Part shown: piece after piece, positions 1 to 64,000 of the stretch
Position numbering within the stretch: position 1 is the stretch's first letter
How the letters are laid out: every line of letters begins with the position of its first letter
From: Panorpa germanica
Lineage: Eukaryota; Arthropoda; Insecta; Mecoptera; Panorpidae
Direction: 5' to 3'
Assembly: GCA_963678705.1 (NCBI GenBank)
Contig: CAVMBN010000163.1
Location: forward strand, 124,001-188,000
Length of the DNA stretch: 64,000 nucleotides
Program-made: the position numbers and the translations under genes
Notes under the pieces: model-generated
Database searches by the model: none
Seen by the model: only the letters and a program-made list of their open reading frames with translations
What the model was told of the DNA's origin: nothing

Positions 1-868
1 TTAAGTCCCATCTGTCTTGCCAGAGCTTATGCATATATGCATTCATCTCTTTGGCAATATATTTGATATCGTCTCCAGACTTTTATCCTACAGCTGCATT
101 AACTTTAAATCCTCGAAATTTGTTGCATTAATTTTAAATCATCAAAATTTGATTTTTTCAGTTCTAGCGTAATTTGTACTTAAGTAAGTGCATGAGTGAT
201 ATTTAAATCTAAAAGAATTGTCTTCAATATCACCTGCACCACTTCTGTAGATACAGTTCTGCAACAACGCGTCATCGTCAATAACATAGTTCTTTGCATG
301 GAAGATCTGGAAGATTGATCCTGTAATACCATGCCGAAGCACAATACACAACCATTGGCATAAATGCCCCCTTGTATAGTATCGGCATAGTTGCCGAGTT
401 TAAGCTTCATTTCGTCCTTGTGACACGCGCAAGGTGTGTTACAAGTTTATCATTCGTTGTTACTGTATTTGTTTTGTAGATTTGTAGCTTCAAGAAACTA
501 CAGATTTTATATATAGCAGGTCGAGAACGGATTTCTAGTTGTTCTGTACTATTTGCACCGATAAGGATCACATTATCGTTGGCAAAACATACGTCTACAC
601 AACCTTTCGAGTGAGAAATACAGTTCTCGTCGAATACCATGTTCCAGAGCTCAGGCCCCATTACAGATCGCTGAGGACAACCTTTAGATAGTTGCCTTTT
701 CATGGAACGGTAATCGGTTTGTAAAATTATTGTTCGACAATAAAAATAGTTCTCCATAGCGCAGTAGACGTACCTAGAGGTTTTTGCCGGTCTAATTCTT
801 TGCAGGTCACTTGGCCACCAGACATTATCAAAGGCACACTGAATTTCTATTAATATCTCATGTACATA
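1..868 (-). pseudogene. R1-clade RT fragment, unit 0 (truncated by window)
   Basis: Read on the minus strand: motif A remnant (CAFDNVWWPSDL), palm segment with GCPQRSVMGPELWNM (like the family's GCPQGSxxGPxLWN), active site FANDN in place of the catalytic FADD/YADD, then a thumb with CRTVSTEVVQVIL. The palm frame is open at 407-757, ends at a TGA, continues in the same frame as LYKGAFMPMVVYCASAW, and the CRTVSTE part lies in another frame, so a stop and a frameshift separate palm from thumb. An internal 29-bp direct duplication lies at 96-151. The window starts before the C-terminal WQDRW motif is complete. The clade is judged from these motifs by memory. Confidence 0.85.
96..151. repeat. 29-bp tandem duplication inside each satellite unit (representative)
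   Basis: GCATTAACTTTAAATCCTCG plus AAATTTGTT, then GCATTAATTTTAAATCATCA plus AAATTTG. Seen at the same place in every unit examined, so it was present in the founder; it lies between thumb and C-terminal motif and helps break the frame. Confidence 0.9.
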
Positions 869-1540
869 CTTGTACTTATGCCTACTTACTTACCATTTGT
901 TTGTTACCATTGAATGTTCATGAACGATCAATCACTATTTCCAAGAAAACCGCATATATTGTTCACTTAGTCACTTATAACAATTATTACACTCTCTTTA
1001 TTATTTAAAACACGAATTTATATAAACTAATTTTTATGTTTTAATATTATTTATAGTTAATGTTAATCGACTTACTTGATAGTGGGCGGCAACCTTTTGT
1101 CTTCCGTATATTTGTAGTGTTTATATGAGGTCTTCCTTATATAGCTCTACAGATTTCTTAAATTTCTTAACCACTTGATGTTATAGCACTAACACTAACC
1201 TAATTATTATCACTTTTTTTGTCTATCGCACTTATTAATGTCTTATATCAAACATCAAAGTTACAATTTTGAGGTTATGTTTATAAGACCGCGTGTACGC
1301 GTAATATATATTTCGTTTTTAACACTGGTTTCCAACTGTCAAACTTTTGTAAAAACACTTTCTTTAGGGTAAATTAACACAAATTTAAAACAAACTTAAA
1401 TACTTTTCGTTTGAAAAAGTATTCATATAATTTATTTAATTTTTTTCCGTAATTAATTTCTCACTTTTAATCACTTTTTTCACCTAAAGTAGCAGGAGCC
1501 GATCACACATATAGTAGATAGGAACCACTTGTGTTGCAAA
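869..1540. repeat. Macrosatellite spacer (representative copy), no gene
   Basis: AT-rich part of the unit between two R1-like segments; the same ~670-bp sequence follows every copy. No convincing coding frame; minus-strand frames are broken in almost all copies. Recognisable sites are a perfect palindrome GTTCATGAAC (916-925), a near palindrome CGCGTGTACGCG (1290-1301, arms CGCGT/ACGCG), a telomere-like CACTAACACTAACCTAA (1187-1203) and, just inside the upper edge on the minus strand, GGTAAGTAAG resembling a splice donor. None has a demonstrable function. Confidence 0.7.
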
Positions 1541-2455
1541 GCAATATTAACGTCCTTGTAAACCAATACGTAGGTCTTCTTTTTTGTATTAAGTCCCATC
1601 TGTCTTGCCAGAGCTTATGCATATATGCATTCATCTCTTTGGCAATATATTTGATATCGTTTTTAGACTTTTATCCTACAGCAGCATTAACTTTAAATCC
1701 TCGAAATTTGTCGCATTAGTTATAAATCATCAAAATTTGATTTTTTCATTTCTAGCGTAATTTGTATTTAAGTAGGTGCATAAGTGATTTTTAAATCTAA
1801 ATGAATTGTCTTAAATATCACCTGCACCACTTCTGTAGATACAGTTCTGCAACAACGCGACATCGTCAATAATATAGTTCTTTGCATGGAAGATCTGAAA
1901 GATTGATCCTGTAATACCATGCCGAAGCACAATACACAACCATTAGCATAAATGCCCCCTTGTATAGTGTCGGCATATTTGCCGAGTTTAAGCTTTATTC
2001 CGTCCTTGTGACTCGCGCAAGGTGTGTTACAAGTTTATCATTCGTTGTTACCGTATTTGTTTCGTAGCTTTGAAGCTTCAAAAAACTACAGATTTTATCT
2101 ATAGCAGGTCCAGAACTGCTTTCTAGTTGTTCTGTACTATTTGCACTGATAAGGATCACATTATTGTTGGCAAAACATACGTTTACACAACCTTTCAAAT
2201 GAGAAACACAGTTCTCGTCGAATACCATGTTTCAGAGCTCAGGCCCCAATACGGATCGCTGAGGACAACCTCAAGATAGTTGCCTTTTCATGAAACGGTA
2301 ATCGGTTTGTAAAATTAATGTTCGACAATGAAAATAGTTCTCCATAGCGCAGTAGACGTACCTAGAGGTTTTTGCCGCTCTAATTTTTTGAAGGTCACTT
2401 GGCCACCAGACATTATTAAAGGCACACTGAATTTCTTTAAATATCTCATGTACAT
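1541..2455 (-). pseudogene. R1-clade RT fragment, unit 1
   Basis: Complete segment from motif A to the C-terminal WQDRWDLIQKGRPTYWF. Own defects: TGG to TGA in the GPELW motif (GAGCTCTGA), active site FANNN. Left-subfamily STEQLE. Confidence 0.85.
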
Positions 2456-3116
2456 ACTTGTACTTATGCCTACTTACTTACCATTTGTTTGTTACCATTG
2501 AATGTTCATGAACGATCAATCACTATTTCCAAGAAAACCGCATATATTGTTCACTTAATCACTTATAACAAATAATACACTCTCTCTATTATTTCAAACA
2601 CGCATTTATATAAACTAATTCTTATGCTTTAATAATATTTATAGTTAATGTTAATCGACACTTGATAGTGGGCGGCAACCTTTTGTCTTCCGTATATTTG
2701 TAGTGTTTATATGAGGTCTTCCTTATATAGCTCTACAGATTTCTTGAATTTCTTAACCACTTGATGTTTTAGCACTAACACTAACCTAACTATTATCACT
2801 TTTTTTGTCTATCGCACTTATTAATGTCTTATATCAAACATCAAAGTTACAATTTTGAGGTTATGTTTATAAGACCGCGTGTACGCGTAATGAAAAATGC
2901 GTTTTTAACACTGGTTTCCAACTGTTAAACTTTTGTAAAAACACTTTGTTTAGGGTAAATTAACACAAATTTAAAACAAACTTAAATACTTTTCTTTTGA
3001 AAAAGTATTCATATAATTTATTTAATTTTTTTCCGTAATTAATTTCTCACTTTTTTCACCTAAAGTAGCAGGAGCCGATCACACACATAGTAGATAGGAA
3101 CCACTTGTGTTGCAAA

Positions 3117-4032
3117 GCAATACTAACGTCCTTGTATACAAATACGTAGGTCTTCCTTTTTGTATTAAGTCCCATCTGTCTTGCCAGAGCTTATGCATAT
3201 ATGCATTCATCTCTTTGGCAATATATTTTGTATCGTCTCCAGACTTTTATCCTACAGCCGCATTAACTTTAAATCCTCGAAATTTGTCGCATTAATTTTA
3301 AATCATCAAAATTTGATTTTTTCAGTTCTAGCGTAATTTGTACTTGAGTAAGTGCATGAGTGATTTTAAAATCTAAAGGAATTGTCCCTAATATCACCTG
3401 CACCATTTCTGTAGATACAGTTCTGCAACAACGCGTCATTGTCAATAATATAGTTCTTTGCATAGAAGATCTGGAAGATTGATCCTGTAATACCATGCCG
3501 AAGCACAATACACAACCATTGGCATAAATGCCTCTTTGTATAGTGTCGGCATAGTTGCCGAGTTTAAGCTTCATTCCGTCCTTGTGACAAGCGCAAGGTG
3601 TGTTACAAGTTTTTTATTCGTTGTTACCGTATTTGTTTCGTAGCTTTGTAGCTTCAAGAAACTACTTATTTTATCTATAGCAGGTCGAAAACGGCTTTCT
3701 AGTTGTTCTGTACTATTTGCACCGATAAGGATCACATTATCGTTGGCAAAACATACGTTTACACAACCTTTCGAGTAACAAACACAGTTCTCGTCGAATA
3801 CAATGTTTCAGAGCTCAGGCCCCATTACGGATCTCTGAGGACAACCTCAAGATAGTTGCCTTTTCATGGAACGGTAATCGGTTTGTAAAATTAATGTTCG
3901 ACAATGAAAATAGTTCTCCATAGCGCAGTAGACGTACCTAGAGGTTTTTGCCGGTCTAATTCTTTGAAGGTCACTTAGCCACCATACATTATCAAAGGCA
4001 CACTGAATTTCTATAAATATCTTATGTACATA
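3117..4032 (-). pseudogene. R1-clade RT fragment, unit 2
   Basis: Complete segment. Shares the GPEL-stop (GAGCTCTGA) with unit 1; the thumb frame (3269-3574) is open with CRTVSTEMVQVILGTIPLDF. Confidence 0.85.
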
Positions 4033-4693
4033 CTTGTACTTATGCCTACTTACTTACAATATGTTTGTTACCATTGAATGTTCATGAACGATCAATCACT
4101 ATTTACAAGAAAACCGCATATATTGTTTACCTAATCACTTATATCAATTAATACACTCTCTTTATTACTTAAAACACGCATTTATATAAACTAATTCTTA
4201 TGTTTTAATATTATTTATAGTTAATGTTAATAAACTTACTTGCGGCAACCTTTTGTCTTCCGTATATTTGTAGTGTTTATATGAGGTCTTCCTTATATAG
4301 CTCTACAGATTTCTTAAATTTCTTAACCACTTGATGTTTTAGCACTAACACTAACCTAATTATTATCACTTTTTTTGTCTATCGCACTTATTAATGTCTT
4401 ATATCAAACATTAAAGTTACAATTTTGAGGTTTGTTTATAAGACCGCGTGTACCCGTAATGAAAAATTCGTTTTTAACACTGGTTTCCAACTGTCCAACT
4501 TTTGTAAAATATCTTTGTTTAGGGTAAATTAACACAAATTTAAAACAAACTTAAATACTTTTTGTTTGAAAAAGTATTCATATAATTTATTTAATTTTTT
4601 TCCATAAATAATTTCTCACTTTTAATCACTTTTTTCACCTAAAGTAACAGGATCCGATCACACACATAGTAGATAGGAACCACTTGTGTTGCA

Positions 4694-5184
4694 AAGCAAT
4701 ATTAACGTCTTTGTAAACCAATATGTAGGTCTTCCTTTTTGTATTAAGTCCCATCTGTCTTGCCAGAGCTTATGCATATATGCATTCATCTCTTTGGCAA
4801 TATAGTTGGTATTGTCTCCAGACTTTTATCCTACAGCCGCATTAACTTTAAATCCTCGAAATTTGTCGCATTAATTTTAAATCATCAAAATTAGATTTTT
4901 TCAGTTTTAGCGTAATTTGTACTTGAGTAAGCACTTAGCATGAGTGATATTTAAATCTAAAGGAATTGTCCCTAATATCACATGCACCACTTCTGTAGAT
5001 ACAGTTTTGCAACAACGCGTCATCGTAAATAACATATTTCTTTGCATGAAAGATCTGGAAGATTGATCCTGTAATACCATGCCGAAGCACAATACACAAC
5101 CATTGGCATAAATGCCCCCTTGTATAGTGTTGGCATAGTTGCCGAGTTTAAGCTTCATTCCGTCCTTGTGACACGCGCAAGGTG
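4694..5184 (-). pseudogene. R1-clade RT fragment, unit 3, cut by gypsy LTR
   Basis: Only the C-terminal and thumb part remains (thumb frame 4907-5158). Homology stops at GCGCAAGGTG, where the LTR starts with TGTCCG; the palm half is missing here and is not found on the other side of the insert. Confidence 0.85.
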
Positions 5185-5922
5185 TGTCCGAAATATTAAG
5201 TAACTAATCCTTTATTCAAAGCACGTAAAGTTTCAAATATAGTTTATATTAAAACCAAATACTAATATTCAAAGAAATGATGACGAAATGACTTTTGGAT
5301 TTAGGATAAACATAGCTAGAGTTCAAATGAGTTCATATATTTAAACAAAGACTTTTTAAGCTATATAAACCTAAGAAAAAGGGGATTCCAGAATCAGTCC
5401 ATCTTGATTAGCCCAGTTAGTACGTCGAGTCCCAGTCGAAAGGTCAGTCTAAACAGACCCCGTCAAATAGGGAGTAGCGCCCCTCAGTCGGTGGTTCGGG
5501 TAATAGTCAGTCGCTTTAATTTAAAGATTATAAAGTTACTAAAAGAATTACTTAAGAACTGTATTAAATAATTGATTGTTCAATAAAGAAAATAAGTGTA
5601 AATGAATACATTGTTTAAATTGTAAAGTACTTAGATTTAACGGTCGTGTCGCGTTAAAATAAAGTGATTGTTCAAAAGCAGAGAAAGCAGCCTGCAGAAC
5701 ACAAAAAGTAAGTAATACCTAATATATTTATGTAATATTATTAGAAGAAGTACTAAGTCCTGATAGATAAATAAGACATCCACAATTATCTCAGGTCATT
5801 CGATTTAAGGTGAGCCAGATCACTATAAAAGAACCTATCGTTAGAGAGGATTGTAGAATCGCTCTCTTAAAATAAGTAACTACCCTTATATATAGATAGT
5901 AGATATAAGGGGTAGGGTTACA
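5185..5922 (+). repeat. Gypsy 5' LTR (738 bp, TGT...ACA)
   Basis: Starts at TGTCCGAAAT where satellite homology stops and ends at ...GGGTTACA, three bases before the primer-binding site. It contains a TATA box, an initiator and AATAAA (5582-5587), defining U3, R and U5 in the expected order. No partner LTR is present for confirmation, so the left edge rests on the satellite breakpoint and the TG start. Confidence 0.75.
5362..5399 (+). promoter_or_regulatory. Gypsy LTR core promoter (TATA + TCAGT initiator)
   Basis: TATATAA at 5362-5368 followed by TCAGTC at 5394-5399. Taking the A of TCAGT (5396) as +1 puts the TATA box at -34 to -28, the classic arthropod spacing. The transcript would start with GC-richer sequence (5400-5520), unlike the AT-rich surroundings. 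Confidence 0.6.
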
Positions 5923-5925
5923 TTT

Positions 5926-5942
5926 TGGTGTCAGGTGTGGGG
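5926..5942 (+). other. Primer-binding site, tRNA-Leu type
   Basis: TGGTGTCAGGTGTGGGG follows the LTR after a 3-base spacer. TGGTGTCAG plus GTGGG matches the complement of a leucine tRNA 3' end (TGGTGTCAGAAGTGGG, recalled from memory) apart from two positions. Confidence 0.65.
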
Positions 5943-7060
5943 TGTGTTAAAAAAGAGGTCCTTTAAAAAAGGGATATTAAAATTGTGGGATATGTTAAAA
6001 AGGGGTAATAAAATTGTGGGATGTTAAAAAAGGCAGAAATTTGATTAATTGGGAAAAAGGGCACTAAGTGGAAAATTTAATTTGAGAAAATAAAGGGAAA
6101 TTTAAGTAACTGGGAAATAGAAATAAGAATAAATTTTATCAATTGGTAAAAAAGGATAAATTTGAATAATTTAGAAAAAAGGATAAAATTGTATTAATTG
6201 GAAAAAGGAATATAGTTTATTAATTGCAACTAGCAAATGCATATTAATAATTAGAAAAAGAAAAGATATCAGCATAATTAAAGAAAAGGGAAAATTTAAA
6301 TAATTAAAGAACGGGGTATTTTAAGTTTTTATAAAAGGGAATAAATTTAAGGAACTAAACAGTATATAATTTTTCTAAACCATAACTTATTAAAGTTGAA
6401 TATTTTTGTTTTAACCGTAACTAAATAAGGGATATTTTTTTAAAATAGTTTTGTAATTCACAAGTAAAGTGGCACGTTTTTTTAAAGTATAAAGTGTAGA
6501 GTCATTGTAACAGGAATAAAAAAAAAATTAATAGTTTTGTTTTATCGTAATTATATTAAGTGATTGGAACGATGAAAAAAATTTGTAACACAACTTATTT
6601 GAAATTATTTTGAATTTGTTTTTAGTTCATATGAGAAAATATTGAGTATTGCATAAAATAGTTTATTTTATTTTATTTCAATAATAATTAAAAAATAATT
6701 TTATCAATTTACAATTCGTTAATATACTTTTGTCATAAATATTGTTTGTTATAATTTTTATTTTGGTTTTTATTGTTCTAAAACAGTCTATATTAAATAT
6801 ACTAGCATTTTGTTTGACTTACTTTAAAATAATTTGTTTGTTTATTTTTATGTATATAAACAACTAGACGTTCCATTTCGTTTCCAAAAGTAAATCACAA
6901 GAGTACAGTTTGTTAAAATAACTAAGATAGTGTAAGGTATTGTTTACTTTTAAAAATAGATTATTTTTTCTCTCTTTCTTTTAACGACCAAGATTTTAAA
7001 ATATTTGTAGTAGTTTATTGAAGCTTATTTAAGGTTTTTATTTGATTGAAATGATTATTT
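5943..7060 (+). repeat. Gypsy leader, purine-rich degenerate repeats, no gene
   Basis: About 1.1 kb of extremely AT-rich, non-coding leader between primer site and gag. From 5943 to about 6360 the plus strand is purine-rich and made of loosely repeated ~30-bp blocks such as TTAATTGGAAAAAGGAATA, each with an AATTG(G) followed by AAAAAGG. After 6400 no repeats are evident. Its length is unusual for an insect gypsy element but no function can be assigned. Confidence 0.5.
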
Positions 7061-8190
7061 GATGATTATTTATTCCAAATAGTAAAAAAGACAACTAATG
7101 AAACAAACGTAGATATTGCCCCAGAAATTCCTAAATTAAAAGGATTAAATTATATACCATTCTTTGACGGTACAGGTAGCATAGCAACATTTTTAAATGC
7201 GGTGGATCAAATGGCAAAATTGTTGGATTGGACCGATAAGGTGCAATCAGTTACCGTATTTGCAAAAGTGTCGCCTGATGTAGCTGAATATCTTTAGTCT
7301 AATTCGGAGGTTCAAAGTGAGAACCGTAGTTATATGAGTATTCGTAATGCATTATTGTCTAGATATAGCAGAAAAGGGCCATCTGCTCAAAGACAAGCAG
7401 AAATTGAGTTCGGGGGTTGTAAACAAAGACATGGCGAGACTGTTTATGAATTTTCTTAAAGGTTATGGGCATTAGGGTCAAAATGTGTACCAGAAGCAAC
7501 TGATAAACAGCAAGAAAAGAAGCTTTCAGTTGAGTTACAAGTAGCCGTTTTAAAAAGGTTTAAAGAAGGGATATCGCAGAGATATTCTAAGTTTATTTGG
7601 GCCGCGGATCCCAAGAGTTTTAATAACGCCGTTGAAATTGCGGAAAGGGTAGAAACCGATGATTTAATCTCATCAAGGCAAGGCTAAGTAGCAGAGATTA
7701 CTACAGGTGGAACTAACCGAATAAACAGAGCCGACCACTATTATGTAAATCGCGCATCTCAAAATAATCAATCGTTTATGCGACCTAGCAACTCGCGTAG
7801 CGGTTCACAAAGCCGAAGGTTTAATAATAGGCAAAGAGATGGAGTAAGGTGCTACAATTGTAACAGATTAGGACATTTTTAGAGAGACGTCCCGTTAAGG
7901 ACGAAAGAGATCGATTTCAAAGAAATCGCAGTTCAAGTAGGTATGAAAACCGTAAGCAAAGTAATGACCGATTAGGGAGAGTTAGAGTCCTGCAAGTGTA
8001 TAATGATAGCCGTAGTCCTGCGAGAAATCAGCGACAAGTTACTTTCCAAAGTAATAGAAATATTCGAAGCATCGAAAATAAGCCAAGCGAAGTTGAAGAA
8101 AGAAATTTACGCGCGTCCAATAATTATGAAGATAATTTAAACGAATTGATGGCTTCACTAACTACCCGAGACGTAAAAGCCATTCAATAA
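7061..8190 (+). pseudogene. gag: Gypsy Gag (broken)
   Basis: A frame with Gag character runs from about 7061 without a clear ATG. It holds a Retrotrans_gag-type region (FFDGTGSIATFLNAVDQM and following helices), an Arg/Asn/Ser-rich tail and a CCHC zinc knuckle from 7850 (CYNCNRLGHF). In-frame stops lie at 7295 (TAG), 7457 (TAA), 7685 (TAA) and 7880 (TAG, inside the knuckle), and a 1-bp loss near 7893 removes the last knuckle cysteine from the frame. Downstream of that shift the frame stays open to the TAA ending at 8190. The protein would form the virus-like particle and bind genomic RNA. Pol begins in the -1 frame before this stop, as in many Ty3/gypsy elements. Confidence 0.8.
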
Positions 8191-11100
8191 GTAAAAAGGG
8201 TAATCTTACACCTCTGAATGTACCGGCATTTCATGATAATCAATGGTTTCCTAATTTAATAATTAATGGTCAAAATTGCAACGTTCTTATAGATAGTGGT
8301 GCAAGCGCCAGCCTACTAACTAGAGAATGTTAAAAAACGGAAAAAATTACAGAATCGCAAAATATTTTGCTAGATGCACAAAATAATAAAATACATACAC
8401 TTGATAAAAGCAAATTAAAGTTAGATTTATTTGGGGATAATGTGACTTTTGATTTTGAAATTGTAGAAAATATGGAGAATTGGACAGGGATAATTGGGTT
8501 AGACTTTCTTCGTAAATTTGGGATAATTGTAGATTTTGGAAAGGGTATTTTAATATATAGAAACGTTATTTACGACAATAATCGTAATACTGTACATGAT
8601 TTTCAGAGAGATAATTTAAATATAAATAATATGATTAGAGAAAATGTAAATCGTATCGTTAGAAAGCAAAAGCGTATTATATCAAAGTCAGGGAAAATCG
8701 TTAAAAAGAATAGAAATGGTAGAAATATAGGTTGTACTGAAACGGAAAATATTGACGAAAAAAAAAAAGTAAATAATCAGCGAATTAATAAGATAGGGCA
8801 TGACTATAAAAGTTTTGATGATTTTCTAAAATGGAAAATTAGTAGATTTCCAACAAAAGAGACGTTGTGCAAAATAAATTTGAATAAGGGAGATTTGTTT
8901 AATGAATTTAGCAAGTATGCATTGGGTCATTGTATAGCCTCAGATTTACGTATGTCACAAGGAATAGCAGTTGAATTTAAAGAAAGATTTGGTAGAGTTG
9001 AGCAGCTTTTAAAACAGAAACAGAAAAAGGGAGGATTAGCTATATTAAAAGATGAAAATCGTTTTATATATTATTTAGTAACAAAGAAGAGGAGTAACGA
9101 GAAACCCCTCTACGCAGATTTATATTTGTCAATAATTAAATTAAGGGATCATATGTTAGAAAATAAAGTGAAATTTATTGCATTACCATACATAGCATGT
9201 GGGCTAGATAAATTAGATTTTAAAATAGTGAGTAAAATGATTGAATATATATTTTCGGAATGTAAAATAAAGATAGCATTCTATGATGGCGAATCGGAAA
9301 AAGATAAAAAAACATATATGAACTGTTTAATAAATAAAAATGATAAAGATTTAAAAGATAACATTGACGGAAAGAATATTAAAGTCCAAGAACAGGTAAA
9401 GAAATGGAAGAATTTACAAACAAAGTGGTTAAAAAGAATAAACACAGCTGAGCGAGTTGAAAAAATAAACATAAATATGAATAAAAAATCTGAAACCATT
9501 CGAAAGCGAACAGACGCACATACGTGTAGTAGTAATCGGTGTAGTGTTAGGTTATTAGAGCAAGTAACTCTTCCGCCTCGATGTAAAATGAATGTTCATG
9601 CATTTCAAAAAGACATTAAGGAAGGTTATGGGATTTTTAACCCAGAATTGACCGCAGATAAAGTATTAGTAGGTAGAAGTGTAAATTTAATATGTAAGGG
9701 GCAAAAGAATATAAATATACCAATAAATACTAAGATAGGTATAATAGAGCCATATGATAACGAATATACTGAAACAGTTGAATTATTAAGAGAACACGTC
9801 CGACATAGAATTAAAAATATTTTAATTGGTGCTGTACGATCAACAGAAGCAAACACAGAGATTAAAAATATAAAATTATTTGATGAAATAAGTTATAATA
9901 ATTTAACAGCTAAAAAAGATAAAATTATACATGAAGTTACAAATCAGTGGAAGCAAAAAAGTCATAAGAATGAAGAGATAAATAAAACAAAGAGAATAAC
10001 GGAACTTTTTAGTAAAATAAAGTTAAATCATCTAAGTGCTAGAGACCAAAGTAAAATAGAAAATTTAATTTACGAATATCGCGACATATTCTTAACAGAA
10101 GGTCAAGAATTGAAAACAACCTCGATAGTTAAACATAAGATAATAATTCAAGATGTTCCTTCTATAACTAAACAACCATATAGAGTTCCACACGCGCAGT
10201 TACAAGTACTGAGAGAACAGATAGATCAAATGCTTGAAGATGGCATAGAAGAACCATCAATGTGGTCCAGTAATGTTGTTCTTGTAAATAAGAAAGCAGA
10301 AAATAGGGAAAACAAGGTTAGAGTTTGCATAGATTACAGGGGTCTTAACGCAATAACAAAAAGAGATTACTTTCCATTACCACACTTAGTAGACACTCTT
10401 GATAAATTAGGCAAAGCAAGTTTATTTACCAAATTAGATTTAGCATCGGGATTTTGGCAAATTGAAATGGACGAAAAATCTAAAGAATTAACAGCATTTT
10501 CAACACCTGATTTACACCTTCAATTTAATGTTATGCCGTTTGGGTTATTATCAGCTCCTGCTACATTTCAGAGACTTATGTATGCAGTGTTAGCAGGTTT
10601 AACCGGAGTACATTGTTTAGTTTACCTAGATGATATTATAATATTTAGTAACGTTGATGTAGATTCGCATATCCAGAGAATTAAAGAGGTTTTCGATCGC
10701 TTGAGAGAAGCAAGTTTGACATTGAAGCCTAGCAAATGTGAATTTATGAATAAAGAAATGCAATATCTTGGTCATATTATTTCTAGTGATGGTGTAAAGG
10801 CAGATCCAGAAAAAACAGAAGTAATTAGAAACTATCCGCGTCCGAAAACAGTTAAACAAATCCGATCTTTTATAGGGTTAGCTTCATTTTATAGACGATT
10901 TATAAAGAATTTTTTAGAAATATCATCAAGCCTAACAAAACTGACTTAAAGCAAAAATGAGACATTTATTTGGGGACCTGAACAAGAGAAAAGTTTTGAA
11001 GCATTAAAAAACGCGTTATGTTTTGAGCCAGTTTTAGCTTACCCAGATTTTAGTCAAGAATTTATATTAGGTACAGATGCATCAGGAATCGCATTAGGCG

Positions 11101-11657
11101 CAATCCTAAGCCAAGTTCAGGATGGAGTAGAACGTCCTGTCGCATACGCTTCTCGTAAATTAAATAAATGTAAGAAAAATTACTCAACCACAGAAAGGGA
11201 ATGTTTAGCGATTTTATGGAGTTTATCACATTTTCGTACGTATTTATATGGTAAGAAATTTAAGATTCAAACAGATCACCGATCATTATGTTGGTTAATG
11301 ACTATGAAAGATCCAATGAAAAGTAAATTAGCACGGTGGGCTTTAACTTTAGCAGATTACGATTTTGATATTATTTATAGGCCAGGGGTAAAACACGGTA
11401 ATGTTGATGCATTAAGTAAAATAGAAACAGAAAGTATTGCAGCCGTAGCAGCTGAAGAAGTTCCATATTGGGATTGGTGTCAAATTAAAAATGAACAAGC
11501 TAGTGATTCCGATATTAAACAATTAATAACGCAAACTAAGTATGGGGAAAAAAATGATTATTATTTAGATGATAGGGGTATACTGTATAAGAAAAGTAAT
11601 GAAAAAACAGATAGAAATGACTATGTAGTAGCACCAACACGAATGGTACCGAATATA
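8170..11657 (+). pseudogene. pol: Gypsy Pol: protease - macrodomain - RT - RNase H (two stops, truncated)
   Basis: One frame, -1 relative to the end of Gag, with only two nonsense codons: TAA at 8331 in the protease and TAA at 10947 between RT and RNase H; 8334-10946 is open. Domains in order: aspartic protease with LIDSGAS at 8286 and IIGLDFL (~8490); a basic, Asn/Lys-rich stretch; macrodomain (8868-9287); Lys-rich linker; the pre-RT segment VTLPPR...GRSVNLIC (~9567-9750); RT with FTKLDLASGFWQIEM, MPFGLLSAPATF and catalytic YLDD (10623-10634); RNase H (about 11060-11420) with TDAS, RECLA, TDHRSL and NVDALSK. The frame ends soon after at VVAPTRMVPNI, where integrase should begin but sequence of another element starts. 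RT residues look intact. Inactive as it stands because of the stops and lost integrase. Confidence 0.92.
8868..9287 (+). other. TARG1/OARD1-type macrodomain inside gypsy Pol
   Basis: Codons for about 140 residues (positions 168-307 counted from the Met at 8367). The segment follows the whole length of animal ADP-ribose hydrolase TARG1 (OARD1/C6orf130): KGDLF start, GHCIASDLRMSQGIAVEF (ADP-ribose-binding loop), RFGRVEQLL, FIYYLVTKKRSNEKPLY, IALPYIACGLDKLDF and a final KIKIAFYD strand. The TARG1 catalytic Lys (K84 in human numbering) corresponds to K240 (codon 9084) and the catalytic Asp (D125) to D281 (codon 9207); both are present. The GCGLD loop reads ACGLD. No stop or frameshift touches the domain. 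The family removes ADP-ribose from acidic residues of proteins, and relatives such as DarG act on ADP-ribosylated DNA. A role for the retroelement is inference. Confidence 0.9.
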
Positions 11658-11696
11658 TAAATTATATCGTTATTATTTCCTCCTTAAACAAAATTA

Positions 11697-12008
11697 AGTG
11701 CCTCAGCGTCTTCAACACCATATTCTCTAGAAAAATTGCAAAACGTTCGATCAAGACTTTTGCAGCGTACGTCCTCAGTTGGTTTACTAAATAATAAACG
11801 TTTTGGTAAATATTTCAAAAATCTTATTCCAAATTATATGACTTTCAATAAAAATCCAAAAGATTACATTTATTGGGATAATCCAAACGAATTAGTTGAT
11901 AGACTAAGATTACTAATTAGTTCAAAAAGGGCTGGCAATACATCACATGACAATGAAATTATTTTAATAGTTGAAGAGTTAAAAGAAGCTAATATTATTA
12001 TTATATAA
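11697..12008 (+). pseudogene. Small protein with DYIYWDNPNELVDRLRLL motif
   Basis: Open from about 11688 (after a TAA) to the TAA at 12006 with no ATG at the front; the first coding-like residues read LSASASSTPYSLEKLQ. The C-terminal half holds YIYWDNPNELVDRLRLLI, followed by SHDNEIILIVEELKEAN. I associate this combination from memory with small proteins encoded next to PolB genes in mobile elements, function unknown. Predicted helical and soluble. It is the first gene of the PolB relic after the gypsy junction; the missing start suggests that the gypsy join cut its 5' end. Confidence 0.5.
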
Positions 12009-12064
12009 ATACTTAAACACATTCCCTTTTTTTTCATTAATTTATAACTACTCATGTAAGTAAC

Positions 12065-12262
12065 ATGACTATTAACAAATTTGGAGTACACATACATAAG
12101 AAAAAAATTACTCGGCACGAAACAGTATCAAAAAATGATTTAATTATTATAGATAGACGTTTAAAAGCTGCAGAGAAATATATTAATGATGCTTATATTA
12201 ATAACTTTCTAAACATTATTGAAGTAAATAAAAAAAATTGCAACATTAATTACAGAATTTAA
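12065..12262 (+). CDS. Short basic ORF of unknown function
   Basis: Sixty-five codons from ATG to TAA; Lys/Asn/Ile-rich with DRRLKAAEKYINDAYINNFLNIIEVNKK in two helical stretches. Not recognised. It lies between the DYIYWDNPNELVD protein and the chromodomain fragment on the same strand, and may be a frame-broken part of a longer protein that ended in the chromodomain. Confidence 0.35.
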   Translation: MTINKFGVHIHKKKITRHETVSKNDLIIIDRRLKAAEKYINDAYINNFLNIIEVNKKNCNINYRI

Positions 12263-12297
12263 AACAAAACATAGTTTAGATATTAGTTCTTGATAAA

Positions 12298-12335
12298 TTT
12301 CTCAACTAGATATATCTGTATATCTAGTTGAGAAA
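12298..12335. repeat. Perfect 17-bp inverted repeat, 4-nt loop
   Basis: TTTCTCAACTAGATATA, loop TCTG, then TATATCTAGTTGAGAAA: arms are exact reverse complements. The right arm is coding (YLVEK of the chromodomain), so the left arm is probably an inverted templated copy rather than a regulatory hairpin. Confidence 0.9.
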
Positions 12336-12427
12336 GTTTTACAGAAAAAAGGAAAAAAAGTTTTTGTAAAGTGGTTAGGTTTAGATAAATCTCATAACAG
12401 TTGGATAGATGCTAAAAATATTGTATA
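12319..12427 (+). pseudogene. Chromodomain fragment
   Basis: Frame ending at the TAA 12425-12427 reads YLVEKVLQKKGKKVFVKW followed by LGLDKSHNSWIDAKNIV, the canonical chromodomain pattern (Y.VEK...G...VKW.G....SWI...N). Such domains sit at the C-terminus of many Polinton and Ty3/gypsy integrases; here no integrase core precedes it. A stop and the left arm of a perfect hairpin lie immediately upstream. Confidence 0.65.
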
Positions 12428-12429
12428 AC

Positions 12430-12492
12430 ATTTTAAATAAATAAATCTACTGGTTATTATAAATATGTATTTATTTTACAATAAAAATATAC
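12430..12492. terminator. Convergent gene ends with poly(A)-like signals
   Basis: AAATAAATAAA follows the chromodomain stop on the plus strand, and TTTATT/TTTTAT strings on the plus strand give AATAAA-like signals for the minus-strand polymerase gene. The base composition is so AT-rich that the signals are only weakly supported. Confidence 0.35.
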
Positions 12493-15400
12493 TTATAACA
12501 ATAAATCGCTATCACTTAAATTATCGAAACCTCAAGGCAAAGTATCTGTACTGTTTTTTATAAAACACCGTTTATCATAAAAAGGACTTAAAGCAATTTT
12601 TGTTTGTTTAATGGAGTACACATTATGCAATTTTGAAACTATTCCTCTCTGAGTACAATTTTTTTTATTAAAAGTTCTCAAACAATTTTCATAATCTTCA
12701 AAAGAAATATGGTTTCTTACTACACTTGTCTTTATTCCTTTTATTTTTTTTATAATGTCATTATTATTAACCTTCATTGTATACATTTTCGATCTTAGTC
12801 CTATAAAGTGAGTCATAATTTTACCGTTATTTTCATCCTTCATTAAACCCAATACCTTTTTATTTACACGGGGAATATTATATTGATTGTTTTCTTTATA
12901 ATCACTTGTATCAAACTTACTTATATCGCGTTTTATAGTTTCATAAATATCTGATGTAATAATTTCATAAATTAACGAGTCAGTATCAATATATAATAAC
13001 TTTAAATTATTATTAAAAAATTCTTTTTGCATATAATTATAATGGAAATCATACATTACTGTTTTAGATAAATCTAATATTAAAAAGCCAACATATATAG
13101 GTTTATTAAATGTAATATTAGGTTTTAAAAGTTCAATAGCTACAACATTTTTATTAAAAATTGTTCAGCTATGAAAATTAGGTCGTGCTATTAAACTTTT
13201 TACTCCATATCGACCACCCCAATTTGTTTTTAATTTTATATCACGATGTTTTCTAACATTTTCCATTGTCTTACCAAATACACTATTATTCATTAATTTA
13301 TACAAGTTTTTTTCAAAATCATTGGTAGCCATTTTTCTTTTTTCTGTATTTAAATCGATATAGTTTTTTAGCCACGGTGATTGACTAAATTTTAAAACTC
13401 GATGTATTTTTGATACTTGCATTCCTAAATGTATACATTGCTTTAAATTACTATAATGAATTATATATTTCTCCTTATCATATAAAGTAGTTAAAAGTTT
13501 TTTATGTTTACTTCCTGGTGCAATACAATGCTCAGGACAAAGCGGTTAATCTTTATGGAGATTATGTAAACTTTGAGGATAAGTTAAATCTACTTCTAAA
13601 ATGTTACCAGTATTGCTAGTTTCTGACAAATTGCATATAGTATTACTTATTTCCAATATTTCCTGGTTGTTTAACCATTTAATATTTCCATATGGTAGGA
13701 ATTGAGACATTGCATGACCGTATAAGTTATTAACATCGAAATACATTAGATATTTAGAAGGTAATTCAGGTTTATACTTGTCAGTCATATATTTGTTATT
13801 GGCCTCTGCATATCTGTTTGAACATTGACTTATACCACCTCTGATACCCTTCTCTATAAATAGCCACATATTTATATCAGTAAACAATTCAAGTTTAATT
13901 TTTGTAATTTTAGACATAGAATCCCATGCTAAGCTAGGAGCAGAAACATAATGCACTGGATCTAATTTATACTTGTCTAAACAATTATCTCGAAAATTTT
14001 CAAGTATGTCACAAAGTAATAACACATCGGTTTTTAAGTACAAATCGGAATATTTACCAAGTGTTTTGATATGAAATGTATTCCATACATCTTGTGTTTT
14101 TTTAATAAATTAAAAAAATTATCCTGAGGTGGTAAAGCTGTCTCATTTAACTTTTCCCAGGAATTTATATAATCATAAGGAAATACACTTTTTTACTTAA
14201 CATACTAAATTTTTCATTGCTTAACATGTTAAATTCTGATTTTTAAATTTTAAGTTTATTATTTGGTAAATATGATGCCAAAATATTTAAAGAACTAGCC
14301 ATAAATCGATATGAATCAATAAATCCTAATGAAATATTAGTTCCATACACATATTTCGTAAATGATATATATTTTTATTTATTAATTGATAGCAAAGAAG
14401 TTCTTCCACTTATTCCAGTAGCTAAATCAATTATTATAAAATGTGAATCATAAGATGATAAATTGTGAAAAATTATTGGAATCACATAACTTTTATTATA
14501 ATTTAAATTACATTCATTATGAGCTGGTCCTCTATAATTTCCTGTTAAATGACAATGATCTCGAACACGGTCTTGTTGGAACGGTTTTTCACATATATGA
14601 CAATTTATTGCATTTAAATATTCCATCTTTTGTTGAGCCGTCAATGTTTTCATTAATAATACATTTTTTATTATATCCTCAACATTATAAGCAATCTCTT
14701 TTAATTCATTTACAAACAACTGAACGCAATCTTCACCACGATAACTATTATAATAAGATTTAGAGTCATCATATGAAAATTTTACATAATATCCAACGCT
14801 ATGTGCAATATGTGTTTGATATACCCCCTTGGTTTCAATATTTGTCACATTACTATCCAATATACTTTCAAAGTCTGCATAAATAACACATGCATTTCTA
14901 ATGTTTCTCTTAAAGTTTTTAAACTCAAGTATATTAGAATTTTCAACTGGCATTATCGGTTTAACTGGTCTCAGTCCTAATCTAACACAGTCTTGTAAAT
15001 GTTCCTTAAACTTGCACTCATCTCTAAAGAAATGTAAACATCGATCACATATAAATTTCTTACAATTTGTTTTTGAAAGTAGATTACTAACAAGTCTTGA
15101 TAAATTCTTTATCCAACAAAAATGAAATTTTATTTTATTGTCGCATTCCTCATTATTACTTTCAACAACATCTTGTTCATCCTCTTCTTCTTCTTCTTCT
15201 TCTTCAAATTCATAATCACTTTGAATCATTAATAAATGAATATGTTTACTTTCATATATTTTACTAACATATACAGGAATAGTTACAAATGTTTTCTTGC
15301 TCTTTTTTAAAATATACACATTAATTGATATATTATTTAGTTTTTCAAATTTTAAAACTTGTGATAACGTCATTGGAAATTTAATACCATTTAAATTAAA

Positions 15401-16261
15401 ACAATTTATATATTTCTTATAAGATGATACTCTGTCGCCATGAATTTTTGATGGATAAAGTGCTGATAATACTGCCCATACAAAACATTTATCATCTTCA
15501 TTCTGAACATTTATTACAGCCTTTTTTCGTCTTATTTCAACTAGTAAGTCAATAAATGATGAACAATAAAATGGAACAAATTGATTTATATTTACTATCA
15601 TATTTACTATTTTACATAGAGCCCATCCACTTTGATTTTCTTGAAAAGTTTCTAAATATTTTAATACAACATCAATAACATTTTCCTTATACCAATGTTT
15701 TAATTCTGTTGATACAAAAATTTCATTATTTTTAGTATTAAAATAATTGTATTCAAATATATGTTCTTCTTCTTTAGCTGATGGTAAAACAAATTCACCA
15801 CAAAAAGTTACATTAACTTTTAAAGCACTATGTTTTTTAAGAGCATTTTTAATTCTAGATGCAAACATATAAAATGCATCATTTAAAAATTGTAATGGAT
15901 CAATGTGACTTAAATTAATTAACACTCCTGTTCTAACACGTCCTTTAAATGATGAATTTATTTCCTGCCATTTAATTCGATCACTACGTTTTGAAGTATT
16001 TATAGTTCCTCTTCCAATTTTTTCTTTATTTTCTAACAATGTTTGAAAATATTTTAATACACTTATATTGCTTTCAACACTTCGTTTATATCCAATTGAA
16101 TAAGTATTTTTATTATTATTTTTTAATAACTTATTTAATAATCTTATATTAATTTTATTATAATCACACCACTTTTTTCACTGAATACTTGAATAATTTG
16201 AACTATTTAAGTGTTCAATAATTTTTCTCATATGCTTTATAATTTTACAACCGCTATCCAT
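12493..16261 (-). pseudogene. polB: Protein-primed-type family B DNA polymerase (broken)
   Basis: About 1,250 codons from the ATG at 16261 (MDSGCKIIKHMRK) to TAA at 12493. N-terminal region with a K/N-rich lead, a segment with NEDDKCFVWAVLSALYP, and a poly-Glu tract (CTT repeat near 15180-15205). Exonuclease motif I YADFESIL (~14870), a Cys/His insert CHICEKPF...VRDHCHLTGNYRG (~14510-14605), Exo II FHNLSSYDSHFI (~14460), Exo III YLKTDVLLLCDI (~14030). Polymerase motif A MYFDVNNLYG (~13735), motif [10 protein letters not shown] (~13290), motif C YIDTDSL (~12985), then KKIKGIKTSVV. Catalytic residues look intact. Breaks: TGA 16178, TAA 14375 and 14243, frameshifts near 14190 and 14100, TAA 13546, TGA 13165, TGA 12532. 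The motif set fits DNA_pol_B_2 enzymes of Polintons and related elements, which replicate the element by protein priming. Confidence 0.9.
15180..15206. repeat. CTT/GAA microsatellite coding poly-Glu
   Basis: A run of CTT triplets on the plus strand encodes an uninterrupted Glu tract in the minus-strand PolB N-terminal region. Length-variable in principle; no frame break here. Confidence 0.85.
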
Positions 16262-16370
16262 TGTAACTTATATATTTCAGTTTCAAAATCAAAATATAAA
16301 TCACAATTGTTTTTAAAAGTTCATTTATTTATATAATTTTACATAAAAAAAATATGCATTAATCACTATG

Positions 16371-16727
16371 TTATACTTTTACAATTTCGTCATCAGAGTC
16401 TAACACTTCTACAATTTCATCGTCAGAGTCTAATATTTCAATAACTTCATTATCATCGTCAAATAATTCTATGATTTCCACATCAGAATCTTCTTCCTGT
16501 ATTTTAATTTCTTCGTGACCTATTATTATTTAATCAGCATAACTCTCTATAATTTTCTCGTATGTCTTCTTTTCTTCATCCGTCATATCCTTTGGATCAC
16601 AGTCATCTATATCAAAATCGTCAGTTATATCTTGCACATAATATCTATCTTCACTGTCAATGCCGACGCGTATATCCCCCGAATCCAATAACCATGTAAC
16701 GCCTGGAATATTCTTAAATCTGTTCAT
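16371..16727 (-). pseudogene. Small acidic protein with tandem SUMO-interaction-like repeats
   Basis: ATG at 16727, TAA at 16371, with one in-frame TAA at 16530 (codon 66 of 118). N-terminal half has FKNIPGVTWLLDSG and an acidic DDFDIDDCDPKDMTDEE stretch. After the stop, the same frame reads DVEIIELFDDD, EVIEILDSDDEIVEV and LDSDDEIVKV: three or four hydrophobic cores flanked by D/S/E, the layout of SUMO-interaction motifs. Located just upstream of, and co-oriented with, the polymerase gene (110-bp gap), so possibly co-expressed. Not recognised as a named family; binding to SUMO is inference from motif shape only. Confidence 0.55.
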
Positions 16728-17387
16728 ACTATTAAACTTTAGCTTGAACTAAGAAAACATTACTCTGTAATTACATCTCATTATCATCTCTATTTAAATG
16801 ACATTTATGCATTAATTTACCATATCTACCACTCCATATTAAATACCACCTCCGACAACAGAATCTCCTTACATATGCATACATGCATAAAAATGCATAA
16901 GTGGGAATATATATTAACGTCATCATCTTATAACCAATAATAAGAAATATGCTAATATGATCTTACACTGACTGCATCCACAGCTACATCGAGGATACGA
17001 ACATAAACGATTGGCTTCCGGAAATTGACGAAGAATGCAATAATAACGGCATATCTTCTACACCAATACCAACACATACATAATTATTACAATCGCTATC
17101 TCACTCTTTACCACTACTGCTTTCTCACTCACAACCTTGGGTATTGTAGAGAATGTACTAACAGATAAAAGCTGTAATGACGTCATCATCTTCTAAACCA
17201 ATAGCAATACATCCCATACATGACATTTGATCATATGACCTTAATGCATCCCCACCCTTACACCCCTTTCACATTCTTATATGTCTAGCCACGCCCCCTC
17301 TTCATATCGTGATCTAAATGCATACCCACCCAAATAATTTCCAACTCAACTTCTAAACTGTCTCAGAACCGGCTTTGTAACACTACT
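16728..17387. promoter_or_regulatory. Upstream region of the PolB gene set, repeated motifs
   Basis: No convincing gene. ACGTCATCATCTT...ACCAATA occurs twice (around 16918 and 17180, the second with a full TGACGTCA CRE-like palindrome). Nearby TGACCTTAATGCATCCCCAC (~17238) and TGATCTAAATGCATACCCAC (~17309) are related, and ATGCAT is frequent. A short open stretch on the plus strand (about 16980-17083) reads HSYIEDTNINDWLPEIDEEC and onward but lacks a start codon. The composition (C/CA-rich plus strand) differs from the satellite. Could be promoter or terminal-repeat sequence of the PolB element. Confidence 0.4.
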
Positions 17388-17638
17388 CGCGTGTACGCGT
17401 AATGAAAAATTCGTTTCTAACTCTGGTTTCCAACTGTCTAACTTTTGTAAAAACACTTTGTTTAGGGTAAATTAAAACAAATTTAAAACAAACTTAAATA
17501 CTTTTCGTTTGAAAAAGTATTCATATAATTTATTTAATTTTTTTCCGTAATTAATTTCTCACTTTTAATCACTTTTTTCACCTAAAGTAGCAGGAGCCGA
17601 TCACACACATAGTAAATAATAACCACTTGTGTTGAAAA

Positions 17639-18555
17639 GCAATATTAACGTCCTTGTAAACCAATACGTAGGTCTTCCTTTTTGTATTAAGTCCAATCTG
17701 TCTTGCCAGAGCTTATGCATATATGCATTCATCTCTTTGGCAATATATTTGGTATCGTCTCCAGTCTTTTATCCTACAGCCGCATTTACTTTAAATCCTC
17801 GAATTTTGTCGCATTAATTTTAAATCATCAAAATTTGATTATTTCAGTTCTAGCGTAATTTGTAATTGAGTAAGTGCATGAGTGATATTTAAATCTAAAG
17901 GAATTGTCCCCAATATCACCTGCACCACTTCTGTAGATACAGTTCTGCAACAACGGGTCATCGTCAATAACATAGTTCTTTGCATGGAAGATCTGGAAGA
18001 TTGATCCTGTAATACCATGCCAAAGCACAATAAAAAACCATTGGCATAAATGCCCCCTTGTATAGTATCGGCATTGTTGCTGAGTTTAAGCTTCATTCCG
18101 TCCTTGTGACACGCGCAAGGTGTGTTACAAGTTTATCATTTTTTGTTACCGTATTTGTTTTGTAGCTTTGTAGTTTTAAGAAACTACATGTTTTATCTAT
18201 AGCAGGTCGAGAACGGCTTTTTAGTTGTTCTGCACTATTTGCACCGATAAGGATTACATTATCGTTGGCAAAACATACGTTTACACAACCTTTCGAGTGA
18301 GAAACTTAGTTCTCGTCGAATACCATGTTTCAGAGCTCAGGCCCCATTACGGATCGCTGAGGACAACCTTTAGATAGTTGCCTTTTCATGGAACGGTAAT
18401 CGGTTTGTAAAATTAATGTTCGACAATGAAAATAGTTCTTTAAAGCGCAGTAGACTTACCTAGAGGTTTTTGCCGGTCTAATTCTTTGAAGGTCACTTGG
18501 CCACCAGACATTATCAAAGACACACTGAATTTCTATAAATATCTAAAGTACATAC
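17639..18555 (-). pseudogene. R1-clade RT fragment, unit 4
   Basis: Complete segment with two palm stops (GAGCTCTGA at GPEL and GAACTAAGT after DEN). Thumb frame open at 17839-18096. Confidence 0.85.
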
Positions 18556-19226
18556 TTGTACTTATGCCTACTTACTTACCATTTGTTTGTTACTATTTAA
18601 TGTTCATGAACGATCAATCACTATTTCCAAGAAAACCGCACATATTGTTCACTTAATCACTTATAACAATTAATACACTCTCTTTATTATTTAAAACACG
18701 CATTTATATAAACTAATTGTTATGTTTTAATATTATTTATAGTTAATGTTAATCGACTTACTTGATAGTGGGCGGCAACCTTTTGTTTTTCGTATATTTG
18801 TAGTGTTTATAGGAGGTCTTCCTTATATAGCTCTACAGATTTCTTGAATTTCTTAACCACTTGATGTTTTAGCACTAACACTAACATAATTATTATCACT
18901 TTTTTTGTCTATCGCACTTATTATTGTCTTATATCAAACATCAAAGTTACAATTTTGAGGTTAAGTTTATAAGACCGCGTGTACGCGTATTGAAAAATTC
19001 GTTTTTCACACTGGTTTCCAACTGTCAAACTTTTGTAAAAACACTTTGTTTAGGGTAAATTAACACAAATTTAAAACAAACTTAAATACTTTTCGTTTGA
19101 AAAAGTATTTATATAATTTATTTAATTTTGTTCCGTAATTAATTTCTCACTTTTAATTACTTTTTTCACCTAAAGTAGCAGGAGCCGATCACACACATAG
19201 TAGATAGGAACCACTTGTGTTGCAAA

Positions 19227-20136
19227 GCAATATTAACGTCTTTGTAAACCAATACGTAAGTCTTCCTTTTTGTATTAAGTCCCATCTGTCTTGCCAGAGC
19301 TTATGCATATATGCATTCATCTCTTTGGCAATATATTTGGTATCGTCTCCAGACTGGTATCCTACAGCCGCATTAACTTTAAATCCTCGAAATTTGTCAC
19401 ATTATTTTAAATCATCAAAATTTGTTTTTTTCAGTTCTAGCGTAATTTGTACTTGAGTAAGTGCATGAGTGATATTTAAATCTAAAGGAATTGTCCTCAA
19501 TATCATCTGCACCACTTCTGTAGATACAGTTCTGCAACAACGCGTCATCGTCATAGTTCTTTGCATGGAAGATCTGGAAGATTGATCCTGTAATACTATG
19601 CCGAAGCACAATACAAAACCATTGGCATAAATGCCCCCTTGTATAGTATCGGCATAGTTGCCGAGTTTAAGCTTCATTCCGTCCTTGTGACACGCGCAAG
19701 GTGTGTTACAAGTTTATCATTTTTTGTTACCGTATTTGTTTTGTAGCTTTGTAGTTTTAAGAAACTACAGATTTTATCTATAGCAGGTCGAGAACGGCTT
19801 TCTAGTTGTTCTGTACTATTTGCACCGATAAGGATTACATTATCGTTGGCAAAACATACGTTTACACAACTTTTCGAGTGAGAAACTTAGTTCTCGTCGA
19901 ATACCATGTTTCAGAGCTCAGGCCCCATTACGGATCGCTGAGGACAACCTTTAGATAGTTGCCTTTTCATGGAACGGTAATCGGTTTGTAAAATTAATGT
20001 TCGACAATGAAAATAGTTCTCCATAGCGCAGTAGACGTACTTAGAGGTTTTTGCCGGTCTAATTCTTTAAAGGTCACTTGGCCACCAGACATTATCAAAG
20101 ACACACTGAATTTCTATAAATATCTCAAGTACATAC
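19227..20136 (-). pseudogene. R1-clade RT fragment, unit 5
   Basis: Shares both palm stops with unit 4 and has a private 6-bp deletion in the thumb near 19552. The pair 4/5 is therefore a local duplication younger than units 0-3. Confidence 0.85.
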
Positions 20137-20319
20137 TTGTACTTATGCCTACTTACTTACCATTTGTTTGTTACTATTGAATGTTCATGAACGATTAATC
20201 ACTATTTCCAAGAAAACCGCACATATTGTTCACTTAATCACTTATAACAATTAATACACTCTCTTTATTATTTAAAACACGCATTTATATAAACTAATTC
20301 TTATGTTTTAATATTATTT

Positions 20320-20324
20320 ATAGT
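20320..20324. other. BEL target site duplication, left copy (ATAGT)
   Basis: ATAGT precedes the left LTR and is repeated at 26236-26240; an uninterrupted satellite unit has a single TTTATAGTTAATG here. Confidence 0.9.
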
Positions 20325-21134
20325 TGGTTGAGTTTGGACCTATTTATCTATATAAGCTTGAAATTGGCTTATTTGCGATGTTGACGGTATCCAATTTCTC
20401 AGATTGATGGATTGCTTCTAACTCCTTTGATAGCGATGAATTGCGCCAAAGTTTCTCGAAGGACCTTTTTGTTATTAAATAATTAATAACAATTTTTTAT
20501 TTTCTTTAAATGGTTTAATCCGTGTCGAAGGATCAAATGGTTAATCCGTGTCGAAGGATCAAATGATTACACAAGCCAAAGTTTGTAAGAAAATGCAGCG
20601 AAATGCAATAATTTTACATAAAAACATTTATTATACGAATACACTTGACGAATTACAATAATTGAAAATTAAATGAATAACTGTATATATCAATGATACT
20701 GTGATACAATTCACTATTAAATTTTATTATGATTATTAAACTGTTAAACGTTGGAGTTGATAATTTTAGATGTTTACTGTTCTAGATACTAGTTAATAAT
20801 TAAAGATATTTAAGATGCTTATTGTATGAAGTTTGAGTTAATAATGATTATTTTAATAGTGTTTTATCAGTACATTGATAGAAAGAATGCATTTGTCAGG
20901 CCAGCTGTGTGCCCTTAAAACTGGTTTGTAAAATAAAATACAATGGCAGAGTAACAGTAATAATAACTTTGTTAGTTAATTCAATAACAAAGAAAAAAAT
21001 AAATTATTTGGTTAAACAAAAGAATTATTACAAAACTTAAGATCTAAAAATATACAAAATTATATTCTAATGAAATACATTAAGAACGTGAAATATCTAT
21101 ATACAAATATAGATTGTGTATGCGTTCTTAACCA
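20325..21134 (-). repeat. BEL/Pao 3' LTR (810 bp)
   Basis: Plus strand begins TGGTTGAGTTTGG and ends CGTTCTTAACCA, giving short imperfect inverted ends (TGGTT/AACCA). Differs from the other LTR only at four noticed positions (for example GAAATTGG versus GAGATTGG near the start and CCTTAAAACTGG versus CCTTGAAACTGG). Confidence 0.95.
20511..20563. repeat. 26-27 bp tandem duplication in BEL LTR (left)
   Basis: Two adjacent copies of TGGTT(T)AATCCGTGTCGAAGG plus ATCAAA. On the minus strand each reads TTTGATCCTTCGACACGG, resembling the CTTCGAGCCGGA motif next to the primer site. The same duplication is at 25612-25664 in the other LTR. Confidence 0.9.
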
Positions 21135-24092
21135 TACTCCCGCGCGTTGAAAATTGTAAGAATCATCTTGATTTTCAACTGATGTTCTGTAATAAGTAGC
21201 GGAACGAGATGTTGCACTAGACGCTGGTTTTCCCTTAGCTGTCTTGATAGTGGCTGCTCGAGTCGCTGAATCTTCATTAACACTAAATTTCACTTGTATA
21301 TCCAACATCCATTGCGATGGATAAAAGTTTGGCTCCTTGACTAGGACCAAAGTTCCTTGCTGCAGTACAGCATCCTTTGACATTTTCCACTTCACGAGCT
21401 GATAACAGCGTCCTAAGTATTCGCTTGACCTTTTTATCCAGCAACTTTGAATAAAGTCTTGAAATTGCGAGTAGCGCTGCGTTCGGCTTAATTTAGTTGG
21501 AGCGTCCTCTGCAGGAGCGATTCTTGTGATCTGCCGTCCTAATAAGAGGTGTCCAGGCGTGAAGGGAATTAGGTCATTGGGATTATTGGAAGCGGGAAAA
21601 AAGGGATGGAAATTGAGGATTGCCTCAATTTGAGTTTGCAGTGTACAAGTGAGTTTGAAGTTGTTATGATAATTTAATTTCGTTAATTTGGCAAGTAGAT
21701 AAAAATGCAATATACTGTATTTAAAACAGTTAGGTTTAGAGGGCCATTTAATGATTAAATTGAAATATTGAATAATGATTAATATGAAATATTCTATACC
21801 TCCTGGGTCGATATAGAAGAGTTTGTCAATTATAATGTTGCGGTTGATATATTTAAAATAAATACAAGAACCAAGTGCATTTTTTAACACATCACAAAAA
21901 CCATGTATTTCAAATGTTTTGGAATTCTTGATTAATGATTTTTGTGGTATGGATGCATTGTTTAAAGTCGGTAATTGCTTTATTAAAGGAGTCCATGTTT
22001 TTACTGAAAATTCTGGAATTTCAAGATTCCAGTGTAGATTTGTTAGCCTTAATTGTTGTTTCAATAGCATAAACGGTTTGACGTGGGGTGATAATAATTC
22101 ATGTGGATCAAAGATTTTGGCAATGAAAAATAGAACATTTTTATTGGGTAATTTTATAGGTGGATCAAAATGGGCGATATTGTATTTGAAACAATCTGTT
22201 TTTGAGCACCATTTGACAATTAAAGTTTTAAAATGCTCTAAGTCTGCGTGATCTATAATAAAATGTTGGTCTTGAATGGTGTTGTCTAAATTGAATAAAA
22301 TAATGTGATCATTCGACATCCATTTCCGTAAATAAGATCCTGCACTACTTAATGTTTCTAATGTTTTAATACAGCGGAGCTTGAGTTCTGATAGATCATT
22401 TGATCCAGTCAGTAGCTTATCAACATATGAATCATTAAGAGTGGTGTTTGTGGCATATGGATGTGAATTTAAGAATAATAATTTAGACCTTGTATGTAAG
22501 CTAATTAACCATAGTTGTTGTATCATTAATTCGCATGGTATGTCACAAGGCAATAGTAATGCGAGTGGATCCAAGGTTCTAGCTATTAATGATAAAACAT
22601 TTGATTTGGTTAATTTCATAAATAAGTGAATTGAATTATGCAATTCCTTGACCGTAAAAATGCCGTTTGTCTTGTTTCTAGAATTTTGAATGAAAAGTAA
22701 ATAGTATGTGGTGACGCTATTGATCGATTTAAAATTTGAAAATTTGTCAAATATAAAATTTGACTTGGCTATGGAGTAGTTTGACAAAATGAATGATTTA
22801 TGAGGTTTACTAGTAACACGCTTTCTTTGTGGTAAAGGAAAGGGTTTAGTAATTGCTGTTTTGTAATCTTCTATACCGTGATGCGGTAAAATATGTGTAG
22901 GTTCGGATGAATTATGAATAATGTTAGTAGTCATATGACCTGATCGTATATATTCATGAGTGAATGTAGAATACATAGACTTATGTTGTGTAATTCTATC
23001 AAATTTTCTTTCAAATGAAAGCAATTGTTTGGTAGCTGTGGTTTTGGTATCCCCTAGGGCTGATGTGGGCAATTTTAATGGTAATGTAATTGCGAATCTA
23101 CGATCTGAATCGCGAGTAGTAGTTTTGCTACAATGATCATGGCATGCTTGTTCTTCTGAAGTTAAAGTGCTACATTCCTTAACAGACTCGCTTTCACAAA
23201 CCTTGGGAAATTGAGTTTGTTCTTTTGTAATTAAAGTGCCACATTCTTTAACATACTCGCTTTCACAAAGCTTGGGAATTTGAGTTTGCAAGGATGTGTG
23301 ATGGTTTTGCGCATGATTGTTGTTGGTAGCAGATTTGTATTTAGTAACTATCCAACCTAGTGAAGTATTTTGCAACTGCAATCGATTATTGGATAGTGTT
23401 GATTTGCCTACGCGTAATAATTTCCAAAAAATGTCAGCTCCTAACAATAAATCCACAGATTGTGGTTCGTTAAAACTAGGATCTGCTAGTTTTATTGTAT
23501 GCGGTATTGATAGATTGACAATATCCAATTTGATGTGTGGGATTTTGTCGGTTATTGTGTCTATGAGCAGACAATTTACAAACGTTTTGTAATTGTTAAT
23601 AGATGAATGAAAAATGATTTTTGCTTGCTTATGAGTTTTAGCTTCGGAGTTATCAATTCCGGTAGCAACTACATCCGAATTTGTAGTGTGAATTTTTAAT
23701 TTTTGTAATAAACCTTTGGTTATAAAACTTGATGGACTACCGTTATCCAGAAGCGCGCGTGCAGTAATTATTTTACCGTTTTGGTCAGGTATGTTGACTA
23801 AAGCAGTTGATAACATATCTTGACTTGTGCGTTTGACTTGCGCTGTGAGTGTGCTGGAAGTGGCAGCTTTAGAAATTGAAGTATTTGATGCTTCAATTAC
23901 TTTAGACACTGAGATAATTTTATTGATTTTTGTGCCTATTTTAACGTATTGCATAAGAAAATCCGTATTTTCTTCATCAATGCGGTCTATTTCAGCTTGA
24001 TCCTCAGTTTGTTCATGCATTTTTTCATGAACTTTATTAATCGAAGCCATTAGTGGTTCCCATTGTTTATGAAGGAACTTTATATTTTCCAC
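21060..24092 (-). CDS. BEL/Pao patchwork polyprotein (1010 codons, RT deleted)
   Basis: Uninterrupted frame; the listed start is a GTG, and the frame is open further upstream to about 24145, where TGCAG could be a splice acceptor, so the true N-terminus is unsure. Regions: residues 1-60 resemble the coiled-coil start of BEL Gag; 85-250 a Pao-type protease, with LLDNGS where D-S/T-G is expected; 265-316 a 23-residue tandem repeat (QIPKLCESEYVKECGTL / QFPKVCESESVKECSTL); 350-405 the RT N-terminus (ERKFDRI...YIRSGHM...LPHHG); then RT fingers and palm missing, with only YVDKLLTGSNDLSELKL left (YVDD to YVDK). DPLALLLP (508) and DPHELLSP (662) are two copies of one A17-type segment, and IKWCSKTDCFKY (~626) and IKWPSKPNCFKY (~781) another pair. 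Residues 816-990 match the integrase C-terminal/DUF5641 end. It cannot encode an active RT. Confidence 0.85.
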   Translation of the reverse strand: MENIKFLHKQWEPLMASINKVHEKMHEQTEDQAEIDRIDEENTDFLMQYVKIGTKINKIISVSKVIEASNTSISKAATSSTLTAQVKRTSQDMLSTALVNIPDQNGKIITARALLDNGSPSSFITKGLLQKLKIHTTNSDVVATGIDNSEAKTHKQAKIIFHSSINNYKTFVNCLLIDTITDKIPHIKLDIVNLSIPHTIKLADPSFNEPQSVDLLLGADIFWKLLRVGKSTLSNNRLQLQNTSLGWIVTKYKSATNNNHAQNHHTSLQTQIPKLCESEYVKECGTLITKEQTQFPKVCESESVKECSTLTSEEQACHDHCSKTTTRDSDRRFAITLPLKLPTSALGDTKTTATKQLLSFERKFDRITQHKSMYSTFTHEYIRSGHMTTNIIHNSSEPTHILPHHGIEDYKTAITKPFPLPQRKRVTSKPHKSFILSNYSIAKSNFIFDKFSNFKSINSVTTYYLLFIQNSRNKTNGIFTVKELHNSIHLFMKLTKSNVLSLIARTLDPLALLLPCDIPCELMIQQLWLISLHTRSKLLFLNSHPYATNTTLNDSYVDKLLTGSNDLSELKLRCIKTLETLSSAGSYLRKWMSNDHIILFNLDNTIQDQHFIIDHADLEHFKTLIVKWCSKTDCFKYNIAHFDPPIKLPNKNVLFFIAKIFDPHELLSPHVKPFMLLKQQLRLTNLHWNLEIPEFSVKTWTPLIKQLPTLNNASIPQKSLIKNSKTFEIHGFCDVLKNALGSCIYFKYINRNIIIDKLFYIDPGGIEYFILIIIQYFNLIIKWPSKPNCFKYSILHFYLLAKLTKLNYHNNFKLTCTLQTQIEAILNFHPFFPASNNPNDLIPFTPGHLLLGRQITRIAPAEDAPTKLSRTQRYSQFQDFIQSCWIKRSSEYLGRCYQLVKWKMSKDAVLQQGTLVLVKEPNFYPSQWMLDIQVKFSVNEDSATRAATIKTAKGKPASSATSRSATYYRTSVENQDDSYNFQRAGVWLRTHTQSIFVYRYFTFLMYFIRI

Positions 24093-24277
24093 ATCGTAAG
24101 TGGATGGATCTTTTATATCAACATTTTCGATGGCTTTACTGCATCGATTTAATTAAGATTTAATACTATGTAATTTTGTATTTAAGATTTTTAAAGACAT
24201 TGTGAATGTGACTTTAAAATCTCTAATGATATTTTAAATATAACATTTAAAACTAATTTTAATAGTGTATTATTGCT

Positions 24278-24868
24278 GATGCAAATAATATGAAGGTACT
24301 CTATTACGTAAAATACGTAAAAGACTTCTGTGCAAAATACACAGACGGTAATTTTGGTTTGAAAAAAGAATTCAAACGCTAAAAAATGGAATAATAATAT
24401 TCGCTATGTAAATGCGATTGGCGTATGTACTCTAAATGTCTTAATCCTATGAGAGGACTTTAGATGACCTATGTGAGATTATACTTATGGAATCGAATGT
24501 TCGCAACCAATGCAATTAATGTATGTGTGCTAAATGACACAAATATAATTCAAATATTTAAAAAATAATTGAAAAAGATATATATTATTGTGGATGCAAT
24601 AATATAATCGATGATCTATTACGTAACACGTAAAAAGATTTCTGTGCAAAATACACAGATGAGTATTTTGATTTGAACAAATATATTCAAATGCTTAAAA
24701 TGGAATAATTATATTCGCTAAATAATGCGATTGGCATATGTGCTCTAAGTGTCGTATTCCTATGAGAGGACGTTAGATGACGTAATAAGAGGCTATATTT
24801 GTGGAATCTAATATTCGCAACCAATGCAATTAATGTGTGTGTGTGTGTGTGCTTAATGACACTAATAC
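24278..24868. repeat. ~280-bp direct duplication (period 315 bp) in BEL leader
   Basis: Copy 1 starts GATGCAAATAATATGAAG (24278), copy 2 GATGCAATAATATAATCG (24593). Shared blocks include CTGTGCAAAATACACAGA, CCTATGAGAGGAC and CGCAACCAATGCAATTAATG. The copies are clearly diverged, so the duplication is old relative to the LTRs. Confidence 0.88.
24833..24851. repeat. (GT)n microsatellite
   Basis: About nine GT units expanding the TGTGTGTGC end of the second leader copy; the first copy has only ATGTATGTGTGC. Confidence 0.85.
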
Positions 24869-25425
24869 GAGCCCTATAGATGGTCAATAGCTTGGTAACG
24901 CTAAATGACTTGACTAAAGTGGCAAGGATTTATTAACTACAAACAGAAACTAAATATCGTTGAAAGATTGATTAAAAAATATAATACAACAATGATACGA
25001 ACTTATGATGGAAGTGAATCATTGATGTCTAAACACCTTAGTAAAATGAAATAACGCTTGAACAGTAGTAAATGTAAAATTTGTAAAAATATGTAAGATG
25101 TAAGTGCAAAAACCCAAAATAGAGGTAATAAAGGATAGGATGGGAATTATATAAATGTTTTAGGATTACCTTGACACCACTGTCGTGTAGTAGCTCTCGT
25201 TTCAAGACTGAATCCAGATGCTGCTGCGATTGACTCGTGTGTGCTGTTGTACTTGACGCCAAAAGTGAGATTGATGAATCCTGCGATGAAAATCCTTTTC
25301 AGAGATGATCAATTCGGTGTGAATCTTCTTTAAAGATGCTCAATTGCTGGATCCGCTGATGAGAATCTTGCTTGAAGATGATTTAATGATGTGCATCCGC
25401 TCTTATCCGGCTCGAAGACGACAAC

Positions 25426-26235
25426 TGGTTGAGTTTGGACCTATTTATCTATATAAGCTTGAGATTGGCTTATTTGCGATGTTGACGGTATCCAATTTCT
25501 CAGATTGATGGATTGCTTCTAACTCCTTTGATAGCGATGAATTGCGCCAAAGTTTCTCGAAGGACCTTTTTGTTATTAAATAATTAATAACAATTTTTTA
25601 TTTTCTTTAAATGGTTTAATCCGTGTCGAAGGATCAAATGGTTAATCCGTGTCGAAGGATCAAATGATTACACAAGCCAAAGTTTGTAAGAAAATGCAGC
25701 GAAATGCAATAATTTTACATAAAAACATTTATTATACGAATACACTTGACGAATTACAATAATTGAAAATTAAATGAATAACTGTATATATCAATGATAC
25801 TGTGATACAATTCACTATTAAATTTTATTATGATTATTAAACTGTTAAACGTTGGAGTTGATAATTTTAGATGTTTACTGTTCTAGATACTAGTTAATAA
25901 TTAAAGATATTTAAGATGCTTACTGTATGAAGTTTGAGTTAATAATAATTATTTTAATAGTGTTTTATCAGTACATTGATAGAAAGAATGCATTTGTCAG
26001 GCCAGCTGTGTGCCCTTGAAACTGGTTTGTAAAATAAAATACAATGGCAGAGTAACAGTAATAATAACTTTGTTAGTTAATTCAATAACAAAGAAAAAAA
26101 TAAATTATTTGGTTAAACAAAAGAATTATTACAAAACTTAAGATCTAAAAATATACAAAATTATATTCTAATGAAATACATTAAGAACGTGAAATATCTA
26201 TATACAAATATAGATTGTGTATGCGTTCTTAACCA
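25426..26235 (-). repeat. BEL/Pao 5' LTR (810 bp)
   Basis: Same ends as the left copy. On the minus strand it is followed by GTTGTCGTCTTCGAGCCGGA, the kind of CTTCGAGCCGGA leader that often follows BEL/Pao 5' LTRs (from memory). Confidence 0.95.
25612..25664. repeat. 26-27 bp tandem duplication in BEL LTR (right)
   Basis: Identical to 20511-20563; present in both LTRs, so it predates this insertion. Confidence 0.9.
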
Positions 26236-26240
26236 ATAGT
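26236..26240. other. BEL target site duplication, right copy (ATAGT)
   Basis: Partner of 20320-20324; the satellite continues in register with TAATGTTAATCGAC. Confidence 0.9.
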
Positions 26241-26723
26241 TAATGTTAATCGACTTACTTGATAGTGGGCGGCAACCTTTTGTCTTCCGTATATTTGTAG
26301 TGTTTATATAAGGTCTTCCTTATATAGCTCTACAGATTTCTTGAATTTCTTAACCACTTGATGTTTTAGCACTAACACTAACATAATTATTATCACTTTT
26401 TTTGTCTATCGCACTTATTAATGTCTTATATCAAACATCAAAGTTACAATTTGGAGGTTATGTTTATAAGACCGCGTGTACGCGTATTGAAAAATTCGTT
26501 TTTCACACTGGTTTCCAACTGTCAAACTTTTGTAAAAACACTTTGTTTAGGGTAAATTAACACAAATTAAAAACAAACTTAAATACTTTTCGTTTGAAAA
26601 AGTATTTATATAATTTATTTAATTTTTTTCCGTAATTAATTTCTCACTTTTAATTACTTTTTTCACCTAAAGTAGCAGGAGCCGATCACACACATAGTAG
26701 ATAGGAACCACTTGTGTTGCAAA

Positions 26724-27680
26724 GCAATATTAACGTCCTTGTAAACCAATACGTAGGTCTTCCTTTTTGTATTAAGTCCCATCTGTCTTGCCAGAGCTTA
26801 TGCATATAAGTTGAAATAGTACTAAAACGACGAATTGAGAAAAAATAATGATTCATCACTTTGGCAATATATTTGGTATCGTCTCCAGACTTTTATCCTA
26901 CATCCGCATTAACATTAAATCCTCGAAATTTGTCGCATTAACTTTAAATCATTATAATTTGATTTTTTCAGTTCTAGCGTAATTTGAACTTAAGTAAGTG
27001 CATGAGTGATTTTTAAATCTAAAGGAATTGTCCCCAATATCACCTGCACCACTTCTGTAGATACAGTTCTGCAACATCGCGTCATCGTCAATGACATAGT
27101 TCTTTGCATGGAAGATCTGGAAGATTGATCCTGTAATACCATGCTTAAGCACAATACACAACCATTGGCATAAATGCCCCCTTGTATAGTGTCGGCATAC
27201 TTGCCGAGTTTAAGCTTTATTCCGTCCTGTTGACACGCGCAAGGTGTGTTACAAGTTTATCATTCGTTGTTACCGTATTTGTTTCGTAGCTTTGTAGCTT
27301 CAAGAAACTACAGATTTTATCTATAGCAGGTCGAGAATAGCTTTCTAGTTGTTCTGTACTATTTGCATTTATAACGATCACATTATCGTTGGCAAAACAT
27401 ACGTCTACACAACCTTTTGAGTGGGAAACACAGTTCTCGTCAAATACCATGTTCCAGAGCTCAGGCCCCATTACGGATCGCTAAGGACAACCTTTAGATA
27501 GTTGCCTTTTCATGGATCGGTAATCGGTTTGTAAAATTAATGTTCGACAATAAAAATAGTTCTCCATAGCGCAGTAGACGTACCTAGAGGTTTTTGTTGG
27601 TCTAATTCTTTGAAGGTCACTTAGCCACCAGACATTATCAAAGGCACACTGAATTTCTTTAAATATCTCATGTACATACT
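26724..27680 (-). pseudogene. R1-clade RT fragment, unit 6, with 42-bp insertion
   Basis: Left-subfamily copy (STEQLE). A unique 42-bp stretch (26809-26850) replaces TGC within the TGCATATATGCA palindrome. A TAG stop lies in the KGCPQ motif (CCTTAGCGA), so the open palm frame starts only at 27471. Confidence 0.85.
26809..26850. other. 42-bp unique insertion in satellite unit 6
   Basis: A sequence starting AGTTGAAATAGTACTAAAAC replaces the TGC inside TGCATATATGCATTCATC. No other unit has it and no source was recognised in the window. It occupies the same palindrome used by the non-LTR insertion at 56997. Confidence 0.85.
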
Positions 27681-28349
27681 TGTACTTATTCCTACTTACT
27701 TACCATTTGTTTGTTACCATTGAATGTTCATGAACGATGAATCACTATTTCCAAGAAAACCGCATATATTGTTCACTTAATCACTTATAACAATTAATAC
27801 ACTCTCATTATTATTTCAAACACGCATTTATATAAACTAATTCTTGTGTTTTAATATTATTTTTAGTTAATGTTAATCGACTCACTTGATAGTGAGCGGC
27901 AACCTTTTGTCTTCCGTATATTTGTAGTGTTAATATGAGGTCTTCCTTATATAGCTCTACAGATTTCTTGAATTTCTTAACCACTTGATGTTTTTGCACT
28001 AACACTAACCTAATTATTATCACTTTTTTTGTCTATCGCACTTATTTATGTCTTATATCAAACATCAAAGTTACAATTTTGAGGTTATGTTTATAAGACC
28101 GCGTGTACGCGTAATGAAAAATTCGTTTTTAACACTGATTTCCAACTGTTAAACTTTTGTAAAAACACTTTGTTTAGGGTAAATTAAAACAAATTTAAAA
28201 CAAACTTAAATACTTTTCGCTTGAAAAAGTATTCATATAATTTATTTAATTTTTTTCCGTAATTAATTTCTCACTTTTAATCACTTTTTTCACCTAAAGT
28301 AGCAGGAGCCGATCACACACATAGTAGATAGGAACCACTTGTGTTGCAA

Positions 28350-29266
28350 AGCAATATTAACGTCCTTGTAAACCAATACGTAGGTCTTCCTTTTTGTATT
28401 AAGTCCCATCTGTCTTGCCAGAGCTTATGCATATATGCATTCATCTCTTTGGCAATATATTTGGTATCGTCTCCAGACTTTTATCCTACAGCCGCATTAA
28501 CTTTAAATCCTTGAAATTTTTCGCATTAATTTTAAATCATCAAAATTTGATTTTTTCAGTTCTAGCGTAATTTCTACTTGAGTAAGTGCATGAGTGATTT
28601 TTAAATCTAAAGGAATTGTCCCCAATATCACTTGAACCACTTCTGTAGATACAGTTCTGCAACAACGCGTCATCGTCAATAACATAGTTCTTTGCACGGA
28701 AGATCTGGAAGATTGATCCTGTAATACCATGCCGAAGCACAATACACAACTATTAGCGTAAATGCCCCCTTGTATAGTGTCGGCATAGTTGCCGAGATTA
28801 AGCTTCATTCCGTCCTTGTGACACGCGAAAGGTGTGTTACAAGTTTATCATTCGTTGTTACTGTATTTGTTTCGTAGCTTTGTAGCTTCAAGAAACTACA
28901 GATTTTATATATAGCAGGTCGAGAACGGCTTTCTAGGGTTTCTGTACTATTTGCACCGATAAGGATCACATTATCGTTGGCAAAACATATGTCTACACAA
29001 CCTTTTGAGTGAGAAACACAGTTCTCGTCGAATACCATTTTCCAGAGCTCAGGCCCTATGACAGATCGCTGAGGACAACCTTTAGATAGCTGCCTTTTCA
29101 TGGAACGGTATTCGGTTAGTAAAATAATGTTCGACAATGAAAATAGTTCTCCATAGCGCAGTAGACGTACCTATAGGTTTTTGCCGGTCTTATTCTTTGA
29201 AGGTCACTTGGCCACCGGACATCAACAAAGGTACACTAAATTTCTATAAATATCTCCTATACATAC
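28350..29266 (-). pseudogene. R1-clade RT fragment, unit 7
   Basis: First copy of the right subfamily (STETLES; motif A region altered to GTTGATGTCC). Palm frame open for 110 codons (28805-29137) with LWKMVFDE; thumb open at 28503-28808. Confidence 0.85.
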
Positions 29267-29936
29267 TTGTACTTATGCCTACTTACTTACCATTTGTTTG
29301 TTACCATTGAATGTTCATGAACGATCAATCACTATTTCCAAGAAAACCGCATATATTGTTCACTTAATCACTTATAACAATTAATACACTCTCATTATTA
29401 TTTAAAACACGCATTTATATAAACTAATTCTTGTGTTTTAATATTATTTATAGTTAATGTTATTTGACTTACTTGATAGTGGGCGGCAACCTTTTGTCTT
29501 CCGTATATTTGTAGTGTTTATATGAGGTCTTCCTTATATATCTCTACAGATTTTTTGAATTTTAAACCACTTGATGTTTTAGCACTAACACTAACCTAAT
29601 TATTATCACTTTTTTTGTCTATCGCACTTATTAATGTCTTATATCAAACATCAAAGTTACAAATTTGAGGTTATGTTTATAAGACCGCGTGTACGCGTAA
29701 TGAAATATTAGTTTTTAACACTGGTTTCCAACTGTCAAACTTTTGTAAAAACACTTTGTTTATGGTAAATTAACACAAATTTAAAACAAACTTAAATACT
29801 TTTCGTTTGAAAAAGTATTCATATAATTTATTAAATTTTTTTCCATAAATAATTTCTCACTTTTAATCACTTTTTTCGCCTAAAGTAGCAGGAGCCGATT
29901 ACACACATAGTAGATAGGAACCACTTGTGTTGCAAA

Positions 29937-30850
29937 GCAATATTAACGTCCTTGTAAACCAATACGTAGGTCTTCCTTTTTGTATTAAGTCCCATCTGTC
30001 TTGCCAGAGCTTATGCATATATGCATTCATCTCTTTGGCAATATATTTGGTATCGTCTTCAGACCTTTATCCTACAGCCGCATTAACTTTAAATCCTCGA
30101 AATTTGTCGCATTAATTTTAAATCATCAAAATTTGATTTTTTCAGTTCTAGCGTAATTTGTACTTGAGTAAGTGCATGAGTGATTTTTAAATCTAAAGGA
30201 ATTGTCCCCAATATCATTTGCACCAGTTCTGTAGATACAGTTCTGCAACAACGCGTCATCGTCAATAACATAGTTCTTTGCATGGAAGATCTGGAAGATT
30301 GATCCTGTAATACCATGCCTAAAAAATACACAACTATTAGCATAAATGCCCCCTTGTATAGTGTCGGCATAGTTGCCGAGTTTAAGCTTCATTCCGTCCT
30401 TGTGACACGCGCAAGGTGTGTTACAAGTTTATCATTCGTTGTTACTGTATTTGTTTCGTAGCTTTGTAGCTTCAAGAAACTACAGATTTTATATATAGCA
30501 GGTCGAGAACGGCTTTCTAGGGTTTCTGTACTATTTGCACCGATAAGGATCACATTATCGTTAAAAAAACATATGTCTACACAACCTTTCGAGTGAGAAA
30601 CACAGTTCTCGTCGAATACCATGTTCCAGAGCTCAGGCCCCATTACAGATCGCTGAGGACAACCTTTAAATAGTTGCCTTTTCATGGAACGGTAATCGGT
30701 TTGTAAAATAATGTTGGACAATGAAAATAGTTCTCCATAGCGCAGTAGACGTACCTATAGGTTTTTGCCGGTCTAATTCTTTGAAGGTCACTTGGCCACT
30801 GGACATCAACAAAGGCACACTAAATTTCTATAAATATCTCATATACATAC
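29937..30850 (-). pseudogene. R1-clade RT fragment, unit 8
   Basis: Palm open (30389-30721) but the active site reads CFFNDN. A 2-bp deletion near 30321 changes the thumb frame, so the open frame there reads TLYKGAFMLIVVYFLGMVL. Confidence 0.85.
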
Positions 30851-31520
30851 TTGTTTTTATGCCTACTTACTTACCATTTGTTTGTTACCATTGAATGTTC
30901 ATGAACGATCAATCACTATTTCCAAGAAAACCGCATATATTGTTCACTTAATCACTTATAACAATTAATACACTCTCATTATTATTTAAAACACGCATTT
31001 ATATAAACTAATTCTCGTGTTTTAATAATATTTATACTTAATGTTATTCGACTTACTTGATAGTGGGCGGCAACCTTTTGTCTTCCGTATATTTGTAGTG
31101 TTTATATGAGGTCTTCCTTATATATCTCTACAGATTTCTTGAATTTTAAACCACTTGATGTTTTAGCACTAACACTAACCTAATTATTATCACTTTTTTT
31201 GTCTATCGCACTTATTAATGTCTTATATCAAACATCAAATTTACAAATTTGAGGTTATGTTTATAAGACCGCGTGTACGCGTATTGAAAAATTCGTTTTT
31301 AACACTGGTTTCCAACTCTCAAACTTTTGTAAAAACACTTTGTTTAGGGTACATTAACACAAATTTAAAACAAACTTAAATACTTTTTGTTTGAAAAAGT
31401 ATTCATATAATTTATTTAATTTTTTTCCATAATTAATTTCTCACTTTTAATCACTTTTTTCACCTAAAGTAGCAGGAGCCGATCACACACATAGTAGATA
31501 GGAACCACTTGAGTTGCAAA

Positions 31521-32436
31521 GCAATATTAACGTCCTTGTAAACCAATACGTAGGTCTTCCTTTTTGTATTAAGTCCCATTTGTCTTGCCAGAGCTTATGC
31601 ATATATGCATTCATCTCTTTGGCAATATATTTAGTATCGTCTCCAGACTTTTATCCTACAGCCGCATTAACTTTAAATCTTCGAAATTTGTCGCATTAAT
31701 TTTAAATCATTAAAATTTGATATTTTCAGTTCTAGCGTAATTTGTACTTGAGTAAGTGCATGAGTGATTTTTAAATCTAAAGGAATTGTCCCCAATATCA
31801 CTTGCACCACTTCTGTAGATACAGTTCTGCAACAACGCGTCATCGTCAATAACATAGTTCGTTGCATGGAAGATCTGGAAGATTGATCCTGTAATACCAT
31901 GCCGAAGCACAATACACAACTATTAGCATAAATGCCCCCTTGTATAGTGTCGGCATAGTTGCCGAGTTTAAGCTTCATTCCGTCCTTGTGACACGCGCAA
32001 GGTGTGTTACAAGTTTATCATTCGTTGTTACTGTATTTGTTTCGTAGCTTTGTATCTTCAAGAAACTACAGATTTTATATATAGCAGGTCGAGAACGGCT
32101 TTCTAGGGTTTCTGTACTATTTGCACCGATAAGGATCACATTATTGTTGGCAAAACATATGTCTACACAACCTTTCCAGTGAGAAACACAGTTCTTGTCG
32201 AATACCATGTTCCAGAGCTCAGGCCCCATTACAGATCGCTGAGGACAACCTTTAGATAGTTGCTTTTTCATGGAACGGTAATCGGTTTGTAAAATATTGT
32301 TCGACAATGAAAATAGTTCTCCATAGCGCAGTAGACGTACCTATAGGTTTTTGCCGGTCTAATTCTTTGAAGGTCACTTGGCCACCGGACATCAACAAAG
32401 GCACACTGAATTTCTATAAATATCTCATATACATAC
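31521..32436 (-). pseudogene. R1-clade RT fragment, unit 9
   Basis: Palm frame open (31975-32307) with FANNN at the active site and MKKQ in place of MKRQ; thumb open (31673-31978). Confidence 0.85.
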
Positions 32437-33106
32437 TTGTACTTATGCCTACTTACTTACCATTTGTTTGTTACCGTTGAATGTTCATAAACGATCAATC
32501 ACTATTTCCAAGAAAACCGCATATATTGTTCACTTAATCACTTATAACAATTACTACACTCTCATTATTATTTAAAACACGCATTTATATAAACTAATTC
32601 TTGTGTTTTAATATTATTTATAGTTAATGTTATTTGACTTACTTAATAGTGGGCGGCAACCTTTTGTCTTCCGTATATTTGTAGTGTTTATATGAGGTCT
32701 TCCTTATATATCTCTACAGATTTCTTGAATTTTAAACCACTTGATGTTTTAGCACTAACACTAACCTAATTGTTATCACTTTTTTTGTCTATCGCACTTA
32801 TTAATGTCTTATATCAAACATCAAAGTTACAAATTTGAGGTTATGTTTATAAGACCGCGTGTACGCGTAATGAAAAATTCGGTGTTAACACTGGTTTCCA
32901 ACTGTCAAACTTTTGTAAAAACACTTTGTTTAGGGTAAATTAACACAAATTTAAAACAAACTTAAATACTTTTCGTTTGAAAAAGTATTCATATAATTTA
33001 TTTAATTTTTTTCCATAATTAATTTCTCACTTTTAATCACTTTTTTCACCTAAAGTAGCAGAAGCCGATCACACATATAGTAGATAGGAACCACTTGTGT
33101 TGCAAA

Positions 33107-34022
33107 GCAATATTAACGTCCTTGTAAACTAATACGTAGGTCTTCTTTTTTGTATTAAGTCCCATTTGTCTTGCCAGAGCTTATGCATATATGCATTCAT
33201 CTCTTTGGCAATATATTTGGTATCGTCTCCAGACTTTTATCCTACAGCCGCATTAACTTTAAATCCTCGAAATTTGTCGCATTAATTTTAAATCATCAAA
33301 ATTTGATTTTTTCAGTTCTAGCGTAATTTGTACTTGAGTAAGTGCATGAGTGATTTTTAAATCTAAAGGAATTGTCCCCAATATCACTTGCACCACTTCT
33401 GTAGATACAGTTCTGCAACAACGCGTCATCGTCAATAACATAGTTCTTTGCATGGAAGATCTGGAAGATTGATCCTGTAATACCATGCCGAAGCACAATA
33501 CACAACTATTAGCACAAATGCCCCCTTGTATAGTGTCGGCATAGTTGCCGAGTTTAAGCTTCATTCCGTCCTTGTGACACGCGCAAGGTGTGTTACAAGT
33601 TTATCATTCGTTGTTACTGTATTTGTTTCGTAGCTTTGTAGCTTCAAGAAACTACAGATTTTATATATAGCAGGTCGAGAACGGCTTTCTAGGGTTTCTG
33701 TACTATTTGCACCGATAAGGATCACATTATCGTTGGCAAAACATATGTCTACACAACCTTTCGAGTGAGAAACACAGTTCTCGTCGAATACCATGTTCTA
33801 GAGCTCAGGCCCCATTACAGATCGCTGAGGACAAATTTTAGATAGTTGCCTTTTCATGGAACGGTAATCGGTTTGTAAAATAATGTTCGACAATGAAAAT
33901 AGTTCTCCATAGCGCAGTAGACGTACCTATAGGTTTTTGCCGGTCTAATTCTTTGAAAGTCACTTGGCCACCGGACATCAACAAGGGCACACTGAATTTC
34001 TATAAATATCTCATATACATAC
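33107..34022 (-). pseudogene. R1-clade RT fragment, unit 10
   Basis: A private TAG stop replaces the Trp codon of GPELW (GAGCTCTAG), and GGTTGTCC upstream is damaged (ACAAATTTTAG on the plus strand). Thumb open (33259-33564). Confidence 0.85.
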
Positions 34023-34692
34023 TTGTACTTATGCCTACTTACTTACCATTTGTTTGTTACCATTGAATGTTCATGAACGATCAATCACTATTTCCAAGAA
34101 AACCGCATATATTGTTCACTTAATCACTTATAACAATTAATACACTCTCATTATTATTTAAAACACGCATTAATATAAACTAATTCTTGTGTTTTAATAT
34201 TATTTATAGTTAATGTTATTCGACTTACTTGATAGTGGGCGGCAACCTTTTGTCTTCCGTATATTTGTAGTGTTTATATGAGGTCTTCCTTATATATCTC
34301 TACAGATTTCTTGAATTTTAAACCACTTGATGTTTTAGCACTAACACTAACCTAATTATTACCACTTTTTTTGTCTATCGCACTTACTAATGTCTTATAT
34401 CAAACATCAAAGTTACAAATTTAAGGTTATGCTTATAAGACCGCGTGTACGCGTAATGAAAAATTCGTTTTTAACACTGGTTTTTAACTGTCAAACTTTT
34501 GTAAAAACACTTTGTTTAGGGTAAATTAACACAATTTTAAAACAAACTTAAATACTTTTCGTTTAAAAAAGTATTCATATAATTTATTTAATTTTTTTTC
34601 ATAATTAATTTCTCACTTTTAATCACTTTTTTCACCTAAAGTAGCAGGAGCCGATCACACACATAGTAGATAGGAACCACTTGTGTTGCAAA

Positions 34693-35608
34693 GCAATATT
34701 AACGTCCTTGTAAACCAATACGTAGGTCTTCCTTTTTGTATTAAGTCCCATCTGTCTTGCCAGAGCTTATGCATATATGCATTCATCTCTTTGGCAATAT
34801 ATTTGGTATCGTCTCCAGACTTTTATCCTACAGCCGCATTAACTTTAAATCCTCGAAATTTGTCGCATTAATTTTAAATCATCAAAATTTGATTTCTTCA
34901 GTTCCAGCGTAATTTGTACTTGAGTAAGTGCATAAGTGATTTTTAAATCTAAAGAATTTGTCCCTAATATCACTTGCACCACTTCTGTAGATACAGTTCT
35001 GCAACAACGCGTCATCGTCAATAACATAGTTCTTTGCATGAAAGATCTGGAAGATTGATCCTGTAATACCATGCCGAAGCACAATACACAACTATTAGCA
35101 TAAATGCCCCCTTGTATAGTGTCGGCATAGTTGCCGAGTTTAAGCTTCATTCCGTCCTTGTGACACGCGCAAGGTGTGTTACAAGTTTATCATTCGTTGT
35201 TACTGTATTTGTTTCGTAGCTTAGTAGCTTCAAGAAACTACAGATTTTATATATTGCAGGTCGAGAACGGCTTTCTAGGGTTTCTGTACTATTTGCACCG
35301 ATAAGGATCACATTATCGTTGGCAAAACATATGTCTACACAACCTTTCGAGTGAGAAACACAGTTCTCGTCGAATACCATGTTCCAGAGCTCAGGCCCCA
35401 TTACAGATCGCTGAGGACAACCTTTAGATAGTTGCCTTTTCATGGAACGGTAATCGGTTTGTAAAATAATGTTCGACAATAAAAATAGTTCTCCATAGCG
35501 CAGTAGACGTACCTATAGGTTTTTGCCGGTCTAATTCTTTGAAGGTCACTTGGCCACCGGACATCAACAAAGGCACACTGAATTTCTATAAATATCTCAT
35601 ATACATAC
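34693..35608 (-). pseudogene. R1-clade RT fragment, unit 11
   Basis: Palm open for 110 codons (35147-35479); thumb open with private changes GTNSLDLKITYA. Confidence 0.85.
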
Positions 35609-36282
35609 TTGTACTTATGCCTACTTACTTACCATTTGTTTGTTACCATTGAATGTTCATGAACGATCAATCACTATTTCCAAGAAAACCGCATATATTG
35701 TTCACTTAATCACTTATAACAATTAATACACTCTCATTATTATTTAAAACACGCATTTATATAAACTAATTCTTGTGTTTTAAAATTATTTATAGTTAAT
35801 GTTATTCGACTTACTTGATAGTGAGTGGGCGGCAACCTATTGTCTTCCGTATATTTGTAGTGTTTATATGAGGTCTTCCTTATATATTTCTACAGATTTC
35901 TTGAATTTTAAACCACTTGATGTTTTAGCACTAACACTAACCTAATTATTATCACTTTTTTTGTCTATCGCACTTATGAATGTCTTATATCAAACATCAA
36001 AGTTACAAATTTGAGGTTATGTTTATAAGACCGCGTGTACGCGTAATGAAAAATTCGTTTTTAACACTGGTTTGCAACTGTCAAACTTTTGTAAAAACAC
36101 TTTGTTTAGGGTAAATTAACACAAATTTAAAACAAACTTAAATACTTTTCGTTTAAAAAAGTATTCATATAATTTATTTAATTTTTTTCCATAATTAATT
36201 TCTCACTTTTAATCACTTTTTTCACCTAAAGTAGCAGGAGCCGATCACACACATAGTAGATAGAAACCACTTGTGTTGCAAA

Positions 36283-37198
36283 GCAATATTAACGTCCGTG
36301 TAAACAAATACGTAGGTCTTCCTTTTTGTATTAAGTCCCATCTGTCTTGCCAGAGCTTATGCATATATGCATTCATCTCTTTGGCAATATATTTGGTATC
36401 GTCTCCAGACTTTTATCCTACAGCCGCATTAACTTTAAATCTTTGAAATTTGTCGCATTAATTTTAAATCATCAAAATTTGATTTTTTCAGTTCTAGCGT
36501 AATTTGTACTTGAGTAAGTGCATGAGTGATTTTTAAATCTAAAGTAATTGTCCCCAATGTCACTTGCACCACTTCTGTAGATACAGTTCTGCAACAACGA
36601 GTCATCGTCAATAACATAGGTCTTTGCATGGAAGATCTGGAAGATTGATCCTGTAATACCATGCCGAAGCACAATACACAACTATTAGCATAAATGCCCC
36701 CTTGTATAGTGTCGGCATAGTTGCCGAGTTTAAGCTTCATTCCGTTTTTGTGACACGCGCAAGGTGTGTTACAAGTTTATCATTCGTTGTTACTGTATTT
36801 CTTTCGTAGCTTTGTAGCTTCAAGAAACTACAGATTTTATATATAGCAGGTCGAGAACGGCTTTCTAGGGTTTCTGTACTATTTGCACCGATAAGGATCA
36901 CATTATCGTTGGCAAAACATATGTCTACACAACCTTTCGAGTGAGAAACACAGTTCTCGTCGAATACCATGTTCCAGAGCTCAGTCCCCATTACAGATCG
37001 CTGACGACAACCTTTAGATAGTTGCCTTTTCATGGAACGGTAATCGGTTTGTAAAATAATGTTCGACAATGAAAATAGTTCTCCATAGCGCAGTAGACGT
37101 ACCTATAGGTTTTTGCCGGTCTAATTCTTTGAAGGTCACTTGGCCACCGGACATCAATAAAAACACACTGAATTTCTATAAATATCTCATATACATAC
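36283..37198 (-). pseudogene. R1-clade RT fragment, unit 12 (type B1)
   Basis: Type B1: palm KGCRQRSVMGTELW, thumb QRPMLLTM and VTLGTITLDL, ending RQISKI. The following spacer carries the B1 companion variants seen again near 45.3 kb only in its upstream neighbour at 35.8 kb (GATAGTGAGTGGGCGG). Confidence 0.85.
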
Positions 37199-37872
37199 TT
37201 GTACTTATGCCTACTTACTTACCATTTGTTTGTTACCATTGAATGTTCATGAACGATCAATCACTATTTCCAAGAAAACCGCATATATTGTTCACTTAAT
37301 CACTTATAACAATTAATACACTCTCATTATTATTTAAAACACGCATTTATATAAACTAATTCTTGTGTTTTAATATTATTTATAGTTATTGTTATTCGAC
37401 TTACTTGATAGTGGGCGGCAACTTTTTGTCTTCCGTATATTTGTAGTGTTTATATGAGGTCTTCCTTATATATCTCTACAGATTTCTTAAATTTTAAACC
37501 ACTTGATGTTTTAGCACTAACACTAACCTAATTATTATCACTTTTTTTGTCTATCGCACTTATTAATGTCTTATATCAAACATCAAAGTTACAAATTTGA
37601 GGTTATGTTTATAAGACCGCGGGTACGCGTAATGAAAAATTCGTTTTTAACACTGGTTTCCAACTGTCAAACTTTTGTAAAAACACTTTGTTTAGGGTAA
37701 ATTAACACAAATTTAAAACAAACTTAAATACTTTTCGTTTAAAAAAGTATTCATATAATTTATTTTTTTTTTTTTCCATAATTAATTTCTCACTTTTAAT
37801 CACTTTTTTCACCTAAAGTAGCAGGAGCCGATCACACACATAGTAGATAGGAACCACTTGTCTTGCAAAGCA

Positions 37873-38786
37873 ATATTAACGTCCTTGTAAACCAATACTT
37901 AGGTCTTCCTTTTTGTATTAAGTCCCATCTGTCTTGCCAGAGCTTATGCATATATGCATTCATCTCTTTGGCAATATATTTGGTATCGTCTTCAGACTTT
38001 TATCCTACAGCCGCATTAACTTTAAATCCTCGAAATTTGTCGCATTAATTTTAAATCATCAAAATTTGATTTTTTCAGTTCTAGCGTAATTTGTACTTGA
38101 GTAAGTGCATGAGTGATTTTTAAATCTAAAGTAATTGTCCCCAATGTCACTTGCACCACTTCTGTAGATACAGTTCTGCAACAACGAGTCATCGTCAATA
38201 ACATAGGTCTTTGCATGGAAGATCTGGAAGATTGATCCTGTAATACCATGCCGAAGCACAATACACAACTATTAGCATAAATGCCCCCTTGTATAGTGTC
38301 GGCATAGTTGCCGAGTTTAAGCTTCATTCCGTCCTTGTGACACGCGCAAGGTGTGTTACAAGTTTATCATTCGTTGTTACTGTATTTGTTTCGTAGCTTT
38401 GTAGCTTCAAGAAACTACAGATATTATATATAGCAGGTCAAGAACGACTTTCTAGGGTTTCTGTACTACTTGCACCGATAAGGATCGCATTATCGTTGGC
38501 AAAACATATGTCTACACAACCTTTCGAGTGAGAAAGACAGTTCTCGTCGAATACCATGTTCCAGAGCTCAGGCCCCATTACAGATCGCTGAGGACAACCT
38601 TTAGATATTTGCCTTTTCATGGAACGGTAATCGGTTTGTAAAATAATGTTCGACAATGAAAATAGTTCTCCATAGCGCAGTAGACGTACCTATAGGTTTT
38701 TGCCGAACTAATTCTTTGAAGGTCACTTGGCCACCGGACGTCAACAAAGGCACACTGAATTTCTATAAATATCTCATATACATACT
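37873..38786 (-). pseudogene. R1-clade RT fragment, unit 13 (type B2)
   Basis: Type B2: palm frame stops after LESRS (CGA to TGA change), NAILIGASSTE, thumb QRPM/VTLGTIT. Confidence 0.85.
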
Positions 38787-39455
38787 TGTACTTATGCCTA
38801 CTTACTTACCATTTGTTTGTTACCATTGAATGTTCATAAACGATCAATCACTATTTCCAAGAAAACCGCATATATTGTTCACTTAATCACTTATAACAAT
38901 TAATACACTCTCATTATTATTTAAAACACGCATTATTATAAACTAATTCTTGTGTTTTAATATTATTTATAGTTAATGTTATTCGACTTACTTGATAGTG
39001 GGCGGCAACCTTTTGTCTTCCGTATATTTGTAGTGTTTATATGAGGTCTTCCTTATATATCTCTACAGATTTCTTGAATTTTAAACCACTTGATGTTTTA
39101 GCACTAACACTAACCTAATTATTATCACTTTTTTTGTCTATCGCACTTATTAATGTCTTATATCAAACATCAAAGTTACAAATTTGAGGTTATGCTTATA
39201 AGACCGCGTGTACGCGTAATGAAAAATTCGTTTTTAACACTGGTTTCCAACTGTCAAACTTTTGTAAAAACACTTTGTTTAGGGTAAATTAACACAAATT
39301 TAAAACAAACTTAAATACTTTTCGTTTGAAAAAGTATTCATATAATTTATTTAATTTTATTCCATAATTAATTTCTCACTTTTAATCACTTTTTTCACCT
39401 AAAGTAGCAGGAGCCGATCACACACATAGTAGATAGGAACCACTTGTGTTGCAAA

Positions 39456-40371
39456 GCAATATTAACGTCCTTGTAAACCAATACGTAGGTCTTCCTTTTT
39501 GTATTAAGTCCCATCTGTCTTGCCAGAGCTTATGCATATATGCATTCATCTCTTTGGCAATATATTTGGAATCGTCTCTAGACTTTTATCCTACAGCTGC
39601 ATTAACTTTAAATCCTCGAAATTTGTCGCAATAATTTAAAATCATCAAAATTTGATTTTTTCAGTTCTAGCGTAATTTGTACTTGAGTAAGTGCATGAGT
39701 GATTTTTAAATCTAAAGAAATTGTCCCCAATATCACTTGCACCACTTCTGTAGATACAGTTCTGCAACAACGCGTCATCGTCAATAACATAGTTCTTTGC
39801 ATGGAAGATCTGGAAGATTGATCCTGTAATACCATGCCAAAGCACAATACACAACTATTTGCATAAATGCCCCCTTGTATAGTGTCGGCATAGTTGCCGA
39901 GTTTAAGCTTCATTCCGTCCTTGTGACACGCGCAAGGTGTGTTACAAGTTTATCATTCGTTGTTACTGTATTTGTTTCGTAGCTTTGTAGCTTCAAGAAA
40001 CTACAGATTTTATATATTGCAGGTCGAGAACGGCTTTCTAGGGTTTCTGTACTATTTGCAACGATAAGAATCACATTATCGTTGGCAAAACATATGTCTA
40101 CACAACCTTTCGAGTGAGAAACACAGTTCTCGTCGAATACCATGTTCCAGAGCTCAGGCCCCATTACAGATCGCTGAGGACATCCTTTAGATAGTTGCCT
40201 TTTCATGGAACGGTAATCGGTTTGTAAAATAATGTTCGACAATGAAAATAGTTCTCCATAGCGCAGTAGACGTACCTATAGGTTTTTGCCGGTCTAATTC
40301 TTTGAAGGTCACTTGGCCACCGGACATCAACAAAGGCACACTGAATTTCTATAAATATCTCATATACATAC
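39456..40371 (-). pseudogene. R1-clade RT fragment, unit 14 (type A)
   Basis: Type A: palm open with VILIVANSTE, thumb GTISLDL and DDFKLLRQ. Nearly the same copy recurs 7,933 bp further right (unit 19). Confidence 0.85.
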
Positions 40372-41042
40372 TTGTACTTATGCCTACTTACTTACCATTT
40401 GTTTGTTACCATTGAATGTTCATGAACGATCAATCACTATTTCCAAGAAAACCGCATATATTGTTCACTTAATCACTTATAACAATTAATACACTCTCAT
40501 TATTATTTAAAACACGCATTTATTTAAACTAATTCTTGTGTTTTAATATTATTTATAGTTAATGTTATTCGACTTACTTGATAGTGGGCGGCAACCTTTT
40601 GTCTTCCGTATATTTGTAGTGTTTATATGAGGTCTTCCTTATATATCTCTACAGATTTCTTGAATTTTAAACCACTTGATGTTTTAGCACTAACACTAAC
40701 CCAATTATTATCACTTTTTTTGTCTATCGCACTTATTAATGTCTTATATCAAACATCAAAGTTACAAATTTGAGGTTATGTTTGTAAGACCGCGTGTACG
40801 CGTAATGAAAAATTCGTTTTTAACACTGGTTTCCAACTGTCAAACTTTTGTAAAAACACTTTGTTTAGGGTAAATTAACACAAATTTAAAACAAACTTAA
40901 ATACTTTTCGTTTGAAAAAGTATTCATATAATTTATTTAATTTTATTCCATAATTAATTTCTCACTTTTAATCACTTTTTTCACCTAAAGTAGCAGGAGC
41001 CGATCACACACATAGTAGATAGGAACCACTTGTGTTGCAAAG

Positions 41043-41956
41043 CAATATTAACGTCCTTGTAAACCAATACTTAGGTCTTCCTTTTGTATTAAGTCCCATC
41101 TGTCTTGCCAGAGCTTATGCATATATGCATTCATCTCTTTAACAATATATTTGGTATCGTCTCCAGACTTTTATCCTACAGCCGCATTAACTTTAAATCC
41201 TCGAAATTTGTCGCATTAATTTTAAATCATCAAAATTTGATTTTTTCAGTTCTAGCGTAATTTGTACTTGAGTAAGTGCATGAGTGATTTTTAAATCTAA
41301 AGTAATTGTCCCCAATGTCACTTGCACCACTTCTGTAGATACAGTTCTGCAACAACGAGTCATCGTCAATAACATAGGTCTTTGCATGGAAGATCTGGAA
41401 GATTGATCCTGTAATACCATGCCGAAGCACAATACACAACTATTAGCATAAATGCCCCCTTGTATAGTGTCGGCATAGTTGCCGAGTTTAAGCTTCATTC
41501 CGTCCTTGTGACACGCGCAAGGTGTGTTACAAGTTTATCATTCGTTGTTACTGTATTTGTTTCGTAGCTTTGTAGCTTCAAGAAACTACAGATTTTATAT
41601 ATAGCAGGTCAAGAACGGCTTTCTAGGGTTTCTATACTATTTGCACCGATAAGGATCACATTATCGTTGGCAAAACATATGTCTACACAACCTTTCGAGT
41701 GAGAAACACAGTTCTCGTCGAATACCATGTTCCAGAGCTCAGGCCCCATTACAGATCGCTGAGGACAACCTTTAGATAGTTGCCTTTTCATGGAACGGTA
41801 ATCGGTTTGTAAAATAATGTTCGACAATGAAAATAGTTCTCCATAGCGCAGTAGACGTACCTATAGGTTTTTGCCGGTCTAATTCTTTGAAGGTCACTTG
41901 GCCACCGGACGTCAACAAAGGCACACTGAATTTCTATAAATATCTCATATACATAC
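41043..41956 (-). pseudogene. R1-clade RT fragment, unit 15 (type B3)
   Basis: Type B3: NSIETLESRS followed by a stop; preceding spacer has TTTGTAAGAC at 40781. Partners are units 20 and 23. Confidence 0.85.
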
Positions 41957-42626
41957 TTGTACTTATGCCTACTTACTTACCATTTGTTTGTTACCATTGA
42001 ATGTTCATGAACGATCAATCACTATTTCCAAGAAAACCGCATATATTGTTCACTTAATCACTTATAACAATTAATACACTCTCATTATTGTTTAAAACAC
42101 GCATTTATATAAACTAATTCTTGTGTTTTAATATTATTTATAGTTAATGTTATTCGACTTACTTGATTGTGGGCGGCAACCTTTTGTCTTCCGTATATTT
42201 GTAGTGTTTATATGAGGTCTTCCTTATATATCTCTACAGATTTTTTGAATTTTAAACCACTTGATGTTTTAGCACTAACACTAACCTAATTATTATCACT
42301 TTTTTGTCTATCGCACTTATTAATGTCTTATATCAAACATCAAAGTTACAAATTTGAGGTTATGTTTATAAGACCGCGTGTACCCGTAATGAAAAATTCG
42401 TTTTTAACACTGGTTTCCAACTGTCAAACTTTTGTAAAAAACACTTTGTTTAGGGTAAATTAACACAAATTTAAAACAAACTTAAATACTTTTCGTTTGA
42501 AGAAGTATTCATATAATTTATTTAATTTTTTTCCATAATTTATTTCTCACTTTTAATCACTTTTTTCACCTAAAGTAGCAGGAGCCGATCACACACATAG
42601 TAGATAGGAACCACTTGTCTTGCAAA

Positions 42627-43542
42627 GCAATATTAACGTCCTTGTAAACCAATACTTAGGTCTTCCTTTTTGTATTAAGTCCCATCTGTCTTGCCAGAGC
42701 TTATGCATATATGCATTCATCTCTTTGGCAATATATTTGGTATCGTCTTCAGACTTTTATCCTACAGCCGCATTAACTTTAAATCCTCGAAATTTGTCGC
42801 ATTAATTTTAAATCATCAAAATTTGATTTTTTCAGTTCTAGCGTAATTTGTACTTGAGTAAGTGCATGAGTGATTTTTAAATCTAAAGTAATTGTCCCCA
42901 ATGTCACTTGCACCACTTCTGTAGATACAGTTTTGCAACAACGAGTCATCGTCAATAACATAGGTCTTTGCATGGAAGATCTGGAAGATTGATCCTGTAA
43001 TACCATGCCGAAGCACAATACACAACTATTAGCATAAATGCCCCCTTGTATAGTGTCGGCATAGTTGCCGAGTTTAAGCTTCATTCCGTCCTTGTGACAC
43101 GCGCAAGGTGTGTTACAAGTTTATCATTCGTTGTTACTGTATTTGTTTCGTAGCTTTGTAGCTTCAAGAAACTACAGATATTATATATAGCAGGTCAAGA
43201 ACGGCTTTCTAGGGTTTCTGTACTACTTGCACCGATAAGGATCGCATTATCGTTGGCAAAACATATGTCTACACAACCTTTCGAGTGAGAAACACAGTTC
43301 TCGTCGAATACCATGTTCCAGAGCTCAGGCCCCATTATAGATCGCTGAGGACAACCTTTAGATAGTTGCCTTTTCATGGAACGGTAATCGGTTTGTAAAA
43401 TAATGTTCGACAATGAAAATAGTTCTCCATAGCGCAGTAGACGTACCTATAGGTTTTTGCCGAACTAATTCTTTGAAGGTCACTTGGCCACCGGACGTCA
43501 ACAAAGGCACACTGAATTTCTATAAATATCTCATATACATAC
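42627..43542 (-). pseudogene. R1-clade RT fragment, unit 16 (type B2)
   Basis: Type B2 with private CCKTVSTE; preceding spacer carries TTTGAAGAAG (~42496) and GTGTACCCG. Confidence 0.85.
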
Positions 43543-44212
43543 TTGTACTTATGCCTACTTACTTACCATTTGTTTGTTACCATTGAATGTTCATGAACGA
43601 TCAATCACTATTTCCAAGAAAACCGCATATATTGTTCACTTAATCACTTATAACAATTATTACACTCTCATTATTATTTAAAACACGCATTATTATAAAC
43701 TAATTCTTGTGTTTTAATATTATTTATAGTTAATGTTATTCGACTTACTTGATAGTGGGCGGCAACCTTTTGTCTTCCGTATATTTGTAGTGTTTATATG
43801 AGGTCTTCCTTATATATCTCTACAGATTTCTTGAATTTTAAACCACTTGATGTTTTAGCACTAACACTAACCTAATTATTATCACTTTTTTTGTCTATCG
43901 CACTTATTAATGTCTTATATCAAACATCAAAGTTACAAATTTGAGGTTATGCTTATAAGACCGCGTGTACGCGTAATGAAAAATTCGTTTTTAACACTGG
44001 TTTCCAACTGTCAAACTTTTGTAAAAACACTTTGTTTAGGGTAAATTAACACAAATTTGAAACAAACTTAAATACTTTTCGTTTGAAAAAGTATTCATAT
44101 AATTTATTTAATTTTATTCCATAATTAATTTCTCACTTTTAATCACTTTTTTCACCTAAAGTAGCAGGAGCCGATCACACACATAGTAGATAGGAACCAC
44201 TTGTGTTGCAAA

Positions 44213-45128
44213 GCAATATTAACGTCCTTGTAAACCAATACGTAGGTCTTCCTTTTTGTATTAAGTCCCATCTGTCTTGCCAGAGCTTATGCATATATGC
44301 ATTCATTTCTTTGGCAATATATTTGGTATCGTCTCCAGACTTTTATCCTACAGCTGCATTAACTTTAAATCCTCGAAATTTGTCGCAATAATTTAAAATC
44401 ATCAAAATTTGATTTTTTCAGTTCTAGCGTAATTTGTACTTGAGTAAGTGCATGAGTGATTTTTAAATCTAAAGAAATTGTCCCCAATATCACTTGCACC
44501 ACTTCTGTAGATACAGTTCTGCAACAACGCGTCATCGTCAATAACATAGTTCTTTGCATGGAAGATCTGGAAGATTGATCCTGTAATACCATGCCAAAGC
44601 ACAATACACAACTATTAGCATAAATGCCCCCTTGTATAGTGTCAGCATAGTTGCCGAGTTTAAGCTTCATTCCGTCCTTGTGACACGCGCAAGGTGTGTT
44701 ACAAGTTTATCATTCGTTGTTACTGTATTTGTTTCGTAGCTTTGTAGCTTCAAGAAACTACAGATTTTATATATTGCAGGTCGAGAACGGCTTTCTAGGG
44801 TTTCTGTACTATTTGCACCGATAAGAATCACATTATCGTTGGCAAAACATATGTCTACACAACCTTTCGAGTGAGAAACACAGTTCTCGTCGAATACCAT
44901 GTTCCAGAGCTCAGGCCCCATTACAGATCGCTGAGGACAACCTTTAGATAGTTGCCTTTTCATGGAACGGTAATCGGTTTGTAAAATAATGTTCGACAAT
45001 AAAAATAGTTCTCCATAGCGCAGTAGACGTACCTATAGGTTTTTGCCGGTCTAATTCTTTGAAAGTCACTTGGCCACCGGACATCAACAAAGGCACACTG
45101 AATTTCTATAAATATCTCATATACATAC
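44213..45128 (-). pseudogene. R1-clade RT fragment, unit 17 (type A)
   Basis: Type A with VILIGANSTE; partner of unit 22 at +7,933 bp. Confidence 0.85.
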
Positions 45129-45802
45129 TTGTTCTTATGCCTACTTACTTACCATTTGTTTGTTACCATTGAATGTTCATGAACGATCAATCACTATTTC
45201 CAAGAAAACCGCATATATTGTTCACTTAATCACTTATAACAATTAATACACTCTCATTATTATTTAAAACACGCATTTATATAAACTAATTCTTGTGTTT
45301 TAAAATTATTTATAGTTAATGTTATTCGACTTACTTGATAGTGAGTGGGCGGCAACCTATTGTCTTCCGTATATTTGTAGTGTTTATATGAGGTCTTCCT
45401 TATATATTTCTACAGATTTCTTGAATTTTAAACCACTTGATGTTTTAGCACTAACACTGACCTAATTATTATCACTTTTTTTGTCTATCGCACTTATGAA
45501 TGTCTTATATCAAACATCAAAGTTACAAATTTGAGGTTATGTTTATAAGACCGCGTGTACGCGTAATGAAAAATTCGTTTTTAACACTGGTTTGCAACTG
45601 TCAAACTTTTGTAAAAACACTTTGTTTAGGGTAAATTAACACAAATTTAAAACAAACTTAAATACTTTTCGTTTAAAAAAGTATTCATATAATTTATTTA
45701 ATTTTTTTCCATAATTAATTTCTTACTTTTAATCACTTTTTTCACCTAAAGTAGCAGGAGCCGATCACACACATAGTAGATAGAAACCACTTGTATTGCA
45801 AA

Positions 45803-46718
45803 GCAATATTAACGTCCTTGTAAACAAATACGTAGGTCTTCCTTTTTGTATTAAGTCCCATCTGTCTTGCCAGAGCTTATGCATATATGCATTCATCTCT
45901 TTGGCAATATATTTGGTATCGTCTCCAGACTTTTATCCTACAGCCGCATTAACTTTAAATCTTTGAAATTTGTCGCATTAATTTTAAATCATCAAAATTT
46001 GATTTTTTCAGTTCTAGCGTAATTTGTACTTGAGTAAGTGCATGAGTGATTTTTAAATCTAAAGTAATTGTCCCCAATGTCACTTGCACCACTTCTGTAG
46101 ATACAGTTCTGCAACAACGAGTCATCGTCAATAACATAGGTCTTTGCATGGAAGATCTGGAAGATTGATCTTGTAATACCATGCCGAAGCACAATACACA
46201 ACTATTAGCATAAATGCCCCCTTGTATAGTGTCGGCATAGTTGCCGAGTTTAAGCTTCATTCCGTTTTTGTGACACGCGCAAGGTGTGTTACAAGTTTAT
46301 CATTCGTTGTTACTGTATTTCTTTCGTAGCTTTGTAGCTTCAAGAAACTACAGATTTTATATATAGCAGGTCGAGAACGGCTTTCTAGGGTTTCTGTACT
46401 ATTTGCACCGATAAGGATCACATTATCGTTGGCAAAACATATGTCTACACAACCTTTCGAGTGAGAAACACAGTTCTCGTCGAATACCATGTTCCAGAGG
46501 TCAGTCCCCATTACAGATCGCTGACGACAACCTTTAGATAGTTGCCTTTTCATGGAACGGTAATCGGTTTGTAAAATAATGTTCGACAATGAAAATAGTT
46601 CTCCATAGCGCAGTAGACGTACCTATAGGTTTTTGCCGGTCTAATTCTTTGAAGGTCACTTGGCCACCGGACATCAATAAAAACACACTGAATTTCTATA
46701 AATATCTCATATACATAC
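45803..46718 (-). pseudogene. R1-clade RT fragment, unit 18 (type B1)
   Basis: Type B1 (CRQRSVMGTDLW, RQISKI), preceded at 45341 by the GTGAGTGGGCGG spacer variant; partner of unit 12 at -9,520 bp. Confidence 0.85.
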
Positions 46719-47388
46719 TTGTACTTATGCCTACTTACTTACCATTTGTTTGTTACCATTGAATGTTCATGAACGATCAATCACTATTTCCAAGAAAACC
46801 GCATATATTGTTCACTTAATCACTTATAACAATTAATACACTCTCATTATTATTTAAAACACGCATTATTATAAACTAATTCTTGTGTTTTAATATTATT
46901 TATAGTTAATGTTATTCGACTTACTTGATAGTGGGCGGCAACCTTTTGTCTTCCGTATATTTGTAGTGTTTATATGAGGTCTTCCTTATATATCTCTACA
47001 GATTTCTTGAATTTTAAACCACTTGATGTTTTAGCACTAACACTAACCTAATTATTATCACTTTTTTTGTCTATCGCACTTATTAATGTCTTATATCAAA
47101 CATCAAAGTTACAAATTTGAGGTTATGCTTATAAGACCGCGTGTACGCGTAATGAAAAATTCGTTTTTAACACTGGTTTCCAACTGTCAAACTTTTGTAA
47201 AAACACTTTGTTTAGGGTAAATTAACACAAATTTAAAACAAACTTAAATACTTTTCGTTTGAAAAAGTATTCATATAATTTATTTAATTTTATTCCATAA
47301 TTAATTTCTCACTTTTAATCACTTTTTTCACCTAAAGTAGCAGGAGCCGATCACACACATAGTAGATAGGAACCACTTGTGTTGCAAA

Positions 47389-48303
47389 GCAATATTAACG
47401 TCCTTGTAAACCAATACGTAGGTCTTCCTTTTTGTATTAAGTCCCATCTGTCTTGCTAGAGCTTATGCATATATGCATTCATCTCTTTGGCAATATATTT
47501 GGTATCGTCTCCAGACTTTTATCCTACAGCTGCATTAACTTTAAATCCTCGAAATTTGTCGCAATAATTTAAAATCATCAAAATTTGATTTTTTCAGTTC
47601 TAGCGTAATTTGTACTTGAGTAAGTGCATGAGTGATTTTTAAATCTAAAGAAATTGTCCCCAATATCACTTGCACCACTTCTGTAGATACAGTTCTGCAA
47701 CAACGCGTCATCGTCAATAACATAGTTCTTTGCATGGAAGATCTGGAAGATTGATCCTGTAATACCATGCCAAAGCACAATACACAACTATTAGCATAAA
47801 TGCCCCCTTGTATAGTGTCGGCATAGTTGCCGAGTTTAAGCTTCATTCCGTCCTTGTGACACGCGCAAGGTGTGTTACAAGTTTATCATTCGTTGTTACT
47901 GTATTTGTTTCGTAGCTTTGTAGCTTCAAGAAACTACAGATTTTATATATTGCAGGTCGAGAACGGCTTTCTAGGGTTTCTGTACTATTTGCAACGATAA
48001 GAATTACATTATCGTTGGCAAAACATATGTCTACACAACCTTTCGAGTGAGAAACACAGTTCTCGTCGAAAACCATGTTCCAGAGCTCAGGCCCCATTAC
48101 AGATCGCTGAGGACAACCTTTAGATAGTTGCCTTTTCATGGAACGGTAATCGGTTTGTAAAATAATGTTCGACAATGAAAATAGTTCTCCATAGCGCAGT
48201 AGACGTACCTATAGGTTTTTGCCGGTCTAATTCTTTGAAGGTCACTTGGCCACCGGACATCAACAAAGGCACACTGAATTTCTATAAATATCTCATATAC
48301 ATA
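47389..48303 (-). pseudogene. R1-clade RT fragment, unit 19 (type A)
   Basis: Type A with VILIVANSTE; duplicate of unit 14. Confidence 0.85.
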
Positions 48304-48975
48304 CTTGTACTTATGCCTACTTACTTACCATTTGTTTGTTACCATTGAATGTTCATGAACGATCAATCACTATTTCCAAGAAAACCGCATATATTGTTCA
48401 CTTAATCACTTATAACAATTAATACACTCTCATTATTATTTAAAACACGCATTATTATAAACTAATTCTTGTGTTTTAATATTATTTATAGTTAATGTTA
48501 TTCGACTTACTTGATAGTGGGCGGCAACCTTTTGTCTTCCGTATATTTGTAGTGTTTATATGAGGTCTTCCTTATATATCTCTACAGATTTCTTGAATTT
48601 TAAACCACTTGATGTTTTAGCACTAACACTAACCCAATTATTATCACTTTTTTTGTCTATCGCACTTATTAATGTCTTATATCAAACATCAAAGTTACAA
48701 ATTTGAGGTTATGTTTGTAAGACCGCGTGTACGCGTAATGAAAAATTCGTTTTTAACACTGGTTTCCAACTGTCAAACTTTTGTAAAAACACTTTGTTTA
48801 GGGTAAATTAACACAAATTTAAAACAAACTTAAATACTTTTCGTTTAAAAAAGTATTCATATAATTTATTTATTTTTTTTCCATAATTAATTTCTCACTT
48901 TTAATCACTTTTTTCACCTAAAGTAGCAGGAGCCGGTCACACACATAGTAGATAGGAACCACTTGTATTGCAAAG

Positions 48976-49889
48976 CAATATTAACGTCCTTGTAAACCAA
49001 TACGTAGGTCTTCCTTTTGTATTAAGTCCCATCTGTCTTGCCAGAGCTTATGCATATATGCATTCATCTCTTTGGCAATATATTTGGTATCGTCTCCAGA
49101 CTTTTATCCTACAGCCGCATTAACTTTAAATCCTCGAAATTTGTCGCATTAATTTTAAATCATCAAAATTTGATTTTTTCAGTTCTAGCGTAATTTGTAC
49201 TTGAGTAAGTGCATGAGTGATTTTTAAATCTAAAGTAATTGTCCCCAATGTCACTTGCACCACTTCTGTAGATACAGTTCTGCAACAACGAGTCATCGTC
49301 AATAACATAGGTCTTTGCATGGAAGATCTGGAAGATTGATCCTGTAATACCATGCCGAAGCACAATACACAACTATTAGCATAAATGCCCCCTTGTATAG
49401 TGTCGGCATAGTTGCCGAGTTTAAGCTTCATTCCGTCCTTGTGACACGCGCAAGGTGTGTTACAAGTTTATCATTCGTTGTTACTGTATTTGTTTCGTAG
49501 CTTTGTAGCTTCAAGAAACTACAGATTTTATATATAGCAGGTCAAGAACGGCTTTCTAGGGTTTCTATACTATTTGCACCGATAAGGATCACATTATCGT
49601 TGGCAAAACATATGTCTACACAACCTTTCGAGTGAGAAACACAGTTCTCGTCGAATACCATGTTCCATAGCTCAGGCCCCATTACAGATCGCTGAGGACA
49701 ACCTTTAGATAGTTGCCTTTTCATGGAACGGTAATCGGTTTGTAAAATAATGTTCGACAATAAAAATAGTTCTCCATAGCGCAGTAGACGTACCTATAGG
49801 TTTTTGCCGGTCTAATTCTTTGAAGGTCACTTGGCCACCGGACGTCAACAAAGGCACACTGAATTTCTATAAATATCTCATATACATAC
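48976..49889 (-). pseudogene. R1-clade RT fragment, unit 20 (type B3)
   Basis: Type B3 (NSIETLESRS-stop); preceded by TTTGTAAGAC at 48713. Confidence 0.85.
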
Positions 49890-50559
49890 TTGTACTTATG
49901 CCTACTTACTTACCATTTGTTTGTTACCATTGAATGTTCATGAACGATCAATCACTATTTCCAAGAAAACCGCATATATTGTTCACTTAATCACTTATAA
50001 CAATTAATACACTCTCATTATTATTTAAAACACGCATTTATATAAACTAATTCTTGTGTTTTAATATTATTTATAGTTAATGTTATTCGACTTACTTGAT
50101 TGTGGGCGGCAACCTTTTGTCTTCCGTATATTTGTAGTGTTTATATGAGGTCTTCCTTATATATCTCTACAGATTTTTTGAATTTTAAACCACTTGATGT
50201 TTTAGCACTAACACTAACCTAATTATTATCACTTTTTTGTCTATCGCACTTATTAATGTCTTATATCAAACATCAAAGTTACAAATTTGAGGTTATGTTT
50301 ATAAGACCGCGTGTACCCGTAATGAAAAATTCGTTTTTAACACTGGTTTCCAACTGTCAAACTTTTGTAAAAAACACTTTGTTTAGGGTAAATTAACACA
50401 AATTTAAAACAAACTTAAATACTTTTCGTTTGAAGAAGTATTCATATAATTTATTTAATTTTTTTCCATAATTTATTTCTCACTTTTAATCACTTTTTTC
50501 ACCTAAAGTAGCAGGAGCCGATCACACACATAGTAGATAGGAACCACTTGTCTTGCAAA

Positions 50560-51474
50560 GCAATATTAACGTCCTTGTAAACCAATACTTAGGTCTTCCT
50601 TTTTGTATTAAGTCCCATCTGTCTTGCCAGAGCTTATGCATATATGCATTCATCTCTTTGGCAATATATTTGGTATCGTCTTCAGACTTTTATCCTACAG
50701 CCGCATTAACTTTAAATCCTCGAAATTTGTCGCATTAATTTTAAATCATCAAAATTTGATTTTTTCAGTTCTAGCGTAATTTGTACTTGAGTAAGTGCAT
50801 GAGTGATTTTTAAATCTAAAGTAATTGTCCCCAATGTCACTTGCACCACTTCTGTAGATACAGTTCTGCAACAACGAGTCATCGTCAATAACATAGGTCT
50901 TTGCATGGAAGATCTGGAAGATTGATCCTGTAATACCATGCCGAAGCACAATACACAACTATTAGCATAAATGCCCCCTTGTATAGTGTCCGCATAGTTG
51001 CCGAGTTTAAGCTTCATTCCGTCCTTGTGACACGCGCAAGGTGTGTTACAAGTTTATCATTCGTTGTTACTGTATTTGTTTCGTAGCTTTGTAGCTTCAA
51101 GAAACTACAGATATTATATATAGCAGGTCAAGAACGGCTTTCTAGGGTTTCTGTACTACTTGCACCGATAAGGATCGCATTATCGTTGGCAAAACATATG
51201 TCTACACAACCTTTCGAGTGAGAAACACAGTTCTCGTCGAATACCATGTTCCAGAGCTCAGGCCCCATTACAGATCGCTGAGGACAACCTTTAGATAGTT
51301 GCCTTTTCATGGAACCGTAATCGGTTTGTAAAATAATGTTCGACAATGAAAATAGTTCTCCATAGCGCAGTAGACGTACCTATAGGTTTTTGCCGAACTA
51401 ATTCTTTGAAGGTCACTTGGCCACCGGACGTCAACAAAGGCACACTGAATTTCTATAAATATCTCATTTACATA
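50560..51474 (-). pseudogene. R1-clade RT fragment, unit 21 (type B2)
   Basis: Type B2 with private DYGSMK; preceding spacer has TTTGAAGAAG near 50430 and GTGTACCCG. Confidence 0.85.
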
Positions 51475-52145
51475 CTTGTACTTATGCCTACTTACTTACC
51501 ATTTGTTTGTTACCATTGAATGTTCATGAACGATCAATCACTATTTCCAAGAAAACCGCATATATTGTTCACTTAATCACTTATAACAATTAATACACTC
51601 TCATTATTATTTAAAACACGCATTATTATAAACTAATTCTTGTGTTTTAATATTATTTATAGTTAATGTTATTCGACTTACTTGATAGTGGGCGGCAACC
51701 TTTTGTCTTCCGTATATTTGTAGTGTTTATATGAGGTCTTCCTTATATATCTCTACAGATTTCTTGAATTTTAAACCACTTGATGTTTTAGCACTAACAC
51801 TAACCTAATTATTATCACTTTTTTTGTCTATCGCACTTATTAATGTCTTATATCAAACATCAAAGTTACAAATTTGAGGTTATGCTTATAAGACCGCGTG
51901 TACGCGTAATGAAAAATTCGTTTTTAACACTGGTTTCCAACTGTCAAACTTTTGTAAAAACACTTTGTTTAGGGTAAATTAACACAAATTTAAAACAAAC
52001 TTAAATACTTTTCGTTTGAAAAAGTATTCATATAATTTATTTAATTTTATTCCATAATTAATTTCTCACTTTTAATCACTTTTTTCACCTAAAGTAGCAG
52101 GAGCCGATCACACACATAGTAGATAGGAACCACTTGTGTTGCAAA

Positions 52146-53060
52146 GCAATATTAACGTCCTTGTAAACCAATACGTAGGTCTTCCTTTTTGTATTAAGTC
52201 CCATCTGTCTTGCCAGAGCTTATGCATATATGCATTCATCTCTTTGGCAATATATTTGGTATCGTCTCCAGACTTTTATCCTACAGCTGCATTAACTTTA
52301 AATCCTCGAAATTTGTCGCAATAATTTAAAATCATCAAAATTTGATTTTTCCAGTTCTAGCGTAATTTGTACTTGAGTAAGTGCATGAGTGATTTTTAAA
52401 TCTAAAGAAATTGTCCCCAATATCACTTGCACCACTTCTGTAGATACAGTTCTGCAACAACGCGTCATCGTCAATAACATAGTTCTTTGCATGGAAGATC
52501 TGGAAGATTGATCCTGTAATACCATGCCAAAGCACAATACACAACTATTAGCATAAATGCCCCCTTGTATAGTGTCGGCATAGTTGCCGAGTTTAAGCTT
52601 CATTCCGTCCTTGTGACACGCGCAAGGTGTGTTACAAGTTTATCATTCGTTGTTACTGTATTTGTTTCGTAGCTTTGTAGCTTCAAGAAACTACAGATTT
52701 TATATATTGCAGGTCGAGAACGGCTTTCTAGGGTTTCTGTACTATTTGCACCGATAAGAATCACATTATCGTTGGCAAAACATATGTCTACACAACCTTT
52801 CGAGTGAGAAACACAGTTCTCGTCGAATACCATGTTCCAGAGCTCAGGCCCCATTACAGATCGCTGAGGACAACCTTTAGATAGTTGCCTTTTCATGGAA
52901 CGGTAATCGGTTTGTAAAATAATGTTCGACAATGAAAATAGTTCTCCATAGCGCAGTAGACGTACCTATAGGTTTTTGCCGGTCTAATTCTTTGAAGGTC
53001 ACTTGGCCACCGGACATCAACAAAGGCACACTGAATTTCTATAAATATCTCATATACATA
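52146..53060 (-). pseudogene. R1-clade RT fragment, unit 22 (type A)
   Basis: Type A with VILIGANSTE and private LELEKSNF in the thumb; duplicate of unit 17. Confidence 0.85.
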
Positions 53061-53732
53061 CTTGTACTTATGCCTACTTACTTACCATTTGTTTGTTACC
53101 ATTGAATGTTCATGAACGATCAATCACTATTTCCAAGAAAACCGCATATATTGTTCACTTAATCACTTATAACAATTAATACACTCTCATTATTATTTAA
53201 AACACGCATTTATTTAAACTAATTCTTGTGTTTTAATATTATTTATAGTTAATGTTATTCGACTTACTTGATAGTGGGCGGCAACCTTTTGTCTTCCGTA
53301 TATTTGTAGTGTTTATATGAGGTCTTCCTTATATATCTCTACAGATTTCTTGAATTTTAAACCACTTGATGTTTTAGCACTAACACTAACCCAATTATTA
53401 TCACTTTTTTTGTCTATCGCACTTATTAATGTCTTATATCAAACATCAAAGTTACAAATTTGAGGTTATGTTTGTAAGACCGCGTGTACGCGTAATGAAA
53501 AATTCGTTTTTAACACTGGTTTCCAACTGTCAAACTTTTGTAAAAACACTTTGTTTAGGGTAAATTAACACAAATTTAAAACAAACTTAAATACTTTTCG
53601 TTTAAAAAAGTATTCATATAATTTATTTATTTTTTTTCCATAATTAATTTCTCACTTTTAATCACTTTTTTCACCTAAAGTAGCAGGAGCCGATCACACA
53701 CATAGTAGATAGGAACCACTTGTATTGCAAAA

Positions 53733-54646
53733 CAATATTAACGTCCTTGTAAACCAATACTTAGGTCTTCCTTTTGTATTAAGTCCCATCTGTCTTGCCA
53801 GAGCTTATGCATATATGCATTCATCTCTTTGGCAATATATTTGGTATCGTCTTCAGACTTTTATCCTACAGCCGCATTAACTTTAAATCCTCGAAATTTG
53901 TCGCATTAATTTTAAATCATCAAAATTTGATTTTTTCAGTTCTAGCGTAATTTGTACTTGAGTAAGTGCATGAGTGATTTTTAAATCTAAAGTAATTGTC
54001 CCCAATGTCACTTGCACCACTTCTGTAGATACAGTTCTGCAACAAAGAGTCATCGTCAATAACATAGGTCTTTGCATGGAAGATCTGGAAGATTGATCCT
54101 GTAATACCATGCCGAAGCACAATACACAACTATTAGCATAAATGCCCCCTTGTATAGTGTCGGCATAGTTGCCGAGTTTAAGCTTCATTCCGTCCTTGTG
54201 ACACGCGCAATGTGTGTTACAAGTTTATCATTCGTTGTTACTGTATTTGTTTCGTAGCTTTGTAGCTTCAAGAAACTACAGATTTTATATATAGCAGGTC
54301 AAGAACGGCTTTCTAGGGTTTCTATACTATTTGCACCGATAAGGATCACATTATCGTTGGCAAAACATATGTCTACACAACCTTTCGAGTGAGAAACACA
54401 GTTCTCGTCGAATACCATGTTCCAGAGCTCAGGCCCCATTACAGATCGCTGAGGACAACCTTTAGATAGTTGCCTTTTCATGGAACGGTAATCGGTTTGT
54501 AAAATAATGTTTGACAATGAAAATAGTTCTCCATAGCGCAGTAGACGTACCTATAGGTTTTTGCCGGTCTAATTCTTTGAAGGTCACTTGGCCACCGGAC
54601 GTCAACAAAGGCACACTGAATTTCTATAAATATCTCATATACATAC
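53733..54646 (-). pseudogene. R1-clade RT fragment, unit 23 (type B3)
   Basis: Type B3 with private TLCCRTVSTE; preceded by TTTGTAAGAC at 53471. Confidence 0.85.
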
Positions 54647-55316
54647 TTGTACTTATGCCTACTTACTTACCATTTGTTTGTTACCATTGAATGTTTATGA
54701 ACGATCAATCACTATTTCCAAGAAAACCGCATATATTGTTCACTTAATCACTTATAACAATTAATACACTCTCATTATTATTTAAAACACGCATTTATAT
54801 AAACTAATTCTTGTGTTTTAATATTATTTATAGTTAATGTTATTCGACTTACTTGATTGTGGGCGGCAACCTTTTGTCTTCCGTATATTTGTAGTGTTTA
54901 TATGAGGTCTTCCTTATATATCTCTACAGATTTTTTGAATTTTAAACCACTTGATGTTTTAGCACTAACACTAACCTAATTATTATCACTTTTTTGTCTA
55001 TCGCACTTATTAATGTCTTATATCAAACATCAAAGTTACAAATTTGAGGTTATGTTTATAAGACCGCGTGTACCCGTAATGAAAAATTCGTTTTTAACAC
55101 TGGTTTCCAACTGTCAAACTTTTGTAAAAAACACTTTGTTTAGGGTAAATTAACACAAATTTAAAACAAACTTAAATACTTTTCGTTTGAAGAAGTATTC
55201 ATATAATTTATTTAATTTTTTTCCATAATTTATTTCTCACTTTTAATCACTTTTTTCACCTAAAGTAGCAGGAGCCGATCACACACATAGTAGATAGGAA
55301 CTACTTGTGTTGCAAA

Positions 55317-56230
55317 GCAATATTAACGTCCTTGTAAACCAATACGTCGGTCTTCCTTTTTGTATTAAGTCCCATCTGTCTTGCCAGAGCTTATGCATAT
55401 ATGCATTCATCTCTTTGGCAATATATTTGGTATCGTGTCCAGACTTTTATCCTACAGCCGCATTAACTTTAAATCCTCGAAATTTGTCGCATTAATTTTA
55501 AATCATCAAAATTTGATTTTTTCAGTTCTAGCGTAATTTGTACTTGAGTAAGTGCATGAGTGATTTTTAAATCTAAAGGAATTGTCCCCAATATCACTTG
55601 CACCACTTCTGTAGATACAGTTCTGCAACAACGCGTCATCGTCAATAACATAGTTCTTTGCATGGAAGATCTGGAAGATTGATCCTGTAATACCATGCCG
55701 AAGCACAATACACAACTATTAACATAAATGCATCCTTGTATAGTGTCGGCATAGTTGCCGAGTTTAAGCTTCATTCCGTCCTTTTGACACGCGCAAGGTG
55801 TGTTACAAGTTTATCATTCGTTGTTACTGTATTTGTTTCGTAGCTTTGTAGCTTCAAGAAACTACAGATTTTATATATAGCAGGTCGAGAACGGCTTTTT
55901 AGGGTTTCTGTAATATTTGCACCGATAAGGATCACATTATCGTTGGCAAAACATATGTCTACACAACCTTTCGAGTGAGAAACACAGTTCTCGTCGAATA
56001 CCATGTTTCAGAGCTCAGGCTTCATGACAGATCGCTGAGGACAACCTTTAGATAGTTGCCTTTTCATGAAACGGTAATCGGTTTGTAAAATAATGTTCGA
56101 CAATGAAAATAGTTCTCCATAGCGCAGTAGACGTACCTATAGGTTTTTGCCGAACTAATTCTTTGAAGGTCACTTGGCCACCGGACGTCAACAAAGGCAC
56201 ACTGAATTTCTATAAATATCTCATATACAT
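55317..56230 (-). pseudogene. R1-clade RT fragment, unit 24
   Basis: Outside the higher-order block: thumb GTIPLDL like units 7-10, palm with GAGCTCTGA stop and TETLKSRS. Its left-hand spacer still carries the GAAGAAG and GTGTACCCG markers, so the edge of the recent amplification lies between spacer and RT fragment near 55.3 kb. Confidence 0.8.
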
Positions 56231-56903
56231 ACTTGTACTTATGCCTACTTACTTACCATTTGTTTGTTACCATTGAATGTTCATGAACGATCAATCACTA
56301 TTTCCAAGAAAACCGCATATATTGTTCACTTAATCACTTATAACAATTAATACACTCTCATTATTATTTAAAACACGCATTTATATAAACTAATTCTTGT
56401 GATTTAATATTATTTATAGTTAATGTTATTTGACTTACTTGATAGTGGGCGGCAACCTTTTGTCTTCCGTATATTTGTAGTGTTTATATGAGGTCTTCCT
56501 TATATATCTCTACAGATTTCTTGAATTTTAAACCACTTGATGTTTTAGCACTAACACTAACCTAATTATTATCATTTTTTTTTGTCTATCGCATTTATTA
56601 ATGTCTTATATCAAACATCAAAGTTACAAATTTGAGGTTATGTTTATAAGACCGCGTGTACGCGTAATGAAAAATTCGTTTTTAACACTGGTTTCCAATT
56701 GTCAAACTTTTGTAAAAACCCTTTGTTTAGGGTAAATTAACACAAATTTAAAACAAACTTAAATATTTTTCGTTTAAAAAAGTATTCATATAATTTATTT
56801 AATTTTTTTCCATAATTAATTTCTCACTTTTATTCACTTTTTTCACCTAAAGTAGCAGGAGCCGATCACACACATAGTAGATAGGAACCACTTGTGTTGC
56901 AAA

Positions 56904-56997
56904 GCAATATTAACGTCCTTTTAAACCAATACGTAGGTCTTTCTTTTTGTATTAAGTCCCATCTGTCTTGCCAGAGCTTATGCATATATGCATTTAT
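56904..56997 (-). pseudogene. R1-clade RT fragment, unit 25, C-terminal end
   Basis: The GRPTYWF/WQDRW end of the unit, cut at the TGCATATATGCA palindrome by the non-LTR element; continues at 62741. Confidence 0.85.
56989..56997. other. Target site duplication, left copy
   Basis: TGCATTTAT; right partner TGCATTCAT at 62741-62749 with one mismatch. Boundary ambiguity of one or two bases because the element begins CAGT and the site continues with C. Confidence 0.75.
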
Positions 56998-57032
56998 CAG
57001 TTTGCATCGAGACTACTTAGTGAGTGCACGTG
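56997..57032 (+). promoter_or_regulatory. Internal LINE promoter: TCAGT initiator + DPE
   Basis: TCAGT at 56997-57001. With its A (56999) as +1, GCACGTG occupies +28 to +34 and matches the downstream promoter element RGWCGTG at six of seven positions in exactly the canonical place. No TATA box is needed in this promoter type, typical of full-length insect non-LTR elements. Confidence 0.65.
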
Positions 57033-57196
57033 TTTACAATAAACAAAACAATAAAATTTTTAGTGATCTTTTTTTGCAAATTATAATATTTTTTTTGTTG
57101 ATTTATTTGTATTTAAATTATAATTTTATTATTATTAAGTAATATTACTAAAAAGTGAAGTAACTTTTATTTAATTATCACTGGTTAATTAACAAT

Positions 57197-58624
57197 ATGG
57201 ATATTTAGACTGAACCTCCCGATAAAAATCCGAACAATTAAAACAACTCTGTGACTATCAAATCATTTCCTACAGAAAAAACATCCAGTGATATGGCAGA
57301 AAACTTAAATAACAATAGTGACAATTTTAAAAAAATATATAATAATTTATAAAACACAGAAACAAAATATGACTCGTATAAAGTAATGATTGTTAAAAAT
57401 AATAGTGATGGAAATACATTTTTTCGTTCTCTTAAATTAGCAGAAATAATTTGCAAAATTAGCAATAAATCTAATATAATAGAAATTAAAAAAGTGGGAA
57501 GAAATAGAGTAATCGTTCAATGTGCTAATGCAATACTAGCTAACGAAATTACCAAATCAACATAGCTGAAAAACAATGGATATGAAGCGTTTATCCCATT
57601 TTACTGGTGCACAAAAGTAGCTATTATAAAAGGTGTTGATATTGAATATTCGGAAGATACAATTTTAAATAATATAGAGTGTCCACCTTTTAAAGTAACG
57701 AGAGTGCAAAGGTTAAATCGAAAACTAAGAGTTGACGGAGCTATAAAATATGAACCCAGTACAACAGTGAAATTATTCTTTGAAGGATTTGCTATTCCTG
57801 CTTATGTTTACATGTGGAGAGTGAGACGAGCATGTGAACCATTTGTACAACAGACGATACAATGTTATAATTGTTTTAAATTTGGACATGCAGCCACAAA
57901 ATGTAGAGCAAAAGTAGCAAAATGTAAATTCTGCGGAAGTGAAGATCAATTACGTACTGCATGCACATCTCCTAACCCGACATGCATAAATTGTAAACTT
58001 AACCACGAGGCTACAGACAATGAATGTCCTGAAAAAAAAAGACAAATCAAGATAAAAGATCTCATGGCCCAACACAATCTCAGTTTTTATGAAGCAAAAT
58101 TAGAATTAACAGAAAAAAATACAGACTATTTATACTCAGTATAAACTCAAAACTCTTTTGAAGCTCTAAACTACAATGAGACTTTTCCCAATATCACTAA
58201 TAAATACAATAGTATCAACATAATTCCAACATACAAACCAAACCCTTTAACCAGAAGAACCAATACCAGAGTGAATAAATCAAATACAGGTAACTCATTA
58301 CAAAGATCTTACAGTCAACCACAACCTACGACATCCACTAAAGAACCAATTCCAAAAAGAAGAAGAGAAGAAAAGAAACCTAACAATGAAGAAAGTGACA
58401 CATTCCTTAAGAAAACAAATCAAGGAAAAAACAGAAAGCAAATCAACCAAGAGAAACCTGATATTACAATGGAAAACAATGATAATGATACCTGCTATAA
58501 ATCAATATATAATAAAAATAATGATGACAAAATTAAAAATACAAACAAAGACCCTAATATTACATCCCAATCTCTTAGAAGCTACAAGAAACAAATATCT
58601 AGTGTACAATGGCAAAACTCGTAA
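57197..58624 (+). pseudogene. LINE ORF1, CCHC nucleic-acid chaperone (five stops)
   Basis: One frame from ATG 57197 to the TAA after WQNS, about 475 codons, with internal stops at 57206, 57239, 57350, 57563 and 58142 and no frameshift. A Gag-like domain (about 57380-57850: YDSYKVMIV, FFRSLKLAEIIC, PPFKVTRVQRLNRKLRVDGA) is followed by zinc knuckles CYNCFKFGHAATKC, CKFCGSEDQLRTAC and CINCKLNHEATDNEC (57870-58035), then a basic, Asn/Lys/Ser-rich tail with KRRREEKK. The middle knuckle lacks the usual His spacing. The protein would package element RNA. Confidence 0.85.
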
Positions 58625-58820
58625 GAAAACATCAATATATAAATTAAGTTTATTTTTTAATAAAAACTCTATTCACATCACTAAACCTAATCGGTTAATA
58701 AATTTACTAAAATATTAAATCAACAACAATTATATAAACATAAAGAAAAATAAAATATATAAATAAATCGAAAAACAAGACATCAGATATAAAAATTAAT
58801 CATTAATTAAAACAGTTAAA

Positions 58821-61800
58821 ATGATAAATTTTATTCAATGGAATTGCAGAGGAGTCAGATATATTAAAGAGGAACTACAACATATGTTACAGAAGCATAA
58901 CATACATATATGCATACTATCAGAAACGTTTTTAACAAAAAATCTCAATTTCAACATCAAAGGCTATTTTATTGAAAGAGAAGATAGGATACAGAATACA
59001 AACTATAATCCCCACGGGGGTGTTGCTATCTTGATTCATAAATCTATAAAATATAAACGAGTAATGCTAAATAACCCATTTAATTCGGTCGAAATAGCTG
59101 GAATAATTTTAACACATAACGAAACTGATGTAATATGTATTTTATCAATCTATGCTAAACCGAATCATAAACTATCTAATTCTAATTGGTCACAGATAAA
59201 ACAACAAATAGATGTTCCTGTTATACTTGCTGGAGATTTTAACGCGACTAATCTTGCTTGGGATATAAATTGTCCAGGTAGCCAGTATGAAGGTAACGAA
59301 TTGTTAGATTTCATAGAAAACGAAAATCTAAATATTATCAACGATGATAAACCAACTAGAGTAAGCAATCTCAGTACAAGGGACAGTATATTGGATCTCA
59401 CATTGGTATCAATGACGTTAACACAACAAATTACTTCGTGGCAAGTTCTTGCAGATAGCTTAGGTAGTGATCACTACCCAATTTTTTTCTGTTTGAATAA
59501 CTATAATAAAGACCGTTACCGTACATCTGAATATTTAACGAGGAGAAATTTCCGAAACGCAGATTGGGAGAAATATAGCCTTGAAATAGAAAGCAGAATT
59601 TCAAACCTTAGCACAAGTGGAATCACAAGTAATCCCCAAGATGTTGAAAACAAATACAACTAATTTAGAGATGTTATTAATAATTCGGCAGACATACATA
59701 TTCCATCTACCAGATTGTATAATATAACTCCTAATAAAATAAAACCGTCTTGGTGGGACACAGAGTGCAATAAAATGATAGCTCAAAGAAAATTAGCACT
59801 AACTATTTTTAATAAAAACATGACAATGGCGAATTATTTAAATTATAAAAAACATCAAGCTTAAACCAGACGATATTTTAGAGCCAGAAAAAAAATAGAA
59901 TGGCAAAATTTCTGCGAGAATTTAAACCCAAACACAACAACCAACATTGTCTGGAATAATATAAGAAAAATTAACAATAAAAGCTATAGTACTAAAAGGA
60001 TAAGTGATAATGAAAATTTAATAGAAGAATTCATTAAAAAAAAAATTTCCACAGAACAACAATTTAAATATTACTACCACCACCACCGTAGAAGATAATT
60101 TTCTAGATAATAACATAAATAAAAATGAAGTAAATTTCGCGTTAAATCATAATAAAAACAGTAGCACAGGATTTGATAGAATAAATTACAAAATGATACA
60201 AAACTTACCTGACAATGCAATAAATCATCTTACACAAATATATAATCTGTCATTAAACACTGCTGATATACCATTAGACTAGAAAAAACATATCGTTGTT
60301 CCTATATTAAAACCAGGAAAAGATCCAAACAAAGAAGAATCATTCAGACCAATTACTTTACTATCATGAATGGGCAAAACTATGGAATCCATCATCAAAA
60401 ACAGACTGGAGTGGTATCTCGAACATCATAAAAGATTACCTGAGTTACAATTTGCGTTTAGAAAAACAAGAAGTATGCAGCATAACTTAAACATATTGAA
60501 TATCGATATTCAAAAAACCTACAGTAAAAATCATTATATGATAGCTGCTTTCATTGACATTGAAGCTGCTTATGACAATGTTAATCTAAAAATATTAAAA
60601 GAAAAAGTAGAAAACATAGGTATATCTTCCAAAATATCCAACTGGATTATAAACTACTTCCAAAATAGAGAAATAACAGTTAGATACAATAATAAGTTAA
60701 CTGGTCCTATACTATGTAATCACGGAATTCCACAAGGCTCAATATTATCTCCCTTATTATTCAACATATACACAGAAAAGTTAACAACATTATCAGATAA
60801 CAACACAACAGTACTGATGTATGCAGATGACATGGTTATTTATAGTATAGGCCATACACAAGATATAGCTTAAAACAGATTACAATCAAAATTAAGAAAA
60901 CTAGATATTTTACTAAAGGAAATCAAATTAAATATATCGTCAGAAAAAAGTAAAATAGTTATATTTACAAGGCATAGAATAAACTGCAGTCCAAAAATAA
61001 CCATCAGAAACAAAAATATAACTGTTAGTTCAAATACCAAATTTCTGGGTATATTCTTTGATACGAAAAGCACTTGGGCGAAAGAAATTGCACATATTAT
61101 TAACAAATGTCAAAAAGGCTTAAATTTGATGCGATGTATAGCAGGATACAAATGGGGCGCACACCCAACAACCTTAATAAAAATATATAAAGCTATTGTT
61201 AGACCGCATATTGACTATTCTAGTACTATGATCTGCACCGCAAATAACTCAAGATTAAAAAAAATTGAAATTATACAAAACAAATGTTTAAGAATAATAT
61301 TAGGTGCAATGGTTTCAACACCAATCCAAATCCTCAACTATCAAACTAATATTCTTCCAGTAAATATCAGAATACAACAAATATCAGACAGTTTCTTTTG
61401 TAAAAACAGACATAACTCATGTGGCCCCTTAAATACAAGATTATCTAAACTATATGTTCTTTATAATAAACCATATTGGACAACTCATAAAAAACCGGCA
61501 CTTTTAACTAGTTTTGATAGATATAATAACTTGAACTTAGAGGTACACAACATTATACCTTTTTTCAAATTTCCATCAGAAATAAGCATGACAACAATAC
61601 ATACAGAAATAAATTTGTTCAAGAAGAATGACAGCAAGGAAATAATTTATCAAAAATATATGGAATATATAACAAAAGATGATATAAATTGGAGTATATG
61701 GTTTACCGATGGTTCATTCGAAAAAAACTCTAAAACTGGAGGAATTGGCATTTTCAATTATAATACAGATCAACAGTACAAATACAAACTTAACAATATC

Positions 61801-62550
61801 ACAAATTCTTATAATACAGAAATAACAGCAATAATGAAATTATTAGAAATAATACAAAACACTGACAATAAAAATATAATAATCTTTACTGATTCTCGTA
61901 GTATTTGTGTATCTTTAAATAACAATAAATTAAAAAACAATAACAATAACAAAATATGTTCAATTAAAGAATATCTTTTAAAAATGGAAAAAAGTGATAT
62001 CAATGTTAAACTCATTTGGATTCCTGGACATGTAGGCATAAAAGGGAATGAAATGGCTGACAAACTTGCCAAAGAAGCTTGTGTAGATGGAGAAATAATC
62101 GAAATAAATTGGTCAATAAATGATTCCAAAAAAATAATTAAAGAAAATTGTATGGCAGATTGGCAGAATATATATAATGAGAAAAGTCAAAGTACTGGAA
62201 AGTTGTTTTTTGCAGCGAATCAAATAATTCCAACAACCACATGGTTTAATAAAAATCATTCACGGAGATATATTTCAACAAATTGTCGAATGAAATCTGG
62301 GCATTCTAGATGTCCAGCTCATCTATACAAAATAAAGATAAAAGACACACCAAATTGTAGATGTGGAGAAGAAGGTTCTTTGGACCATATAATTCTAGGG
62401 TGTCATCTTTTAACATCAAAAATTGATAGACTTTTAAATGATTTATGTAATGTAGCACAGTTCCCAGTCAACATGTCCTGTTTAATGAAAAGTGAAGCAA
62501 CGGCGGAAATAGTAACTATCTTTGTGATAGAAAATAATATAGAAGTGTAA
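58821..62550 (+). pseudogene. LINE ORF2: APE endonuclease - RT - RNase H (five stops, one frameshift)
   Basis: About 1,240 codons from ATG 58821. Endonuclease (58821-59520): QWNCRG, LSETF, GGVAILIH, AGDFNATN, SILDLTLVS, GSDHYPI. RT: STGFDRINYKMIQNL (~60165), FRPITLLS, FAFRKTRSMQHN, AAFIDIEAAYDNV (motif A), HGIPQGSILSPLLFNIY (motif B), YADDMVIY (motif C, 60823), FLGIFFD. RNase H (61690-62090): FTDGSF, YNTEITAI, FTDSRS, IPGHVGIKGNEMADKLA, all four acidic residues present. C-terminal Cys/His segment CPAHLY...CRCGEEGSLDHIILGC. Breaks: TAA 59661 and 59862, frameshift in an A run near 60040, TAG 60280, TGA 60367, TAA 60871; 61126-62550 is open. The EN nicks the target and the RT primes on it. Confidence 0.92.
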
Positions 62551-62740
62551 TATAAGTTAGAATATTTTATTTAGTATGTATTTCATTTTAAGTTTAATTT
62601 TTTAAAAAGAATCAATTTATTTGTATTTATTAGAATAATTATAATTTATATGTAAATTTTTTATATAATTTTACAAATAAAATTCTATGGCAAGAAGGCT
62701 GAATAAGCCAAAGCCTAAATAAATAAAAAAAAAAAAAAAA
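62551..62740 (+). other. LINE 3' UTR and A-rich tail
   Basis: AT-rich 3' UTR with AATAAAATT near 62677; the last part, GGCTGAATAAGCC followed by AAAGCCTAAATAAATAAA, could fold as a short stem (GGCT/AGCC) and ends in ~15 A. The stem is probably what the RT recognises, by analogy with other elements. Confidence 0.7.
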
Positions 62741-63571
62741 TGCATTCATCTCTTTGGCAATATATTTGGTATCGTCTCCAGACTTTTATCCTACAGCCGC
62801 ATTAACTTTAAATCCTCGAAATTTGTCGCATTAATTTTAAATCATCAAAATTTGATTTTTTCAGTTCTAGCGTAATTTGTACTTGAGTAAGTGCATGAGT
62901 GATTTTTAAATCTAAAGAAATTGTCCTAAATATCACTTGCACCACTTCTGTAGATACAGTTCTGCAACAACGCGTCATGGTCAATAACATAGTTCCTTGC
63001 ATGGAAGATCAGGAAGATTGATCCTGTAATACCATGCCGAAGCACAATACACAACTATTAGCATAAATGCCCCCTTGTATAGTGTCGGCATAGTTGCCGA
63101 GTTTAAGCTTTATTCCGTCCTTGTGACACGCGCAAGGTGTGTTACAAGTTTATCATTCGTTGTTACTGTATTTGTTTCGTAGCTTTGTAGCTTCAAGAAA
63201 CTACAGCTTTTATATACAGCAGGTCGAGAACGGTTTTCTAGGCTTTCTGTACTATTTGCACCGATAAGGGTCACATTATCGTTGGCAAAACATATGTCTA
63301 CACAACCTTTCGAGTAAGAAACACAGTTCTCGTCGAATACCATGTTCCAGAGCTCAGGCCCCATTACAGATCGCTGAGAACAACCTTTAGATAGTTGCCT
63401 TTTCATGGAACAGTAATCGGTTTGTAAAATAATGTTCGACAATGAAAATAGTTCTCCATAGCGCAGTAGACGTACCTATAGGTTTTTGCCGGTCTAATTC
63501 TTTAAAGGTCACTTGGCCACCGGACATCAACAAAGGCACACTGAATTTCTATATATATCTCATATACATAC
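62741..63571 (-). pseudogene. R1-clade RT fragment, unit 25, remaining part
   Basis: Thumb frame open only at 62808-63002; palm frame open for 110 codons (63110-63442) with STESLENRS and FANDN. Same unit as 56904-56997. Confidence 0.85.
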
Positions 63572-64000
63572 TAGTACTTATGCCTACTTACTTACCATTT
63601 GTTTGTTACCATTGAATGTTCATGAACGATCAATCACTATTTCCAAGAAAACCGCATATATTGTTCACTTAATCACTTATAACAATTAATACACTCTCAT
63701 TATTATTTAAAACACGCATTTATATAAACTAATTCTTGTGTTTTAATATTATTTATAGTTAATGTTATTCGACTTACTTGATAGTGGGCGGCAACCTTTT
63801 GTCTTCCGTATATTTGTAGTGTTTATATGAGGTCTTCCTTATATATCTCTACAGATTTTTTGAATTTTAAACCACTTGATGTTTTAGCACTAACACTAAC
63901 CTAATTATTATCACTTTTTTTGTCTATCGCACTTATGAATGTCTTATATCAAACATCAAAGTTACAAATTTGAGGTTATGTTTATAAGACCGCGTGTACC
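62741..64000. repeat. R1-derived macrosatellite, right block (~0.8 unit)
   Basis: Resumes at TGCATTCATCTCTTTGG directly after the A-rich tail of the non-LTR element, continuing the unit interrupted at 56997, and runs to the window end in the spacer (last bases are the GTGTACC variant of the CGCG motif). Confidence 0.94.

What the first reader, a model, noticed from the sequence alone, without database searches (positions are those of the whole stretch)
8868..9287. Ty3/gypsy Pol with an embedded TARG1/DarG-type ADP-ribosyl hydrolase macrodomain
Seen: between protease and RT, in one open frame with RT, ~140 residues match TARG1/OARD1 along the whole fold, with the catalytic Lys (K240) and Asp (D281) both kept and no stop or frameshift in the domain, although gag and protease have five stops. 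Known: TARG1 removes mono- and poly-ADP-ribose from acidic residues; DarG macrodomains reverse DNA ADP-ribosylation; several RNA viruses carry other macrodomains that oppose host PARPs. Inference: the element captured a host-type de-ADP-ribosylase, placed where other retroelements carry dUTPase, to counter ADP-ribosylation of its particle, RNA or cDNA. I do not know of a described gypsy family with this layout, but could not search.
Basis: partly seen in the sequence, partly recalled or inferred. Interest (0 to 1): 0.88.

Follow-up and report, generated by a model that had tools for sequence, protein, structure and literature searches.

The report
ADP-ribose eraser inside retrotransposon polyproteins
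In this insect genome several families of virus-like jumping genes, at least one of them moving very recently, carry a copy of a cellular enzyme domain that strips ADP-ribose tags, built into their own replication protein in two different places, which suggests that they use it against a host defence.

The parts
5190..5927 (+). probable 5' LTR of the element (boundaries not proven)
   Evidence: satellite sequence ends at 5187 and similarity to other family-A copies starts at 5190; end judged by eye; no 3' partner held
7055..8137 (+). broken gag frame with five internal stops
   Evidence: gag of copy L112 has zf-CCHC E 2.1e-6
8253..8560 (+). retroviral-type aspartic protease, one stop at 8331-8333
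   Evidence: the corresponding piece of L112 hits RVP and gag-asp_proteas
8367..10949 (+). open pol stretch, 860 aa: protease remnant, macrodomain, linker, conserved region, RT
8871..9284 (+). TARG1/OARD1-type macrodomain
9084..9086 (+). codon of Lys84 (human TARG1 numbering)
   Evidence: numbering; kept in 33 of 33 stop-free rows of family A
9207..9209 (+). codon of Asp125 (human TARG1 numbering)
   Evidence: numbering; kept in 33 of 33 stop-free rows
9300..9548 (+). linker after the macrodomain, no sign of selection
   Evidence: observed/expected ratio 0.92-0.93, p 0.45-0.46
9549..9770 (+). region before RT, no trusted Pfam match, moderately constrained
   Evidence: ratio 0.58, p 0.02
10200..10790 (+). 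reverse transcriptase
   Evidence: RVT_1 E 3.7e-37 for the 860-aa ORF
10950..11657 (+). RNase H and the following stretch; element cut off here
   Evidence: RT_RNaseH E 5.1e-41; similarity to other A copies stops at about 11658

Best explanation
The feature is a functional accessory domain of a Ty3/gypsy Pol, not debris: a TARG1-type ADP-ribosyl hydrolase of animal kind, translated as part of Gag-Pol and most likely carried into the particle, where it removes ADP-ribose that host ADP-ribosyltransferases put on acidic residues of Gag/Pol or on the ends of the element's RNA or cDNA, so that reverse transcription and integration can proceed. Shown by sequence: fold, catalytic residues, in-frame placement in long open frames, pol in the -1 frame to gag with an overlap, purifying selection on the domain in family A (dN/dS also low in B), very young insertions in B, related domains in seven families and two Pol positions. 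Inferred: enzymatic activity, packaging, release by the protease, substrate, and the host defence that is opposed.
For: TARG1 is the best PDB hit for all seven families. K84 and D125 are both kept in A, B, C, E and F, 5 of 7 families. In family A 57 of 150 rows (56 places) are at least 84% identical and 9 of these rows lie in 1,571-1,638-aa open frames. Domain order by Pfam on separate pieces. LTR distance 0, 0, 0.0031, 0.0031 and 0.0015 in five of six B copies. Selection: A macro 51 nonsynonymous against about 61.6 expected, p about 0.003; linker p 0.45-0.46; RT p 0.0002; B macro dN/dS 0.37. A host gene of the same kind is present. Loss of PARP-1 in Drosophila mostly raises expression of mobile elements, many of them gypsy-type (PMC7712786, passages read).
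Against: Families D (Lys to Arg, Asp to Cys, and a loop missing) and G (Asp to Ser) have lost catalytic residues, and G has the most rows in the capped lists (143 of 150). The domain changes faster than RT in A and B (dN/dS 0.31 and 0.37 against 0.08), which fits an arms race but also looser constraint. RT relatives without a detected macrodomain exist (0 of 15 rows at 66-67% to E have one; 13 of 31 rows at 54-60% to A have one; read by eye against 36, 93, 102, 135). No activity, expression or particle data. In PMC7712786 three of the eight significant elements went down, and the authors cannot exclude an indirect effect of PARP-1.
Confidence: 0.55

Rival explanations
1. Structural or passenger domain: the fold is kept as a spacer or folding module of Pol and catalysis is not needed; catalytic residues survive only where the capture is recent.
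For: D and G keep a TARG1-related domain in long open frames without the catalytic pair; G has the most rows seen; dN/dS of the macrodomain is about four times that of RT.
Against: Purifying selection on the domain next to a neutral linker; K84 and D125 kept in 33 of 33 stop-free A rows and in 5 of 7 families, although A, B and the C/E/F group are only 29-49% alike in this domain.
Confidence: 0.25
2. ADP-ribose reader for targeting: the domain binds poly- or mono-ADP-ribose at DNA breaks or active chromatin and steers the integrase, much as chromodomains do in chromoviruses.
For: In B, C, E and G, four of seven families (F probably too), the domain lies between RT/RNase H and integrase. Macrodomains can bind ADP-ribose without hydrolysing it (recalled).
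Against: In A and D it lies before RT, far from the integrase. D and G have also changed parts of the pocket. Five of six B copies measured are flanked by ATAT, which speaks of a simple sequence preference.
Confidence: 0.15
3. One-off chimera, assembly artefact or host gene misread as part of the element.
For: The window copy itself is broken and lies in a nest of satellite and other transposons.
Against: 56 places of the family, several with long intact frames on different contigs; further families; the host exon is a separate locus with splice sites.
Confidence: 0.01

Closest known systems
TARG1/OARD1 (C6orf130), human ADP-ribosyl hydrolase
   Same: Fold (rmsd 0.9), 47% identity, K84 and D125
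   Different: Cellular stand-alone protein in human; here a domain inside a retroelement Pol; activity untested
Insect host TARG1 proteins (Schistocerca, Callosobruchus, Anoplophora, Cinara and others)
   Same: Same subfamily, named insect proteins 46-53% to family B
   Different: Long parts without a trusted Pfam match, no RT or integrase match (17 of the 20 proteins scanned); the candidate exon in this genome has splice sites
Fish epsilon-like endogenous retroviruses with macrodomain ORFs (Basta et al. 2009, cited in PMC4977317, passages read; my look-up of a recalled DOI for the original found nothing held)
   Same: A retroelement with an acquired macrodomain gene
   Different: Described in that passage as additional open reading frames of vertebrate retroviruses, macrodomain subfamily not stated; here TARG1-type, inside Pol, Ty3/gypsy, two positions
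Orchid Ty3/gypsy with AlkB-type m6A RNA demethylase (PMC9289625, passages including part of the abstract read)
   Same: A gypsy element that acquired a host eraser enzyme, there shown to be active in vitro
   Different: Other enzyme, separate ORF, plant
Retroviral and retrotransposon dUTPase (recalled)
   Same: Host-type accessory enzyme in or beside Pol, at differing positions including between RNase H and integrase in some lentiviruses
   Different: Unrelated fold and reaction
Macrodomains of arthropod and RNA viruses (Kadipiro virus VP8, Armadillidium iridescent virus, alphavirus nsP3)
   Same: Macro fold; Kadipiro VP8 is 46% identical and the best viral structure hit
   Different: Not retroelements; the alphavirus domain is far less alike (8-12% identity)

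Membership tests
Ty3/gypsy LTR retroelement | Pol order protease, RT, RNase H, integrase | tested here: met
   Family A copy L112 by pieces; B L115; D L124. In C and E no protease was found by Pfam; F and G were not read in full
Ty3/gypsy LTR retroelement | Gag with zinc knuckle, pol in the -1 frame with overlap | tested here: met
   zf-CCHC in A and D gag, none found in B gag; -1 overlap in 4 of 4 copies examined: L112, L115, L118, L124
Ty3/gypsy LTR retroelement | Paired LTRs and target-site duplication | tested here: inconclusive
   Met in family B (six copies, TG..CA and ATAT flanks in 5 of 6); partial LTR pairs in D; for A no LTR pair in the stretches held
Errantivirus (env-bearing gypsy) | env gene related to baculovirus F protein | tested here: inconclusive
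   Present in E (Baculo_F E 6.8e-61) and as a fragment in C (4.8e-8); for A no ORF of 200 aa or more after pol in the 0.9 kb held
TARG1/OARD1 macrodomain | TARG1 fold and best-hit specificity | tested here: met
TARG1/OARD1 macrodomain | Lys84 and Asp125 | tested here: met
   Met in A, B, C, E, F; not met in D and G
TARG1/OARD1 macrodomain | Hydrolysis of ADP-ribose esters on acidic residues | not testable with these tools
   needs biochemistry
DarG antitoxin | NCBIfam DarG model above its cut-off | tested here: not met
   38.9 bits against 250, best stretch 26-158 of 338 positions
Fish retroviral macrodomain ORFs | same macrodomain subfamily | not tested
   original paper and sequences not seen

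The most novel reading that the evidence does not exclude
TARG1 has been captured or moved repeatedly by Ty3/gypsy elements and env-bearing endogenous retroviruses of insects as a Pol-embedded counter-defence enzyme, in two separate insertion slots, which implies that insect cells use ADP-ribosylation as a standing defence against retroelements and that lineages such as D and G have since escaped the need for it.
Probability: 0.35. Interest if true: 0.92.

Novelty: new variant of a known kind. Interest (0 to 1): 0.78.

Why it matters
Erasers of ADP-ribosylation are known counter-defence tools of RNA viruses and phages (recalled). A TARG1 domain built into the replication polyprotein of recently active retrotransposons, in several families and two positions, would make ADP-ribosylation of retroelement particles or cDNA a directly testable defence in insects and gives a natural set of relatives with the domain, without it, and with altered catalytic residues in one genome.

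Tried and rejected
Viral-contig (IMG/VR, which I take to be mostly phage) or DarG origin: a branch of 98/99 parts 17 such rows plus P0005 from all element domains and the other TARG1s; those rows form one group (95/97; 98/99). A and B lie among animal TARG1s. The place of C/E(/F) is unsettled: beside the viral-contig rows at 77/71, with P0001 at 89/86; their best PDB hit is TARG1 all the same. One capture against several: not decided. Holding all element domains in the tree together is not rejected (p-AU 0.285 and 0.149 with A-E; 0.311 with A, B, C, E, F, D and G left out as long branches) and not shown. C, E and F are one clade (100/99.8). A with D is weak (80/67, 8/0). RT-RNase H and macrodomain similarity disagree: A-D 57-59% but macro 30-32%, A-B 47-48% and macro 43-49%; this fits separate captures or fast decay in D. 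Same layout in other species: searches gave 26 proteins; 17 of the 20 and P0002 were scanned with Pfam and none matched RT or integrase (P0025 looks LINE-like to my eye). One search admitted only proteins of 348-1107 aa and of 473-1505 aa, so longer Pol proteins were not tested. Viral contigs gave nothing for the single proteins. Papers: 10 searches; I saw listings only, with passages of PMC4977317, PMC5982333, PMC9289625 and PMC7712786; nothing listed reports a TARG1 or macrodomain inside a Ty3/gypsy Pol. The D and G domains were not modelled because the structure tool admits only other sources.

Full report

IT IS A FAMILY, AND SEVERAL FAMILIES. The macrodomain query gave 150 scored rows out of 589 candidates. 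Of these, 57 rows (56 places) are at least 84% identical to the window copy (family A; counted by eye); nine lie in open frames of 1,571-1,638 aa. Some window-like copies are probably segmental duplicates rather than transpositions: C179:379040 is 100% identical at protein level, and three C1 copies share the neighbouring foreign DNA (L083-L085). Groups at about 39-53%, 33% and 27-30% identity, and more, are other families. By separate pieces and by the relative places of RT, macro and integrase matches I count seven. A: gag | PR-macro-RT-RH-INT (L112). D: gag | PR-macro-RT-RH-INT (L124). B: gag | PR-RT-RH-macro-INT (L115). C: RT-RH-macro-INT plus an env remnant (L122; no protease by Pfam). 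E: RT-RH-macro-INT plus an env ORF, Baculo_F E 6.8e-61 (L127; no protease by Pfam). G: RT, macro, integrase in order in a 1,652-aa frame (C1:4861966-4864260). F: RT then macro in a 1,392-aa frame (C77), with an RT-to-macro distance of 1,323 nt as against 1,359 in B and 1,353 in C; its integrase was not seen, so its slot is inferred. F and G were read only as match coordinates plus the macrodomain DNA itself (L132, L131). TARG1 is the best PDB hit of each domain: B 3.6e-42, C 1.7e-23, D 4.2e-15, E 6.6e-21, F 6.2e-18, G 2.8e-13.

ACTIVITY OF THE ELEMENTS. Family B: 18 of the 150 rows lie in a 1,389-aa frame (counted by eye). Of six copies with both LTRs measured, K2P distances are 0, 0, 0.0031, 0.0031, 0.0015 and 0.0397; five end TG..CA and are flanked by ATAT on both sides, the sixth (L116) has slightly different boundaries as my repeat finder set them. 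D: four copies, 0.004-0.009 over LTR parts truncated by the fetched stretch. G: 143 of the 150 best integrase rows are at an even 46% identity to E, nearly all with the same E-value and mostly in the same 1,652-aa frame, which points to a recent burst; macrodomain presence was matched in some of these places only. For A no LTR pair lay in the stretches held. Pol lies in the -1 frame to gag with an overlap of 13-139 nt and a heptamer of slippery type in 4 of 4 copies looked at (L112, L115, L118, L124).

SELECTION. Family A rows: 34 loci (31 places; L098/L111, L109/L112 and L100/L114 are the same copies). Rows covering at least 90% of a piece and free of stops: macro 33 of 34, RT 18 of 19, linker 28 of 33, region before RT 28 of 33, protease piece 15 of 28; the others were dropped. 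Median dN/dS for pairs with dS above 0.05: macro 0.31 (275 pairs), RT 0.08 (70), protease 0.23 (74), region before RT 0.38 (298), linker 0.74 (263). Because pairs are not independent I counted each change once against a real copy and compared it with random placement (the two reference rows are the same copy): macro 51 nonsynonymous and 28 synonymous, about 61.6 nonsynonymous expected, p about 0.003; linker 47 and 13, 47.7 expected, p 0.46; region before RT p 0.02; RT p 0.0002. So the macrodomain is constrained, the linker beside it is not, and both change faster than RT. K84 and D125 are kept in 33 of 33 rows (30 places). In B (8 of the 9 loci held; L121 left out) macro dN/dS is 0.37 (25 of 28 pairs) and RT 0.08 (14 of 21 pairs). 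For D and C too few changes were seen to tell; D RT gives 0.54 on three pairs.

CATALYTIC RESIDUES. Both are kept in A, B, C, E and F. D has Arg and Cys in their places and lacks the loop that holds the GIAV motif in A. G keeps the Lys but has Ser for the Asp, and its HC and GIAV motifs are altered (one D copy and one G copy read). This speaks against a simple statement that the enzyme is indispensable: the family with most rows in my lists has lost the Asp.

ORIGIN. In one search a branch of 98/99 parts the rows from viral contigs from all element domains and the animal TARG1s. A and B are nearest by path to insect and human TARG1; C, E and F form a clade (100/99.8) whose place is unsettled (77/71 beside viral-contig rows, 89/86 with P0001). 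Whether all came from one capture is not decided (AU p 0.15-0.31). Two Pol positions mean at least two insertion events or one move. The protein search with family B returned 20 proteins, among them proteins of Schistocerca, Anabrus, Cinara and several beetles; in the 17 scanned no Pfam family besides Macro reaches its cut-off, except a PAM2 motif in P0016. The genome itself has a candidate host gene: C19:723869-724054 encodes 62 residues, preceded by an AG acceptor and followed by a GT donor, closest to an unnamed metagenome protein and to beetle TARG1s (39 of 59 to P0018, 38 of 59 to Callosobruchus), less to B (27-28 of 62) and A (26 of 61). The host is therefore probably a beetle (inference from one exon).

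RELATIVES WITHOUT THE DOMAIN. Read by eye from the match lists: of 15 RT rows at 66-67% to family E (some in 1,356-aa frames) none has a macro row within 4 kb, although these RTs are nearer to E than C's (64%). Of 31 rows at 54-60% to A's RT (three E rows left out) 13 have a macro row in the right place and 18 have none. Only the best 150 candidates are scored per search, so diverged domains could be missed. If the lists are right, the domain has been gained or lost more than once.

MECHANISM. The best-supported reading is a particle-borne de-ADP-ribosylase (confidence 0.55 for the whole chain; the domain identity itself is near certain). It would reverse ADP-ribosylation of particle proteins, RNA or cDNA ends by host enzymes. 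That ADP-ribosylation touches retroelements in insects has indirect support: in Drosophila parp-1 mutants five of eight significantly changed mobile elements go up, and ten more rise without passing the paper's bounds, nine of those of gypsy type (PMC7712786, passages); the authors do not exclude an indirect effect. Rivals are a structural domain and an ADP-ribose reader for integration, the latter made attractive by the place before the integrase in B, C, E and G but not by the place before RT in A and D.

KNOWN OR NEW. Retroelements with captured erasers are known in kind: an AlkB m6A demethylase in orchid gypsy elements, active in vitro (PMC9289625, passages), and macrodomain ORFs in fish epsilon-like retroviruses (Basta et al. 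2009 as cited in PMC4977317, passages; original not seen). In ten searches of the library, judged by their listings, nothing reports a TARG1 or other macrodomain inside a Ty3/gypsy Pol. I therefore rate it a new variant of a known kind: new enzyme class for Ty3/gypsy as far as these searches go, inside Pol, in two positions and seven families of one genome. The library lacks most subscription papers, so an earlier description cannot be excluded.

Noticed in passing
protein P0025 (703 aa, 'lgn' source): An ORF whose N-terminal part looks to my eye like the C-terminal region of a non-LTR (LINE) ORF2 and whose C-terminus is a TARG1 macrodomain; possibly an independent link of TARG1 to a non-LTR retrotransposon. 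PDB search of the N-terminal part gave nothing significant.
   Followed up: partly
L127:1845-7736 and L122: Env-bearing (Baculo_F) gypsy elements of the errantivirus type also carry the TARG1 domain, between RNase H and integrase.
   Followed up: partly
window 1-5187, 17388-19706 and 26845-56998: Array of a unit of about 1,586 bp with a 110-aa ORF on the - strand that looks reverse-transcriptase-like to my eye (no Pfam match): a satellite perhaps born from a LINE.
   Followed up: partly
window 11663-16039 (- strand): DNA polymerase B remnant (DNA_pol_B_2 E 3.9e-11, Endonuclease_7 E 6.4e-6), Maverick/Polinton-like in my reading, adjoining the truncated gypsy; a piece at the junction recurs beside three C1 copies (L083-L085), probably a segmental duplication.
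   Followed up: partly
window 21060-24092 (- strand): BEL/Pao retroelement remnant in a 1010-aa open frame (Peptidase_A17 E 2.8e-21, DUF5641).
   Followed up: no
window 57704-62550 (+ strand): LINE with endonuclease and RT, Jockey-like in my reading, inserted in the satellite array.
   Followed up: no
protein P0001 (MMETSP, 537 aa): NADAR-type domain (ribofla_fusion E 2.6e-23) fused to a TARG1-like macrodomain in a protist transcript.
   Followed up: no
fold library hits: Kadipiro virus VP8 (46% identity, rmsd 0.9) and an isopod iridescent virus protein (42% over 96 columns): arthropod viruses seem to have acquired TARG1 too.
   Followed up: no
G000:C5:16555248, 16561609, 16567970 and C197:31388, 37643: Family B copies in head-to-tail series spaced 6.26-6.36 kb, as if joined through shared LTRs.
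   Followed up: no
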